Below are positions 1 to 64,000 of a stretch of DNA of 64,000 nt, one piece after another. The notes below the pieces were generated by a model. It searched no databases. It was not told the DNA's origin and saw only the letters and a program-made list of their open reading frames with translations. Position 1 is the stretch's first letter, and each line of letters opens with the position of its first letter. Origin of the DNA: Methylophaga nitratireducenticrescens (lineage in GTDB: Bacteria; Pseudomonadota; Gammaproteobacteria; Nitrosococcales; Methylophagaceae); assembly GCF_000260985.4 (NCBI RefSeq), contig NC_017857.3:186001-250000 (forward strand), given 5' to 3'. Both the position numbers and the translations under genes were made by a program.

Positions 1-463
1 ATAAGACTAAGGAAATGGCGATTATCCCCAGAAAAAAAGCCCCACCTTTCCCCATCAATAACTGTGTATGCAAGTCAGAAAAAAAGGCTAATGGCTCAGG
101 CTCATCATTGACGATTTGCCCATCATAAGGAGAAACCAGCACCGAGATATTGTGATAAGGCGCTTCATCCGGCGTATCCGCCATCGACATAATCACGGTG
201 CCGGGTTTGTTGTCTTCCCAAACGATAAACTGTACAACCTTATCTTTTCGGCGCTGTTCAGCGGCTGCAACCAAACTATCCAGAGGCATTTCGGCACGTT
301 CTTGATGCTCAGCCGTACCATAGCCAAGCCAGTATTCAATCTCCGCTTTAAATACCAATGGCAAACCCGAAACAAAAACCACCAGCATCACCAGCATGGC
401 GATCAGGCTGCTCCATTTGTGCAAACTTAACCAGAAATTCCGTACAGTCATACACTTGGACAT
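1..463 (-). CDS. PepSY-associated TM helix protein, 3' end cut by window
   Basis: Reading from an ATG at 463, the minus strand is open to the window edge, so the C-terminus is missing. The N-terminus has a basic start, a WLSLHKW motif and a long hydrophobic helix, followed by a periplasmic stretch ending near SDLHTQLLMGKGG and a second hydrophobic helix. This is the layout of PepSY_TM inner-membrane proteins. Characterised relatives such as Pseudomonas FoxB and FpvG reduce ferrisiderophores. The start overlaps the stop of the upstream TonB receptor gene as TAATG, so the two are probably translationally coupled; an alternative ATG lies at 451. Reduction of an imported iron complex is inferred from family and context. 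Confidence 0.8.
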   Translation of the reverse strand, partial: MSKCMTVRNFWLSLHKWSSLIAMLVMLVVFVSGLPLVFKAEIEYWLGYGTAEHQERAEMPLDSLVAAAEQRRKDKVVQFIVWEDNKPGTVIMSMADTPDEAPYHNISVLVSPYDGQIVNDEPEPLAFFSDLHTQLLMGKGGAFFLGIIAISLVL

Positions 464-2451
464 TAGAAGCCAACGGTTAATTTAAGCCCAACCTCTCGAC
501 CTCGTCCCAGTTGAAAAAACTGCCCGAGCCCCGGACCGGCATCAAATAGATAAACAGCATAATCTTTGTCTGTGAGATTAGCTCCGTACAAATCCATACT
601 GAGATTTTGGGTAAGCTGCCAACCTACACTGGCATTCAGCAAAGTATAAGCAGACTGACTAAGCTGATTTTCTTGATCGAAATACATTTTTCCTACATGA
701 CTGATATCACTATTCAACGTTAACGAGCCCCACTCTGGGGCAATATCAATTTTATATACAGCACCTACGCTAGCAGTGGAGCGAGGAACATAAGGTGTCC
801 AGTTTCCCTTTAGATCATTACCTATAACCTTAGATTTGGAAAATTCTGCTGTGTTATATGACCACATACCCGAAATCATAAAGCGGTCCGTAACGGCAAT
901 TTCTGCATCCAGATGGATACCTTTGACCTCCGTTTCTCCTACATTGGCCAGATACTGATTGGGTTGAAAACCGATAAAAAGTTGGTAATCCTTAGTTTCG
1001 GTAAAGTAGGTTGCTGCTGACAAAGTCAAACGCTCATCTAACAAACGGGTCTTAATTCCGGCTTCATAATTTCTCGTTTTTTCCGGCTTATAACTGAATG
1101 ATACTGTTGCCGGTGTGCCCGTTCGAGTAAACCCTCCAGATTTACTACCTTCACTATAAAGTGCATATAGCCTCGTTGCCGGAGTCAACTGATAGCCGAG
1201 TGCCAACTTTGGTGAAATGCTATGAAATGTATCGTTTCCTTTTTGAATAAACGTCATGGCTTCAGAGGTTGCTGCCACTTCGTTTCTGTCTAGTCGCAAG
1301 CCAGTCGTTAAGTCAAGATTTTCCGTCAGCGCCCACGTCATTTCACCAAACAGAGCATAGCTTTCCATAGTGTGTTTTGTTTTTTGCATTAATGTCGGAC
1401 GGGCAAAGGTGAAATCGGTATCTTCATAATAGAAACCAGCAACATAACTCATTCTGGTGCTCTCATCCGGTTGGGAAGCGATGCGGATTTCCTGAGAGAA
1501 ACTGTCATAGGTTTCAGGACTGTATAGAGAGAAAACGGTACGATTGAGATCGCGTCCTTGGTAGCTTGTCAGCGATGTGAACTGAACACTTTCAAAATCA
1601 TAGCTAGTCGTCAATCCATAACTATCAAGTCTTAATTGATAATCACCCTCAACCGGATATGCTTTGCGTGCTCTAAAAAAACCAGCTGGAACAAACTGCT
1701 CTTCGTTTGAATATATATCATCATGTCTGAGTGAAAGCATAACATCCCACTGAGACTGAGATGGCGCCCAACGCAAGCGAGCTTGGCCTTGTTTATTTAG
1801 ACTATCCCCAAGATCTTCACCACTTAGTAGACCTTCATACTCGCCATCTTCATCCAGGTAATGACCAGATACATCGAGAAAAAGACTATCCTCGATCAAG
1901 GTCTGATTGATCCGACCCGAGACCCCTTGTGTGAGATTGCTTTGTGATGTGCTCAATGTCATTTCATTTCCTTCCCCCGGTTTTTCGGTGACAACATTGA
2001 TCACTCCGCCTACAGCCCCTCGTCCATACAAGGTTCCCTGAGGGCCATTTAAAACCTCTACTTGACGAAGGCCAATCGGTAAGGCTTGTGCAAAAGATCC
2101 AGAATCCTGAGGTAACCCATCTACAAAGACCAGAACTTTCGGGCTGTAAAAATCCATTGAGGTTTGCCCGCGCAATGAAATATTATCGTAAATACGAGCT
2201 CCTCTTTGACGTACCACCAATCCAGGAGCTTTCCCATCAAGCTGATCAATAGAGTAGATATTTGCTTTGTCTATGACTTCCTTACTGATAATTTTGGTTT
2301 CTGCATCCAACTTCTCCAGTTCCGTCGCTCGTTTGCTGCTGACCACCATGGTCGACAACTTTGCTACTTCATCATGCTCTTCAGCCCAGACAGTCTGGCT
2401 GTTAACTAATGCCACTCCAATCATCCAATAAAGTGTTTTATGTTTATTCAT
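463..2451 (-). CDS. TonB-dependent siderophore receptor, FyuA-like
   Basis: Outer-membrane beta-barrel receptor of 662 residues with a signal peptide, a plug domain (about residues 40-160, with the motif GPQGTLYGRGAVGGVINVV) and a barrel ending in Phe. It lacks an STN signalling domain, unlike the receptors at 5-28 kb. The plug and several barrel stretches resemble the yersiniabactin/pesticin receptor FyuA, and the divergent AraC gene resembles YbtA, the usual FyuA-system regulator. No yersiniabactin-type synthesis genes lie nearby, so it probably imports a siderophore made by others; the exact ligand cannot be read from sequence. The start is uncertain in an interesting way: a 37-bp tandem duplication repeats the start region, but only the inner ATG (2451) is in frame. 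A Fur box at 2586-2604 suggests iron repression. Confidence 0.9.
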   Translation of the reverse strand: MNKHKTLYWMIGVALVNSQTVWAEEHDEVAKLSTMVVSSKRATELEKLDAETKIISKEVIDKANIYSIDQLDGKAPGLVVRQRGARIYDNISLRGQTSMDFYSPKVLVFVDGLPQDSGSFAQALPIGLRQVEVLNGPQGTLYGRGAVGGVINVVTEKPGEGNEMTLSTSQSNLTQGVSGRINQTLIEDSLFLDVSGHYLDEDGEYEGLLSGEDLGDSLNKQGQARLRWAPSQSQWDVMLSLRHDDIYSNEEQFVPAGFFRARKAYPVEGDYQLRLDSYGLTTSYDFESVQFTSLTSYQGRDLNRTVFSLYSPETYDSFSQEIRIASQPDESTRMSYVAGFYYEDTDFTFARPTLMQKTKHTMESYALFGEMTWALTENLDLTTGLRLDRNEVAATSEAMTFIQKGNDTFHSISPKLALGYQLTPATRLYALYSEGSKSGGFTRTGTPATVSFSYKPEKTRNYEAGIKTRLLDERLTLSAATYFTETKDYQLFIGFQPNQYLANVGETEVKGIHLDAEIAVTDRFMISGMWSYNTAEFSKSKVIGNDLKGNWTPYVPRSTASVGAVYKIDIAPEWGSLTLNSDISHVGKMYFDQENQLSQSAYTLLNASVGWQLTQNLSMDLYGANLTDKDYAVYLFDAGPGLGQFFQLGRGREVGLKLTVGF

Positions 2452-2497
2452 CTCACTATCTCCAATAAAGTGTTTTATGTTTATTCATCTCACTATC
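2424..2497. repeat. 37-bp tandem duplication over the receptor start codon
   Basis: Positions 2424-2460 and 2461-2497 are identical 37-bp units placed head to tail; identity continues for two more bases. Each unit contains the first codons of the FyuA-like gene and its upstream region. Because 37 is not a multiple of three, the outer copy is out of frame with the receptor. The duplication also places GGAG eight bases before the functional ATG, probably a better ribosome-binding site than the original. Confidence 0.95.
2456..2488 (-). CDS. possible ten-residue upstream ORF made by the duplication
   Basis: The outer copy of the 37-bp duplication starts an ORF reading MNKHKTLYWR and ending in TAG at 2458-2456, four bases before the receptor ATG at 2451. 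It may be translated and couple to the receptor, or may be a by-product of the duplication. Nothing beyond the sequence supports a function. Confidence 0.35.
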   Translation of the reverse strand: MNKHKTLYWR

Positions 2498-2585
2498 TCA
2501 GTTAAACCGTGCGACAAGACTATAGCCCGTTAACATTGCGTGCTAATGGGATTAGGGTAAATATGAACGGAAAAAGGTATTATTT

Positions 2586-2604
2586 GATAATACGAATCAT
2601 TATC
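2586..2604. promoter_or_regulatory. Fur box between fyuA-like and araC-like genes
   Basis: GATAATACGAATCATTATC matches the classical 19-bp Fur consensus at 16 of 19 positions. It lies between the divergent receptor and AraC genes, so iron-loaded Fur could repress both. Confidence 0.85.
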
Positions 2605-2634
2605 AGTTTAAAATACTGTTGAGGAGAATTAAAA

Positions 2635-3624
2635 ATGCGGCAATTACAGATCAGTGAGCGTCCGGTCCTGCAACGGGAAACCACTTCTGATCTTCGGAAT
2701 GTAGGCTATGATTTTGATAAATACATGAATGAACTGACCGGAATTAGTGGCCGCTCCTGCCGCCTTAATCTGCGTGATGGTTTGGATGTATCTGGATTTG
2801 ATTTAAAGCTGGAAACCCTCACACACACTTCTCATATGAAAGCCGATCCCTGTGTTGCCATATACATCATGCTGGAGGGTGAAGGACATGGCGAGATTTA
2901 TCCAGAAAGTGGCGATGAAACCCTGAAAATTCCATACCAGCGGGGTTTGACATATATTTCTGTCATGTTTGAGCCTGTCACAGGCTGTTCGGTTTTGCCA
3001 CCAGACACAATTTTTAAAGGGATTGATATCCGATTTACGTTAGATTTTCTGGAAAAACTCAATCAATCAGAACTCTTTAATCAATTAGATAGCCACCATT
3101 CAGCCTGTATTACCTCCTCTAGCAATGTCTGGCTGGGCTCCACGCCCACCAGTCGCCTGGTCGATGACTCCGCCCAGTTCATTCTTAACCATATTTTCGG
3201 CCCGCCAGATAATGACCTGCAACTGGAAGCTTATGCCTTGAATATTCTGGCAAATCTGCTGAAAACGCTGGAATCAGGACAAAAAACGGGGATAGAAGAT
3301 CGACCGTTAACCCGTAAAGAAACCCGCAATATTGAACAGGTTCATGCACTGATGCTGGAAAATATTGCTTTCCCATGGACCATCAACGACCTCGCCCGGA
3401 AAGTCGGGCTTAATGAAAAACGTCTGAAAATCGGTTTCCGAATCGTTTATGGCCAGCCAATTCATCGCTATCTGCAACGACAACGCCTTGAGCAGGCCCG
3501 AATATTACTTCTAGAAGGTTTAACTGTGACGGAAGCCTCGCTGTCTATCGGTTACGCCAACCCCAGCTATTTTGCCTATTTGTTCAAACGCGAATACGGC
3601 TGCTCGCCCTCTTCAATACGTTGA
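2635..3624 (+). CDS. AraC-family regulator, YbtA/PchR-like
   Basis: 329-residue transcription regulator. The N-terminal two thirds form the ligand-sensing region of the PchR/YbtA type. The last 100 residues hold two helix-turn-helix motifs, with the typical end ASLSIGYANPSYFAYLFKREYG. GAGGAG lies eight bases before the ATG. In YbtA and PchR systems the regulator binds the ferric siderophore and activates its receptor gene; the divergent FyuA-like gene fits that. A Fur box in the shared promoter implies expression under iron limitation. Family assignment is firm; the inducer is unknown. Confidence 0.9.
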   Translation: MRQLQISERPVLQRETTSDLRNVGYDFDKYMNELTGISGRSCRLNLRDGLDVSGFDLKLETLTHTSHMKADPCVAIYIMLEGEGHGEIYPESGDETLKIPYQRGLTYISVMFEPVTGCSVLPPDTIFKGIDIRFTLDFLEKLNQSELFNQLDSHHSACITSSSNVWLGSTPTSRLVDDSAQFILNHIFGPPDNDLQLEAYALNILANLLKTLESGQKTGIEDRPLTRKETRNIEQVHALMLENIAFPWTINDLARKVGLNEKRLKIGFRIVYGQPIHRYLQRQRLEQARILLLEGLTVTEASLSIGYANPSYFAYLFKREYGCSPSSIR

Positions 3625-3729
3625 CATTTTTAAGCATAAGGCATTATTTTCTATCCAATTGGTAAATCGCGCCATAATTGCGCCACTTATTTGGCGCAAT
3701 CCTCGATGCCGGCCCAAGGACAGAAAAAA

Positions 3730-4441
3730 ATGAAGCCTAATGTAAACAATCAGGACGTGCTGGACATCGTCGCGGCTTTCCCGCAAGGCGTTGGTATAGA
3801 TACCATTAGCGCCGATTTACCGCAGATTCAGTGGCACTGTATATACGCCCAGCGCTATTCCGCAGGTAGTCGAGGATTGTTTTCATTTGTTGCTCAATAA
3901 AGCGGAGCAAATTCTCGACCCATTCGAGCAAGCGTTCTTTCTTCTCGTGCACTTGCCGTATCTGCAACCATTCGAGGACGTGAACAAACGTGTAGCACGC
4001 ATCGGCGCCAACATCGCCTTTATCAAACACAATCTGTGCTCGCTAACCTTCGTGGAAGTGCCTGAGCGTGCATACGTAGAGGCCCTGCTCGGAGTATACG
4101 AAATGCGCCGTATTGAACTGCTGCGTGATTTATTTGTTTGGGCTTACGAACGCTCGGCACAACGCTACATTCAAGTGAAAAAGACTCTGGCAGAACCTGA
4201 ACCTCTGCGTCTTAAATACCGCACTCAGCTGCATCAAGTGGTTGGCGATGTAGTACGTGCTGGTCAGACACAATACACCACCATTGTAGAAGCCTATGCA
4301 CAAACGATCCCCAATGATGATCGATCTATTTTTATAGAGATGGCCTTGGACGATATCCGTCGATTACACGAAGGCGTGCTGGTACGCTACCGGCTGACCC
4401 CCGCAGAGTTTCGTGCATGGAAGGACAAGTTGGTCATCTGA
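3730..4441 (+). pseudogene. Fic-family protein, internally deleted
   Basis: Two pieces of one gene family lie in different frames. The first (ATG 3730, after AAGGA) encodes DVLDIVAAFPQGVGIDTISADLP, the winged-helix-like N-terminus of long Fic proteins, and runs out of frame to a stop at 3898-3900. The second is open from about 3800 to 4441 and encodes GTVYTPSAIPQVVEDCFHLL followed by the Fic core LPYLQPFEDVNKRVAR and the helical C-terminus. The intervening segment of a normal Fic protein is missing, with the junction near 3820-3835. The Fic motif reads QPFEDVNKRxxR, with Gln where AMPylating Fic proteins have the catalytic His, as in some relatives of this subgroup. It is most likely dead. 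Confidence 0.8.
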
Positions 4442-4630
4442 ATGGTTGTACTACCCCCAGTTCCCACCCTAGGCTGCACGTTGCTTTACAAGCCCTGAAG
4501 GATTTTCGGCCACAAGATATCCGCTCATTAATCGGCCCGCAAAATAAAGGGAATCAGCCGAGAGCATCAGGATGAAATATAAAACCGTTGGCTGGATAAC
4601 TTCTTTAGTACGGTGAATTTTATCTCTTTT

Positions 4631-5461
4631 TTATTTTAATCTTGGGGTAAAAGCTTGGTGTAAAACGCGATTGGCAATACTCACCGGCAATGACATATGG
4701 GTTTCATCTTCTTGTTGATGGAAGGCACTGCGTAAACCAAATCGTGAGAGATTGACCATTCGTTCTGCCAGCAATACAGCATCCTGGCGTTCTTGGATCG
4801 GGTCACCTTCGGCCACTACCAGCAATAGACTTTTATTATTCAGTTTGTGCTTTTCAGCCTGTTCGCTAAAAGCTATTTCTGCTGCCAGGAGATAACGGTT
4901 ATGCCACCAAAGCGTGGGACTGGAAGCAATATAATGATTAACCAGTTGCGGTCGGCTAAACATGGCATACAAGGTAAACATACCTCCAAATGAATGTCCG
5001 AATAATGCCTGCCGCTGATTATCAATTAAATACCTTTTAGATATTTCGGGTTGCAAGGTGTTTTCAAGAAACGTCAGAAATTCATCCTGCCCCCCCTGAG
5101 GCGGATCAACATCAGCTTGTCCTACCGGTGGCGAAAAATCATAGGAACGCCGGTAAAAATCAAATGGCGTTTCAGTAGGATAGCCAATAGCGACAATAAT
5201 ATGATCAGCAAACGCCCTTTGCAGTCTTTTGGCATCATGAAAGGCAGCAAAAAAGGCATTACCATCAAGCAAATATAAAACTGCTGCAGGTTTTTCCTCT
5301 GACTGTTGTTCCGGTAAGCTCACCATGATCTGATATTGCTGTCCGGCGGAGTTTTTCAGGCTGAAGCTTTCGGTTCCGGCTAAAACTACTGGATCTGCTA
5401 CCGCCAGAATTGGCAGGTAGCAGACTAGGTACAGGCTGCTTTTTAAAGTGTTGAATTGCAT
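4631..5461 (-). CDS. periplasmic alpha/beta hydrolase, siderophore-esterase-like
   Basis: 276 residues with an N-terminal signal sequence and an esterase D/IroE-like fold (COG2819 type). The nucleophile elbow is GHSFGG with Ser157; a likely acid lies in VVAEGDP and the likely catalytic His is His255 in DETHMSLP. Relatives such as IroE, BesA and PfeE cleave trilactone or other ester-linked siderophores. The gene starts seven bases after the receptor gene of module A, so it is probably the last gene of that transcription unit. Hydrolysing the imported ferric complex in the periplasm is an inference from this pairing. No strong terminator is seen after it. Confidence 0.82.
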   Translation of the reverse strand: MQFNTLKSSLYLVCYLPILAVADPVVLAGTESFSLKNSAGQQYQIMVSLPEQQSEEKPAAVLYLLDGNAFFAAFHDAKRLQRAFADHIIVAIGYPTETPFDFYRRSYDFSPPVGQADVDPPQGGQDEFLTFLENTLQPEISKRYLIDNQRQALFGHSFGGMFTLYAMFSRPQLVNHYIASSPTLWWHNRYLLAAEIAFSEQAEKHKLNNKSLLLVVAEGDPIQERQDAVLLAERMVNLSRFGLRSAFHQQEDETHMSLPVSIANRVLHQAFTPRLK

Positions 5462-5467
5462 ACGGCT

Positions 5468-7876
5468 TTACCAGTTGTAATTAAAACTGGTAATCACCGT
5501 TCTTCCCAAACCTCGATAGCAGTAGCCTGCGTTACACATCAGATACTCTTCATTGTTTAAATTGCTGGCATTGACGGCAATGGTTGCACCATTTATCAAA
5601 TTGTCCAGCCGATAGGCAAGCCGTGCATCAGCAATGGTATATGCATCATTCTTAAGTGTATTGGCACTGTCAGCATAGCTCTCACCTACCCATCGGACAC
5701 CCATACCAAGTTCCAGCCCACGCAGCTCGGCTGTCTGAAATGCATAGTTTCCCCAAATTGATGCCATTTGTTTTGGAATACCAACTGCTTTTTTGCCTTG
5801 GTCACCATCATTACTTTTACTGATTTCAACATCCTGATACGTATAATTGGCCACCAAATCCAGACCGAAATCCAGACTGGTGGTCGCTTCCAGTTCAACA
5901 CCTCGGGACTGACGCTCGCCTTTTTGAATTTGGTTGGCAATATTGGCCGGATCGGTAGTCAATACATTTTTCTGCGTTAAATCAAACAAACTTACCGTTA
6001 ACAGGCTGTTATAACCAACTGGCTGATATTTCAAACCGACTTCCCATTGTTCTCCTTCTGTTGGTTCATAAGTATCACCACTGATATTACTGCCAAACTG
6101 AGGGACAAAAGAGGTTGCGAAGCTGATATAGGGAGCCACACCAGAATCAAACAAATACAAAAGTCCTGCACTACCGGTAGTCGCCGAGTTATCTGCATCA
6201 GTTTTTGTCGAGGTGAGATAATTTTCCTGATCCCGCTCAGCCTTGTCTCTACGTAACCCCAATGATAAACGCCAATTGTTCCAGTTGATTTGATCCTGAG
6301 CATACAATCCCAATTGCTGGGCATCGGTTTTAGAATCAGAAATGGCATTGGTCGGCGTCGCGATATCCTGATTGTAGTCGGGGTTAAGCATATCGATAGA
6401 GGGAGCTGGACCAAAAAGATAACGAACCCGGCTGGTCAAATCAGCATAATCCACCCCCATGGTGAGGCTATGCTGCCAATCACCCGTGCTGAAGTTGGTC
6501 TGTAATGCGGTATCCATAGTCAACGTATTCATATGTTCATAGATACCATAGGCTGTTCGTGACACGGTTCGGCCATCGGCCTGCAGGGACGAAAGCGTAT
6601 ATTGATTGTCAGTTTCTACTCGACCATAACGCAGATTTTGCCGAAAGCTGACCGTGTCATTAAAACGATGTTTAAATTCATAACCAGTGACATATTGTTT
6701 TTGCTCCAGCAAATCAAATTTCTCATCGCCAGCCCAAAAATGGCTCAATTCTCCCGAAGGCAATTGCAGAGGTCGTGGTGACCCCGCTGTTTCATAATCC
6801 TGAAAGTGATTCAGCAAGGTCAATGAGGTCTGATCACTGGGTTGCCAGGTAATAGAAGGTGCGAAATAACGATTGTCGTCGATCACGCCTTCGATATCAC
6901 TTTTACTGTCACGCGCCAGTCCCACAACACGATATAACCAACTTTCATCTTCACTGAGCTTACCGGCAAGATCAAATTGCCCTTGATAATGATCATCAGT
7001 CCCGGCCTGAACCTCTGCCTCTCTAATACTTTCAGCAACCGGACGCTTGGATACCCTATTCACCATACCGCCCGGACTCAATTGCCCGAACAGAACCGAG
7101 TTGGGTCCTTTCACTACATCAATACGTTCCAGACCATAAGGCTCCGTACGATAGTAGGACAACCAGCCGGTATTGAACTGGCGTAAACCATCACGAAAAT
7201 CCGCATCCGTCGTCACGGAAAAGCCGCGTATATTAATCTGGTCAAACCGTGGATCATGTCCAGAACCACTCACCTGCACACCGGCGGTATAACGTAAGGC
7301 ATCTTCCACCGTCTGCACTTTGCGATCACGGATCTGGTCGGCCGTCACTACTGTCACAGACCGAGCTGTTTCCAGCAGGGGAGTATCCGTTTTGTTCACC
7401 GATGCCGTATTACTAGCCAGATAACCATCAATGGGTGCCCATGCACTCTCTCTGTCAGCGGATACTTTTACCACCGGAAGATTGATTTCTTCATTATCCT
7501 TGCTGGTATTGACCTTAATCGTATAAACATTCGAACCAGAATGAACCGCATTCAAATTATGCTCTGACAGCAGTTTCTGCAAACCCTGCTCTGCTGAGAA
7601 CTGGCCCGTTAATCCCGGGCTGGTTTTGCCTTGTGTTAATTGTGCATCAATCGATAATTCAATTCCGGCAGTCACAGCAAATTGGTTCAACACGTGATCC
7701 AGGCTGCCCGCAGTGATCCGATAGGTTATGATTTCTGCTGATGATTGAGCGGTTTCAGCCGCCATTGAGGCAGGAATAGTGACAATGCTCATACCTAAAC
7801 TAAGGCTAATCATCAGGGCCAGTGGCAGAACATTAAAACGTGCTGTTTTTGTTACAGCATCATGGGTGATAGGCAT
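5468..7876 (-). CDS. module A: STN-containing TonB-dependent siderophore receptor
   Basis: 802 residues: signal peptide (to about residue 40), STN signalling domain (about 50-110), a TonB-box-like stretch LPVVKVSA, plug (about 160-280, with VKGPNSVLFGQLSPGGMVN) and a beta-barrel ending in Trp. This is the FoxA/FpvA/FhuE-type siderophore receptor family with transcriptional transducer function. The STN domain contacts a FecR-type anti-sigma factor, encoded immediately upstream at 8046-9023. A hydrolase gene follows after six bases. The ligand is probably a siderophore, perhaps ester-linked given that neighbour; this is inference. Confidence 0.92.
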   Translation of the reverse strand: MPITHDAVTKTARFNVLPLALMISLSLGMSIVTIPASMAAETAQSSAEIITYRITAGSLDHVLNQFAVTAGIELSIDAQLTQGKTSPGLTGQFSAEQGLQKLLSEHNLNAVHSGSNVYTIKVNTSKDNEEINLPVVKVSADRESAWAPIDGYLASNTASVNKTDTPLLETARSVTVVTADQIRDRKVQTVEDALRYTAGVQVSGSGHDPRFDQINIRGFSVTTDADFRDGLRQFNTGWLSYYRTEPYGLERIDVVKGPNSVLFGQLSPGGMVNRVSKRPVAESIREAEVQAGTDDHYQGQFDLAGKLSEDESWLYRVVGLARDSKSDIEGVIDDNRYFAPSITWQPSDQTSLTLLNHFQDYETAGSPRPLQLPSGELSHFWAGDEKFDLLEQKQYVTGYEFKHRFNDTVSFRQNLRYGRVETDNQYTLSSLQADGRTVSRTAYGIYEHMNTLTMDTALQTNFSTGDWQHSLTMGVDYADLTSRVRYLFGPAPSIDMLNPDYNQDIATPTNAISDSKTDAQQLGLYAQDQINWNNWRLSLGLRRDKAERDQENYLTSTKTDADNSATTGSAGLLYLFDSGVAPYISFATSFVPQFGSNISGDTYEPTEGEQWEVGLKYQPVGYNSLLTVSLFDLTQKNVLTTDPANIANQIQKGERQSRGVELEATTSLDFGLDLVANYTYQDVEISKSNDGDQGKKAVGIPKQMASIWGNYAFQTAELRGLELGMGVRWVGESYADSANTLKNDAYTIADARLAYRLDNLINGATIAVNASNLNNEEYLMCNAGYCYRGLGRTVITSFNYNW

Positions 7877-7914
7877 ATGTTGTTATCCTCTAAGTTGGCA
7901 GAATTTATGGTGTC

Positions 7915-7947
7915 TTCATCTGCTCTTCCGAATGAGATAACAAAAGC
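7915..7947 (-). promoter_or_regulatory. candidate FecI-type promoter before receptor A
   Basis: On the minus strand this stretch contains TTTTG, then CATTCGG, then a GATGAA run, resembling stretches before receptors C and E. The fecR-receptor gap is 169 bp, enough for a separate ECF-sigma-dependent receptor promoter as in fecA. Alignment by eye only. Confidence 0.35.
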
Positions 7948-8045
7948 CGTAAGTTTTTTTATAAAAATTAATTGCCTTCAAAAATACTGCCATTGATTTA
8001 GCCTTTATGGCCTGCATCCATATCGACTTTTTACTGTAAAAAAAT

Positions 8046-9023
8046 CTATGTATCAGGCACTACACTGACCCACAAGCCGGTTCGATAGATAACTTTTACC
8101 GGCAACGCCAACGTCAGGTTATGCAAAGCCTTATCGGTATCTCGGACTGAAAACACACCGCTTACCTGTAAATCTGCGACGCGGGGATCACAACGCAATA
8201 GGCCATTTCTATAGCGCGACAATTCGGCACAAAAAGCTGCGACCCGCATCTGTTCAGCAACCAGCAAGCCTTGTTGCCAACTGTTGGAAGTTTGATTCAT
8301 CGGCTCGACCTGTCCCATAGCAGCTGAGGAAAAAAGACTTTGCTCGCCAGCATGCAACTGCATTTTTTGTGAAGAATCTTGTTTAGTCGTAATTTCAACC
8401 GCACCTTCGGTGACGCAAACCTGCGTTTCATTTTCGCTCTGCCGGACAGTAAATTGGGTGCCAAGAGCCTGAATACGCCCATGTGCTGTTTGAACCAATA
8501 AAGAATGATCTTGATACTCTGAGTCATGGCCAGTCGTGACTTCGATTTCACCATGATGCAATTGAATAAGCCGTTGCTGATGATTAAAAGTCACATCAAT
8601 TGCTGTAGCAGTATTGAGGATAATCTCTGTTCCATCAGCCAGCTGCACCGAGCGAATTTCGCCGGTAACGGTCTGATAATCAGCAAAGGCCTGTTGCCAG
8701 CTCTCAGTTTTTGATATTCCCAGCCCGAGACCCGATGAAGTCAACATGACACCCAGCCATTGCAATAGCTGTCTGCGTGAAGACTGGTTATGGGGTGATT
8801 CCAACAGTGCTTTTTTACCCACTGGGGTAGGAATCGCATTAAACCGCTCGGTCACCTTGAGTAAATTCTGCCAAGCCTGTTCATGTTCCGGTGCGGCTTG
8901 ACGCCATGCATCGCATGCCTGCTGATCAGCTTTGGTCGCATCGTCTGACCATAAACGCGCCATCCAACTGGCAGCCTGATCAATAAGTTTTTCCTCCGTT
9001 GAAGAGTGAACCGTTGAACTCAT
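8046..9023 (-). CDS. module A: FecR-like anti-sigma factor/regulator
   Basis: 325 residues. The cytoplasmic N-terminus (about 1-85) is the DUF4880/anti-sigma region with the WMARLWSDDAT and HEQAWQ pattern. A single hydrophobic segment lies near 88-105. The FecR domain (about 110-215) contains VQLADGTEIILNTATAI and ALGTQFTV. The C-terminus has the LQVSGVFSVRDTDKALHNL region that contacts the receptor STN domain. The start overlaps the sigma gene stop by four bases (ATGA). It should hold or activate the module A sigma factor according to receptor occupancy. Confidence 0.93.
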   Translation of the reverse strand: MSSTVHSSTEEKLIDQAASWMARLWSDDATKADQQACDAWRQAAPEHEQAWQNLLKVTERFNAIPTPVGKKALLESPHNQSSRRQLLQWLGVMLTSSGLGLGISKTESWQQAFADYQTVTGEIRSVQLADGTEIILNTATAIDVTFNHQQRLIQLHHGEIEVTTGHDSEYQDHSLLVQTAHGRIQALGTQFTVRQSENETQVCVTEGAVEITTKQDSSQKMQLHAGEQSLFSSAAMGQVEPMNQTSNSWQQGLLVAEQMRVAAFCAELSRYRNGLLRCDPRVADLQVSGVFSVRDTDKALHNLTLALPVKVIYRTGLWVSVVPDT

Positions 9024-9520
9024 GATGGATATAACACCATCGCCTTGTAGCAGGCAGCTAAAGCCCTGGCGATATATTTTTCTATTGATGACACCGAAAC
9101 ATTTAATTGTTTAGCGATTTGCTGATAGCTCAGCCCATCAAATTGCCTTAATAAAAAAGCTCTGCGTACTTTTTCCGGAAGTTGCTGCAAGATGCTGTCT
9201 ATTTCCAGCAATGTTTCAATAATGATATGGCGCATTTCTGCCGAAGGCGCTTCCAGCTCGGGTAAATGACTGATCGTTTCCAGATAGGCGGCTTCAATTT
9301 GCCGACGCCGATATAAATCAATCACTAGACCTTTGGCAATCTGTGATAGATAACGGCGTGAATCATCAGCTTGAGGTACGTTGCCAGTAGTCAGAACTCT
9401 TACATAAGTGTCATGCGCCAGATCGGCTGCACTGTGCGCGCAGCCTAACTTGCTGCGTAACCAACCATAAAGCCAGTTGTGGTGGTCTTTGTATAAGCTT
9501 TCAATGGAAGATGTAGTCAT
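9020..9520 (-). CDS. module A: FecI-family ECF sigma factor
   Basis: 166 residues from the ATG at 9520; a TTG 15 bases upstream would add five residues but has no better ribosome-binding site. Sigma-2 region: LYKDHHNWLYGWLRSKLGC and DLAHDTYVRVL. Sigma-4 region: FLLRQFDGLSYQQIAKQL with the helix-turn-helix. It should direct transcription of receptor A when released by FecR. A Fur box lies 26 bases upstream. Confidence 0.93.
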   Translation of the reverse strand: MTTSSIESLYKDHHNWLYGWLRSKLGCAHSAADLAHDTYVRVLTTGNVPQADDSRRYLSQIAKGLVIDLYRRRQIEAAYLETISHLPELEAPSAEMRHIIIETLLEIDSILQQLPEKVRRAFLLRQFDGLSYQQIAKQLNVSVSSIEKYIARALAACYKAMVLYPS

Positions 9521-9545
9521 GATCCGTACAGCCAAACCAGTAAAT

Positions 9546-9586
9546 GAGAATAATATACATTATCGTTTGCTGTACTGCTGAAACAA
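9546..9586 (-). promoter_or_regulatory. module A sigma-gene promoter with Fur box
   Basis: Fur box GAGAATAATATACATTATC at 9546-9564 matches the 19-bp consensus at 15 of 19 positions. On the minus strand TTGTTT (9586-9581) and TAATGT (9562-9557) are 18 bp apart, so the operator covers the -10. The same arrangement precedes modules D and E. Confidence 0.7.
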
Positions 9587-9979
9587 ATTAATTTTGTCGT
9601 TAACAATCGAACTATTGCTTTAGCGAATTTTTCACCATCGACAAAGTTGACCTTTTTGTTCTGTTCTGTGATTTAGATTGAATTCATCTCGATGAGGCTT
9701 CCTCATATCAACCAGCGTTTCCCTTGATTTGGCGTTACTCCTGACCAGGGTATCAACCAGCAATAACCGGAAGTTCATCTTCGTTAAACTGACTGACCTG
9801 ATGTAGCAACTAAAAGGTATAACGATAAAACCTCCATCTTAAGATTCCAGCTAGATTCAACACTATTGCCTTCCAAGACTGGATCCTGAAGGTAATGTCG
9901 ATGGTGATGTTTCGAAACTGTATGGCACTGCAGCACGGATTGAGATTGCAGCATTACGGCTGTAATAGATCCTGTTCCG
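9587..9979. other. gene-free stretch between modules A and B
   Basis: No convincing gene on either strand. A short plus-strand reading near 9891-9969 (EGNVDGDVSKLYGTAARIEI) has protein-like character and could be a decayed 3' end, but I do not recognise a family. Confidence 0.5.
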
Positions 9980-10050
9980 GTAAAGGCTCTGCATAAAAGA
10001 AAGGCCTTTACAGTTAAAATTACTATTTCGTTTCTGCCCGCTTTAGCGGG
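9980..10050 (-). terminator. hairpins after module B
   Basis: CCCGCTTTAGCGGG (10037-10050) is a tight hairpin just after the PepSY gene stop, and GTAAAGGC/GCCTTTAC (9980-9987, 10004-10011) pair further on. Neither has a strong T tract on the minus strand, so termination is only plausible. Confidence 0.35.
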
Positions 10051-10065
10051 TCATCCATATTCAGT

Positions 10066-11187
10066 TCAGTTGATGTTTCGTTTTAGGTTTTGCAGTCGTA
10101 CCTTTCTGAGCCAAAGCGCAACACCGGTAATTGTCAATAACAATGGGATGAACCCGGTAACCATCCAGATAATTCGTCCTGAGATCCCCAGAAACTGACC
10201 TGTGTGTAATGGTAACTGCCACGCAGCATAACTGTCTCCAGACAGATTGTTTTGCGGTTCATCGACATGCAATATCGTTCCATCCAAACCGACAAAAACA
10301 AAGATATTTCCATAAGGTCCGGCAGAACCTTTTTCTCTTAAATAAACCGTATAAAAACCTTTCTCGGAATGATTTCTCAGATAATAGGCTTCTGAATCTG
10401 GACGCACCTCCAATGCTGCTTCAACCGCTTTATTAAATCCATTACCAACCTGGGAAACGGCTTTGCTGGCAAGGTGAAATGTTGGTGTCACAGGAAAGAT
10501 ACTGGTGATAACAGGTCGGATAACCACATCCATATTCCACCATAAACCTGTCCACAGAATGAGCAGAAACAAAACCGAAAATATCAGCCCGAATGATCGA
10601 TGCAAATCAAACAATAATCGGGATGAACCGGCCGTATATTTAATACTAAGTACTTTTTGCCATTTGTTTTTCTTAGGCCAGGCCAGCCAAATACCTATCA
10701 GCGTAACTACCAGCCACAAAACCGTCACAACGCCCAATAAGTATTTGCCGAAAGATCCCAAACCCAGGCTGTAATGCAGCCGATAAAGAAAAGGCATCAA
10801 ATGGCTTCGGGCCAAACTGGTTCGATCAATATCCCGACCGCCAAGAATCTGCCCGGTATACGGATTAATAAATACTTCATCAATTCCCGTTGGCTCCCCG
10901 GCAAGATAAAAAATCACGCTGGATGTATTATCTTTGGCCAGAATAATTCCATGAACTTTAGCCGTTGGATAGGTCTGTAAAACCTGTTCTGACAATGTTT
11001 TCAATAATTGAGGATCATCTCCAACGTCAACCAAATACCAAGCAGGATTAAGCCATTGATCCGCTGCCCGCCAGAATGCAATTGCCGATCCGGTTAGACC
11101 GGCTATCACAATAAACAGCAGAATGAAGACACCAACCCAACGATGCAAAAGCACCCAGAATCGACGCCGAAAAATTATATTACGCAT
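10066..11187 (-). CDS. module B: PepSY-associated TM protein, ferrisiderophore-reductase-like
   Basis: 373 residues with a hydrophobic helix near residues 12-40 (HRWVGVFILLFIVIAGLTGS), PepSY regions in the periplasmic loops, helices near 145-170 and 195-220, and a C-terminal helix near 335-362. This is a full-length PepSY_TM protein. Conserved His residues (HRW, SHLMPFLYRLHYSLGLG, LHTGQFLG) fit haem or metal coordination seen in this family. It begins 12 bases after receptor B, so it probably reduces the complex that receptor imports, by analogy with FoxB. Confidence 0.85.
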   Translation of the reverse strand: MRNIIFRRRFWVLLHRWVGVFILLFIVIAGLTGSAIAFWRAADQWLNPAWYLVDVGDDPQLLKTLSEQVLQTYPTAKVHGIILAKDNTSSVIFYLAGEPTGIDEVFINPYTGQILGGRDIDRTSLARSHLMPFLYRLHYSLGLGSFGKYLLGVVTVLWLVVTLIGIWLAWPKKNKWQKVLSIKYTAGSSRLLFDLHRSFGLIFSVLFLLILWTGLWWNMDVVIRPVITSIFPVTPTFHLASKAVSQVGNGFNKAVEAALEVRPDSEAYYLRNHSEKGFYTVYLREKGSAGPYGNIFVFVGLDGTILHVDEPQNNLSGDSYAAWQLPLHTGQFLGISGRIIWMVTGFIPLLLTITGVALWLRKVRLQNLKRNIN

Positions 11188-11199
11188 TTTTTGGTTCGA

Positions 11200-13617
11200 T
11201 TACATCTCGGCACGGATGGCAATACCAAAGGTTCTTGGAGCGCCTACATCCAGAGAGTCATCGCCCTGGTTGTTGGTGATGTATTCCCGGTCAAATACGT
11301 TTCTGACATAGCCGCTAAGGCTGACTTTGCCGCTCAGCTTATACTCGGCATTCAAATTCACCAGGGTGATGCCGGAGTTTTTGCGTTCAACCGCTTCACT
11401 CTGACCATCGTCATCAAAGTCGTCGATATCCAGCGTAAAACTGTTGGTTTGCGAGACAATGTCGCCAGCGACTCTCAGACCATTGTTAAAGGTATAGGCA
11501 GCACCGAGCGTAGCTTTGAGTCGCGGTGCAAACTCGAATCGCTTACCGCTCAGATCAACACCGTCAACCACGAACTTGCGGAATTCGCTGTCAACATAGG
11601 ATGTGCCGAAGAACAGTTCCAGTTTGGGCGTAACGTGATAATCTGCCGAGAACTCCAGGCCCTGCATGCGAGATTTGGCTGCATTAACAACTTCAGCAAT
11701 GTCATCACCATTGCGGTCGACTTCAACTTGCTGATCATCCCAATCGGTATGGAAAAGATTAAGGCTGGTATGCAATGCTTTGTCCAACCAGGCACCACGC
11801 CAGGACAGTTCATAGGTGCTGGTGTATTCAGGGTCATAGGGCAGATGTTCGGTGGAAGTACTCAGATCTACACCGCCACCGCGGTAACCGCGCTTCCACT
11901 CCAGCCCGATCAGATGATCGTCGTAAAGTTCGTGACTGATGCCGACCTTCGGCAACAATTCGTTGAAGTTTTTTTCTAAATCAGCGCTGGACACAGTAGC
12001 AAAACCCAGAGGATCGCTATAATTGAACTTAGTGCGGTTTTTCTCTCTGTCGTAGCGTAAACCGCCATGTAATCGCCAACGATCGATGAACTCCCAGTTC
12101 GCTTCGCCAAAAACAGCCATGTTTTTGATGCGCACATCGCCATCAACTATCAAAGCAGGATCATTGATTCCGACCAGTTTCAGGTTAATCTGATCAATTA
12201 TTTCATTGTTATGAGTACCGTAATAAAACCCGAAAAACCCGGTCAGTCTGTCACTTTCATAGTTCAGTCGTAGTTCCTGATTGAGCAAGCGCTGCTCGTG
12301 TTTACGCACGGCCTCTCGCTCACGATCCACGCCCGAGTCAAAGTCAAGCAACGCCTGGTATTTGGCCCAGGTGCCGCTGGAAATACTGGTCAGTGTCCAG
12401 TTATCCGATAGGTAATAATCCAGCTTGGCAACAGCCGCATTCTGATCCAGCTCTTGTTTTTCCTTGGTATTCAAGAGATGACTGAAATAAAAAGGCTTAC
12501 CATTCTCGGCGCTAACCGTATGCGCGCCACGCTTATTTTCGTTGCGCGTGAGTGTCAATAATAGATCCAGCTTATCATTTGGCTGGATAAGCAGCTTGCC
12601 GCGGGTCGCGACAGTACGACTGGCATTGCCGTCAGTATCTAGGGTTTCATTGCGAAGGTAGCCATCATCTTCCTGATAATCAAACGCCAACCGGCCAGCA
12701 ACCACATCTTCGATCAGCGCTCCGCCCGCCACGAAAGAAGCGCCCTGTTCACCGTATTTGCCAATATTGGTCTGCGCTGCGAATTCGGGCTGAAAGCTCG
12801 GAGCTTTCGTTTTCATCACTAGCGCCCCGGCAAGCGAGTTGCGCCCCTGCGTCGTGGATTGCGATCCACGGAAAACTTCGACCTGCTCCACATCCCACAG
12901 GCGCAGCGGATTCAAGGTCACCAGCCTGTGGGTCTGGGCAGCACCATCCACAAATACGGTCACGGCACCATTCATTGTACCCGCACCCTGAGAGTCAAAT
13001 CCGGAAACCGGCACTCCTCGAATTCCCCAGTTTTCATTGCCAGATTGGGTATAAAGGCCGGGGGTTCTGGCCATAATATTTTGCAAGTCCTGATCCGCAT
13101 GCTGCCGAATATCTTCCTGACCATATACCGCGACACTGGATAAAGTGTCCTGCAGCCGGCGATTGATTTTTTCTCCCGAGACAATAACGGTGGGTAAGGC
13201 AACTTGATGATTCGTTTCAGCAGGTACCGTTTTATAAAGCGTAAAACTGCCATCTGCTTTCTGTGAAATGGTCAGCCCACTGCCTGCCAGCAACCTATCC
13301 AACACCTGCTGTTGTGAATATTCTCCGGAAATATTTGGGCTGGTTAGTCCGTCAGTAAGAACTGAATCAAATGACAGTGGGATACCAGCACTAACGGCGA
13401 AACTGGATAAGCTGCGGCCCAAAGGCCCAGCTGGAATATGGTAGGTTTTAATTTCCGTGGTATTGAGGGAGGCGTTTTCGGCAAAGCTATTGTTGCTAAT
13501 GGCTATGCCCGTTGTCAGAGCTATGCCAAGCAAAGCACAACGAATAGATAAATTGAGTCGACTGGCTTTTAAGGTTTTGGGCCTTGTTTGAAGGTAAGTT
13601 GATTTTGCAGGGGACAT
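11200..13617 (-). CDS. module B: STN-containing TonB-dependent receptor
   Basis: 805 residues: signal peptide, STN domain (about 55-110), TonB-box-like LPTVIVSG, plug with VEVFRGSQSTTQGRNSLAGA, and a barrel. The plug differs from the FoxA-like receptors of A, C and D, so a different ligand is likely. The last residue is Met (FGIAIRAEM) rather than the aromatic residue usual for BAM recognition; the frame shows no sign of disruption, so this may be natural. It lies downstream of its own fecR and fecI genes and 12 bases before a PepSY gene. Confidence 0.9.
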   Translation of the reverse strand: MSPAKSTYLQTRPKTLKASRLNLSIRCALLGIALTTGIAISNNSFAENASLNTTEIKTYHIPAGPLGRSLSSFAVSAGIPLSFDSVLTDGLTSPNISGEYSQQQVLDRLLAGSGLTISQKADGSFTLYKTVPAETNHQVALPTVIVSGEKINRRLQDTLSSVAVYGQEDIRQHADQDLQNIMARTPGLYTQSGNENWGIRGVPVSGFDSQGAGTMNGAVTVFVDGAAQTHRLVTLNPLRLWDVEQVEVFRGSQSTTQGRNSLAGALVMKTKAPSFQPEFAAQTNIGKYGEQGASFVAGGALIEDVVAGRLAFDYQEDDGYLRNETLDTDGNASRTVATRGKLLIQPNDKLDLLLTLTRNENKRGAHTVSAENGKPFYFSHLLNTKEKQELDQNAAVAKLDYYLSDNWTLTSISSGTWAKYQALLDFDSGVDREREAVRKHEQRLLNQELRLNYESDRLTGFFGFYYGTHNNEIIDQINLKLVGINDPALIVDGDVRIKNMAVFGEANWEFIDRWRLHGGLRYDREKNRTKFNYSDPLGFATVSSADLEKNFNELLPKVGISHELYDDHLIGLEWKRGYRGGGVDLSTSTEHLPYDPEYTSTYELSWRGAWLDKALHTSLNLFHTDWDDQQVEVDRNGDDIAEVVNAAKSRMQGLEFSADYHVTPKLELFFGTSYVDSEFRKFVVDGVDLSGKRFEFAPRLKATLGAAYTFNNGLRVAGDIVSQTNSFTLDIDDFDDDGQSEAVERKNSGITLVNLNAEYKLSGKVSLSGYVRNVFDREYITNNQGDDSLDVGAPRTFGIAIRAEM

Positions 13618-13719
13618 TCAGCTGATCCTTGGAATAAGTCAAAAATGTGTTCTCATCCTCCTTGCCAGCTGAAAGCAAAAAAAGTATCAGTCTGTTCACA
13701 TTTTTATTTATTGCTGATT

Positions 13720-14688
13720 TCAAACGGGCAACAGATTGATCCAGTAACCCTGCATAAGTGATGTCAGTTGAATAGGGTAAGTCGAGACCAGCATTCGTAA
13801 TGCCATATCGGTATCAGAGACTGGAAACGATCCAGAGACAGGCAAATCTGCAATTTTAGGATCGCATCTGACAACGCCACTTCTATAACGGGCCAGCTCG
13901 CTCACAAATTCCCCTAAAGGCATTTTATCAGCCATTAACATGCCCTGAGTCCAAGCGATTGCTGTGTGATCCAGAGCGTCTGATGATTCAATGCCATATC
14001 GGTTAAAGCGGAGCTGCTGCCCCGCATTGACTATAATCTGCTGTGAAATATCGGCATCCTTGGGGGTGACTTTCACAGCACCTTCCAAAACGGCAAGCTG
14101 AGTTGAATTTGCTTGCTGATACACCGTAAATTTTGTGCCCAATGCTTCGAGTTGTCCTTGTCTGGTGCCGACCATAAATGGGCGTGAGGTGTGTGCATTA
14201 TCGGGAGCAGTCTGTATCAAAATTTCGCCAGATCGCAGCCAGACAAAACGTTTCTCGCTATCAAACTTCACATCAATTGATGTCGCGGTATTCAAGGTCA
14301 TCTGCGTGCCATCAGCCAATTGCAGCTCTCTTCTCTCGCCGCTGGCAGTGTGATAATCAGCCGTCCAACCCAGTGTTTCCAGTGTCCGCCAGCTTCCCCA
14401 ACTGACTGGAGCTATTGCCAACAAAACGGCCAATTTATTAAGAATAGCGCGTCGATTGAGGTTTTCAGGTCTATCCAGTGCAGGGATTGACAATGACGGT
14501 GGCAGCGAACCAAGTTTACTAATCAGTAATTCGGCCTTGGCCCAGGCACGGGCATGATCCGGATGCTGTTGCTGCCAGCGAAGGCAGGCTGCACGATCCG
14601 ATTCGGTTGCATCGGAGGCACTTAACCGCATCAACCAGTCAGCCGCCTGGTCAAGTATGTGTGGATCAATTGTGCTGGTTTTTGACAT
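13720..14688 (-). CDS. module B: FecR-like anti-sigma factor/regulator
   Basis: 322 residues with the DUF4880 N-terminus (LDQAADWLMRLSASDATESD), a hydrophobic segment near 88-105, a FecR domain containing LQLADGTQMTLNTATSI and ALGTKFTV, and a C-terminal receptor-contact region LPVSGSFPVSDTDMALRML. It starts nine bases after the sigma gene stop. It should transmit occupancy of receptor B to the sigma factor. Confidence 0.93.
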   Translation of the reverse strand: MSKTSTIDPHILDQAADWLMRLSASDATESDRAACLRWQQQHPDHARAWAKAELLISKLGSLPPSLSIPALDRPENLNRRAILNKLAVLLAIAPVSWGSWRTLETLGWTADYHTASGERRELQLADGTQMTLNTATSIDVKFDSEKRFVWLRSGEILIQTAPDNAHTSRPFMVGTRQGQLEALGTKFTVYQQANSTQLAVLEGAVKVTPKDADISQQIIVNAGQQLRFNRYGIESSDALDHTAIAWTQGMLMADKMPLGEFVSELARYRSGVVRCDPKIADLPVSGSFPVSDTDMALRMLVSTYPIQLTSLMQGYWINLLPV

Positions 14689-14697
14689 GCTGACGCG

Positions 14698-15198
14698 TTA
14701 TTCCATCGCCAATAGACAATGCCGGAATGCCTGCTTCATATAGCGTTTCACCGTGATCAACGACACACCAATCTGCTCGGCAATAGTTTCGTATTTAAGT
14801 CCTTCAATCTGCGAGAGCAAAAATGCACGTTTCACCAATGGTGGTAATGCATCCAACATTTGATCGACTTCATTCAGTGCTTCGAGGATAAGGTAACGTT
14901 GTTCTTCTGAAGGGATTTCCTGCGATGGCAACAAAGCCAAGGCATCAAGATAAGCACGCTCCAATGCCTGACGTTGATACCAGTTCACCAGCAGACCTTT
15001 GGCTATCGTAGTCAGATAGGCCCGTGGTTCATTAATTTGGGTTTGTTTGCGAGCCGCTAAAATTCGCGTAAAGGTATCTTGGGCTAAATCATCAGCTTGA
15101 TGACTACAGCCCAATTTGGATCTCAACCACCCCTGCAGCCAGCTGTGATGCTCAATATACATTGACTGAACTTGCTGTTTGGTCTGGTCGATCGACAT
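14698..15198 (-). CDS. module B: FecI-family ECF sigma factor
   Basis: 166 residues from the ATG at 15198 (MSIDQTKQQ). A longer reading from 15330 is open but would put the promoter inside the gene and add a non-homologous hydrophobic tail, so it is rejected. Sigma-2: MYIEHHSWLQGWLRSKLGC, DLAQDTFTRIL; sigma-4: FLLSQIEGLKYETIAEQIG. It forms an operon with fecR B. Confidence 0.9.
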   Translation of the reverse strand: MSIDQTKQQVQSMYIEHHSWLQGWLRSKLGCSHQADDLAQDTFTRILAARKQTQINEPRAYLTTIAKGLLVNWYQRQALERAYLDALALLPSQEIPSEEQRYLILEALNEVDQMLDALPPLVKRAFLLSQIEGLKYETIAEQIGVSLITVKRYMKQAFRHCLLAME

Positions 15199-15237
15199 GA
15201 AGCGCCTATAACCCGTGGCAAACTCGCCACAATCGCT

Positions 15238-15283
15238 AATAAGAATTGTTCTCAAGTATATTGCTGTCTGCCAACACATGCAA
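15238..15283 (-). promoter_or_regulatory. module B sigma-gene promoter and operator
   Basis: On the minus strand TTGCAT (15283-15278), 17 bp, TATACT (15260-15255) form a good sigma70 promoter. The operator-like TGAGAACAATTCTTATT follows at 15254-15238. About 80 bp here align closely with the region before the module C sigma gene. Confidence 0.75.
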
Positions 15284-15489
15284 ATAAAGGCAAAGATCAT
15301 GTTATTAAACCCATGGTCAATCTTCTGCAATACAGATTAATTATTAGTATCTGCTCGCTCACTATTATCAAACTTTATATCGTTTGATTATTTTTCACTA
15401 AAAACCCTAAATGTAATCATTTTTCATAGACAATAATTATTTTTCATGCAACGATACAAAACGACTTTTTCTAATCAAGATTCATAATT

Positions 15490-17034
15490 ATGGCTCAATA
15501 TAATCAATATTCAGGTCATCAAACCCTTTTTCACGATTTTCCTGTATTGGAAAAAGGGGAGACCTATGCGGGTTATGCCGCATTAATTGACGGCCATAAA
15601 CTGACTGTGCCTGCACCGGATAGCCTTAGCGCCATAAGCACAAAACATCGAAAAGTCGAGCGCAGCCATTGGCAGCTTTACACGCCTCGTCATAAACCCG
15701 ACGACACGCTGCAAGGCCATCTCACGTTTGCGTTGAAGTATGAAGGTATTGATCTCGCCGTTCTTAAAGCGCTGTTTAACGGAATTGAGCCGCAAGAAAT
15801 CGTCGACTTTGTCAAAGCTGAACCAACAGGTGCCTATAGTCGCCGCATCTGGTTTTTGTATGAATGGCTGACCGACACACAACTTGATTTGGATGATGCT
15901 ACTCAGGGTAACTTTGTTCCCTTGCTTAATGACAAGCATCAATATGCAGCCACACCACATAATTCCAAACGTCACCGTGTTCGTAATAATTTGCCGGGCA
16001 CTCGTGAGTTCTGCCCGTTGATTCGGCGTACTGAAAAACTGGATCAGTTTATCGCCATGAATCTGTCACAGACAGCAGTGGATCACATCGGAAAAACACA
16101 TGCGGATTTACAAAGCCGGGCGGCAGCATTTCTCTTACTAAAAGACTCCAAGGCATCCTATACGATAGAAGGCGAGAAGCCGGCGCATAATCGTATTGAA
16201 CGTTGGGGCAGAATCATTGGCGAAGCCGGACAACGGATGTTGAGCGTTGAAGAACTGGAGTATCTTCAATCTATTGTGATTGCGGATAACCGATTCATTA
16301 GACTCGGATGCCGAATTGAAGGCGGTTTCGTTGGCGATCATGACCGCACCACCGGTATGCCAATGCCAGTGCATATCTCAGCTCGCTCAGAGGATTTGCA
16401 AAGCTTACTTTCCGGGTTATTAGAAACCTATCAGCGTTTAACTAACAGTGATTATGATGCGGTTCTTATCGCTACGATTATTGCATTCGGTTTTGTATTT
16501 ATTCATCCCTTTGAAGATGGCAATGGTCGGCTTCATCGCTATCTGTTTCATCACATGTTGGCTGAAAAAAGCTTTGCACCGAAGGGGCTGGTGTTTCCGG
16601 TGTCTGCCGTTATTTTGGATCGTATCGACGATTACCGACTTACATTGGAGCATTACTCCAAGCACCGATTAGATCTGATCGAATGGCGCCCAACAGACAA
16701 AGGTAATGTCGAAGTTCTCAATGACACAATCGACTTATATCGTTATTTCGATGCAACTAAGCAGGCAGAATTTTTGTTTGAATGTGTTGAAGAAACGGTC
16801 AATAAAACCTTGCCTGAAGAGGTGGACTATCTGACAAAATATGAGCTTTTAAACAGTTTCATTAAAATCTATATCGATATGCCAGATAAGTTGGTTGATT
16901 TGTTAATCCGGTTTCTAAATCAGCATCAAGGACAACTATCAAACCGGGCCCGCAGCAAAGAATTCTCAGCACTGACGGATAATGAGGTTCAGGCTATCGA
17001 AAATAAATATAACGAAATATTTCATGTCGGATGA
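15490..17034 (+). CDS. Fic-family protein, likely AMP transferase, class II
   Basis: 514 residues. The active-site motif HPFEDGNGR (339-347) is complete, with catalytic His339. A canonical inhibitory-helix motif S-x-x-x-E-G (SYTIEG, 223-228) lies N-terminal to the Fic core, which defines class II Fic proteins that are auto-inhibited by the Glu. The N-terminal half has no domain I recognise; the C-terminus is helical. Such proteins usually transfer AMP to target proteins; the target is unknown. It stands alone between module B and a toxin-antitoxin remnant, is on the opposite strand from the iron modules, and is probably an accessory insertion. Its subgroup differs from the Fic pseudogene at 3730-4441. 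Confidence 0.9.
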   Translation: MAQYNQYSGHQTLFHDFPVLEKGETYAGYAALIDGHKLTVPAPDSLSAISTKHRKVERSHWQLYTPRHKPDDTLQGHLTFALKYEGIDLAVLKALFNGIEPQEIVDFVKAEPTGAYSRRIWFLYEWLTDTQLDLDDATQGNFVPLLNDKHQYAATPHNSKRHRVRNNLPGTREFCPLIRRTEKLDQFIAMNLSQTAVDHIGKTHADLQSRAAAFLLLKDSKASYTIEGEKPAHNRIERWGRIIGEAGQRMLSVEELEYLQSIVIADNRFIRLGCRIEGGFVGDHDRTTGMPMPVHISARSEDLQSLLSGLLETYQRLTNSDYDAVLIATIIAFGFVFIHPFEDGNGRLHRYLFHHMLAEKSFAPKGLVFPVSAVILDRIDDYRLTLEHYSKHRLDLIEWRPTDKGNVEVLNDTIDLYRYFDATKQAEFLFECVEETVNKTLPEEVDYLTKYELLNSFIKIYIDMPDKLVDLLIRFLNQHQGQLSNRARSKEFSALTDNEVQAIENKYNEIFHVG

Positions 17035-17047
17035 AATTGGATTTTAG

Positions 17048-17282
17048 AGTCGAAATCTGACCAAGTTGCACCCATCCAATAATCGGAACAGCAAGCTGAA
17101 TGGCCAACATGCCATCAAAGTGTCCGGTAACTGGCAATCGGGTCATTAACGGCAGCGCCTCTGTCACACCCGAAATGGCATTGGCTTTGGAACAGGTCGG
17201 GGCTGGCAGTGCTGAGTTCTGGCTAACCATGCAAGCCAATTATGATTTGTTTCAGCTTCGTCACAGCCGAGGTGCGGCTTAG
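17048..17282 (+). pseudogene. higBA toxin-antitoxin remnant
   Basis: One frame (17048-17143) reads LHPSNNRNSKLNGQHAIKVS, like the C-terminal half of HigB/RelE toxins, then stops. Another frame (about 17148-17282) reads VTPEMALALEQVGAGSAEFW followed by LTMQANYDL, the C-terminal signature of HigA antitoxins. The end of the toxin and the DNA-binding half of the antitoxin are gone, so a deletion has joined the two. Neither piece is likely to function. Confidence 0.6.
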
Positions 17283-17473
17283 AATAAAACACATAGAGGA
17301 ATAAGTTATCGTAATGGCCACCCTTTGAATGCTTCGTTACTTAAATGTTGGGTTTCACTGACTTTAACCACAAGCTACACGCTTGAAAATAAATGTTGAA
17401 CTCTTCTGACATGGATATCTGACGTACAGGGCTGTGTTTCAATTCATAAAATAGTGACAGAGTAGGTAAATAA

Positions 17474-17501
17474 AAAGCCCCTGTAAAAACACAGGGGCTT
17501 T
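17474..17501 (-). terminator. intrinsic terminator after receptor C
   Basis: Arms AAAGCCCCTGT (17474-17484) and ACAGGGGCTTT (17491-17501) form an 11-bp hairpin, followed on the minus strand by a T-rich tail. It ends the module C transcript. The rest of 17283-17473 shows nothing recognisable. Confidence 0.9.
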
Positions 17502-17517
17502 CAAAATAGACTATTGA

Positions 17518-19947
17518 TTAAAAACTATACCTAGCATTGGCAGTAATCGTTCTACGGTCTCCATAGTAACAATCCGCGTTTTCTGAACGACAACGCGCGA
17601 TATATGTTTTATCAGTAAGGTTTTTTGCGTCTAGACTAAAATCCCAGTCGTCGAACGAGTAACCTATGGTTGCATCAAAGAGTGTGACAGAAGGTAACAA
17701 CGGACCATCTCCAGCACCAACAATATTTCCTTTATAGCGGACACCTGCACCGAGACGTATCCCCATAGGAAGTTGGTATTGTCCCCAAAGTGTGGCAAGC
17801 TTTTCTGGCATATGAGGAATTCGGGTATCTGCACCTTTGTCTTGTGCATCCAGATCTGTGTAGCTAGCTTGTAATGTCAGGTTCTGCCATGCTTTTTTCG
17901 CTTCTATTTCCCAACCTTTGACAGCCGCACCGATTTGTTGCACACCACCAAAAGTGAAACCATCTGAAACGCGGTTTTCTTGTTCAATATCAAAGTAAGC
18001 GAATGTGAGCCCTACGTCTTGCTCTGGAGAAAGGTATTTAATACCCAGCTCCCTTTGCTCTCCTTTGGTAGGTTTCAGAATATTGCTGGCGGCTGTACCA
18101 TCGTTGCCTGTGTTAGGAGTGAAAGACTCTGCATAGCTAACATAAGGAGATATACCATTATCAAAGTTGTACATTATCCCAGCTTGTTTTGTGGTTTCCG
18201 TTTCCTTATGAGTGATATTTGGAGCATCGACATTTAGTTGAGTGTTTTGATAATTGTCATGGCGCAATGCGATAGAAAGCGACCAGTTATTAAGTGTAAT
18301 ATGATCAGCGAGATACAAGCCAGTTTGTTTAATTTCACTGTCATTGAGATCAAAAGGGTTAACGACTTCGCTTTGAACATTGCCATAGCTTGGCTCGTAA
18401 AGGTTAAACTCGCCCCCTTGCCCTATGCCAAGGAAAAAATTGTCCGATTCACTTAATGACTTAAAATAATCTATACCAACACTCATACTGTGCTGAGTTA
18501 AGCCCGTCGTAAAGTTTCCCTTAAGGTGTACATCAAGATTAGTAAGTTTATTATCGGTATCCAATGTACGCACAATCCGCGTGATATTGCCGTCTGCATT
18601 GGGTTGGTTACTGGCACTGAAAAATGGCGTTCGATGAGAGCGAAAAGTTGATGATGACTCACTTTGTCTGGCTGAAGCGCTCAGTTGCCATGTATCCGTA
18701 AGAGTATGGTCAATAAATAAAGACATTTCCGTGGTGTCTTTATCCAAGCGATCCCAATCTGGCTCCCCAACGAAGGTACTGGTTGAAATTTTGCCTCTCG
18801 AAGCGGATTCCAGAGAGCCAGACTGGGGGAGAAACTGCTCACCCATGATGCTGTCATCTTCTTGGTGATGCAGGTGTAGTGTAACCTTGGTTTTATCGCT
18901 GGGTTTCCACGTAAAGCTGGGCGCCAGAAAGTAGCTGTCATCGTTGACATAGTCCACTTGGGTATCACTGTCCCGTTGTAGTCCAACAATACGATATAAG
19001 AATTTTCCGTCATCGGTTAACGCTCCTGTACTGTCAAAAGCAGCTTGCTTTCGATCATAGCTACCGCCCTGTAGCCACACTTCGTGTTGTGAGTCAGCTT
19101 GAGGAAGCTTGGTCGTTGTATTGAGTATTCCGCCTAGTCCACCTTGGCCATACATGGCGGCACTAGGTCCTTTGAGAACCTCAATATTATCAAGGGAATA
19201 GACGTTTACCCGAGGCCCGCCCTCGCCACCATAGCCTCGTAATCCATCACGATAATTGACAAGATCATCAACACCACGAATAGTGATCCAATCTGCACGA
19301 GTAGAAAAACCGGAGTTGCCCGAGTGAACCCCTGGTGTGTAAAGCAAAGCTTCATCTACAGTTTTGGCGCCAGTCTCGCGAATAAACTCTTTATCTATAA
19401 TGGAAATGGAAGCAGGTGTTTCTTTTACGCTAGTGCCAAATTTACTGATGCTTGAAGGAGCGTTTAGTGACATGATGGAAGTGTTCTTTTCCGCAGCAGC
19501 ACCAACGATCAATGCTGGCAAGGTTATTTCGCTCTTTACCTCCCCCGAGGAGGCGATTAAATATCCTCCACTTCCTATATGACTGAGCTGTAATCCGCTA
19601 TTTACCAGTAACATACTCAGAGCTTCATCAACTGTATATCGTCCGTTTATTCCCTCCGTTGTTAACCCTTGCAACAAAGCAGCGTCGTAGGTCAGGTTTA
19701 CACCAGCACGACGGGCAAAGCTATCCAAAGCTTGATGAAGCTGTCCGGCTGGTACGCTAAATATTTTACTGTCGGTTTCAATCACGCCGTTTGATTGGCT
19801 TTCGGCATAAGCGGTTTGGCTAACCATTGCGCCACCCAGCAGACAGACAATGTTTATTTTCAGCATAGTCGATAAGACCGGATATCGCAGTCGATGATGA
19901 GCTATTGGCATTTTGGGGGGAATGGCTAAGCAAGCAGTCATAATCAT
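17518..19947 (-). CDS. module C: STN-containing TonB-dependent siderophore receptor
   Basis: About 809 residues from the ATG at 19947, which is preceded by GAGAGAGAA. The frame stays open to 20076, but that start would add 43 residues without signal-peptide character. STN domain at about 60-115 of the shorter form (FSVPAGQLHQALDSFARRAG), TonB-box-like LPALIVGA, plug with LKGPSAAMYGQGGLGGILN, and a FoxA/FpvA-like barrel ending in Phe. Its own sigma factor gene is interrupted by an amber codon, so signalling by this receptor may be lost or rerouted. Confidence 0.88.
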   Translation of the reverse strand: MIMTACLAIPPKMPIAHHRLRYPVLSTMLKINIVCLLGGAMVSQTAYAESQSNGVIETDSKIFSVPAGQLHQALDSFARRAGVNLTYDAALLQGLTTEGINGRYTVDEALSMLLVNSGLQLSHIGSGGYLIASSGEVKSEITLPALIVGAAAEKNTSIMSLNAPSSISKFGTSVKETPASISIIDKEFIRETGAKTVDEALLYTPGVHSGNSGFSTRADWITIRGVDDLVNYRDGLRGYGGEGGPRVNVYSLDNIEVLKGPSAAMYGQGGLGGILNTTTKLPQADSQHEVWLQGGSYDRKQAAFDSTGALTDDGKFLYRIVGLQRDSDTQVDYVNDDSYFLAPSFTWKPSDKTKVTLHLHHQEDDSIMGEQFLPQSGSLESASRGKISTSTFVGEPDWDRLDKDTTEMSLFIDHTLTDTWQLSASARQSESSSTFRSHRTPFFSASNQPNADGNITRIVRTLDTDNKLTNLDVHLKGNFTTGLTQHSMSVGIDYFKSLSESDNFFLGIGQGGEFNLYEPSYGNVQSEVVNPFDLNDSEIKQTGLYLADHITLNNWSLSIALRHDNYQNTQLNVDAPNITHKETETTKQAGIMYNFDNGISPYVSYAESFTPNTGNDGTAASNILKPTKGEQRELGIKYLSPEQDVGLTFAYFDIEQENRVSDGFTFGGVQQIGAAVKGWEIEAKKAWQNLTLQASYTDLDAQDKGADTRIPHMPEKLATLWGQYQLPMGIRLGAGVRYKGNIVGAGDGPLLPSVTLFDATIGYSFDDWDFSLDAKNLTDKTYIARCRSENADCYYGDRRTITANARYSF

Positions 19948-19993
19948 TTCTCTCTCGGTTAAGTAAATAAGTTTGGCTCCATTCAGAGCCGTC

Positions 19994-20024
19994 TTATCAA
20001 ACAGACCGGATGAAAATCTTAATC
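19994..20024 (-). promoter_or_regulatory. candidate FecI-type promoter before receptor C
   Basis: The minus-strand stretch GATTAAGATTTTCATCCGG plus the next 12 bases aligns with 28403-28433 before receptor E at 22 of 31 positions, sharing GATT..GATT, CGG and CTGTT.GATA. Conservation at the same place before two receptor genes suggests an ECF sigma promoter. Confidence 0.45.
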
Positions 20025-20082
20025 CCCTCATTTTTGTTGAAATGATTTTTCTGGTAATACTCCACGGTGAGCTCACCCTCTT

Positions 20083-21081
20083 TTAGCCGGGCGATACCGA
20101 GACCCAAAAACGGGTGCGGTAGTTGAGCTTGATAGGTTGGGTCTGAACTAGAAACTGTAATGCCTGATCGGTATTTTTCAAATGAAAAATACCGGAAACC
20201 CGAAGTTCTTTAATTCGTGGGTCGCAATGCACTACTCCATGACGATAACGAGCCAGTTCGGTTAACAAATCCGCCAATCGAATATTCTGACCGGCAATCA
20301 CACCATCGGCCCAGGCATCATCCTCAAAGCCGGAATTTGCTGCTGCTTGCGTTTTATCTACTGTTAACCAACGACGTTCTCCTGCTGGGACTATCAATGA
20401 TTCATTACTGTTGGCCGGATGCAATTCAACAGCACCTTGTTGAACGCTGACTAACGCCCGATCTTGCTCCAGCTTGACCACAAAACGGGTACCCAAAGCT
20501 TGTAGTTTGCCAACAGGCGTTTGCACCCAAAACGGACGTTTATTGGAAAAGGCATCATCAACCCCGGTGGTAATAAGAATTTCTCCACGATGCAGAATAA
20601 TCGTGCGTTGTGTTGGATCGAGTTCCGTGCTGATAGCCGTACCGGTGTTGAGCTGGATGACGCTGCCATCTGCCAGTGTCACCGTTCGTTGCTCACCAAT
20701 TGCAGTACTGGCATCCGCTAACAATCGTTGCCAGGGCGTGTGCTGATGTGCGAGCCAGCCACTCATCGCAAAAACACCGGATAACGACAATAATTTAAGT
20801 GCCTGACGGCGATCCAGATGAAGAGTTTGTCGCGTGGCTTCTACTTTATTCAGCGTCTGTAAGGCCAGCTTTTCCGGTAATGAGGAAAATTCTGCCTGCA
20901 TCAAACGGATACGTTGCCAGGCTTTGGCATGCAGTGGATCAGCGTTTAACCAGGCTTCAAAGGCCTGCTGATTTTGTTCAGAGACGTGATTGTAATTTAG
21001 CTTAACGGCCCAGAGGATGGCATCATCCACAATTGCATCCGGTAAGGACTCACCATTAAGCGTCCCGTTTACATCGGTCAT
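20083..21081 (-). CDS. module C: FecR-like anti-sigma factor/regulator
   Basis: 332 residues: DUF4880 N-terminus (AFEAWLNADPLHAKAWQRI), hydrophobic segment near 95-110, FecR domain with VTLADGSVIQLNTGTAI and ALGTRFVV, and the C-terminal LRVSGIFHLKNTDQALQFL region. It overlaps the stop of the interrupted sigma gene by four bases. The frame is intact although its partner sigma gene is broken, which suggests the sigma mutation is recent. Confidence 0.92.
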   Translation of the reverse strand: MTDVNGTLNGESLPDAIVDDAILWAVKLNYNHVSEQNQQAFEAWLNADPLHAKAWQRIRLMQAEFSSLPEKLALQTLNKVEATRQTLHLDRRQALKLLSLSGVFAMSGWLAHQHTPWQRLLADASTAIGEQRTVTLADGSVIQLNTGTAISTELDPTQRTIILHRGEILITTGVDDAFSNKRPFWVQTPVGKLQALGTRFVVKLEQDRALVSVQQGAVELHPANSNESLIVPAGERRWLTVDKTQAAANSGFEDDAWADGVIAGQNIRLADLLTELARYRHGVVHCDPRIKELRVSGIFHLKNTDQALQFLVQTQPIKLNYRTRFWVSVSPG

Positions 21082-21587
21082 GCTTCATATCTGCATTCAT
21101 AGCAACGACGTAACGCTTTGGCGATATAGCGTTTTACCGTGGCCAATGACACATCGAGTTTTTTGGCAATCTGGGGACAGGTAAATCCTTCCAGTTGAGC
21201 TAACAAAAAGGCTTGGCGAATGGATGGCTTTAACGAATCCAGCACCCGATCAATGGTATTAAGCGTTTCCAAAAACAGCAGTTGGGTTTCTGGTGAGGGA
21301 GCCTCTTCTTCTGGCAGAATGGACAATATTTCTAACCAAGTACGTTCCAGCTCACGGCGACGCCAATGATCAATCACCAGTCCACGGGCAATACTGGAGA
21401 GAAACGCCTTTGGCTATTTGGGCTGTATGGATTGCTGGCGATTAAGCAGCCTGACAAATACATCTTGCGCCAGATCAGCCGCATCAAAGCGATTACCTAA
21501 TTTCGCAAGCAGCCAACTTTGCAACCAATTATGGTGGTCGCTGTACAACGTCAACACGTCCTGTTGTGGATTTATCTGTCTAGCCAA
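21078..21587 (-). pseudogene. module C: FecI-family sigma factor with in-frame amber codon
   Basis: The reading from a TTG at 21587 (AGGA nearby, TAA directly upstream in frame) gives a complete FecI-like sigma factor: LYSDHHNWLQSWLLAKLG, DLAQDVFVRLLNRQQ, then TAG at 21416-21414, then PKAFLSSIARGLVIDHWRRR and a normal sigma-4 region. The paralogues have an ordinary residue at this position (for example EPRAYL or APKAYL), so a single base change made the stop; no frameshift is involved. Restart at the GTG at 21377 would give only the C-terminal 99 residues without sigma-2. Promoter and downstream genes are intact. Confidence 0.88.
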
Positions 21588-21628
21588 CGTTTTTTATCCT
21601 GCTGGGATAAGGGGTAAACTCGCCATAA

Positions 21629-21679
21629 TTGCGAATAGGAATTGTTCGCAATTATATTGACCTCTGCCGGTACATGCAA
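21629..21679 (-). promoter_or_regulatory. module C sigma-gene promoter and palindromic operator
   Basis: On the minus strand TTGCAT (21679-21674), 17 bp, and a perfect TATAAT (21656-21651). A palindrome with arms TTGCGAA and TTCGCAA (21629-21635, 21645-21651) abuts the -10. It is closely related to the module B promoter region but matches the Fur consensus poorly. Confidence 0.75.
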
Positions 21680-21743
21680 ATAAACGGCAGATATCCATCA
21701 GTCAGTTCAGCATCAGACTACAATTTGATAACGGTAAAAATAA

Positions 21744-21778
21744 AAAACCGCCAAGCAATTTTTTGCCTGACGGTTTTT
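21744..21778 (-). terminator. terminator after receptor D
   Basis: AAAAACCGCCAAGCA pairs with TGCCTGACGGTTTTT with two mismatches, followed on the minus strand by a T-rich tail. It lies between receptor D and the module C promoter and separates the two transcripts. Confidence 0.8.
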
Positions 21779-21794
21779 GAGATGAATAAACCGG

Positions 21795-24221
21795 CTACCA
21801 GTTGTAGGTTGCTGTCACGACTGCTGAGCGTTCTACTCCGTAGAAGCAGGCATAAGAGCAGGTGGCATACTCCTTATCAAAGACATTGTTGATATTTAAT
21901 GCCAGCGACCATTCAGGAGTAAGGCTGTAATTCACTACCGCGTCCACCACGGTAAACCCTGGTGCTTCATAGGTGTTTGCAAGATTATAGCTTCTGCCGT
22001 AATAACGTGCCCCAGCCCCTAAGCCAAGACCGGGGACAGTCTCTCTAAACTTATAATCTGCCCATAATGACGCCATATGCCTTGGCACTGCACCAAAGCG
22101 ATTGCCTTCCGTACCACTATTACTCTCGGTGACTGCATTATCGATATAGCCATACGAGGCAATCAGATTCAGGTTATTGGTTAAATTGGCTCTGGCTTCC
22201 AGTTCAAAACCTTTCGATTCCACCTCTCCTTCCTGAATGGAAAAGGCTGTATTATCCAAATCTGTAGTAGTGACGTTTTTCTGGGTCAATTTATAAACAG
22301 AAGCCGTGATGGATAATGCCTGGCCTTCAGGTTGATATCTCAAGCCGATTTCATATTGCTCACCTTCTGTCGGTTGAAAAGCCGAACCGTTGGCATCCTG
22401 ACCACCTGGAGGAGATTCAAATGACTCCGAATAACTTATATAGGGCGCAAGACCATTATCAAACAGATAAACCAAGCCCACCCGACCTGTAAAAGCATCA
22501 TCGTTATAATCTTCGGTAGTTATGTTTGTTAATTTATTTTTTGAATCTGACTCAATTTTATCGTACCGACCTCCGAGCATAACCACCCATTTATCAGCAA
22601 TCTTGATGTGTTCCTGGGCATAAAGACCCAGTTGCTTGCTGTCCTGTTTACCATGGCCTGCTGGAGTATTGTTGAGCGTAACAACTGAACCGTAGACCGG
22701 ATTAAAAAGATTTAGGTCAGCTACGCTGCCGCCGTATTGCACCCGCTCGAAGGACTGTTCTGTATAATCCAGCCCCACCAGTGAGGTATGTTGGCTAGCA
22801 CCCAGATCCCACTTAATTTCCAATTGGTTATCAATGCTCCAGGAGCGGTTCTCATCAGCGCGAGCTGTTGCGCCGCGGGAAACCAATTGTTGACTGGCAT
22901 CCACAGCACCAGCGCCAACATAGTTCCAGTCCGTCTTCCCATCAAAGTGGAGAAAGTTCTGACGAAAAGTCATCTGGTCATTAATATCATGCCTTAGCAA
23001 GTAACCGAGCGTGTGGTTTTGCACGTCATATTTGTCGAAGTCAGGTTCACCAATAAAGCGGTCGCGGTCGATATCGCCATTGATATTATCCAGCACAGTT
23101 CCTTCCGCCGGCAGGCCATAGACAAAGCCAGTTTCATTATTTTGATAGTTGGCAAGTAACGTCAGGCTGGTATCGTCATTAGGTTCCCAGCGCACCGATC
23201 CCTGCACAAATTCACGATCATCGGGAACATAGTCAGTCATGGTATCGCTACGTCTGACAAGTCCTGTCATCCGATATGAGAGGCCGCCATCTTCGGTTAA
23301 TGCCCCGGCAAAGTCCCCTGCCAACTGCTTACGATCAAAACTTCCCGCCTGCACTTTTAACTCACGCAAGGGCTCTGTCTGGGGTTGTTTGGTCACCATA
23401 TTTACAATGCCCCCCGGCGCAGCATTTCCATATAACACTGATGCCGGGCCTTTTAGAATTTCTATTCTTTCCATCGCATAGGGTTCAGAAACGCCGCTGA
23501 AGGTATTTCGTGAAAGCTTAGCTCCATTCAAATACATTGGGGCAGAGCCGGTTACGTTAAAGCCACGAATAATCATCCCATCACTGCTTGTATTATCACC
23601 GCCCATAGGCACCACGCCAGGTGTATATTTCATTACCTGATGCAATGACTCGGCATTTTGAATGGTAATCTGATCCGCTGTCACAATCGACACTGACTGT
23701 GGCGTTTCAATTAATGGAATATCAGCTTTAGTAGCGGTAATACTTTGCTTTGCCACATAACCGCTTACAGGTCCTAACCCCGCCTCAGAATAGGCTGCAG
23801 CCGAAACATTCACTCTGGGCAGTACAACTTCATCAGAAGTTTTTTCTGCCGCTTCAACCCGATAGCTGTTCTGATTAAGTACGATGATTTGCAAAGATTT
23901 ACCGGCCAGTAATTTATTCAGCCCCTGTTCGACAGAGTACTGGCCTGAGAGCGTTTCTGTTTGCTGACCCCGGACTAAGTCTGGATTAAAAGACAGGGTA
24001 ATATCAGCCTGGCTGGCAAACTGGTTCAGTGACTGTGCCAGTGGACCGGCTGGAATTTGAAACGTTTGCTGTTGGGAAACAGTGGCTTCAGCGGCGAGTA
24101 ATGTGGTTAAGGGTAAAGCTGCGGTTACAACAACCGTAGCGATAAGTGCTGCTTTTATTGACTGATTGAGCAGTGTCGGCTTTTTTAAGGCTTTCGCCTG
24201 TATGGGTTGAGCAGAGTTCAT
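21795..24221 (-). CDS. module D: STN-containing TonB-dependent siderophore receptor
   Basis: 808 residues: signal peptide (to about 44), STN domain (about 55-108, FQIPAGPLAQSLNQFASQAD), TonB-box-like LPRVNVSA, plug with LKGPASVLYGNAAPGGIVN, and a barrel ending in Trp. FoxA/FhuE-like, and of the same subgroup as receptor A (shared motifs LIETPQSVSIVTADQI and FEPSEGEQ-type loops). It is transcribed after fecI and fecR D. Confidence 0.92.
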   Translation of the reverse strand: MNSAQPIQAKALKKPTLLNQSIKAALIATVVVTAALPLTTLLAAEATVSQQQTFQIPAGPLAQSLNQFASQADITLSFNPDLVRGQQTETLSGQYSVEQGLNKLLAGKSLQIIVLNQNSYRVEAAEKTSDEVVLPRVNVSAAAYSEAGLGPVSGYVAKQSITATKADIPLIETPQSVSIVTADQITIQNAESLHQVMKYTPGVVPMGGDNTSSDGMIIRGFNVTGSAPMYLNGAKLSRNTFSGVSEPYAMERIEILKGPASVLYGNAAPGGIVNMVTKQPQTEPLRELKVQAGSFDRKQLAGDFAGALTEDGGLSYRMTGLVRRSDTMTDYVPDDREFVQGSVRWEPNDDTSLTLLANYQNNETGFVYGLPAEGTVLDNINGDIDRDRFIGEPDFDKYDVQNHTLGYLLRHDINDQMTFRQNFLHFDGKTDWNYVGAGAVDASQQLVSRGATARADENRSWSIDNQLEIKWDLGASQHTSLVGLDYTEQSFERVQYGGSVADLNLFNPVYGSVVTLNNTPAGHGKQDSKQLGLYAQEHIKIADKWVVMLGGRYDKIESDSKNKLTNITTEDYNDDAFTGRVGLVYLFDNGLAPYISYSESFESPPGGQDANGSAFQPTEGEQYEIGLRYQPEGQALSITASVYKLTQKNVTTTDLDNTAFSIQEGEVESKGFELEARANLTNNLNLIASYGYIDNAVTESNSGTEGNRFGAVPRHMASLWADYKFRETVPGLGLGAGARYYGRSYNLANTYEAPGFTVVDAVVNYSLTPEWSLALNINNVFDKEYATCSYACFYGVERSAVVTATYNW

Positions 24222-24247
24222 GGAGCTTCCTTTTCAGCGTAAATGGT

Positions 24248-24266
24248 GGAAATGAGATTCATTTAC
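24248..24266. promoter_or_regulatory. Fur-like box before receptor D
   Basis: GGAAATGAGATTCATTTAC in the 75-bp gap between fecR D and its receptor resembles the Fur boxes before the sigma genes. It may give the receptor its own iron control. A CTTCGG motif lies just upstream on the minus strand (within 24266-24288). Confidence 0.45.
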
Positions 24267-24296
24267 TACTGATGCCGAAGCAGCTGAAAAAAAGGT

Positions 24297-25262
24297 TCAT
24301 TTATTTTTCGTCACAGTTACCCAATATGGACTGCGATATACCACGCTGACCGGAAAGCTGTGAGCAATGTTGCTGAGAGCAATATCGGTATCACTGAGTT
24401 GAAAAACACCGGATATCCGCAGCTCTGCCACTGCTGGATCACATCTCAACCATCCTCGACGATAACGGGATAACTCGGAAATAACCTCGCCTAAAGGTTG
24501 GTTGTCGACCATCAATTGTTTTTGCGTCCAAGCGGTTGCAATTGATGATGTGCTTGCTGTGACAGGCTCAATTTCCATTTTGGAAAACTGGCTTTGCTGG
24601 CCTGCTGTGATGCGTTGAAGCTTATCCGTCGCAGCCGTATGAATTTCTACTGCATCCTGCTGTACGGCTACCTGAGAATATTCTGAACTTAACCGCACCG
24701 TGAACACCGTTCCCAAAGCATGAATTTGCCCATGTTCTGTTCTGACTGATAAGGGTCGGGCCAATACGTCACTGGCTGTTGTGATCTGGATTTCACCTTG
24801 CAGCAGTTCAATGAGTCGCTGGTTTTCATCAAACAACACATTCACCGCGCTGCGGGTATTCAATATCAGCTTGCAGCCATCTGCCAGCATGACTTCACGT
24901 AATTCTCCGGTCGTCGTCTGATAATCGGCGGTCCAGGATGATATGGGTGAATGTTGATAGACCAGCCAACTCCCGGTTGGAATAACAAGCAATGCGCTGA
25001 TGGCTTTAATAAGGTTACGCCGCTGAGCCTGTTTTCGGCTCAATACAGAAAGACCTAGTTTTTCTGGCACTTGATCAAAGGATTGATTTAATTGTTGAGC
25101 GGCTTGCCAGGCACGTTGATGATCAGCACTTTGCGCACACCATTGCTGTAACTGATTTTGTTCACTTGCAGTTAAAGGTTGTTCCTGTATTTTGACCAGC
25201 CAGTCAGCTGCTTCGGCAATGATTTGTGCTGGCGGGACTTTGGCCTCCATGTCGCTCACCAT
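24297..25262 (-). CDS. module D: FecR-like anti-sigma factor/regulator
   Basis: 321 residues: DUF4880 N-terminus (EAADWLVKIQEQPLTASEQN), a hydrophobic segment near 88-102, FecR domain with VMLADGCKLILNTRSAV and ALGTVFTV, and the C-terminal LRISGVFQLSDTDIALSNI region. It overlaps the sigma gene by seven bases. An internal ATG at 25250 is an alternative start. Confidence 0.92.
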   Translation of the reverse strand: MVSDMEAKVPPAQIIAEAADWLVKIQEQPLTASEQNQLQQWCAQSADHQRAWQAAQQLNQSFDQVPEKLGLSVLSRKQAQRRNLIKAISALLVIPTGSWLVYQHSPISSWTADYQTTTGELREVMLADGCKLILNTRSAVNVLFDENQRLIELLQGEIQITTASDVLARPLSVRTEHGQIHALGTVFTVRLSSEYSQVAVQQDAVEIHTAATDKLQRITAGQQSQFSKMEIEPVTASTSSIATAWTQKQLMVDNQPLGEVISELSRYRRGWLRCDPAVAELRISGVFQLSDTDIALSNIAHSFPVSVVYRSPYWVTVTKNK

Positions 25263-25753
25263 AATAATGTCAGGCAGTGAATAAACGCCTGTTGCATATC
25301 GCGTTTTACCGTACTTAATGAAACGTCGGTCAGTTTAGCAATCTGTGCATATGTCAGCCCTTCCAGCTGCGATAACAGGAAGATGGTTTTGACACGCGCT
25401 GGCAACCGGTTTATCAGAGCGTCCAGCTGCTCCAGAGTTTCACGAATTAACAGCCGTTCTTCTTCCGAAATCATGGTGATTTCCGGCATATTAGCCAAGG
25501 CATTCTGATAGGCATTTTCCAGTGATCGACGACGAAAGTAATCAATCACCAGCCCGTTGGCAACGGTACGCAGATAGGCCCGAGGCTGTTCTGGAGTAAA
25601 GTCTGTTTGTTTGTGTTGAGCCTGCAATAAACGAACAAACGTATCTTGCGCCAGATCCGCGGCACGCTGATCGCAACCAACTTTTTGATATAGCCATCCC
25701 CGAAGCCAATTATGATGGTCTTTATAAATGGTTTCCAATTGTGTTGGAGGCAT
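25256..25753 (-). CDS. module D: FecI-family ECF sigma factor
   Basis: 165 residues. Sigma-2: IYKDHHNWLRGWLYQKVGC and DLAQDTFVRLLQ; linker EQPRAYLRTVANG; sigma-4: FLLSQLEGLTYAQIAKLTDV. Full length for the family. GGAGG is absent before the ATG, so initiation may be moderate. A promoter with a Fur box lies 26 bases upstream. Confidence 0.93.
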   Translation of the reverse strand: MPPTQLETIYKDHHNWLRGWLYQKVGCDQRAADLAQDTFVRLLQAQHKQTDFTPEQPRAYLRTVANGLVIDYFRRRSLENAYQNALANMPEITMISEEERLLIRETLEQLDALINRLPARVKTIFLLSQLEGLTYAQIAKLTDVSLSTVKRDMQQAFIHCLTLLW

Positions 25754-25778
25754 ACGTCGTGGGCAAACTACAGTTAAT

Positions 25779-25818
25779 GAGAATGAGATACATTAACGTC
25801 TTATCAATTAACTGACAA
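25779..25818 (-). promoter_or_regulatory. module D sigma-gene promoter with Fur box
   Basis: Fur box GAGAATGAGATACATTAAC (25779-25797) overlaps a minus-strand -10 TAATGT (25795-25790), with -35 TTGTCA at 25818-25813 and a 17-bp spacer. Confidence 0.7.
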
Positions 25819-25905
25819 GCATAGAAAAACAATACTTATGGATTAAATGAATAAGCCCTGTATCACCATTTTAACCGGGGAAAAAGTGATCCAGGGCCTG
25901 GGCTT

Positions 25906-28353
25906 CTACCATTGGAAAGAGTAAGAAACGCGAAGCATTGCTCCGCGTGCCGGGATGTTGCTGGTGTTCTGCCCGTCACGTAGCAACTGACCGAAAACAG
26001 TCTGGTAGTCATTGTTCAACAGATTCTCAATGCCGACATTCAGTGTTCCCATACGTCCGTTGAGGGTATTAAGCAGATCGACGGTGGTGTAGTTATCGAC
26101 TTCAAGTCGATCAACGCCATCGTCGAAAGCATCATTGCGATGGCCCGAATACAGCGCCTGCAAACGTACATTCCACCACTCGTAAGGACTGTATTGGAGG
26201 TAACCTGTCAGTTTTAATGGCGGGATGCGTAAGCTGTCCAGAGCGAGATCGCTACCGCCACTGGGATTCTCCCGCTCTCCTTTAAGCCAAGTAAATGTGC
26301 CCCCCAGACTCAGCCGATCATTGACGGAATAATCCATCGCTGCTTCCACGCCGTAGATCTGCTCGCGGCTACGATCCTGCGCGACGGAGAAATTCTCGAT
26401 GAATATACGACCTTTATCGGATTCACTATAAAAGCCGGCAAGGCTGGCGCTTAATTTTCGCCCTGTTCCCCGAATACCTATTTCGTAGCTGTCGGTAATG
26501 TTAGGATCCAGATTAGGGTTATCAACATTAAATCCAGCTGGCGCCAGTCGTAATAACAGACCTATATCCGGTAGTTCAAATGCCTGGGAAAAATCGGCAT
26601 AAACATCAATGCTTTCGCTGAGTGTGACGACCGCGCCGAAATTATAGCTGGTTTCTGAATAGTCCAGCTCCCCGCCTTCGATCGAATTACCCTGCCCGAG
26701 AGTGGTGTAATCCGAAAAGCTGACATCCACCCATTCATGACGTACGCCACCACGCAGGATCAGCCAATCGGCCGGGAAAAGTTCGAGCTGTCCAAACACA
26801 CCATAGGATTCGGTCTTAATCTCGGGCACGAACGTGCGTTCTGAATCGGTTACGATAAAATGGGTGCCACCTGAAGAATCAAAGGCATCACCATCAAACA
26901 GGGTGGCCGGTTGAGCAGTTTCCTCATGGTTAAAATCTGCACCCCAGAGCAGCGTGGCATCAACGGGGGCCATATCAAACAGAGGTGTATCAAAGGTCAG
27001 GCGGCCGCCGTAAACCTCGGACTCCAGAAAGGTCTGCGCGAGGTTGTTCCAACTGCCGAAGGGTCGCCCATCGAATGGCGAGAAACGGGTTTCGTAGTCA
27101 CGGTAATAGATTTGAGAATTTAAGGTACTGCCGAACAAATCCTGTTTGCTGTAATCCAGATTCAGAATCAGATTCTGCCGATCAGTCTGATCATCCAGTT
27201 GCAGTCCTTTTAGCGATCGTGCCTGTACATCACCAGGGGGAAAGGCTCTGACCGCCGGATCAGAGATAAAGTCCGTATCCTGTTCGGCATCAAGAAAACT
27301 GGCCGTCAACTGGAGTCGTTGATCACCAAAATCGTAGCCGAGCTTGCCGAGTAAATCCAGACTGTCGGTATCCATCAGGTCACCCTGACTGGGTTCAGGG
27401 GCAATTCTTGCACCATCCGCATCATAAAAGCTTTGCACCCGCTCACCGGAAAACGACAAAAGATAATCCACCGCACCCTGTTTGCCACTGACTTTCTGAT
27501 CCAGTCTCCCCGACAAACTATCTGAGTCAAGTTGCGTCAGACTGCTACCCCCAGACAGGCTGGTCTCAAAGCTTGCCGGTCCCGCTTCGCCCTTGACTGT
27601 ATTGATATGAATGATACCGCCTGCCGCGCCACCGCCATAAACAGAGCTGCCGCCGCGCACCACTTCAATACTCTCGATACTCGATGCAGTGAGATTGAAA
27701 AGATCCCGCGAGACATTTCGGTTGGTGTTCATCGGTACACCGTCAATCAGCACCAGAACCTTTCGCCCCCGCAAAGTTTGTGATGAGTTACTTAAAGTGC
27801 CACTCGACGGGGCCATGCCGGGCACCAGTTTACCGAGTATTTCCGCCACGTTACCCGACATCTCCTGTTGTTGCTTAATGGCTGTTTTGTCGATGGTTGT
27901 CACACTGCGAGAAAGGGTATCCATCGTTCTACCGAATCTGGAAGACGTTACCGTTACTGTCTCCAATTCCACCGACGCTTGCGCCTGCTGTAGCCGCTTA
28001 ACCAGCGTATAGCTGCCATTTTCGAGCTGCTTTGACTGCAAGCCGCTCGCTACCAGCAGCTTGCTGAGCAGCTCTTCGGGCACATAACTACCGGTATATT
28101 CGGCAGCAGTCTGCCCCTTGACGATATCGGGGGTAAAAGAGACCGTGATGCCGCTCTGCACTGAAAACTGGATCAAAGCTGACTCCAGAGATCCTGCAGC
28201 AATAGTAATGCGCTGTTGCTGCAACGCAGTCTGGGCATAAGCAGGCGTTATCATTACACCACCCGTCAGCACTATGTTGCTAACAATGCTTGCTGCCAGT
28301 AAATGGCGATTAAGTGGTTTGAGTTTATTCCAGAAAGCATGTTGTTTTTTCAT
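25906..28353 (-). CDS. module E: STN-containing TonB-dependent receptor
   Basis: 815 residues: signal peptide (to about 40), STN domain (about 48-100), TonB-box-like LETVTVTSS, plug with LVLIDGVPMNT and VVRGGSSVYGGGAAGGIIHI, and a barrel ending in FQW. The plug resembles the colicin I receptor/FepA/vitamin B12-type group more than FoxA, so its ligand class probably differs from A, C and D. Catecholates or another metal chelate are possible; sequence alone does not decide. Confidence 0.9.
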   Translation of the reverse strand: MKKQHAFWNKLKPLNRHLLAASIVSNIVLTGGVMITPAYAQTALQQQRITIAAGSLESALIQFSVQSGITVSFTPDIVKGQTAAEYTGSYVPEELLSKLLVASGLQSKQLENGSYTLVKRLQQAQASVELETVTVTSSRFGRTMDTLSRSVTTIDKTAIKQQQEMSGNVAEILGKLVPGMAPSSGTLSNSSQTLRGRKVLVLIDGVPMNTNRNVSRDLFNLTASSIESIEVVRGGSSVYGGGAAGGIIHINTVKGEAGPASFETSLSGGSSLTQLDSDSLSGRLDQKVSGKQGAVDYLLSFSGERVQSFYDADGARIAPEPSQGDLMDTDSLDLLGKLGYDFGDQRLQLTASFLDAEQDTDFISDPAVRAFPPGDVQARSLKGLQLDDQTDRQNLILNLDYSKQDLFGSTLNSQIYYRDYETRFSPFDGRPFGSWNNLAQTFLESEVYGGRLTFDTPLFDMAPVDATLLWGADFNHEETAQPATLFDGDAFDSSGGTHFIVTDSERTFVPEIKTESYGVFGQLELFPADWLILRGGVRHEWVDVSFSDYTTLGQGNSIEGGELDYSETSYNFGAVVTLSESIDVYADFSQAFELPDIGLLLRLAPAGFNVDNPNLDPNITDSYEIGIRGTGRKLSASLAGFYSESDKGRIFIENFSVAQDRSREQIYGVEAAMDYSVNDRLSLGGTFTWLKGERENPSGGSDLALDSLRIPPLKLTGYLQYSPYEWWNVRLQALYSGHRNDAFDDGVDRLEVDNYTTVDLLNTLNGRMGTLNVGIENLLNNDYQTVFGQLLRDGQNTSNIPARGAMLRVSYSFQW

Positions 28354-28402
28354 TCCATTTCCTGTTTTTTCGATTAAGTTGCTACGTTGATTTACAACGT
28401 TT

Positions 28403-28433
28403 CTATCTAACAGGCCGAATAGGAATCAAAATC
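28403..28433 (-). promoter_or_regulatory. candidate FecI-type promoter before receptor E
   Basis: Minus-strand GATTTTGATTCCTATTCGG plus 12 further bases matches the stretch before receptor C at 22 of 31 positions. It lies 50 bp before the receptor start in a 334-bp gap (28354-28687). The rest of the gap holds nothing else that I recognise. Confidence 0.45.
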
Positions 28434-28687
28434 AACAACACTTAATTTTAGTTTTTTTACAAAAGCTACCTCAAAAGCAGTTCACAGATTGGGTTGAAGA
28501 ATGCCTCCCAAGATCATTAACCACAGCTACGAGTAACAATATTTATCAACAAATTATGCCGATTCAATTGAAAAAACTGTTTCGGCTTATCTCCATTCAA
28601 ATGGGCTCCATAGCCAACTTTCTATAAGTCATGCTACTTTTCTTAATCTGCGAAATCTGCGGATGATAGGAATTGCAAAGACCGCTG

Positions 28688-29629
28688 TTAAGCAGGCTCC
28701 ACTCTGGCCCAGAAACGCGTGAAATAGTGGATTCTGACCGGCAGGGTACCGCTGAGATTTTCCAGAACAGCACGTGTATCGTTGAGGTGGAATGAGCCCG
28801 AAATTCGATAAGCTGAAACAGCAGGATCGTAATCCAATACGCCCTTGTGATAACGACTTAGCTCTTTAATAAAACGATCCAAACGCCAGTTGCTGACTAT
28901 TAACAAACCTTGCGTCCAGGCAGCGGCCGTATCTGGCAACGCTCGGACATCACCATAACGATCAAAGGTAAAGCCGGCCTGCTGGCCGCTTTGCAGTCTG
29001 ATAGGTTTGGCAAGCATTTTTTCCGGCATGATCTCAACAGCATGCTCAAATACGCCTACCTGGGTTTTATCATCGTCGCAGTGGATCTGAAAACGCGTTC
29101 CCAATGCCCGGATTTGTCCATGCCGGGTTCGCACAATAAATGGCCGGGCCTGTTTATCCTCACTTGTGGCGATCTGTATTTCACCATAGTGGAGCGTTAA
29201 TTCGCGTATTGCATTATCATAATTAACATCAAAAGCCGTGTTGGTATTGAGGTTGACTAAACTGCCATCAGCCAAAAAAATATCGCGTTGTTGACCAACT
29301 CTCGTCCGATAATCTGCCACAAAGCCATAAACTGTTGTTTTTTTTGTCCATGCGGTTCCAACACCACCGACCATCAACATTAGCGTAAGAACCTTAATCA
29401 TTTCCCTTCGAGAGCGTCGCACGTTATCCATCGTTCCGGTACGGATTTCACCGGGAAGCCTGTCCATTGTTTTTTGTAGTTTTTCGACTCGTTGCCAAGC
29501 CTTCTGATGCAGAGGATTTGATTCCAACCATCTTGTATGGGCTTCATGCAGAGAGTCATCTGAATTAGCGGAGTTTAAATCCAAATACCACGTCACCGCT
29601 TCTTCCAGAATTTCAGCATTAATTTCCAT
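28688..29629 (-). CDS. module E: FecR-like anti-sigma factor/regulator
   Basis: 313 residues: DUF4880 N-terminus (EEAVTWYLDLNSANSDD), hydrophobic segment near 75-92, FecR domain with IFLADGSLVNLNTNTAF and ALGTRFQI, and the C-terminal YRISGSFHLNDTRAVLENL region. Starts 13 bases after the sigma gene. The most divergent of the five FecR proteins here by eye. Confidence 0.92.
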   Translation of the reverse strand: MEINAEILEEAVTWYLDLNSANSDDSLHEAHTRWLESNPLHQKAWQRVEKLQKTMDRLPGEIRTGTMDNVRRSRREMIKVLTLMLMVGGVGTAWTKKTTVYGFVADYRTRVGQQRDIFLADGSLVNLNTNTAFDVNYDNAIRELTLHYGEIQIATSEDKQARPFIVRTRHGQIRALGTRFQIHCDDDKTQVGVFEHAVEIMPEKMLAKPIRLQSGQQAGFTFDRYGDVRALPDTAAAWTQGLLIVSNWRLDRFIKELSRYHKGVLDYDPAVSAYRISGSFHLNDTRAVLENLSGTLPVRIHYFTRFWARVEPA

Positions 29630-29642
29630 TGATTAAAACCAG

Positions 29643-30134
29643 TTAATCCTCGATCATCAATAAACATTGCGTCATAGCACGGATAAAATGCTTTCGCACA
29701 GTATTGACTGAAATTCCAAGCCGACGACCAATCTCAGTATAAGAAAGCCCATCAAGCTGAGCCATTAAAAAAATCTGCCTGCTCCGTTCACTCAAACTGT
29801 CGAGCATACGGTCAATTTCCAGTAAGGTTTCAATAATACTGTGGCGTGTTTCAGCTGAGATATCATTTTGTTCGGGTTGTTCTTTCAGTGCATCCAGATA
29901 AGCTTGTTCGACACTACGCCGACGAAATAGATCTATTAAAAGCCCGCGGGCAACACTGCTAAGATAAGCTTTGGGTGCACGCAACTCGATAGCACGCTCC
30001 TGAATTAACACCTTGATAAAAGTCTCTTGCGTCAAGTCACTGGCCTGATCTGCGCAATCCAGTCTCTTTCTAATCCAGTGCCAAAGCCAATTGTGATGTG
30101 TTTTGTAAAGGGCCTCAAAATGTGAATGAGACAT
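29643..30134 (-). CDS. module E: FecI-family ECF sigma factor
   Basis: 163 residues. Sigma-2: LYKTHHNWLWHWIRKRLDC and DLTQETFIKVL; linker RAPKAYLSSVARG; sigma-4: FLMAQLDGLSYTEIGRRLGI. Complete. The best matching promoter is about 400 bp upstream, unlike modules A and D where it lies directly before the gene. Confidence 0.93.
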   Translation of the reverse strand: MSHSHFEALYKTHHNWLWHWIRKRLDCADQASDLTQETFIKVLIQERAIELRAPKAYLSSVARGLLIDLFRRRSVEQAYLDALKEQPEQNDISAETRHSIIETLLEIDRMLDSLSERSRQIFLMAQLDGLSYTEIGRRLGISVNTVRKHFIRAMTQCLLMIED

Positions 30135-30360
30135 AATCCTTAAAACCTCGGTTGTCAGTTAATCGCTGATGCTTATAAGGCCATTAATAATCAGGTTTCA
30201 TAACGACCATCTCTCGCCATGTCAATTTAACAGCACTTCATCATTCGTATTGCTGCTGATACCTTAACAAGGAGAAATAATATCGCTAACGAACGCCACA
30301 ATCTTTCTTCTCTTCGGAGTTTAATGCAGGTTTCATCCAAATCCATTAAGGCCCCTAAAT

Positions 30361-30379
30361 GCGAATAGCATACATTACT
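30361..30379. promoter_or_regulatory. Fur-like box in the module E leader
   Basis: GCGAATAGCATACATTACT resembles the Fur boxes of modules A and D (shared GAATA..ATACATTA). It lies 226 bp before the sigma E gene. No good -35 is visible next to it. Confidence 0.4.
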
Positions 30380-30529
30380 ATTTAACCATACGCATTAATA
30401 TGATCACCGCATCACCTAACTGTTCAGTCCTGGGTTGCACCTTTAGTATGAACACAACTTTATTCTCAAACAGCGTTGTAAGACACTGCGCAAAACGAAA
30501 CAATTTCGATACATCTTTTCTGTTTAGTG

Positions 30530-30570
30530 GAGAATGAGACGCATTAATATTGTTTTGCTTTAACAGACAA
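30530..30570 (-). promoter_or_regulatory. module E distal sigma-gene promoter with Fur box
   Basis: Fur-like GAGAATGAGACGCATTAAT (30530-30548) overlaps a minus-strand -10 TAATGC (30546-30541) with -35 TTGTCT (30570-30565) 18 bp away. It aligns with the module D promoter. The gap 30135-30623 between sigma E and the TerB-like gene otherwise holds no clear gene, so the transcript would carry a leader of nearly 400 bases. Confidence 0.6.
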
Positions 30571-30623
30571 TGACACCGATTTAAAAAAGCCTCAACTAAA
30601 CACTTAATTTAAGAATTTACGAC

Positions 30624-31079
30624 TCATGAATGCCCGGTTGCCGCTAGCTTAGCGGCAATATAGTCACGGTGTTCGACGTATAACAAGTTACTGATACGGC
30701 GAATAACATGCTGCTCTATTTGATGGATTTCCTGATCAGCATTGGCTAATTGCCAGAGGATATGGATCAATTCAATTTTCTTTTTCTGGCTGTAACGACG
30801 ATTGATTTCCGAGGTAAAGGCAAAATAATCTGTAGCAGATTTGTGTGCGTGTTCAGCTTCAGTGAGCAGACTTTCTGCCACATCTTTATCAAGTGAAAAA
30901 CGTTTCTGCAAAATGGATAGCAACGTGTCCCGCTCTTCATCTTTAAAATGATAATCAGCAGCAATGACTTCTATCATTAACGCAGCGGCTGCAAGCTTCA
31001 CGGATAAATGTGCAGCATCACCGGAATCGTTATCGTCAAGCAATTCTCGCTGTAAAAGTTGTTTGAGTTTATCGAGCAT
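30624..31079 (-). CDS. TerB-like protein
   Basis: 151 residues, all helical, with the acidic TerB/DjlA-N signature (VIAADYHFKDEERDTLLSIL and ADQEIHQIEQHVIRRISNLL). TerB-type domains bind metal and are linked to tellurite resistance and stress responses, but this stand-alone form is uncharacterised. It lies 52 bases after the GNAT-C39 gene on the same strand and could be the last gene of that unit. Confidence 0.8.
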   Translation of the reverse strand: MLDKLKQLLQRELLDDNDSGDAAHLSVKLAAAALMIEVIAADYHFKDEERDTLLSILQKRFSLDKDVAESLLTEAEHAHKSATDYFAFTSEINRRYSQKKKIELIHILWQLANADQEIHQIEQHVIRRISNLLYVEHRDYIAAKLAATGHS

Positions 31080-31131
31080 AGGTTTCTCCTGTACTGAAGT
31101 GACAGATTAATCACGCAGCAGTTCTTAAGGA

Positions 31132-32262
31132 TTATTTTGTCGAGTGTAAAATCACAGCCGCCTGATAACGGGGTTTTCCATAACCTAACATGCGATTGAA
31201 CTCTTTATGAGTCACCGGAACGTAGAAGCTGTCGGTGAGGGTTTTGTCATCATCCCAATCAATATCCGGATCATGAAAATAGACAAAGGTATCTGAAATC
31301 GATACCAGCACCACCCAATGCGGTGATTTGTTCTGATTGAGCCGGTATGAGCTAATTAACACTACTGCCAGTGCACCCTGGTTCAGATAGTCACGCAGTA
31401 AATTCACATCGATTTGCCGCATCTGCTGCTCGACTTCCGAGGTTTCCAGCTGTCGCATAAAGTCCTGATGCACACATTCCATCACCGCTTTTTTATCTTC
31501 ACTACGTACACCGTTCACAAACGGCACATCATTACTATTGGTGATTAAGGTAGTGTTGAAATAACGTCGCCATGCCGCCAGAGCCAGACCCTGCGCGCTA
31601 CAGCCACCGTGTCCGGAAGTCATAAATATGGTGGTAGCTTCACGCCATAACTGTAATTCCAGCCCCCGATCCAGATGCATGACCGGTTGCAGCGTTTTCA
31701 TTGCCATCATCAAACTGGCTGGGCCACAGGTAAAATCGGTGCTTTGTGAATAATGAAATACCTGCTGATGCAGTTCTTCCGGTTGCGGTTGCAACACCTT
31801 CATCATACGTAGGGCGTTGGCATGATCCTCGTAGTAGTCAGTGACGATTTCGAACTGGTGATAGCCTAGACTTTCATAAAGTTTTATCGCACCAGCATTA
31901 TCGGGCCGTACTTCCAGTCGAATAAAACTGCGGCCTGCTGTCAATGCCGCCTGCTCGGCTTCACGCATCAAAGCCCGGGCAATTTTCTGATTACGATATT
32001 CAGGTAATACCGCCAGCGAATAGATGCGTCCCAGCGAAGTGCCCCGGGCATATAGCAACAGCACATAGCCCATCAATTTTTGTTGCTGCTCGGCGACCAG
32101 TAATAACGCGTTGGCCTTGTTGATCATCCATTTAAAACTGCGGCGGGAGAGGTGATCGCTGTCAAAACAGATATTTTCGATAGCCAGCAGCGCATCTACA
32201 TCGGCCAACGTGGCTGCACGAAAGGTTATTGGATCAACCTGTTGATTAACTGCCTGTTGCAT
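31132..32262 (-). CDS. GNAT acetyltransferase fused to C39-like cysteine peptidase
   Basis: 376 residues. Residues 10-155 are a GNAT domain with the acetyl-CoA motif RNQKIA after IYSLAVLPEY. Residues 165-376 are a C39-like papain-fold domain with Cys179 in FTCGPASL, His315 in PHWVVLV and Asp331 in FHDPD. Such fusions occur beside RimK-type ATP-grasp genes in other proteobacteria and are predicted to modify or trim peptides or proteins; none I know of is biochemically resolved. It overlaps the upstream peptidase gene by 17 bases, so the two are co-transcribed. There is no signal peptide, so it acts in the cytoplasm. Confidence 0.88.
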   Translation of the reverse strand: MQQAVNQQVDPITFRAATLADVDALLAIENICFDSDHLSRRSFKWMINKANALLLVAEQQQKLMGYVLLLYARGTSLGRIYSLAVLPEYRNQKIARALMREAEQAALTAGRSFIRLEVRPDNAGAIKLYESLGYHQFEIVTDYYEDHANALRMMKVLQPQPEELHQQVFHYSQSTDFTCGPASLMMAMKTLQPVMHLDRGLELQLWREATTIFMTSGHGGCSAQGLALAAWRRYFNTTLITNSNDVPFVNGVRSEDKKAVMECVHQDFMRQLETSEVEQQMRQIDVNLLRDYLNQGALAVVLISSYRLNQNKSPHWVVLVSISDTFVYFHDPDIDWDDDKTLTDSFYVPVTHKEFNRMLGYGKPRYQAAVILHSTK

Positions 32263-33316
32263 TAGTGGTCAAACCCTCCAGGGCCATTTCGATGACCTGG
32301 CGCCCGCGGAACAATACCAGCTCTTGCCATTGAGTTTCATCAGGACAGAAAAAATCCTGCATTGCGTGTTTAATATCCAGCGTTTTCTGGTCGGACCAAT
32401 CGATTTTGCCGGATTGTTGTAACTGTTGATCTGCAAACAGCACTTTAAGCATTTGTTGATTGCTAAAAGTACCGAATTCCAATGTCAGAAAACACACGTT
32501 ACTCCCTTGCTGATGCCAGAAATAATCGTGCAAACCGTACTTAACACCAGAAGTAGACGTACCCAGCGCCGGTTCGGTCACTGTCGGGCCAAATAATTGC
32601 CGCGCTTTTTTTTGACCGGCAGTTTCAGGAAGATGATCACAGATTAATTCGCCATATCCATAAGGTCCGAGTCCACTATGAATATCTATAACAATAACGT
32701 TATCGCGTTTTTCTGGTTTCAGTTGTGCGACCAGCTCTTCAATGGTTTGACGTGACCAGCTGGCTTGTTCACCACCAAAATAAAGCGCATCGGCTTTGCT
32801 GTATTGGCCCTGGCTGAGCTTATCAAACTGCTCTCGCTGCTCCCCAATCATATCCACTGCGTCCTTTTGCTTACTGAGCTTTTCCCATATCGCTATCGCA
32901 TCAGCAGAGTCTGGAAGCTTAGCCGTAAAATCAACAAAGTTACGGTTGATATCGATGCCTTCATGGTCATTTCGGCTGGCACAGGCAAATCCCCAGGGAT
33001 TTAACGCATGCACCATAACAACACACACATCGGCGGGTAACCGTCGGTGACGTCCCACAAAATCAGATTGAATTGCTGAGCCTACTCCCCCCTCAACACC
33101 ATGAACGCCAGAAACCAGTACCAGAATATTTTTTGCCTTGGGGCTGCCAGCCCAGGCAATATCACAAAACAAACGTTCGTTTTTTGGCCCGCGAAGCGGG
33201 TGAATAATATTGTTGACCCGTTCTACAATGGAGCTTGTTTCCACTGCTGATATGAACTTGTCACGTGCACCAGCATAGCGCTGAGAAAACACACTCAGAA
33301 CGGCTTCTGCATACAT
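32246..33316 (-). CDS. M14-like metallopeptidase (DUF2817)
   Basis: 356 residues with the zinc site of M14-type carboxypeptidases: His72 and Glu75 in VHGVEGG, His213 in DIHSGLG, and catalytic Glu278 in LTLEFGT. The NRNF motif (124-127) fits substrate-carboxylate binding. There is no signal peptide, so it is cytoplasmic. Context (RimK-like ligase opposite, GNAT-C39 fusion downstream) suggests it removes C-terminal residues added by the ligase or processes their peptide products. That role is inferred. Confidence 0.87.
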   Translation of the reverse strand: MYAEAVLSVFSQRYAGARDKFISAVETSSIVERVNNIIHPLRGPKNERLFCDIAWAGSPKAKNILVLVSGVHGVEGGVGSAIQSDFVGRHRRLPADVCVVMVHALNPWGFACASRNDHEGIDINRNFVDFTAKLPDSADAIAIWEKLSKQKDAVDMIGEQREQFDKLSQGQYSKADALYFGGEQASWSRQTIEELVAQLKPEKRDNVIVIDIHSGLGPYGYGELICDHLPETAGQKKARQLFGPTVTEPALGTSTSGVKYGLHDYFWHQQGSNVCFLTLEFGTFSNQQMLKVLFADQQLQQSGKIDWSDQKTLDIKHAMQDFFCPDETQWQELVLFRGRQVIEMALEGLTTNATGS

Positions 33317-33483
33317 GGCAACAACTCTCCTGTAGATGAAAATTCGGCGAAGAATAGGCGACTTTTATGATTTTGACCAGATAATCAGCATAGTGGCAAA
33401 AATATTTATCTCAACCATGACACAATCACTTTATGATGCACAAATCGTCTGACTAATCTGATTCGGAGCAACGCTAAAGTCAT

Positions 33484-34968
33484 ATGACTAACCATTTGAT
33501 AATTCTTGAAAATATCGAAGACTGGGCACCTTACTTCCCCAGCGCGCAGGTCATCGCAGTGGATGATTATCTGCAAACCCCTTCCCCCAGTGCGAGTGAG
33601 CGTGCGCAAATTATTAACCTCTGTCACGGTCTTGAATATTTAAGCCCCGGCTATTACTGCTCCATGGTCGCTGAAGCACGAGGCCATCGGGTGATGCCGA
33701 GTTTGCGCACCATTAATGACTTATCCCGTAAAAGTCTTTATGCCTACGATTTATCGGATTTCGGAACCCAGCTGGATAAAGTCATTGCGGCCAGTGATAA
33801 ACAATCTGAAACCAGTTTCAAGCTGAAAGTCTTTTTTGGGCAATGTGAATTTAAAGGCCTGCAGAAGCTGGCAAGACAGATTTTTGAACAGTATCCCTGC
33901 CCAATCATCGAAATCGAGTTCAGCCATAAAGGTCACTGGTTAATCTCTGCTATCAAGGCTGCTCCGCTTAATCAGCTCAGCGACAGTGAGCAGGACAACT
34001 TCGCCAATGCTTTGGATGCATTCAGTCATAAGTTATGGCGCAAACCTTCTAAGCGTCGCCAATACCGATATGACATGGCCATTCTGCATAACCCTGATGA
34101 AAAAATGCCACCCAGTGATGCCACCGCATTAAAACGCTTTATCGCCAGTGGTAAACGTATCGGTATTGATGTCGAACTGATCACGCCGCGAGACTATATC
34201 CGTATTGCTGAATATGACGCTTTATTTATCCGTGAAACCACGGCGATACATAATCACACCTATAAATTTGCCCGCCGCGCTGAAAGCGAAGGTTTGGTCG
34301 TTATTGATGATCCGACTTCAATCATTCGCTGCACCAACAAGATCTATCTGAAAGAACTCTTGGAAAAGCATAATTTGCCGATGCCGGAATCACATTTGCT
34401 CTATCGCAATGATAAAACCGGTCTGGAAAAAATCTGTGCTGAAGCGACTTTCCCTTTGGTAATGAAGATTCCTGATGGCGCTTTTTCCAAAGGGGTTATC
34501 AAGGTCAACAATGCCGAAGAACTGCGTAGCAATGCAGCAGAGTTTTTCCAGCAATCGGCGATAATCCTGTTGCAGGAATTTATGTTTACCGATTATGACT
34601 GGCGTATTGGCGTGTTTAATAACAAACCAATTTATGCCTGCCAGTATTTTATGAGTAAAGGTCATTGGCAGATTTATAACCACAACACCAAAAAAGGCAC
34701 GGACTCAGGTAAATCAGCAGCGGTGCCGATTTCTGAAGTTCCGGAAAAAGTACTGAAAATCGCTGTAAAATCGGCTAAATTGGTTGGAGATGGTCTTTAT
34801 GGCATCGATATCAAACAAAGTGGTAGCCGGGTGGTGTTAATTGAAATCAACGATAACCCCAGTATCGACAGCGGCGTGGAAGATGCTTATCTAGGACCTG
34901 CTTTATACGACGATATAATGCGTGAATTTTTGCGAAGACTGGAAGCTCGCAAATCCCATCGTCAATAA
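33484..34968 (+). CDS. RimK-family ATP-grasp ligase with RLAN domain
   Basis: 494 residues. The N-terminal third (about 1-150, with HGLEYLSPGYYCSMVAEARGH) is the RimK-like ATP-grasp N-terminal (RLAN) domain. The rest is an ATP-grasp fold with PLVMKIPDGAFSKGVIKV for nucleotide binding and VVLIEINDNPSIDSGVED for metal binding. RimK enzymes add amino acids such as glutamate to protein C-termini or make short peptides. It diverges from the M14-GNAT-C39 pair across 167 bp, a set seen together in other bacteria. The substrate is unknown. Confidence 0.9.
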   Translation: MTNHLIILENIEDWAPYFPSAQVIAVDDYLQTPSPSASERAQIINLCHGLEYLSPGYYCSMVAEARGHRVMPSLRTINDLSRKSLYAYDLSDFGTQLDKVIAASDKQSETSFKLKVFFGQCEFKGLQKLARQIFEQYPCPIIEIEFSHKGHWLISAIKAAPLNQLSDSEQDNFANALDAFSHKLWRKPSKRRQYRYDMAILHNPDEKMPPSDATALKRFIASGKRIGIDVELITPRDYIRIAEYDALFIRETTAIHNHTYKFARRAESEGLVVIDDPTSIIRCTNKIYLKELLEKHNLPMPESHLLYRNDKTGLEKICAEATFPLVMKIPDGAFSKGVIKVNNAEELRSNAAEFFQQSAIILLQEFMFTDYDWRIGVFNNKPIYACQYFMSKGHWQIYNHNTKKGTDSGKSAAVPISEVPEKVLKIAVKSAKLVGDGLYGIDIKQSGSRVVLIEINDNPSIDSGVEDAYLGPALYDDIMREFLRRLEARKSHRQ

Positions 34969-34988
34969 AAGCCTTATTGATTAATATA

Positions 34989-35026
34989 AAAAAAGCGGTG
35001 GCTAAAAATTCAACCACCGCTTTTTT
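34989..35026. terminator. bidirectional terminator
   Basis: AAAAAGCGGTGG and CCACCGCTTTTTT form a strong hairpin with A/T tails on both sides, between the converging RimK-like and TonB receptor genes. Confidence 0.92.
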
Positions 35027-35045
35027 GGTTTGGCTTATCGTTATC

Positions 35046-37103
35046 TTAGAAAGAGTAACTTGCTCCGACATGCAGATAACGTTTTTCACCGACAAAATAG
35101 CGATAATCGCCACCACCACCGCCACCAAAATCAGCGCGTTCAGCGTATTCCGTGTTAAACAGGTTGTGTACTTTTCCGTAAAGCGTCAGGTTATTGGTGA
35201 CATCATGGGACGCCCGTAAGTTAAACACATCGTGGCCGTCGTACTTCTTGTCATTGCCATCAGTGATGTAATATTCACTCATATGCACCCACTCTAGTTC
35301 AGCACGAGTGTCTGGGGTTACATTCCAACCCAGTCGAATATTCCCCATTCTTTTAGGCGCAGTCACTAAATAGTCGCCTTTCTCGATATTGACTTCATTA
35401 CCCGGCTTATTAAAGTCATATTCATGCTTGGCGAATGTGGCATTGACACCAATATCGAACAATTCGTTGAAAGGGTAAAATACGCCAAGCTCTAGGCCTG
35501 TATGGTTTGTTTTACCATTGGGAACATTTTCGTTGTTTGTGTCAGTAAAGAAATAGTCATCTTTCTTCATATGATATGCAGCTATCTCATACTGCAAGCC
35601 CTCACCCACCTTACGAACCCCGATCTCAATGCTATCAATAGACTCTGAATCAGCTTCACCGGTACGCGAAGGCCCAATCTGAGCACGGTACAAATCGGTA
35701 GTCTGTGGTGCGCGGTTACCACGGGCATAATTAATAAATGCTGCTGTATCATCAGACAACTCTTGCACCAAGCCAAGTTTAGGACTTAGGTTACTAAAGG
35801 TGTCTTTGCCGCTGTCAGGTCTCAAGTATCGATCACCATACGTCCGTGAATTCGCGTTATTTGTGTAATCGTATTTGGTGTATTCGTATCGGACGCCAGC
35901 AGTTACACGGGTTTTGTCCAATACCTGCCATTCGCTATGAATATAGGGTGCCAGCACGGTTGCATCCACCTCATAATCATAATGAACACCCGGGAGGAAA
36001 TTATTGCTCCCAAATGGGTTTGGATTGAACTGTACTTCTGATAACTCGCCTTCCGTATATTCAAAATCAGTCCCAAAAATAACTTTGTGACCACCATCCA
36101 GATCCTTGGTATAAGCAGCTAAAAGTCCCACACTACTGTGCTTGTTATTCTCAACCGGTTGCCCAGGCAGAAAATGCATTAAAAATTCCATTTCGGTATG
36201 ACGCAGGTAAGGCGTCAATCTAAAAGTGGAGGTATCTGTTAACTGACGCTCCCACTCGGTGGATAAACGAGTCGCTTTAGCATCACGATAGGCTTCTGGA
36301 TTGGGATTGGTACGCGAGCGACTTTCATCTTCATAAGCCTTAAACCCAGTGATATAGCCAGCGGTTTCCTGATTAAGATTGGTATGACTGAATAAGGTTT
36401 TAAAGCTGTCGATATCGCCATAATAATCATGACGGAAGCTGACTTTTTGCTGATCGTAGCCCGAGTCACTGACATACCCGCCGTCAGTTGTTCCATTTAC
36501 GCTTAGGCGGTAACCATGTTGTCCAATGGTATCGCTCACTGTACCTTTCATTTGATATAAATCGTGTGGCCCAATGGAAAGATCAATTTCTCGCTCAAGA
36601 TCCAGAGAGGGGGCGCGACTCAATACATTGATTAAGCCGTGGACGGCATTAGAACCATACAAAGCACTGCCCGGACCACGCACTATTTCAATTCCACCAG
36701 CCTGTTCATAGTTAACTTCAAACAGACCATTTACGTTAGCAAAGCCCGCTGCGCGTAATGGAATACCATCTTCCAGAAACAGAAATGACCCGGCACCAGC
36801 ACCACCGGTTAACACTGGCGAACGAATAGACGTCAGATGCTCCTGACCATTACCGCGCTGAATATTGACACCACTGACACGATTGACGATTTCGGTGATG
36901 TGATCCGGGCGCACCAGATCGATTTCTTCTTCTGAAATTCTGCCGGTATTACCCGCTAAATCCAATATTGGTGTTCCCGAGCGGGTGCCGGTAACAACCA
37001 GCTCGTCCAGAGAGAAATCCTCTTCTTCCTGTGCATGAGCTGGTAAGGCTATATTTAAACTGGCCAAGGCCATTAGAATGGGCAATTTGCGTAAGGTTGG
37101 CAT
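35046..37103 (-). CDS. TonB-dependent receptor without STN domain
   Basis: 685 residues: signal peptide (to about 24), TonB-box-like LDELVVTGTRSG, plug (about 40-160, with IVRGPGSALYGSNAVHGLINV) and barrel ending in SYSF. No sigma or anti-sigma gene accompanies it, and no Fur box was found. A perfect 12-bp inverted repeat lies just upstream. A run of six glycines near the C-terminus (AERADFGGGGGGDYR) forms an unusual loop. The ligand could be an iron chelate, cobalamin or another metal complex; I cannot decide from sequence. Confidence 0.88.
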   Translation of the reverse strand: MPTLRKLPILMALASLNIALPAHAQEEEDFSLDELVVTGTRSGTPILDLAGNTGRISEEEIDLVRPDHITEIVNRVSGVNIQRGNGQEHLTSIRSPVLTGGAGAGSFLFLEDGIPLRAAGFANVNGLFEVNYEQAGGIEIVRGPGSALYGSNAVHGLINVLSRAPSLDLEREIDLSIGPHDLYQMKGTVSDTIGQHGYRLSVNGTTDGGYVSDSGYDQQKVSFRHDYYGDIDSFKTLFSHTNLNQETAGYITGFKAYEDESRSRTNPNPEAYRDAKATRLSTEWERQLTDTSTFRLTPYLRHTEMEFLMHFLPGQPVENNKHSSVGLLAAYTKDLDGGHKVIFGTDFEYTEGELSEVQFNPNPFGSNNFLPGVHYDYEVDATVLAPYIHSEWQVLDKTRVTAGVRYEYTKYDYTNNANSRTYGDRYLRPDSGKDTFSNLSPKLGLVQELSDDTAAFINYARGNRAPQTTDLYRAQIGPSRTGEADSESIDSIEIGVRKVGEGLQYEIAAYHMKKDDYFFTDTNNENVPNGKTNHTGLELGVFYPFNELFDIGVNATFAKHEYDFNKPGNEVNIEKGDYLVTAPKRMGNIRLGWNVTPDTRAELEWVHMSEYYITDGNDKKYDGHDVFNLRASHDVTNNLTLYGKVHNLFNTEYAERADFGGGGGGDYRYFVGEKRYLHVGASYSF

Positions 37104-37125
37104 AAGCTATGATTCCTAAACGGTA

Positions 37126-37171
37126 TGTTGTAAAAAGTTAACGCATTTTCTCATGTTGTCTTTTTACAACA
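37126..37171. promoter_or_regulatory. perfect 12-bp inverted repeat, likely operator
   Basis: TGTTGTAAAAAG (37126-37137) and CTTTTTACAACA (37160-37171) are perfect inverted copies 22 bp apart, between the divergent receptor and cbpA-like genes. The left arm extended to 37146 matches 58133-58153 before torF at 19 of 21 positions. No known regulator is recognised. Confidence 0.65.
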
Positions 37172-37255
37172 CATCAGAAAAATCCTTAATTGACGTTGAA
37201 AAACGTCCTATCATCCCCATCTAATGACCCAGATCAATTTTTTTCGAATGAGCCC

Positions 37256-38149
37256 ATGGAATACAAAGACTATTACAAAATCCTTGGCGTAAGCCGGACA
37301 GCAACACCAGAGGAGATAAAAAAAGCCTATCGCACACTGGCGAGGAAATATCACCCTGATGTCAGCAAAGAGGTGAATGCCGAAGAAAAGTTCAAAGAAG
37401 TCGGTGAGGCTTATGAGGTGCTGCGCGATACAGAAAAGCGGGCTCAATATGACCAGTTTGGTGGACAGTTCCGTCATGGTCAATCGTTTTCTCCACCTCC
37501 AGGCTGGGAAGAAAATGTCGGTGGCTTTGGTCAGGGCAATTTCAGCAGCTTTTTCGAAAACATGTTTGGTGGCATGGGCGGAATGGGCGGCGGTCAACAG
37601 GATAACTTTTTCGCCCGAGGCGAGGATGTAAACGCCAAAATTACTATTTCACTCGAAGATGCGTTTAACGGTGCGAATAAGTCCATTCGTCGTCCTGCCG
37701 GTGCCACGCAAACAGGTACCGTTAACGTCAAGATCCCTGCCGGCATCGAACCGGGTAAAAAAATCCGTTTAAGCGGACAAGGTAAAGCTGGAATGAGTGG
37801 TAAACCGGGAGACTTATATCTGGAAATACAGATTGCCCCACATTCGCTTTATCGGTTGGAAGGTAAGGATGTCTACCTGGATTTGCCAATTGCGCCATGG
37901 GAGGCAGCATTAGGTGCCAAAATTACCGCGCCAACTTTAGCTGGAAAAATCAGTCTGAATATCCCGGCGGGTACTCGAAGTGGTCAAAAAATGCGTTTGA
38001 AAGGTCGAGGGCTTCCTGCTAAAACGCCTGGTGATCAATTTGTTGTTTTACAGATAATGACACCTCCGGCCACAACTGCCGAGGCGAAAAAGTTTTATCA
38101 GCAAATGGCTGAAAAACTTCCGTTTAATCCAAGAGAGAACATTGAATAA
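37256..38149 (+). CDS. cbpA: DnaJ-family co-chaperone, CbpA-like
   Basis: 297 residues from the ATG at 37256; the frame is open further upstream, but family members begin at [13 protein letters not shown] domain at 1-70 with the HPD triad (KYHPDVSK), a Gly/Phe-rich linker ([17 protein letters not shown]), then two CTD domains ([20 protein letters not shown] and the [13 protein letters not shown] repeat). It lacks the zinc-finger cysteines of DnaJ, so it is a class II J protein that stimulates DnaK; CbpA also binds curved DNA. The protease gene follows after 21 bases and is probably co-transcribed, joining two protein-quality functions. Confidence 0.88.
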
Positions 38150-38170
38150 GCATTTTGAGGTAGAGACAAA

Positions 38171-39556
38171 ATGATGAAAAAACTGAAATCTGCTGTTGTC
38201 TGGTTGGCCGGTGTAACCCTTTTGACACAGGTGGCCGTCGCTGCCCTGCCATTTCCCTGGCTGGATGATGATAATCAAATGCCCACACTGGCACCGATGC
38301 TGGATCAGTCCAAACCTGCCGTGGTGAATATTGCCACACGTAGTGAAGTCAGAATTCAGGATAATCCATTATTAAATGATCCATTTTTCCGACGTTTTTT
38401 TAATTTACCTCAACAACAGCAACCCCGTACGCGTCAGGCCCAAAGCCTGGGGAGTGGGGTTATTGTTAATGCTAAAGAAGGTCTGGTATTAACCAATAAT
38501 CATGTGATTCAGCGTGCCGATGAAATTACCGTTTCCCTGCATGATGGCCGTACGTTTCAGGCTGAAGTAGTCGGCAGCGATCCTGCGACTGACGTCGCCG
38601 TGATTCGCATTCCACCCGAAAAACTTATCGCTCTGCCACTGGCGGATTCCGACAGACTGCGAGTAGGTGACTTTGTGGTCGCTATTGGTAATCCGTTCGG
38701 CCTTGGACAGACGGTGACATCCGGTATTGTCAGTGCTTTGGGTCGGAGCGGTCTGGGACTTGAAGGTTACGAAAATTTTATTCAAACCGACGCCTCCATC
38801 AATCCAGGTAACTCCGGTGGTGCATTAGTTAATCTGCGAGGTGAATTAGTGGGTATTAACACCGCTATTTTTTCACCGAATCAATCCGGTAATGTAGGGA
38901 TTGGCTTTGCTATTCCGAGTAATCTTGTCAAACAGATTACTGATCAGTTACTGGAATATGGGGAAGTTCGTCGTGCTTATCTGGGTGTGCAGATGCAAGA
39001 CATTACCCCAGAACTCGCTCAGGCATTTGGTATTGAAGACAACCGTGGCGGCGCCGTAGTAACCAATGTTATTAAAGATTCTGCTGCTGAAAAAGCCGGT
39101 TTAAAAGTGGGAGATGTAGTGACCGCTGTCGATGGCGTTTCTCTGTTAAACGCTGACAACCTTCGTAATACCATCGGTTTATTAATGGTGGGGCAAACTA
39201 TCAAACTGGACATCATTCGTGATGGTAAGGGAAAGACCCTGACGGCAAAAGTCACTGAGGTCCAATCCAATAAAACTCAAACTGGCGATGTGCATCCGAA
39301 ACTGCGTGGCGCCACCTTCGGTGATATAGAAGAAAGCTCACCTGCTTACGGCAGAGTGCAGGGTGTTATGCTGTACTCGATTGAACGTGGCAGCCCGGCC
39401 TGGGTCGCAGGTTTACGCAGTTATGATATTGTCACCTCGGTCAATCGCCAACCGGTAGCCAATCTTGAACAGTTCAAACAACTGGTTTCTAATCAACCGG
39501 AGTTATTACTGAATATTGTCCGGGATAATCAGGCCATGTTCTTGTTGTTACGATAA
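38171..39556 (+). CDS. degQ: periplasmic serine protease, DegQ/HtrA type
   Basis: 461 residues with a signal peptide (to about 25), a trypsin-like domain with catalytic His111 (TNNHVI), Asp141 (ATDVAVI) and Ser215 (PGNSGGALV), and two PDZ domains (about 270-360 and 375-461). This is the full DegP/DegQ layout. It degrades or refolds misfolded envelope proteins, relevant to a cell making many outer-membrane receptors. A terminator follows closely. Confidence 0.93.
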
Positions 39557-39559
39557 ACT

Positions 39560-39597
39560 AAAAGGTGTGGAGCAAGCCCCTCTGCTCCACACCTTTT
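39560..39597. terminator. bidirectional terminator after degQ
   Basis: AAAAGGTGTGGAGCA and TGCTCCACACCTTTT form a perfect 15-bp hairpin with an 8-bp loop, between degQ and the converging DUF1348 gene. Confidence 0.93.
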
Positions 39598-39667
39598 ATG
39601 TTGTCCTATGCATGATAATTCTTTATAGAAATGGTTACTCGCTGATTAGCAAAAGACTATTCAACCT

Positions 39668-40144
39668 TTACAATCCCATCTCACTAAGGCTGGGATAATC
39701 ATCTGGGCGTCGGCCCTGTGGCCAAATCAGTTTGCGTTCTTCTTCACTTATAGACAGATCGTTAATGCTGGCATAACGGGTTTTCATCAACCCATTTTCA
39801 TCAAATTCCCAATTTTCATTGCCGTAGGATCGAAACCACTGCCCTTTTTCATCATGCCATTCATAGGCAAAGCGGACGGCGATACGATTTTCGGTATAAG
39901 CCCAAAGCTCTTTTACCAATCGATACTCTATTTCGCGTTGCCATTTTTTCTGTAAAAAAGATTTGATCTGTTCACGTCCAACAGGAAATTCTGAACGATT
40001 TCGCCACTGACTGTCGACGGTATAAGCTAAAGCAACTTTTTCCGGATCACGACTATTCCAGCCATCTTCAGCCATCCGAACTTTTTGTTTTGCTGTCTCG
40101 AGTGTAAACGGTGGAAATGGAGGTTTTTGTTCAATTTGTTGCAT
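39668..40144 (-). CDS. DUF1348 (NTF2-like) protein
   Basis: 158 residues of the nuclear-transport-factor-2-like DUF1348 family, with the typical [20 protein letters not shown] and [20 protein letters not shown] stretches. These are small cone-shaped cytoplasmic proteins of unknown function, often found with TetR regulators. Here it diverges from a tetR gene across a long palindrome, so it is probably that regulator's target. Confidence 0.9.
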
Positions 40145-40163
40145 TGTTTCACTCCTAACTTGA

Positions 40164-40208
40164 GGTATACCGGTTTGTCTACTTCAATAATAGACAGATC
40201 GGTATACC
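40164..40208. promoter_or_regulatory. 18-bp-arm palindromic TetR operator
   Basis: GGTATACCGGTTTGTCTA (40164-40181) and TAGACAGATCGGTATACC (40191-40208) pair at 16 of 18 positions around a 9-bp centre. It fills the gap between the divergent DUF1348 and tetR genes and very likely binds the TetR protein. Confidence 0.85.
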
Positions 40209-40245
40209 TCTGTCAAACTTGGTGGAGTTTTTATGGGTATTCACT

Positions 40246-40821
40246 ATGGATAAACGTCGGCAATTAATACACACCGCATTTAATCTGTTTTATCAAAATG
40301 GTATTCATGCTGTCGGGATTAATCAGATTCTGCAAACAGCCGGTATTGCGAAAAAAACTCTCTATCATCACTTTGCCAGTAAAGAAGAATTAATACAGGC
40401 AGTAGTCGAATATCGTGATGAAAATTTCTACAACTGGTTAGCATCGCGGCTTGAACAGGTAAAACCAGGCTATGATGGGCTTAATGAATTATTTGATGCT
40501 GTTGATGACTGGATGCATAACCGTGTTGATGTACTAACAGACTTCCATGGCTGTTTTTTCATTAACACGTGTGCGGAATACAACGACACAAATCATCCTG
40601 TATATCTGCAATGCCAAGAGCACAAAACCAGAGTTAACAGCTTAATTAAAAGACAGATTCGTGCCCTGGGAATTAGCGAGTCAGCCATTCAATATGTCAC
40701 CGAATCAATTAGCCTGTTAAAAGAAGGGGCTATTGTAATGGCCCATGTCCAGGGTGATTTAACCGCAGCACAAAAGGCTAAAGCGATGACCTGGATTGTA
40801 TTGGCAGCCTATATAAGTTGA
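40246..40821 (+). CDS. TetR-family regulator
   Basis: 191 residues from the ATG at 40246 (MDKRRQLIHTAFNLFYQNGI); the frame is open 27 bases further but lacks homology there. N-terminal helix-turn-helix with GINQILQTAGIAKKTLYHHF, then an all-helical ligand domain. It probably represses itself and the DUF1348 gene through the palindrome at 40164-40208. The ligand is unknown. Confidence 0.9.
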   Translation: MDKRRQLIHTAFNLFYQNGIHAVGINQILQTAGIAKKTLYHHFASKEELIQAVVEYRDENFYNWLASRLEQVKPGYDGLNELFDAVDDWMHNRVDVLTDFHGCFFINTCAEYNDTNHPVYLQCQEHKTRVNSLIKRQIRALGISESAIQYVTESISLLKEGAIVMAHVQGDLTAAQKAKAMTWIVLAAYIS

Positions 40822-40974
40822 ATAGCGGGTTATAATAGAAAAAAGCCCCTTAATCATCATAAGCTCTGTTCTTTGCTTAATATTTACCTACATTTACATA
40901 GCTTGAGCCAGACTTACTAAGAAAAGACCTAATCTGATTATCTGTGAAGAGGCTCTTAAAGTGAGGTAAGCATA

Positions 40975-41346
40975 ATGTCTAATTCAAAAATTACCAGAAC
41001 ATCCATTCTGCTGATGTTTTCATTATTCATCATCGGTTTTTCAGTAAATCAGGCCAGAGCCGATGTCAGAATAAATATCGGGCTTGGGCATCCAACTGGC
41101 TATGTGGATCATCATCACAGTTATATCGTGCAGCAACATGCTTCGCGATACAGCTATAGCAGACACTACCATCATCAACCCAAAAAGCATTTCTCAAAAC
41201 ATAGAAAGCATTATATTCAACAGAAAAAATATTATTCAAACCATAAACATCATCCGGAGAAAACTTACCGTGGGAAGGATAAACATCGAGATCATTATCG
41301 CTATGAATGTCGAAAAAATCACCGGGATTACAGGTATCGTAATTAA
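40975..41346 (+). CDS. secreted His/Lys/Tyr-rich hypothetical protein
   Basis: 123 residues. A clear signal peptide ends near residue 29 (VNQARA). The mature part is highly basic and rich in His, Lys, Tyr and Arg, with no Cys except one near the end. Runs such as YVDHHHSY and SRHYHHQPKKHFSKH suggest binding of divalent metal or nucleic acid at the cell envelope; this is inference. GAGGT lies eight bases before the ATG. The next gene is a bacterioferritin, but 277 bp separate them. No gene is seen in 41347-41623. Confidence 0.7.
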   Translation: MSNSKITRTSILLMFSLFIIGFSVNQARADVRINIGLGHPTGYVDHHHSYIVQQHASRYSYSRHYHHQPKKHFSKHRKHYIQQKKYYSNHKHHPEKTYRGKDKHRDHYRYECRKNHRDYRYRN

Positions 41347-41623
41347 CGCTTCTCTCTGGCTCACCCAGCCAAACTTTTCATCATCAAAAGCTTTGTTGGC
41401 GCGTTTACAAAAAAATGTTTCATATCGACGACACTGGAAGCATTTAGTAGTTTGATAAATAAGGCTCTTTAACGACACAACACTACTACAACATCAAACA
41501 CACATCTTTCATGATGATTACAGAACAATAAAGACCGTGACAAGCAACAGCTTATGATGCAAGCTTATTCCTACTAATGTTACATGCTTTGAATTGAAAA
41601 CAAGGAACAAAAGGTAAACGCAT

Positions 41624-42103
41624 ATGAAAGGCAGCCAAAAAGTCATTGACTTGCTTAATAAACTTCTTGCTGGTGAGTTGACCGCAATGGATCAATATTT
41701 TATCCATTCCAGAATGTACGAAGACTGGGGTCTTATAAGACTTTATAACCGAATTTCGCATGAGATGCAGGATGAAACCGATCATGCCGATCAAATGATC
41801 AAGCGCATTCTGTTTCTGGAAGGCATGCCTGACCTGACACATCGCGAACCGCTACGTGTAGGTCACACCGTACCGGAAATGCTGCAAAATGATCTGGATC
41901 TGGAATACGCTGTGGTCAAGAACCTTCGAGAAGGCATCGCTTTATGTGAAGCAGAAGACGATTATGAAACTCGGCAAATGTTGCTTAAACAATTGGAAGA
42001 TACCGAGTTAGATCACACCCACTGGCTGGAGCAACAACTTGGCCTGATCGATAAAATGGGTTTAAGAAATTATCAACAAGCCATGACTCTGGCTGAAGCT
42101 TAG
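41624..42103 (+). CDS. bfr: bacterioferritin-type ferritin lacking the haem Met
   Basis: 159 residues, the usual length. Ferroxidase ligands are in place: Glu18, Glu51, His54, Glu94, Glu128 and His131 (one residue later than in E. coli Bfr). Position 52, the Met that binds haem at the subunit interface, is Thr (DETDH). It should therefore oxidise and store iron without haem, or form mixed shells with a haem-binding subunit encoded elsewhere, as in organisms with two Bfr subunits. Storage fits the iron uptake genes upstream. Confidence 0.9.
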   Translation: MKGSQKVIDLLNKLLAGELTAMDQYFIHSRMYEDWGLIRLYNRISHEMQDETDHADQMIKRILFLEGMPDLTHREPLRVGHTVPEMLQNDLDLEYAVVKNLREGIALCEAEDDYETRQMLLKQLEDTELDHTHWLEQQLGLIDKMGLRNYQQAMTLAEA

Positions 42104-42123
42104 ATTTCATTGATGACCGAATG

Positions 42124-42640
42124 GTAGGTTGGGCTGATTACAATGAAGCCCAACAAATCACGTGTAAACTTTGAAAAGATGTTGGGCTTCGCAACCTCAG
42201 CGCCAACCTACAGAAAGCTTTGATAACGCCCTTATGCGAAGCCGAGCATCGCAGAGCTGGTCGGATCAGCATGAAGGTTGTCTGAGCGCAGCGAGTTTAC
42301 CTTCATGCCCGACCAGATCGAGAAGCACAGGGAACCCGCAGGGCGAGCATGGGCTGCCCTTTTGTTTGGTTCGTTTATTTTGGGCAAACACAAATTCGTC
42401 GGGACCAAATTTGGACGCGGTAAACGCCCGAAGGGTGAGTAGCATGGATGCTACGAATCAAATTAAATGAACTCAGGCTTTAGTCCGAAACTGCTTAGTT
42501 GGTAGTCACAATATAAGCTATGGGGTGATCTGGGTGTAACCCATGTAGGTGAATTAATCTGTTACCGGTGTATCTGGGTTGAAATATTGAATTTAACGTT
42601 GGGTTTCGTACCTCAACCCAAACTACTACCGTTCTGCCTT
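42124..42640. repeat. dispersed-repeat region without genes
   Basis: The stretch has GTAGGTTGGGCT (42124-42135) and inverted CCAACCTAC (42203-42211), an inner AGCCCAAC/GTTGGGCT pair, then a GC-rich block with GGGCTGCCCTTTTGTTTGG, and a third palindrome around 42595-42620 (TTGGGTTTCG..CAACCCAA). These are typical of short dispersed intergenic repeats in gammaproteobacteria. A 99-codon frame through it is composed of the repeat and is not called. Confidence 0.65.
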
Positions 42641-42650
42641 TATTTCAGAC

Positions 42651-42680
42651 AAAAAAAGCTGGAATTAACCAGCTTTTTTT
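42651..42680. terminator. bidirectional terminator
   Basis: AAAAAAAGCTGG (42651-42662) pairs with CCAGCTTTTTTT (42669-42680), with tails on both strands. It may end the bfr side and the toxin-like gene from the other side. Confidence 0.85.
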
Positions 42681-42810
42681 ATTTTGCAATTGTATCAACA
42701 GCATCCACATAAACTAAACAGCTTATGCTTTTGCCTGTCGCCAAGGTCGAGTGATACGCCCCTCCAAGGCCTGTAAGATCATACTAAGGTAATAATATTT
42801 GCACGTCAAC

Positions 42811-43725
42811 TCAATTTTGATAATAACTAAGTATTTCTTCAAGAGAATTACCTGCGCCTAAATCATTACCAAATTTTAGGATAAACTCTTTTAAATCATC
42901 AAGTTCTTTTTGTAATGCGGTTTTCTCTTCCATTATAGCGTTACGAGACTTAAATATTGTTTGCTTTTCTTGCCGTAAGCTTTCGTTCTGACGTTCCATA
43001 TCATCAAGCTTAAATATTATATCTTTATTGTACTGTTCGGCTAATGCCTTTTTTAAATTGGCTTTATCTTCACCTGTGAGTCTAAAAATATTGTAGATGT
43101 GTTCAAATTTAAAATTTTCATTTCTAGGTGGAAACACTCTTCTTGCGGATACAGTTTGAATCATTTCCAAAAGTGCAAAAGATTGTTTCTCCCTATAACG
43201 AGGAGCTAGTCTAGTAAAAGATTTAGAAGTAATCGGGATACATTTAGGATCATGCTCCAACCCCTCTTTTGTTGACAAGGGTAACACCTGAACACAATCC
43301 CCTCTGACACTTAAAACAATACATGGACGACGCTTATGCATTTCACCCGAAAGTAGTCCTGTATGTGCTCTGTCATTTCTCCTTATAGTACCATCTGTGT
43401 TCCAGAGATCATTATAAAAGCCAAAATCTACTTCAATTACATTAAAAGGCTTGAGGTAATATTCAATTTTCTTATTTTGACTCTCAGCAAAGTTTACAAC
43501 CGAACTCGTAGGATCTGATGCTGATAAAAATATGATCGCTGATGAGTCCTCAATTTTTAAATCCTCTATCAACCAATTTTTAACCGTTGGTTTCGATGCG
43601 AAGATATGCTTAAGAAACATATCATGGGTATTTTGACGAAAACTTGGGATTAATGTTTCAACAAATTCTGAATGTTTGATTCGGCCAAGCTCATTGTTTT
43701 CAGCATCAGTAAAAATTACTTCCAT
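42811..43725 (-). CDS. PemK/MazF-like protein with coiled-coil tail
   Basis: 304 residues. Residues about 95-220 resemble PemK/MazF toxins: IEVDFGFYNDLW, then HKRRPCIVLSV, VQVLPLSTKEG and SFALLEMIQTVSARRV. The N-terminal 90 residues are unassigned. Residues about 240-290 form a charged coiled coil. The gene is AT-rich compared with its neighbours, lies beside repeats and has no visible antitoxin partner. MazF-type proteins cleave RNA, but the long fused architecture could have another role, such as regulated RNA cleavage in defence. Domain call is by eye. Confidence 0.6.
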   Translation of the reverse strand: MEVIFTDAENNELGRIKHSEFVETLIPSFRQNTHDMFLKHIFASKPTVKNWLIEDLKIEDSSAIIFLSASDPTSSVVNFAESQNKKIEYYLKPFNVIEVDFGFYNDLWNTDGTIRRNDRAHTGLLSGEMHKRRPCIVLSVRGDCVQVLPLSTKEGLEHDPKCIPITSKSFTRLAPRYREKQSFALLEMIQTVSARRVFPPRNENFKFEHIYNIFRLTGEDKANLKKALAEQYNKDIIFKLDDMERQNESLRQEKQTIFKSRNAIMEEKTALQKELDDLKEFILKFGNDLGAGNSLEEILSYYQN

Positions 43726-43758
43726 TTATCATTATCCAATATTCTATTTTTATTTATT

Positions 43759-45126
43759 TTAGCTATTTTTTTTTACCGGCCTCTGCCACCCCTTAACCGT
43801 CTTCTGCTCCGACTTAGTTAACGTCAACGCATCACCAGGAACTGTTTTCCGAATAGTAGAACCGGCCCCAATCGTAGCCCCATCCTCAACCGTAACCGGC
43901 GCAACCAACTGCGTATCTGAACCAACAAACACCCGATCACCAATCACCGTACGATGTTTATTAGCCCCATCATAATTACAGGTAATAGTACCTGCACCAA
44001 TATTTACATCAGCGCCCATATCAGTATCGCCGATATAGCTGAGATGATTGATCTTGGAGCCCAGTCCAATATTGGCATTTTTGACTTCTACAAAGTTACC
44101 AACTTTAGCCTTGGCTGCAAGCTTGGTGCCTGGACGTAGTCTGGCAAAAGGACCTACTGAGCAGTTAGTACCCACTTCAGCATTTTCGATAATGCTGTTG
44201 GGCAGGATTTCTGCACCTTCGTGGATGATGCTATTGATAAGAATACAGTTGGCACCAATGCTGACATTGTCGGCAATAGTATTATTACCTTCGAAGATGA
44301 CGTTGATATCGATGGTGATATCTTGCCCGGCTTTTATATCACCGCGTATATCCACTCGAGCCGGATCACGGAAGGTGACACCTGACATCATTAAGTCTGT
44401 TGCTTTAAGTTGCTGATAGTAGCTTTCTACCTCAGCCAGTTGCACCCGATTATTGATACCGGCCACTTCCATTTCATCTTCACAGGTGACTGAGTTGATT
44501 TCGATGCCTTGATTGACGGCTTTAGCAATCAGGTCGGTCAGGTAATATTCGCCCTGGGCATTGTTGTTATCGAGCTGGGACAAAGCTTCTGTGAGCCATT
44601 TAGCCGGGATACACATAATGCCGGTATTGATTTCATTGATCAGTTTGGTTTCTTCATCAGCATCTTTTTCTTCGGTGATGCACAGCATATTGTCATCATA
44701 GTCACGCACAATACGGCCATAGCCGGTGGGATCTTCCAGTATCGCTGTCAGCACTTTCAGACTGTCTTTATCACCTGATTCAATCAAATCCTGCAGCGTA
44801 TCCATTGTGATTAACGGCACATCACCGTATAACACCAATACCTGTTCACTGTTAGCAAAACTGGCTTTGGCCTGCTCTACTGCATGGCCGGTGCCTTTCT
44901 GTTCATGCTGCATCACAACTTCGATTTGCTGCTGTTGCAGGTACGGCACGACTTCGTCTGCGCCATTACCACAGACTACGGCTAACTGGCCTGGAGAAAG
45001 CTGTTTAGCGATATCAATAACGTGTTGTAACATCGGTTTGCCCGCCAGGGTGTGCATCACCTTGGGTTTCGCTGACTTCATGCGGGTGCCTTTACCGGCA
45101 GCGAGAATAATAATAGCCAGAGACAT
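43759..45126 (-). CDS. glmU: UDP-GlcNAc pyrophosphorylase / GlcN-1-P acetyltransferase
   Basis: 455 residues, the usual GlmU length. The N-terminal uridyltransferase domain begins with LAAGKGTRMKS, and the C-terminal left-handed beta-helix carries acetyltransferase hexapeptide repeats and GNFVEVKNANIG. It makes UDP-N-acetylglucosamine for peptidoglycan and lipopolysaccharide. It follows the ATP synthase operon, as in many gammaproteobacteria, after a terminator. Confidence 0.97.
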   Translation of the reverse strand: MSLAIIILAAGKGTRMKSAKPKVMHTLAGKPMLQHVIDIAKQLSPGQLAVVCGNGADEVVPYLQQQQIEVVMQHEQKGTGHAVEQAKASFANSEQVLVLYGDVPLITMDTLQDLIESGDKDSLKVLTAILEDPTGYGRIVRDYDDNMLCITEEKDADEETKLINEINTGIMCIPAKWLTEALSQLDNNNAQGEYYLTDLIAKAVNQGIEINSVTCEDEMEVAGINNRVQLAEVESYYQQLKATDLMMSGVTFRDPARVDIRGDIKAGQDITIDINVIFEGNNTIADNVSIGANCILINSIIHEGAEILPNSIIENAEVGTNCSVGPFARLRPGTKLAAKAKVGNFVEVKNANIGLGSKINHLSYIGDTDMGADVNIGAGTITCNYDGANKHRTVIGDRVFVGSDTQLVAPVTVEDGATIGAGSTIRKTVPGDALTLTKSEQKTVKGWQRPVKKNS

Positions 45127-45174
45127 AAAAGATTCCTTGTATCAGCTCTGTAGTTTAGCAAAGACCTGCAAACA

Positions 45175-45201
45175 AAAAAGGCCGTCCGAAGACAGCCTTT
45201 T
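45175..45201 (-). terminator. terminator of the atp operon
   Basis: AAAAAGGCCGTC and GACAGCCTTTT pair with one mismatch around CGAA, 20 bases after atpC. Confidence 0.8.
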
Positions 45202-45221
45202 CTGGGTCATCACTTTCGTGA

Positions 45222-45644
45222 TTAATGCTTACGTGTTTTACGTGCTCTTTCAATGGCGCGTAACTGTGCCATTGCTTCTGCCAGTTGAACCTGTGCTTCA
45301 GCAAAGTCCAGTTTGGCAGATTTATCACTAAGCGCTTTTTCCGCAGATACTTTGGCTTCCAAAGCAGCAGCTTCATTAACGTCATCAGCGCGTAATGCGG
45401 TATCGGCCAGAATAGTGACGATGTGCGGCTGAACTTCTAAAATGCCACCGGAAATATAAAACTGCTCTTCCTTACCATCTTTCAGTAAACGAACTTCACC
45501 GGCTTTTAAACGTGTCAGCAATGGAGCGTGACGTGGGTAAATACCCACCTCACCCTCTTGTGCCGAGGCAATTACCGCTTCTACCAATCCAGAATAAATG
45601 GATTCTTCAGCACTTACGATGTCAACATGAATTGTCATAGCCAT
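45222..45644 (-). CDS. atpC: ATP synthase F1 subunit epsilon
   Basis: 140 residues. Starts [20 protein letters not shown] and carries the [22 protein letters not shown] signature of the epsilon N-terminal barrel, followed by a two-helix C-terminus that inhibits ATP hydrolysis. Last gene of the atp operon, 18 bases after atpD. Confidence 0.97.
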
Positions 45645-45662
45645 CAGCTACCTCCCAAGAGA

Positions 45663-47956
<2,294 letters not shown>

Positions 47957-47970
47957 GAATTATGCCTCGC

Positions 47971-49512
47971 TTACCAGCTACCGTTGGCTTTGAATTTTTC
48001 AATCGCGCTGCGCATTTGGCCAGCGATATTGTCATCAAAATTACCAGTAGTGTTGATTGTGTCCATCAGCTCAGCATGCTGTGAACGCATGGTTGACAGC
48101 AGTGACGCTTCAAATGAACCGACTTTACTGACGTCAACATCATCCAGGAAGCCTTCGTTGGCCGAGAACAATGAAATCGCCATTTCAGCAATCGATAATG
48201 GTTGATATTGTTTCTGTTTCATCAACTCGGTAACACGTTGACCACGGCTGATTTGTGCACGGGTTGCTTCATCAAGGTCAGAAGCAAACTGAGCAAACGC
48301 TGCCAGTTCACGGTACTGAGCCAAGTCAAGACGAACACCACCACCCAGTTTCTTGATGATCTTGGTTTGAGCGGCACCACCAACACGTGATACCGACAGA
48401 CCCGCGTTAATCGCAGGACGGATACCGGCGTTGAACAAGTCAGTTTCCAGGAAGATCTGACCATCTGTAATCGAAATGACGTTGGTGGGTACGAAAGCAG
48501 AAACGTCACCCGCCTGGGTTTCGATGATAGGCAACGCAGTCAATGAACCGGTTTTACCTTTCACTTCACCGTTAGTGAGTTTTTCTACGTAATCTTCGTT
48601 TACACGTGCTGCACGTTCCAGCAAGCGTGAGTGAAGATAGAAAACGTCACCAGGATAAGCTTCACGACCTGGTGGACGACGTAATAACAAGGATACCTGA
48701 CGGTAAGCCCATGCTTGTTTGGTTAAGTCATCATAGATGATCAGCGCATCTTCACCTTTGTCTCGGAAGTATTCGCCCATTGAGCAACCCGCGTAAGGTG
48801 CAATAAATTGCAAAGCAGCTGAATCAGAAGCAGATGCCGCAACGATGATGGTGTGACCCAGTGCATCGTGCTCTTCCAGTTTACGAACCACGTTAGCAAT
48901 AGAAGACGCTTTTTGACCAATCGCTACATAGATACATTTAACGCCTGTACCTTTCTGATTGATAATGGCATCAACCGCGATAGCTGTTTTACCCGTTTGA
49001 CGGTCACCGATAATCAACTCACGCTGACCACGACCGACTGGAATCATCGCATCGATTGATTTCAGACCAGTTTGTAATGGTTGGTCAACTGACTTACGAG
49101 CGATAACGCCTGGCGCTACTTTCTCAATTGGAGAAGAGCCGCTGGCTTGAATGTCGCCTTTGCCGTCGATTGGTTTACCCAGTGAGTCAACAACACGTCC
49201 TAACAGGCCTTCACCTACTGGAACTTCCAGAATACGACCAGTACATTTGACTTTGTCGCCTTCAGAAATATGTTGGTAAGCCCCCAGAATAACGGCACCG
49301 ACTGAGTCACGCTCCAGGTTAAGAGCCATACCGAAAGTGTTGCCTGGAAACTCAAGCATTTCCCCGGACATGACATCGGCAAGACCATGAATACGCACAA
49401 TACCATCGGTTACACCGACTACGGTGCCTTCTGTTCGTGCTTCAGTAGCCCCGTCAAAGCTTTCAATTCGCTTTTTAATCAGGTCACTGATTTCTGCTGA
49501 ATTCAGTTGCAT
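47971..49512 (-). CDS. atpA: ATP synthase F1 subunit alpha
   Basis: 513 residues with Walker [29 protein letters not shown] and [20 protein letters not shown]. Non-catalytic nucleotide-binding partner of beta. Full length. Confidence 0.98.
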
Positions 49513-49536
49513 CTCTGTTTCCTCTTTACGGGCCGC

Positions 49537-50067
49537 TTAGCTTATCGCGCTGGCCAGTCTGTTCAATTTACCTACGGCAGATCCATCAATTACCAGATCA
49601 CCTGCCCGAATGATTGCGCCACCCAGCAGACTCTCGTCTACACTTTCGCTGAGGGTAATTTCTTTACCCAGGCGTTTTTTCAGTGCGGCTGCAATCTTGC
49701 TTTTTTGTTCATCTGACAACGGCCGTGCAGTTATTACATCAGCTGTCAGCATTTGTTCCGCATCGGCGCGTAACTCTTCATAAAGCTCTGCGATTTCCGG
49801 TAACAATAGCAGTCGATTATTTTCTGCCAGAAGCAGCAGAAAACTACGAGCATCTGTACTAAGTTCACCAGTAATATCAGCAAGCAGATTGACTGCCTGT
49901 TCATCACTGACCGCAGGACTCACCAAAATGGATTCGACCTCGGGAGTAGCAGCGCATTGCGCCAGTACCGTGAGCAGTTCAGACCATGCCTGCATGTCGC
50001 CTTTTTCTTGTGCAATCGCAAATACGGCTGATGCGTAGGGGCGAGCGATGGTTATTGATTCTGCCAT
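49537..50067 (-). CDS. atpH: ATP synthase F1 subunit delta
   Basis: 176 residues. Peripheral-stalk subunit linking F1 to subunit b; helical N-terminus (ARPYASAVFAIAQEKGDMQA) and the C-terminal SLLGGAIIRAGDLVIDGS signature. Confidence 0.96.
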   Translation of the reverse strand: MAESITIARPYASAVFAIAQEKGDMQAWSELLTVLAQCAATPEVESILVSPAVSDEQAVNLLADITGELSTDARSFLLLLAENNRLLLLPEIAELYEELRADAEQMLTADVITARPLSDEQKSKIAAALKKRLGKEITLSESVDESLLGGAIIRAGDLVIDGSAVGKLNRLASAIS

Positions 50068-50079
50068 CCTATGATTCCT

Positions 50080-50550
50080 CTAGATTTGGCTGACCAACTC
50101 ATCGAGCAGGTCGGTGTGGGCTTTGTCATCAATCTCACGACTAAGGATTTTGCCAGCACCTGCCAGTGCAACTGACGCAACTTGTGCTCTCAGTTCATCA
50201 CGGGCTCGGTTTGCTTCCTGCTCAATTTCTGCACGGGCAGATGTGAGAATACGCTCACCTTCAGTACGCGCAGTGCCTTTGGCTTCGTCGACAATTTCGT
50301 TTCCGCGGCGTTGAGCCTGAGAAACAATTTCGCTTGCCTGATCTTTTGCTTCATGAATTACCTGTTGGGCACGTTTTTCTGCCAACTCTTGTTCATGACG
50401 GCCACGTTCTGCCGCAGCCAGACCATCAGCGATTTTCTTTTTGCGTTCTTCCAACGCCTGCATGATAGGCGGCCAGACGTACTTCATGCAGAATGCGACG
50501 AAAATCGCAAAGGCAATTAGCTGGCCTATCAAGGTTGCATTGATATTCAT
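50080..50550 (-). CDS. atpF: ATP synthase F0 subunit b
   Basis: 156 residues with one N-terminal membrane helix ([20 protein letters not shown]) and a long charged helix forming the peripheral stalk. Lies 12 bases before atpH. Confidence 0.97.
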
Positions 50551-50595
50551 GCCTGTACCTCTTGTTTATCGCTATTGGGAGTTGAGTTAATGATC

Positions 50596-50838
<243 letters not shown>

Positions 50839-50886
50839 CTACAAACGTCTAAAGACTAAAAAAATAAAGTTACAACCCAATCAAAC

Positions 50887-52168
<1,282 letters not shown>

Positions 52169-52212
52169 TTGTATCCGCTGGATCTTTAGTTTTGCCTTAA
52201 GCAAATCAGGGA

Positions 52213-52242
52213 ATTATATAGACCTACCCTTTGCACGGTCAA
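52213..52242 (-). promoter_or_regulatory. atp operon sigma70 promoter
   Basis: On the minus strand TTGACC (52242-52237) and TATAAT (52218-52213) are 18 bp apart, about 45 bp before atpI. Strong match to consensus. The remaining gap to parB (52243-52455) shows nothing else clear. Confidence 0.85.
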
Positions 52243-52455
52243 CGACTATATCGCTTAATTTATTTTTACGGCAAAAAAGTGGGCTGCTTTAAGCTTCAGG
52301 GGAAACAGTATTTTTTTGTGGTAAATAAATTCATCCCTGAAACGGTGTTTCGTTGGTTAGCATTTTCAGTCTTTTTACACTTGCGGTTACATTACCGGCC
52401 TAATTTGACGTTATCAAAACTATACGTTCAAATCTACCTGCACTCTTGGCAAAAC

Positions 52456-53319
52456 TTAAACTCCAATCTGCTTAATCAGTCGCTTCAACTCATCAACATT
52501 GGAATAATCGAATACCAGTTTCCCTTTACCGTTGGGCCGATGCTTGATACTGAAACCTTTCCCCAGCTTGTCCGTAATGCGCTGCTCGATTCGCTCGATT
52601 TCTTCCAGTGAGGGTTGTGGGACTTCCTGTTTCTCTGCAGAGGAAGGCTTTAACAGTCGACGAATGAGTTGTTCTGTTTCGCGCACTGACAGGCATTTCT
52701 CGACAATCTGTAAAGCTGCCTCGGACTGGCTTTCGCCTTCTAAAGCCAACAGCGTTCTTGCATGGCCCATTTCCAGATCACAGTTCTCCAGTAATTTCTT
52801 AACATCATCATTAAGATTTCGCAGCCGCAGTAAATTACTGATGGTCGCACGTGACTTACCCACTGCCTCAGCGGTTTGCTGGTGAGTTAATTCAAATTCT
52901 TCGCGCAGCCGATGCAAAGCATTGGCCTCTTCCATCGGGTTCAGATTTTCACGCTGGATATTTTCAATCAAAGCCATCGCAATGGCATTGCGATCCGAAA
53001 CATTCTTGATTAATACCGGAACACTTTCCAGCCCAGCCAGCTTGGAAGCCCGCCAGCGGCGTTCTCCTGCAATGATTTCGTAATGTCCGCCGTCTATTGG
53101 CCTGACAACAATGGGTTGTACCAAGCCTTGAGAGCGGATGGAGTCAGCAAGTTCTTCCAGAGATTCCTGAGACATATCCATACGCGGCTGGTATTTGCCG
53201 GGCCGAATCATGTCCAGCGGGAAATGTTGCAAGCTGTCATTCAGGCTGTTTTCATCCTGATTAACATCACCTAACAGCGCATCAAGTCCTCTGCCTAATC
53301 CTCTTTTTTTACTTACCAT
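52456..53319 (-). CDS. parB: chromosome-partitioning protein ParB
   Basis: 287 residues from the ATG at 53319, where family members begin (SKKRGLGRGLDALLGD); an ORF start 45 bases upstream would overlap parA. Contains the CTP-binding GERRWRASKLAG motif and helix-turn-helix (THQQTAEAVGKSRATISNLL). It loads at parS sites near the origin; no exact parS was seen in this window. Confidence 0.95.
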   Translation of the reverse strand: MVSKKRGLGRGLDALLGDVNQDENSLNDSLQHFPLDMIRPGKYQPRMDMSQESLEELADSIRSQGLVQPIVVRPIDGGHYEIIAGERRWRASKLAGLESVPVLIKNVSDRNAIAMALIENIQRENLNPMEEANALHRLREEFELTHQQTAEAVGKSRATISNLLRLRNLNDDVKKLLENCDLEMGHARTLLALEGESQSEAALQIVEKCLSVRETEQLIRRLLKPSSAEKQEVPQPSLEEIERIEQRITDKLGKGFSIKHRPNGKGKLVFDYSNVDELKRLIKQIGV

Positions 53320-53335
53320 GCTGGAAATACCTGTG

Positions 53336-54124
53336 TTAGCTTGCCGCTGTTGCTTTTTTATCACGTCGCATCAATTCACTTGCCAGCGCCATATAGGCAA
53401 TTGAGCCACGCGAAGCCCGGTCATAATTTAACACAGGCAGACCATGACTGGGCGCTTCAGCCAAACGAACATTCCGCGGGATGATTGAATGAAAGACTTT
53501 GCCCTGGAAATGACTTATCAGCTGGCGTGATACCTGATTGGCAAGATTATTCCGTGCATCAAACATGGTTCGCACCATGCCAGTCACTTCTAAAGCGGGA
53601 TTGGCTCGCTGTTTAACCCGTTCAATGGTGCGCAGCAGTGAAGTCAGTCCTTCAAGGGCATAATATTCACACTGAATCGGGATCAATACACCTTTGGAAG
53701 CCACCAGGGCATTCACCGTAAGCATACTCAGGGAGGGAGGACAGTCGATCAGGATAAAGTCGTATTTTTCTTTGCTGGATTCCAACGCCAGTCGCAGGCG
53801 ATGTTCACGTAATTTGATTTCCAACAGCTGGACTTCGGCGGCAGTCAGATCGGTATTGGTTGGCATTACATCAAAGCCCAATCCTTCCGGACGAATGATG
53901 GCATCACTGGCTTTGGCTTCCGCCATAATGACGTCATAACTGCTGGTTTCGATGGCGTCTTTATCAATGCCGCAACCGGTAGTGGCATTACCCTGCGGAT
54001 CCAAATCAATCATCAACACTTTCTTGCCTGAATCGGCAAGTGACGCTGCCAGATTTACCGTGGTAGTCGTTTTACCGACACCGCCTTTCTGGTTAGTAAC
54101 CGCAAATATATTTCCCACTGACAT
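53336..54124 (-). CDS. parA: chromosome-partitioning ATPase ParA (Soj)
   Basis: 262 residues with the deviant Walker A KGGVGKTTTTVNLA at about 12-25 and LIDCPPSLSMLTVNAL. It drives origin segregation with ParB. Its start overlaps the rsmG stop. Confidence 0.96.
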   Translation of the reverse strand: MSVGNIFAVTNQKGGVGKTTTTVNLAASLADSGKKVLMIDLDPQGNATTGCGIDKDAIETSSYDVIMAEAKASDAIIRPEGLGFDVMPTNTDLTAAEVQLLEIKLREHRLRLALESSKEKYDFILIDCPPSLSMLTVNALVASKGVLIPIQCEYYALEGLTSLLRTIERVKQRANPALEVTGMVRTMFDARNNLANQVSRQLISHFQGKVFHSIIPRNVRLAEAPSHGLPVLNYDRASRGSIAYMALASELMRRDKKATAAS

Positions 54125-54750
54125 TAATCCTTAATCAGTCTTACCAGATGCCTTTCAGCCTGATCTCCCGGGACATTCAGAGCAATCACATCTTTCAATG
54201 TGAAACCGCCGCCAACACTGGCCAGTTCCTGTTCCGGGTATACGCCTTTCATTAAAACCAGGCTGCCCGCATCATCGCAGTGTCTCGCAGCTAAATCAAT
54301 AATCTCGGCAATTGTAGCGAAAGCCCGGGCGGTTATTACCTCAAACTTTGGCAGGGTGAGTTGTTCAACTCGGCCATGTATTACCGTCACATTATTCAAT
54401 TTCAGCTCGGCTTTCACTTGCTGCAAAAAACGTGTTTTTTTGATATTGCTATCAAGCAGAGTCACCGCCATTTGCGGAAAACAGATCGCCACTGGAATCC
54501 CTGGAAGACCAGCACCACTTCCAACATCCAGCAAGCTGTTGCACTGCAGATACGGAATAAGGGACAGACTATCAAGGATATGCCGAGTCAACATGCCTTG
54601 TGGATCACGCACTGAGGTCAGGTTATAAACCTTATTCCATTTTTGCAGTAACGCAAGATAATCCAGTAGTTGTGTTTTTTGCTGGTCGGAAAGTTGTAAT
54701 TGCAGTTCAGCACAACCCTTATCGAGCTGTGCCTTTAAATCAACCGTCAT
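54124..54750 (-). CDS. rsmG: 16S rRNA m7G527 methyltransferase
   Basis: 208 residues with the SAM-binding motif LLDVGSGAGLPGIPVAI and ITARAFA. Methylates G527 of 16S rRNA. Overlaps mnmG upstream and parA downstream by one base each, so the four genes form a tight operon. Confidence 0.96.
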   Translation of the reverse strand: MTVDLKAQLDKGCAELQLQLSDQQKTQLLDYLALLQKWNKVYNLTSVRDPQGMLTRHILDSLSLIPYLQCNSLLDVGSGAGLPGIPVAICFPQMAVTLLDSNIKKTRFLQQVKAELKLNNVTVIHGRVEQLTLPKFEVITARAFATIAEIIDLAARHCDDAGSLVLMKGVYPEQELASVGGGFTLKDVIALNVPGDQAERHLVRLIKD

Positions 54751-56633
54751 TAGCTGGCTTCGCTCCAGCCTGAACGTTTCAGATGAACCAGCAATAACGA
54801 AACCGCCGCCGGTGTCACGCCGGAAATCCGCGCAGCCTGCCCTAAACTCTGTGGTTTGGCATTTTGTAATTTTTCACGCACTTCATTAGATAGGCCGTGC
54901 ACATTGTGATAATCCATATCATTAGGCAATGATGTATTTTCATTGCGCTGCAAACGGTTGACTTCATTTTGCTGGCGATTGATATATCCAGCGTATTTCA
55001 CCTGGATCATTACCTGCTCAGCCACATCATCAGCAACGGTTTGCTCTTCGTCCAGTAATGTCATCAAGCCTTGATAATCCACACTTGGACGACGTAATAA
55101 TTCAATTGCCGTACTGCTTTTGGCCAGAGGCTCACCCAGCACAGAGGTCGCACGTTGTTGATCTATTTTTTCGGGTGATACGCGCGTGGAACTCAAGCGG
55201 GTATTTTCTTTATCAATAGCTTCCAGCTTTTCACTGAATACGCTCCAACGCTTATCATCGACAATACCTAACTGGCGACCAATGGGTGTCAGTCGGGAAT
55301 CGGCATTATCCTCACGTAACATCAGACGATATTCTGCACGGCTGGTGAACATGCGATAGGGCTCTTTTGTACCTGAAGTGATCAAGTCATCAATTAATAC
55401 GCCGATATAGGCTTCATCACGACGTGGATACCAGGGCTCGAGCTCACGAGCCTGCAAGCCAGCATTAAGACCGGCGATTAACCCCTGTGCGGCGGCTTCT
55501 TCATAACCCGTTGTACCATTGATCTGTCCAGCAAAGAACAGACCTGCCATATGTTTGGTTTCCAGCCACGGCGTTAAATCCCGTGGATCAAAAAAGTCGT
55601 ATTCAATCGCATAGCCCGGACGGGTGATATGGGCATTTTCCAACCCTTTCATTGAACGCACAATTTCATATTGCACATCAAATGGCAGGCTGGTGGAAAT
55701 ACCGTTAGGGTAGACTTCGTTGCAGTTCAGACCTTCCGGTTCAAGGAATATCTGGTGTGAATTCCGATCAGCAAAACGCACCACTTTGTCTTCAATTGAA
55801 GGACAGTAACGTGGACCAATGCCTTCAATTTCACCACTGTACATCGGTGAGCGATCCAGATTGTTACGGATCACCTGATGGGTTTTTTCATTGGTATGGG
55901 TGATATAGCAGGATATCTGTGTTGGATGATGTTCCCGCTTACCCAGAAAAGAGAAGACCGGTGTTGGGTTATCACCCGGTTGTTCGGCTAACTGGGAAAA
56001 ATCAATACTGCTGGTCGCAATACGCGGTGGTGTGCCGGTTTTTAATCGATCAACCCGGAACGGTAAAGCCCGTAAACGTTCTGCCAACGCAACAGAGGCA
56101 GGATCACCAGCGCGACCACCCTGATGGCGTTGCAGACCAATATGGATAACGCCACCAAGAAAGGTGCCGACGGTCAGCACAACTGTCTTAGCACCAAAAC
56201 GTAAACCGGATTGGGTAACAACACCTGCAACACGATCATTTTCAACGATCAGATCATCAACGGCTTGCTGAAACAAATAAAGATTGGGTTGAGACTCAAG
56301 GACTTCACGAATAGCGGTTTTATAACGAATGCGATCAGCCTGAGCACGAGTGGCTCTAACCGCCGGACCTTTGCTGGCATTAAGAATTCTGAACTGGATA
56401 CCGGCACGATCGGCGGCTTTTGCCATAATGCCGCCCAGCGCATCAATTTCTTTAACCAGATGCCCTTTACCGATACCACCAATGGCCGGGTTGCAGCTCA
56501 TTTGACCCAGTGTTTCGATATTTTGCGTGAGTAACAGCGTTTTGACGCCTTGACGAGCCGCCGCTAACGCAGCTTCAGTGCCGGCATGGCCACCACCAAC
56601 CACTATCACATCATATTGATCCTGATACTGCAT
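54750..56633 (-). CDS. mnmG: tRNA uridine-5-carboxymethylaminomethyl synthase MnmG
   Basis: 627 residues with the FAD-binding [19 protein letters not shown] and [17 protein letters not shown] signatures. With MnmE it modifies wobble uridines. First gene of the mnmG-rsmG-parA-parB run, a cluster commonly near the replication origin. Confidence 0.97.
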
Positions 56634-56781
56634 AACTCACCCACGAAAAATTCTTGTAAAAGACTGTGGATTTTAACATGCCAGTCACAATCTTTGCCTA
56701 CTATTTCAATCATTTATGGTCAGTTGTGACAAACAGAATTGACCTCGTCTTATTAAACTTTAGCAATTGGAAAGCATGACC

Positions 56782-57141
56782 ATGATTGAAAAAAACACTG
56801 GCATCAAACGCTTAATGTTTGCTCTGGTTTATTCATTGCAGGGGTTATATGCCGGAATTCGCTATGAATCCGCATTCCGCCAGGAATTTATTCTGCTGTT
56901 ATTACTGGGCGTAGTTAGCTTTTTTCTTGATGTCACACCAGCAGAAAGACTATTGATGATCGCATCGCTTGTCGCCGTTTTAATCGTGGAAGCACTTAAT
57001 TCAGCCATTGAGTGTGTTGTTGATCGCGTCAGCACAGATGTACATAAACTTTCTGGACGAGCCAAGGACTATGGTTCGCTAGCCGTGTTACTAACCTTAT
57101 TGCTCAGTGTGGCAACCTGGCTGATAATTTTACTTGGTTAA
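56782..57141 (+). CDS. dgkA: diacylglycerol kinase
   Basis: 119 residues from the ATG at 56782, which has GGAA nine bases upstream; ATG at 56776 is close. Three membrane helices and the signature [15 protein letters not shown] with the catalytic Glu. Recycles diacylglycerol to phosphatidate in the inner membrane. It converges with lgt, the two overlapping by four bases. Confidence 0.93.
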
Positions 57142-57914
57142 GTTTTTCTTTGGTAAGCCCAAATCATCATGATCAAACCGGCAATAATCATCGGTACACA
57201 TAACAATTGTCCCATGGTAAACCAATCAAAGGCCAGATAACCATATTGCGGATCAGGAACTCTGAAGAATTCGGCAATAAATCGGAAACACCCATAGCCC
57301 AGTAAGAACAGCCCTGAAACCGCTGCCCGTGGGCGGGTTTTTGCCGAGAACCACCAGAGAATAATAAACAGTAACAAGCCTTCCAGCATGGCCTGGTAAA
57401 GCTGGGATGGATGACGCGCTAGCGGACCACCTGTTGGAAAAACCATAGCCCAGGGAACATCAGACACTCTTCCCCATAACTCACCATTGATAAAATTACC
57501 AATGCGTCCAAAAAATAAACCTAATGGTACTAATGGGGCAACAAAGTCGCTAATTTCAAAAAAGGATTTACCAGATTTACGACCAAAGAACCCGATCGCT
57601 ATTAAAACGCCCAACAATCCACCATGAAAAGACATGCCTCCCTGCCAAACTTTAAACAGCGTTATTGGATTGCTTATAACATTTGGCAAATCATAGAAAA
57701 GCGCATAACCAATCCTGCCTCCAATGATTACCCCAATCGCGCCATAGAACAGTAGATCTTCTACCTGAGATTTTTCCCATCGGTAATCATTCGCTCTAAA
57801 CCTTGCAAGCGCCCAGGCAGCAACAAAACCAACCAAATACATTAAACCGTACCAATGAACAGCCAACGGTCCTAACTGGATTGCGACCGGATCAATCAGA
57901 GGATAAGTCATCAT
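57138..57914 (-). CDS. lgt: prolipoprotein diacylglyceryl transferase
   Basis: 258 residues, seven membrane helices, with [23 protein letters not shown] and the Lgt signature [17 protein letters not shown]. Attaches diacylglycerol to lipoprotein cysteine in the inner membrane. Both it and dgkA handle diacylglycerol-related lipids. Confidence 0.96.
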
Positions 57915-57978
57915 TTTCTCTCATTTTTTAGTATCGGCATCATAGCAAGGTCTGTCTTTATCTTCATCAATAGTTTGT

Positions 57979-57996
57979 TGCACCAATACTGGGCGC
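57979..57996. promoter_or_regulatory. NtrC-type enhancer site
   Basis: TGCACCAATACTGGGCGC is a near-palindrome like the NtrC site (TGCACCA-N4-TGGTGCA, 12 of 14 arm positions), about 110 bp before the sigma54 promoter. A weaker GCGCACCA half lies at 58010-58017. Confidence 0.6.
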
Positions 57997-58089
57997 TAAC
58001 CTATCCAATGCGCACCAAAATAACACTTAAATGATCATAAAAGCTTTTCATAACGCTCCTAACACATTGTTATAAATAGAACTTTAAAT

Positions 58090-58105
58090 CTGGCATATAA
58101 CCTGC
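58090..58105 (+). promoter_or_regulatory. sigma54 promoter of torF-glnK-amtB
   Basis: CTGGCATATAACCTGC has the -24 GG and -12 GC at the required 12-bp spacing (consensus TGGCAC-N5-TTGC with two mismatches). Together with the enhancer-like site this points to RpoN/NtrC control by nitrogen limitation. Confidence 0.65.
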
Positions 58106-58132
58106 GTTATCTGTAGCAGTCTGAATACATCG

Positions 58133-58153
58133 TGTTGTAAAAGGTCAACGCAT
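58133..58153 (+). promoter_or_regulatory. motif shared with the 37126 operator
   Basis: TGTTGTAAAAGGTCAACGCA, plus one T, matches 37126-37146 at 19 of 21 positions. It lies in the probable 5' leader of torF. Function unknown. Confidence 0.45.
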
Positions 58154-58194
58154 CGGATTCAACAAGACTAAAAAACTCAAACGAGGAGATATAA

Positions 58195-58914
58195 ATGAAA
58201 ATGAAAATGCTCTCGGCAATGTGTCTTGCTGCTACTACTGTTTTAGCTACCTCTTCAGTCATGGCATGGGAAAGTGAGGATGGTCAACACTCAACCAGTG
58301 CCAGCATCGCACTCTCTTCAGACTATGTATGGCGCGGATATTCACAAACTGATGAAGGTGCTGCGATTTCAGGCAGCTTCGACTATGCACACAGTAGTGG
58401 TTTGTATGCTGGTACATGGGCTTCAAATGTAGACTTTGATACCCCTGATAATGACGTGGATGCAAGTATGGAATTGGATATCTATGCTGGTTTTTCAAGT
58501 GCATTTGGTGATACAGGCATTGCTTATGATGTGGGCGTACTACGTTACCTCTATCCAGGAGAAGAAAGTCTTGACTGGAACGAAGTCTATGGCTCACTTA
58601 GCTACAGTTTCTTTAGCCTGGGTGTAGCACACTCTGGCGATGTTTATGGTTCAGGAGAAAAGGGAACGTATTATTCATTGGGCTTTGATTACGATCTCCC
58701 ATACGACGTTTCCTTTAGTGCAGGCTATGGTTACTACGATTATGACGAGGAAGTATCTGAAGAGAATCATCAAGACTACCGAATTGGCGTTGCTAAAGAC
58801 TTTGCTGGCTTCACTTTTGATATGACTTATTACGATATGGATGGGGACGGCGAAGATGCCTACGGGGATTTAGCAGAAGATCGCGTTGTTTTCACTATTT
58901 CTAAATCACTGTAA
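58195..58914 (+). CDS. TorF-family putative porin
   Basis: 239 residues with a signal peptide (to about 24, VMAWES) and the TorF/gcw_chp signature SDYVWRGYSQTDEGAAISG followed by alternating beta strands. Outer-membrane porin, substrate not established. It lies 55 bases before glnK in a nitrogen-control region, and perhaps admits ammonium, urea or amines; that is inference. GAGGAG precedes the ATG. Confidence 0.9.
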   Translation: MKMKMLSAMCLAATTVLATSSVMAWESEDGQHSTSASIALSSDYVWRGYSQTDEGAAISGSFDYAHSSGLYAGTWASNVDFDTPDNDVDASMELDIYAGFSSAFGDTGIAYDVGVLRYLYPGEESLDWNEVYGSLSYSFFSLGVAHSGDVYGSGEKGTYYSLGFDYDLPYDVSFSAGYGYYDYDEEVSEENHQDYRIGVAKDFAGFTFDMTYYDMDGDGEDAYGDLAEDRVVFTISKSL

Positions 58915-58954
58915 CACCTGCTGGCTGCGCTGATCTCAGTGCAGCCATTCTTAA

Positions 58955-59308
<354 letters not shown>

Positions 59309-59326
59309 GCTTGAGGAGATATTAAC

Positions 59327-60610
59327 ATGGAATTAGGAAATCAAATCTTCCAACTCCAGTACGCCATGGACACCTTTTACTTTTTAGTTTGTGGTGCGCT
59401 GGTTATGTGGATGGCGGCTGGCTTCTCGATGCTTGAAGCAGGTCTGGTTCGTGCCAAAAATACGACTGAAATTCTGACTAAAAACGTTATGTTGTTTGCT
59501 ATTGCCTGCACCTCTTATCTGGTCGTTGGCTATGACATCATGTACGGCGGTGGCTTATTCCTTGCTGGAATTGATGGTGGTGAAACACTGGTTGCTGATG
59601 CATTGGCATCATCTGCTGAAGAAGGCTTTGAAGGTGATTCAGTTTACTCTGCTGCATCTGACTTCTTCTTCCAGGTAGTGTTTGTTGCTACGGCAATGTC
59701 TATCGTTTCTGGTGCTGTTGCTGAACGTATGAAACTGTGGGCATTCGCTGCATTTGCCGTTGTGATGACTGCCTTTATCTATCCTTTAGAAGGTTCTTGG
59801 ACTTGGGGTGAGCAACCTGTTTTCGGTCTCTATCAATTAACCGGCGATGAAGGTCTTGGATTCCTTGACTTTGCTGGTTCCGGTATTGTTCACATGGCAG
59901 GTGCTGCTGCAGCATTAGCCGGTGTTATCTTACTGGGTGCTCGTAAAGGCAAATATGGTTCTAATGGTGAAGTTCGTCCTATTCCAGGTGCTAACCTGCC
60001 ATTAGCGACTTTAGGTACCTTCATCCTGTGGATGGGTTGGTTCGGCTTTAACGGCGGTTCTGTATTGAAATTAGGCGATATGGCTAGTGCCAATACAGTT
60101 GCAATGGTGTTCCTGAACACCAATGCAGCGGCAGCTGGAGGTGTTATTGCTGCTTTGGTTGTCGCCAAATTACTGTTCGGCAAAGCTGACTTAACCATGA
60201 TTCTAAACGGTGCTTTGGCTGGTCTGGTAGCGATTACTGCTGGTCCAGACACACCGTCTCCATTAATGGCTACCATTATCGGTGCTGTTGGTGGTGCGAT
60301 TGTGGTGTTCTCAATCGTCTTTATGGATAAAGTTAAAATCGATGACCCAGTCGGTGCTATCTCTGTGCATGGTGTGGTTGGTCTTTGGGGTCTGCTGGCA
60401 GTTCCTATAACCAATCCTGACGCCAGTTTCTTAGCACAAATCATCGGTGCAGCCACCATCTTTGTTTGGGTATTTGTTGCCAGCTTCATTGTCTGGGTAG
60501 TACTGAAAACGATTATGGGTCTGCGTGTCACCGAAGAAGAAGAATACGAAGGTGTGGATTTAGTGGAATGTGGTATGGAAGCATACCCTGAGTTCACTAA
60601 TTCTAACTAA
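59327..60610 (+). CDS. amtB: ammonium transporter
   Basis: 427 residues, about 11 membrane helices. Twin-His pore residues are in GSGIVHMAGAAAAL and SVHGVVGLWGLLAV. Imports ammonium. Operon with glnK; a terminator follows. Confidence 0.96.
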   Translation: MELGNQIFQLQYAMDTFYFLVCGALVMWMAAGFSMLEAGLVRAKNTTEILTKNVMLFAIACTSYLVVGYDIMYGGGLFLAGIDGGETLVADALASSAEEGFEGDSVYSAASDFFFQVVFVATAMSIVSGAVAERMKLWAFAAFAVVMTAFIYPLEGSWTWGEQPVFGLYQLTGDEGLGFLDFAGSGIVHMAGAAAALAGVILLGARKGKYGSNGEVRPIPGANLPLATLGTFILWMGWFGFNGGSVLKLGDMASANTVAMVFLNTNAAAAGGVIAALVVAKLLFGKADLTMILNGALAGLVAITAGPDTPSPLMATIIGAVGGAIVVFSIVFMDKVKIDDPVGAISVHGVVGLWGLLAVPITNPDASFLAQIIGAATIFVWVFVASFIVWVVLKTIMGLRVTEEEEYEGVDLVECGMEAYPEFTNSN

Positions 60611-60633
60611 GTTATTCTTTAGCTTTGAAACAG

Positions 60634-60660
60634 AAAGGGCAGGTTTTCCTGCCCTTTTTT
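60634..60660. terminator. terminator between amtB and hemE
   Basis: AAAGGGCAGG and CCTGCCCTTTTTT form a strong hairpin with a TTTT loop and T tail. Confidence 0.92.
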
Positions 60661-60681
60661 ATGCCTGAACTTTACAACGTT

Positions 60682-61746
60682 TTATTGATGATACTGAATA
60701 CTCTCAGCATGCACAGCATCAACCAGTACTGCGACATGTTCAGGATTAATCGTCGGATGGATGCCATGCCCCAGATTAAACACATGTCCACTACCGTGAC
60801 CATAGGCTTTGAGGATTTCTTTTACTTCTGTTTTTATACGCTCGGGCTGAGCATATAACACGCATGGATCCATATTGCCCTGTAAAGCGACTTTATCGCC
60901 TACCTGATAACGTGCCAGTGAAAGATCAGTAGTCCAGTCCAAACCTAACGCATCGGCTCCCACTTCAGCCATATGGCTTAACCACTGACCTCCGCCTTTG
61001 GTGAACACCGTTACCGGTACACGTCTGCCATCATTTTCTTTGGTTAAACCGCTGATAATTTGCTGCATATAAGCAAGGGAGAATTCTCTGTAATTTGGTC
61101 CACTTAATGCTCCGCCCCAGGTATCAAATAACATTAAGGCTTGAGCACCAGCAGCAATTTGTGCATTCAGGTAAGCAGTAACTGACTTGGCAAGCACTGA
61201 TAATAAATCATGCATAACAGCAGGCGTATCAAACATCATGGCTTTGATTTTGGCGAAATCCTTGCTGGAACTGCCTTCAACCATATAACACGCCAATGTC
61301 CAGGGACTGCCACTAAAGCCAATTAACGGCACTTTGCCATCAATTTCTCTGCGGGTCAGGCGGATAGCATCCATCACATAACCCAGACTATCTTCCATAT
61401 CTGGTACGCTGAGATTGGCCACATCGGCGGCACTACGGACCGTTTTATGAAATTTTGGTCCTTCGCCAGTGATAAAATGCAATCCGAGCCCCATCGCATC
61501 GGGAATGGTCAAAATATCGGAAAAGATAATTGATGCGTCCAAATCATAACGACGCAGCGGTTGCAACGTCACTTCACAGGCCAGTTCCGGCGTGGTGCAA
61601 AGCGTCATAAAATCACCGGCTTTTTCGCGCACCTGACGATACTCAGGCAAATAACGCCCTGCTTGACGCATAATCCATATGGGTGTTTTATCAACGGGCT
61701 GTTTTAATAGAGCACGCAAGTAACGATCATTTTTTAATTCGGACAC
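60682..61746 (-). CDS. hemE: uroporphyrinogen decarboxylase
   Basis: 354 residues from a GTG at 61746, preceded by AAGGGG at the right distance; family members start there ([18 protein letters not shown]). An ATG-based extension to 61794 adds 16 non-homologous residues. Contains the substrate-binding [14 protein letters not shown]. Converts uroporphyrinogen III to coproporphyrinogen in haem synthesis. Confidence 0.95.
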
Positions 61747-61879
61747 CGGAGCCCCTTTTGAGTTGATGATGACAACGTCTAACTTCTGAAACAAAATCGC
61801 ACTGAGAGGTCATTTTCAAGCGAATATGACCAACCCAGTGCGATAAAATTGCCACTATTTTGCCGGTAAAAACTGAAGT

Positions 61880-63304
<1,425 letters not shown>

Positions 63305-63309
63305 TTATA

Positions 63310-64000
63310 TCAGGCCGCTTTGGTGGCAATTTTTAATAAACCATCCAGTGACGCTGCTTTAGGTTTGACCAGCCAAAATTCTTTGATCGCCTGTTCAAAA
63401 CGATCCAGAATCTGGTGCGCCCAGACACTACCGGTTTCACGCACATGGTCTTCAATAAGGCCTTTAAGATGCAAAGCGGCATCAGCCATTTCGTTACTAT
63501 CAATCCGCATCAATTCAACCAGCTCTTGGTTATAACGCTTCGCAAAGGTGTTATCTAAATCCAATACATAAGCAAGACCACCGGTCATACCTGCACCGAA
63601 GTTGAGTCCGGTTTCACCCAGAACGGTAACAACACCGCCGGTCATATACTCACAACCATGATCACCAACGCCTTCAACAACCGCAACTGCTCCGGAATTA
63701 CGAACTGCAAAACGTTCACCCGCTTTACCCGCAGCATACAGCTCACCACCTGTAGCACCATATAAACAGGTGTTACCGATAATGCTGGCATTTTGCGTTT
63801 CAAAATCACTTTCCGGTGATGGATAGATGGTCAGCTTACCGGCTGCCATGCCTTTACCTACATAGTCATTGGCATCGCCTTCAAGACGCATCTCCAGACC
63901 ACCCGCATTGAATACACCAAAACTTTGTCCACCAGAACCTTTGAGGTTCAGACGAACAGGTTTATCAATCATGCCGTAATTGCCATGAACCTTGGCGATC
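63310..64000 (-). CDS. gltB: glutamate synthase large subunit, 3' part
   Basis: The frame is open to the window edge ([20 protein letters not shown]), so only the last 230 residues are present. This is the C-terminal GXGXG helix domain, with repeated Gly-rich turns ([25 protein letters not shown]-type). GltB makes glutamate from glutamine and 2-oxoglutarate. Operon gltB-gltD. Confidence 0.96.

What the first reader, a model, noticed from the sequence alone, without database searches (positions are those of the whole stretch)
31132..34968. GNAT-C39 peptidase fusion, M14-like peptidase and RimK-like ligase: a possible peptide-tagging module
A ligase that can add residues to protein ends faces two genes with peptidase domains and an acetyltransferase. 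All catalytic residues are visible. Similar associations have been predicted as protein or peptide modification systems, but I know of no resolved biochemistry. The TerB-like gene could be an added part.
Basis: partly seen in the sequence, partly recalled or inferred. Interest (0 to 1): 0.6.

Follow-up and report, generated by a model that had tools for sequence, protein, structure and literature searches.

The report
Conserved peptide ligase–acetyltransferase–peptidase module
Next to each other in this methanol-using marine bacterium lie genes for an enzyme that joins amino acids, an acetyltransferase fused to a peptide-cutting enzyme, and a second peptide-cutting enzyme; the core pair is conserved in many bacteria and probably makes and recycles a small capped peptide, but nobody has shown what the product is.

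Summary
In a Methylophaga genome, an RLAN-RimK ATP-grasp ligase (33484-34968 +) diverges from a DUF2817/M14-fold peptidase (32246-33316 -) and a GNAT-C39 (DUF3335) fusion (31132-32262 -); those two genes overlap by 17 bp. It is not chance: 57 of 58 phylum genomes with DUF3335 also have RLAN (p 1e-53), and a GNAT lies within 5 kb of the ligase in 140 of 144 informative loci. The ligase plus GNAT is the invariant core (one fusion found); C39 is usual, M14 recurrent, TerB confined to Methylophaga relatives. A DUF155/RMND1-family gene, absent here, is a recurrent partner elsewhere; I found no report of that link. Protein tagging is not shown. The same genome carries a canonical RimK-RimB pair elsewhere, so ribosomal protein S6 already has its ligase. 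The best reading is a cytoplasmic N-acetylated small peptide, made by ligase and GNAT and trimmed or recycled by C39 and M14. This resembles the NAGGN osmolyte system, whose genes sit beside the module in one genome. The RLAN/GNAT-papain core was predicted as a peptide system in 2009 (recalled, paper not held); the M14 and RMND1 extensions are the fresher part. Substrate and product remain unknown.

The parts
33484..34968 (+). RLAN-RimK ATP-grasp ligase, 494 aa: RLAN domain about 1-190, pre-ATP-grasp and ATP-grasp about 195-490
   Evidence: Pfam RLAN 3.2e-52 and RimK 1.2e-10; AlphaFold model pLDDT 83.7 matches RimK (5zk6, E 1.2e-16) and ArgX (3vpb) over the C-terminal part; invariant K286, K328, R374, D442, E454, N456
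32246..33316 (-). DUF2817 M14-fold zinc peptidase, 356 aa
   Evidence: PF10994 5.9e-79; model pLDDT 89.4, Foldseek to carboxypeptidase A 3.9e-8, with aspartoacylase/desuccinylase-type and cyanophycin-dipeptide hydrolase entries further down; H72, E75, N124-R125, H213, E280 invariant
31132..32262 (-). GNAT-C39 fusion, 376 aa: RimI-like N-acetyltransferase about 10-155, DUF3335 papain-like peptidase about 168-373
   Evidence: PF11814 4.6e-84, PF00583 3.5e-19; TIGR01575 rimI 80.5 bits, cut-off 86.4; Q173/C179/H315/D331; overlaps the M14 gene by 17 bp
33317..33483 (.). 167-bp divergent intergenic region between the M14 gene and the ligase; presumed to hold both promoters
   Evidence: ORF coordinates; promoter scan not above shuffles
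30624..31079 (-). TerB-domain gene, 151 aa, 52 bp downstream of GNAT-C39 on the same strand; optional Methylophaga add-on
   Evidence: PF05099 8.9e-34; near the module only in Methylophaga relatives, absent or displaced by an insert in several of them

Best explanation
A cytoplasmic non-ribosomal peptide module. The RLAN-RimK ligase uses ATP to join an amino acid to the carboxylate of an amino acid or short peptide. The RimI-like GNAT acetylates the alpha-amino end, giving an N-acetylated short peptide. The C39 domain and the M14 carboxypeptidase-type enzyme cut it back, for turnover or to set its length. The logic is that of the NAGGN osmolyte system (GNAT plus ATP-grasp plus peptidase) with different ligase and peptidase families. 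Shown: the genes, domains, intact catalytic residues (except the GNAT loop), conserved association, and the ligase-GNAT core. Inferred: reaction, order of steps, acidic (Glu-type) substrate, direction of the peptidases.
For: Ligase plus GNAT is the invariant core: GNAT within 5 kb in 140 of 144 informative RLAN loci, also in lineages with no C39 anywhere in the genome. GNAT and ligase are one polypeptide in L086, the same GNAT-then-ATP-grasp order as N-acetylglutaminylglutamine synthetase. DUF3335 almost never occurs without RLAN (57 of 58). In G006 the GNAT-C39-M14-DUF155 run lies beside the NAGGN synthetase (781 bits) and NAGGN M42 peptidase (614 bits). In L112 the operon is C39-RLAN-GCS2-N-formylglutamate amidohydrolase; ArgE/ArgA flank the module in f89 and ArgE in f37. 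The M14 structural neighbours include N-acyl-acidic-amino-acid and isopeptide-dipeptide hydrolases. The genome has its own RimK-RimB pair. No gap in the module is longer than 167 bp, leaving little room for a precursor peptide gene.
Against: No product or substrate is known. NAGGN, ArgA/ArgE and GCS2/FGase contexts are one or two families each and could be chance neighbours. The GNAT is closest to RimI, a protein N-acetyltransferase, and the ligase to RimK, a protein ligase. The RMND1-family link suggests translation. The substrate-loop motif of canonical RimK (RSNxxxGG) is replaced by HWQI, so a glutamate substrate is only a guess. The window's GNAT loop is atypical.
Confidence: 0.45

Rival explanations
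1. Protein-modifying module: the RLAN-RimK ligase extends the C-terminus or a side chain of a protein, perhaps a ribosomal or ribosome-bound one; the GNAT caps an N-terminus; C39 and M14 remove the extension, as RimB does for RimK; the RMND1-family protein anchors the system to ribosomes where present.
For: RimK- and RimI-like enzymes; RimK-RpsF is the top structural match; DUF155/RMND1 gene within 5 kb in at least six lineages, and RMND1 is proposed to tether mitochondrial ribosomes (PMC7564844); canonical RimK sits next to the module in L187.
Against: No constant protein partner in the neighbourhoods; S6 already has RimK-RimB in this genome, and S6 here ends in AAKA; DUF155 is absent from the window genome; the GNAT-ligase fusion fits sequential action on one small substrate better.
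Confidence: 0.3
2. Scavenging or recycling of N-acylated or modified peptides, or stress detoxification: the peptidases act first on imported or damaged peptides and the ligase and GNAT re-form or inactivate the fragments.
For: Two peptidases in one overlapping pair; M14 fold includes deacylases and dipeptide hydrolases; TonB receptor and FecI-FecR genes flank the module.
Against: The ligase and GNAT persist without any C39 in whole lineages, so peptidase-first order is not the conserved part; the TonB/Fec neighbours are specific to Methylophaga.
Confidence: 0.12
3. RiPP-type pathway: the ligase installs bonds in a ribosomal precursor and the C39 domain removes a leader peptide.
For: C39 peptidases and ATP-grasp ligases are common in RiPP clusters (PMC8939145).
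Against: No precursor gene fits in the gaps of 52, -17 and 167 bp; no ABC exporter; the C39 domain is fused to a GNAT, not a transporter.
Confidence: 0.05

Closest known systems
RLAN-RimK / GNAT-papain-like peptidase systems (predicted peptide synthesis; Iyer et al. 2009, PMC3268129, not held, recalled from memory)
   Same: RLAN fused to RimK-like ATP-grasp next to a GNAT fused to a papain-like peptidase; DUF3335-GNAT fusion is also noted in PMC10318531
   Different: Here an M14-fold DUF2817 gene sits between them, overlapping the C39 gene, with a TerB gene behind; relatives add an RMND1-family gene
NAGGN osmolyte trio (N-acetylglutaminylglutamine synthetase TIGR03103, M42 hydrolase TIGR03106, amidotransferase)
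   Same: GNAT plus ATP-grasp plus peptidase logic; one GNAT-ligase fusion in L086; loci adjacent in G006
   Different: Different ATP-grasp family (RimK-type with RLAN), C39 and M14 in place of M42, no amidotransferase; no TIGR03103 match above cut-off
RimK-RimB ribosomal S6 glutamylation pair
   Same: RimK-type ATP-grasp fold and a ligase with a counteracting-type protease nearby
   Different: No RimK N-terminal domain, RLAN instead; retropepsin RimB replaced by C39 and M14; substrate loop differs; the true pair is elsewhere in the genome
Rlo operon of Pseudomonas aeruginosa (PMC12239564)
   Same: RimK-like ATP-grasp protein with a protease of unknown substrate
   Different: Retropepsin-like secreted proteases and an inactive transglutaminase membrane protein; none of these here

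Membership tests
RLAN-RimK / GNAT-papain predicted peptide system | RLAN domain fused to a RimK-like ATP-grasp domain | tested here: met
   PF14401 3.2e-52 and PF08443 1.2e-10 in 33484-34968
RLAN-RimK / GNAT-papain predicted peptide system | Neighbouring GNAT fused to a papain-like peptidase | tested here: met
   PF00583 plus PF11814 in 31132-32262, triad intact
RLAN-RimK / GNAT-papain predicted peptide system | Makes a peptide | not testable with these tools
   Needs biochemistry or metabolomics
RimK-RimB S6 modification | RimK pre-ATP-grasp domain (PF18030) and score above RimK/S6-ligase cut-offs | tested here: not met
   No Rimk_N match; TIGR00768 91.8 below 143.4, PRK10446 36.8 below 331
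RimK-RimB S6 modification | Adjacent RimB retropepsin | tested here: not met
   Not in the neighbourhood; a RimB-like gene and RimK are at L218 (RimB named by reading the translation, no family search run on it)
NAGGN synthesis | N-acetylglutaminylglutamine synthetase TIGR03103 above cut-off | tested here: not met
   25 bits against 569, GNAT part only
NAGGN synthesis | Amidotransferase and M42 peptidase partners | tested here: not met
   The genes either side of the module are ECF sigma/FecR, TerB, TonB receptor and DnaJ
M14 carboxypeptidase superfamily (DUF2817 gene) | HxxE...H zinc ligands, NR substrate pair, catalytic Glu, M14 fold | tested here: met
   H72, E75, N124-R125, H213, E280; Foldseek to carboxypeptidase A 3.9e-8
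M14 carboxypeptidase superfamily (DUF2817 gene) | Carboxypeptidase rather than deacylase activity | not testable with these tools
   Structural matches include both types
C39/papain-like peptidase (DUF3335) | Gln-Cys-His-Asp catalytic set | tested here: met
   Q173, C179, H315, D331
RimI N-alpha-acetyltransferase | Equivalog score above cut-off | tested here: not met
   TIGR01575 80.5 bits against 86.4
RiPP biosynthesis | Precursor peptide gene and exporter | tested here: inconclusive
   No room in the gaps and no exporter seen; small ORFs elsewhere not searched

The most novel reading that the evidence does not exclude
A second, RimK-RimB-independent tagging system in which an RLAN-RimK ligase, a RimI-like acetyltransferase and two peptidases reversibly modify a ribosome-associated protein, with an RMND1-family protein as the ribosome anchor in many lineages; it would give a bacterial functional setting for the RMND1/DUF155 family.
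Probability: 0.12. Interest if true: 0.8.

Novelty: new variant of a known kind. Interest (0 to 1): 0.42.

Why it matters
RLAN is found in 72 of 399 sampled genomes of the phylum, in pseudomonads, xanthomonads, methylotrophs and others, and I found no paper in the library giving the module a product. Finding the product would add either a new class of N-acetylated peptide metabolite or a new protein tag. The neighbourhood survey narrows the problem: ligase plus GNAT is the minimal unit to test, the xanthomonad version lacks the peptidases, and the link to an RMND1-family gene may help explain a protein family whose human member causes mitochondrial disease.

Tried and rejected
TerB as a core part: rejected, limited to Methylophaga relatives. 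S6 as the target: made unlikely by the separate RimB-RimK operon. NAGGN membership: rejected on family scores. RiPP: no room for a precursor. Flanking TonB/FecI/FecR and DnaJ genes as parts: conserved only within the genus. Promoter and terminator scans were no better than shuffles. Iyer et al. 2009 could not be read, and literature searches for functional work on the RLAN/GNAT-C39 genes found none. Paired-branch test of M14 against DUF155 on the ligase tree had too few pairs for significance. Ca/Na antiporter neighbours (cluster c10) seen in three families but treated as generic.

Full report
1. What is there. The window is from a Methylophaga genome: the nearest named record is Methylophaga sp. 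EAC20, 99% identical in the ligase, and the window is G000:C1:186001-250000 of a 3.135-Mb contig. The ORFs end exactly as stated. Minus strand: M14-like DUF2817 gene 32246-33316, then GNAT-C39 31132-32262, overlapping it by 17 bp, then a TerB gene 30624-31079 after 52 bp. Plus strand: RLAN-RimK 33484-34968, divergent, 167 bp away. Pfam assignments are strong.

2. Catalytic integrity. C39: Gln173, Cys179 and His315 are invariant in 24 relatives, and Asp331 is Asp in 21 and Glu in 3. M14: His72, Glu75, Asn124-Arg125, His213 and Glu280 are invariant in 13 relatives. Ligase: the ATP-grasp lysines and metal ligands are invariant in 25. GNAT: E29, D36, R79, Y81, S82, E117 and Y144 are invariant in 32, but the acetyl-CoA loop has Lys93 where most relatives have Gly, so GNAT activity in this species is slightly less certain. 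The GNAT scores just below the RimI cut-off, consistent with an alpha-amino acetyltransferase of the RimI kind.

3. Structures. The ligase model (pLDDT 83.7) matches RimK, including the RimK-RpsF complex (E 1.2e-16), and ArgX/LysX over the C-terminal 300 residues; the RLAN part has no sequence match in the PDB. Compared with the genome's own RimK, the substrate loop RSNxxxGG is replaced by an invariant HWQI. The M14 model (pLDDT 89.4) matches carboxypeptidase A (E 3.9e-8) and also aspartoacylase/succinylglutamate desuccinylase-type proteins and the cyanophycin dipeptide hydrolase CphZ. The closest PDB sequence is REP34 (E 0.0056), and MpaA appears weakly.

4. Gene-neighbourhood survey. In 399 genomes drawn from the phylum, RLAN is in 72, DUF3335 in 58, full-length DUF2817 in 51 and DUF155 in 39. 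DUF3335 occurs without RLAN in one genome only (Fisher p about 1e-53); 15 RLAN genomes have no DUF3335. DUF2817 and DUF155 are enriched in RLAN genomes (p 6e-9 and 8e-8), and still after removal of family f40 (p 0.001 and 0.01); these p-values ignore relatedness. RLAN is in all 22 sampled genomes of the genus besides the window's own.

5. Physical linkage. Mapping of about 150 loci shows a GNAT within 5 kb of RLAN in 140 of 144 informative loci. C39 is fused to it in most, but in xanthomonads, some pseudomonads and others the GNAT stands alone. In L086 the GNAT is fused to the ligase itself. The arrangement GNAT-C39, M14, ligase seen in the window recurs in HdN1 (L149), Methylobacter (L195), Methylomonas (L197) and three unnamed gammaproteobacterial genomes (L167, L182, L192), and with other orders in Methylomicrobium (L189) and families f40 and f41. 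On the ligase tree, M14 linkage changes state at least 8 times and DUF155 linkage at least 8 times, so neither is a single inherited accident; gain cannot be told from loss. TerB is limited to Methylophaga relatives.

6. An unexpected partner. A DUF155 (RMND1/Sif2-Sif3/Mrx10) gene lies by the module in most f40 loci, HdN1, L182, L189, L092, L095, L112 and, beside GNAT-C39 and M14, in G006. Human RMND1 is an inner-membrane protein needed for mitochondrial translation and proposed to tether mitoribosomes (PMC7564844). The window genome has no DUF155. I found no report of this link, but the search was limited to the held library.

7. Hints on chemistry. G006 carries the NAGGN synthetase and its M42 peptidase just upstream of GNAT-C39, M14 and DUF155. 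L112 has C39, RLAN-RimK, GCS2 and N-formylglutamate amidohydrolase as one overlapping run, with DUF155 beside it. ArgE/ArgA flank the module in f89 and ArgE in f37. Each is one or two cases and could be chance, but all concern glutamate or N-acyl amino acids.

8. Tagging or free peptide. The genome has a canonical RimB-RimK operon and another RimK-like ligase in what looks like a tetrahydromethanopterin context (both read from the translations), so the RLAN ligase probably acts on something else. S6 here ends in AAKA. The GNAT-ligase core and fusion, absence of a constant protein partner, and the NAGGN-like logic favour a small N-acetyl peptide; the RimI/RimK resemblance and RMND1 link favour a protein. 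I put the free peptide at 0.45 and a protein target at 0.30.

9. Relation to what is known. From memory, Iyer et al. 2009 (PMC3268129; not held) and the Pfam text for RLAN describe RLAN-RimK next to GNAT-papain fusions with a predicted role in peptide synthesis. PMC10318531 notes that DUF3335 is often fused to GNAT domains. So the core is a predicted, untested system; the window is a member with a recurrent M14 extension. It is not RimK-RimB and not NAGGN by the tests above.

Noticed in passing
L149, L182, L189, L092, L095, L112, L198 and most family f40 loci (e.g. L204, L214): A DUF155/RMND1-family gene is a recurrent neighbour of the RLAN/GNAT-C39/M14 genes across at least six lineages; no report of this link found.
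   Followed up: partly
L198 (G006:C1:240000-255000): NAGGN synthetase and NAGGN-system M42 peptidase genes lie directly upstream of GNAT-C39, M14 and DUF155, while this genome's RLAN gene is about 2.1 Mb away.
   Followed up: yes
L112:7888-12831: Overlapping run of C39-type peptidase, RLAN-RimK, GCS2 and N-formylglutamate amidohydrolase, with DUF155 on the other strand.
   Followed up: yes
L187:4236-8464: A canonical RimK gene sits two genes away from the RLAN-RimK ligase in Marinobacterium rhizophilum, with the GNAT-C39 gene between them.
   Followed up: partly
L201 and L202 (G197, G274): Extra DUF3335 proteins in which no GNAT was recognised, away from RLAN, in family f52 genomes; their N-terminal parts may be highly divergent GNATs.
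   Followed up: no
window 17518-30134: Several neighbouring large ORFs of about 800-850 aa alternating with smaller genes; the last set is FecI-FecR-like, suggesting tandem FecI-FecR-receptor sets.
   Followed up: no
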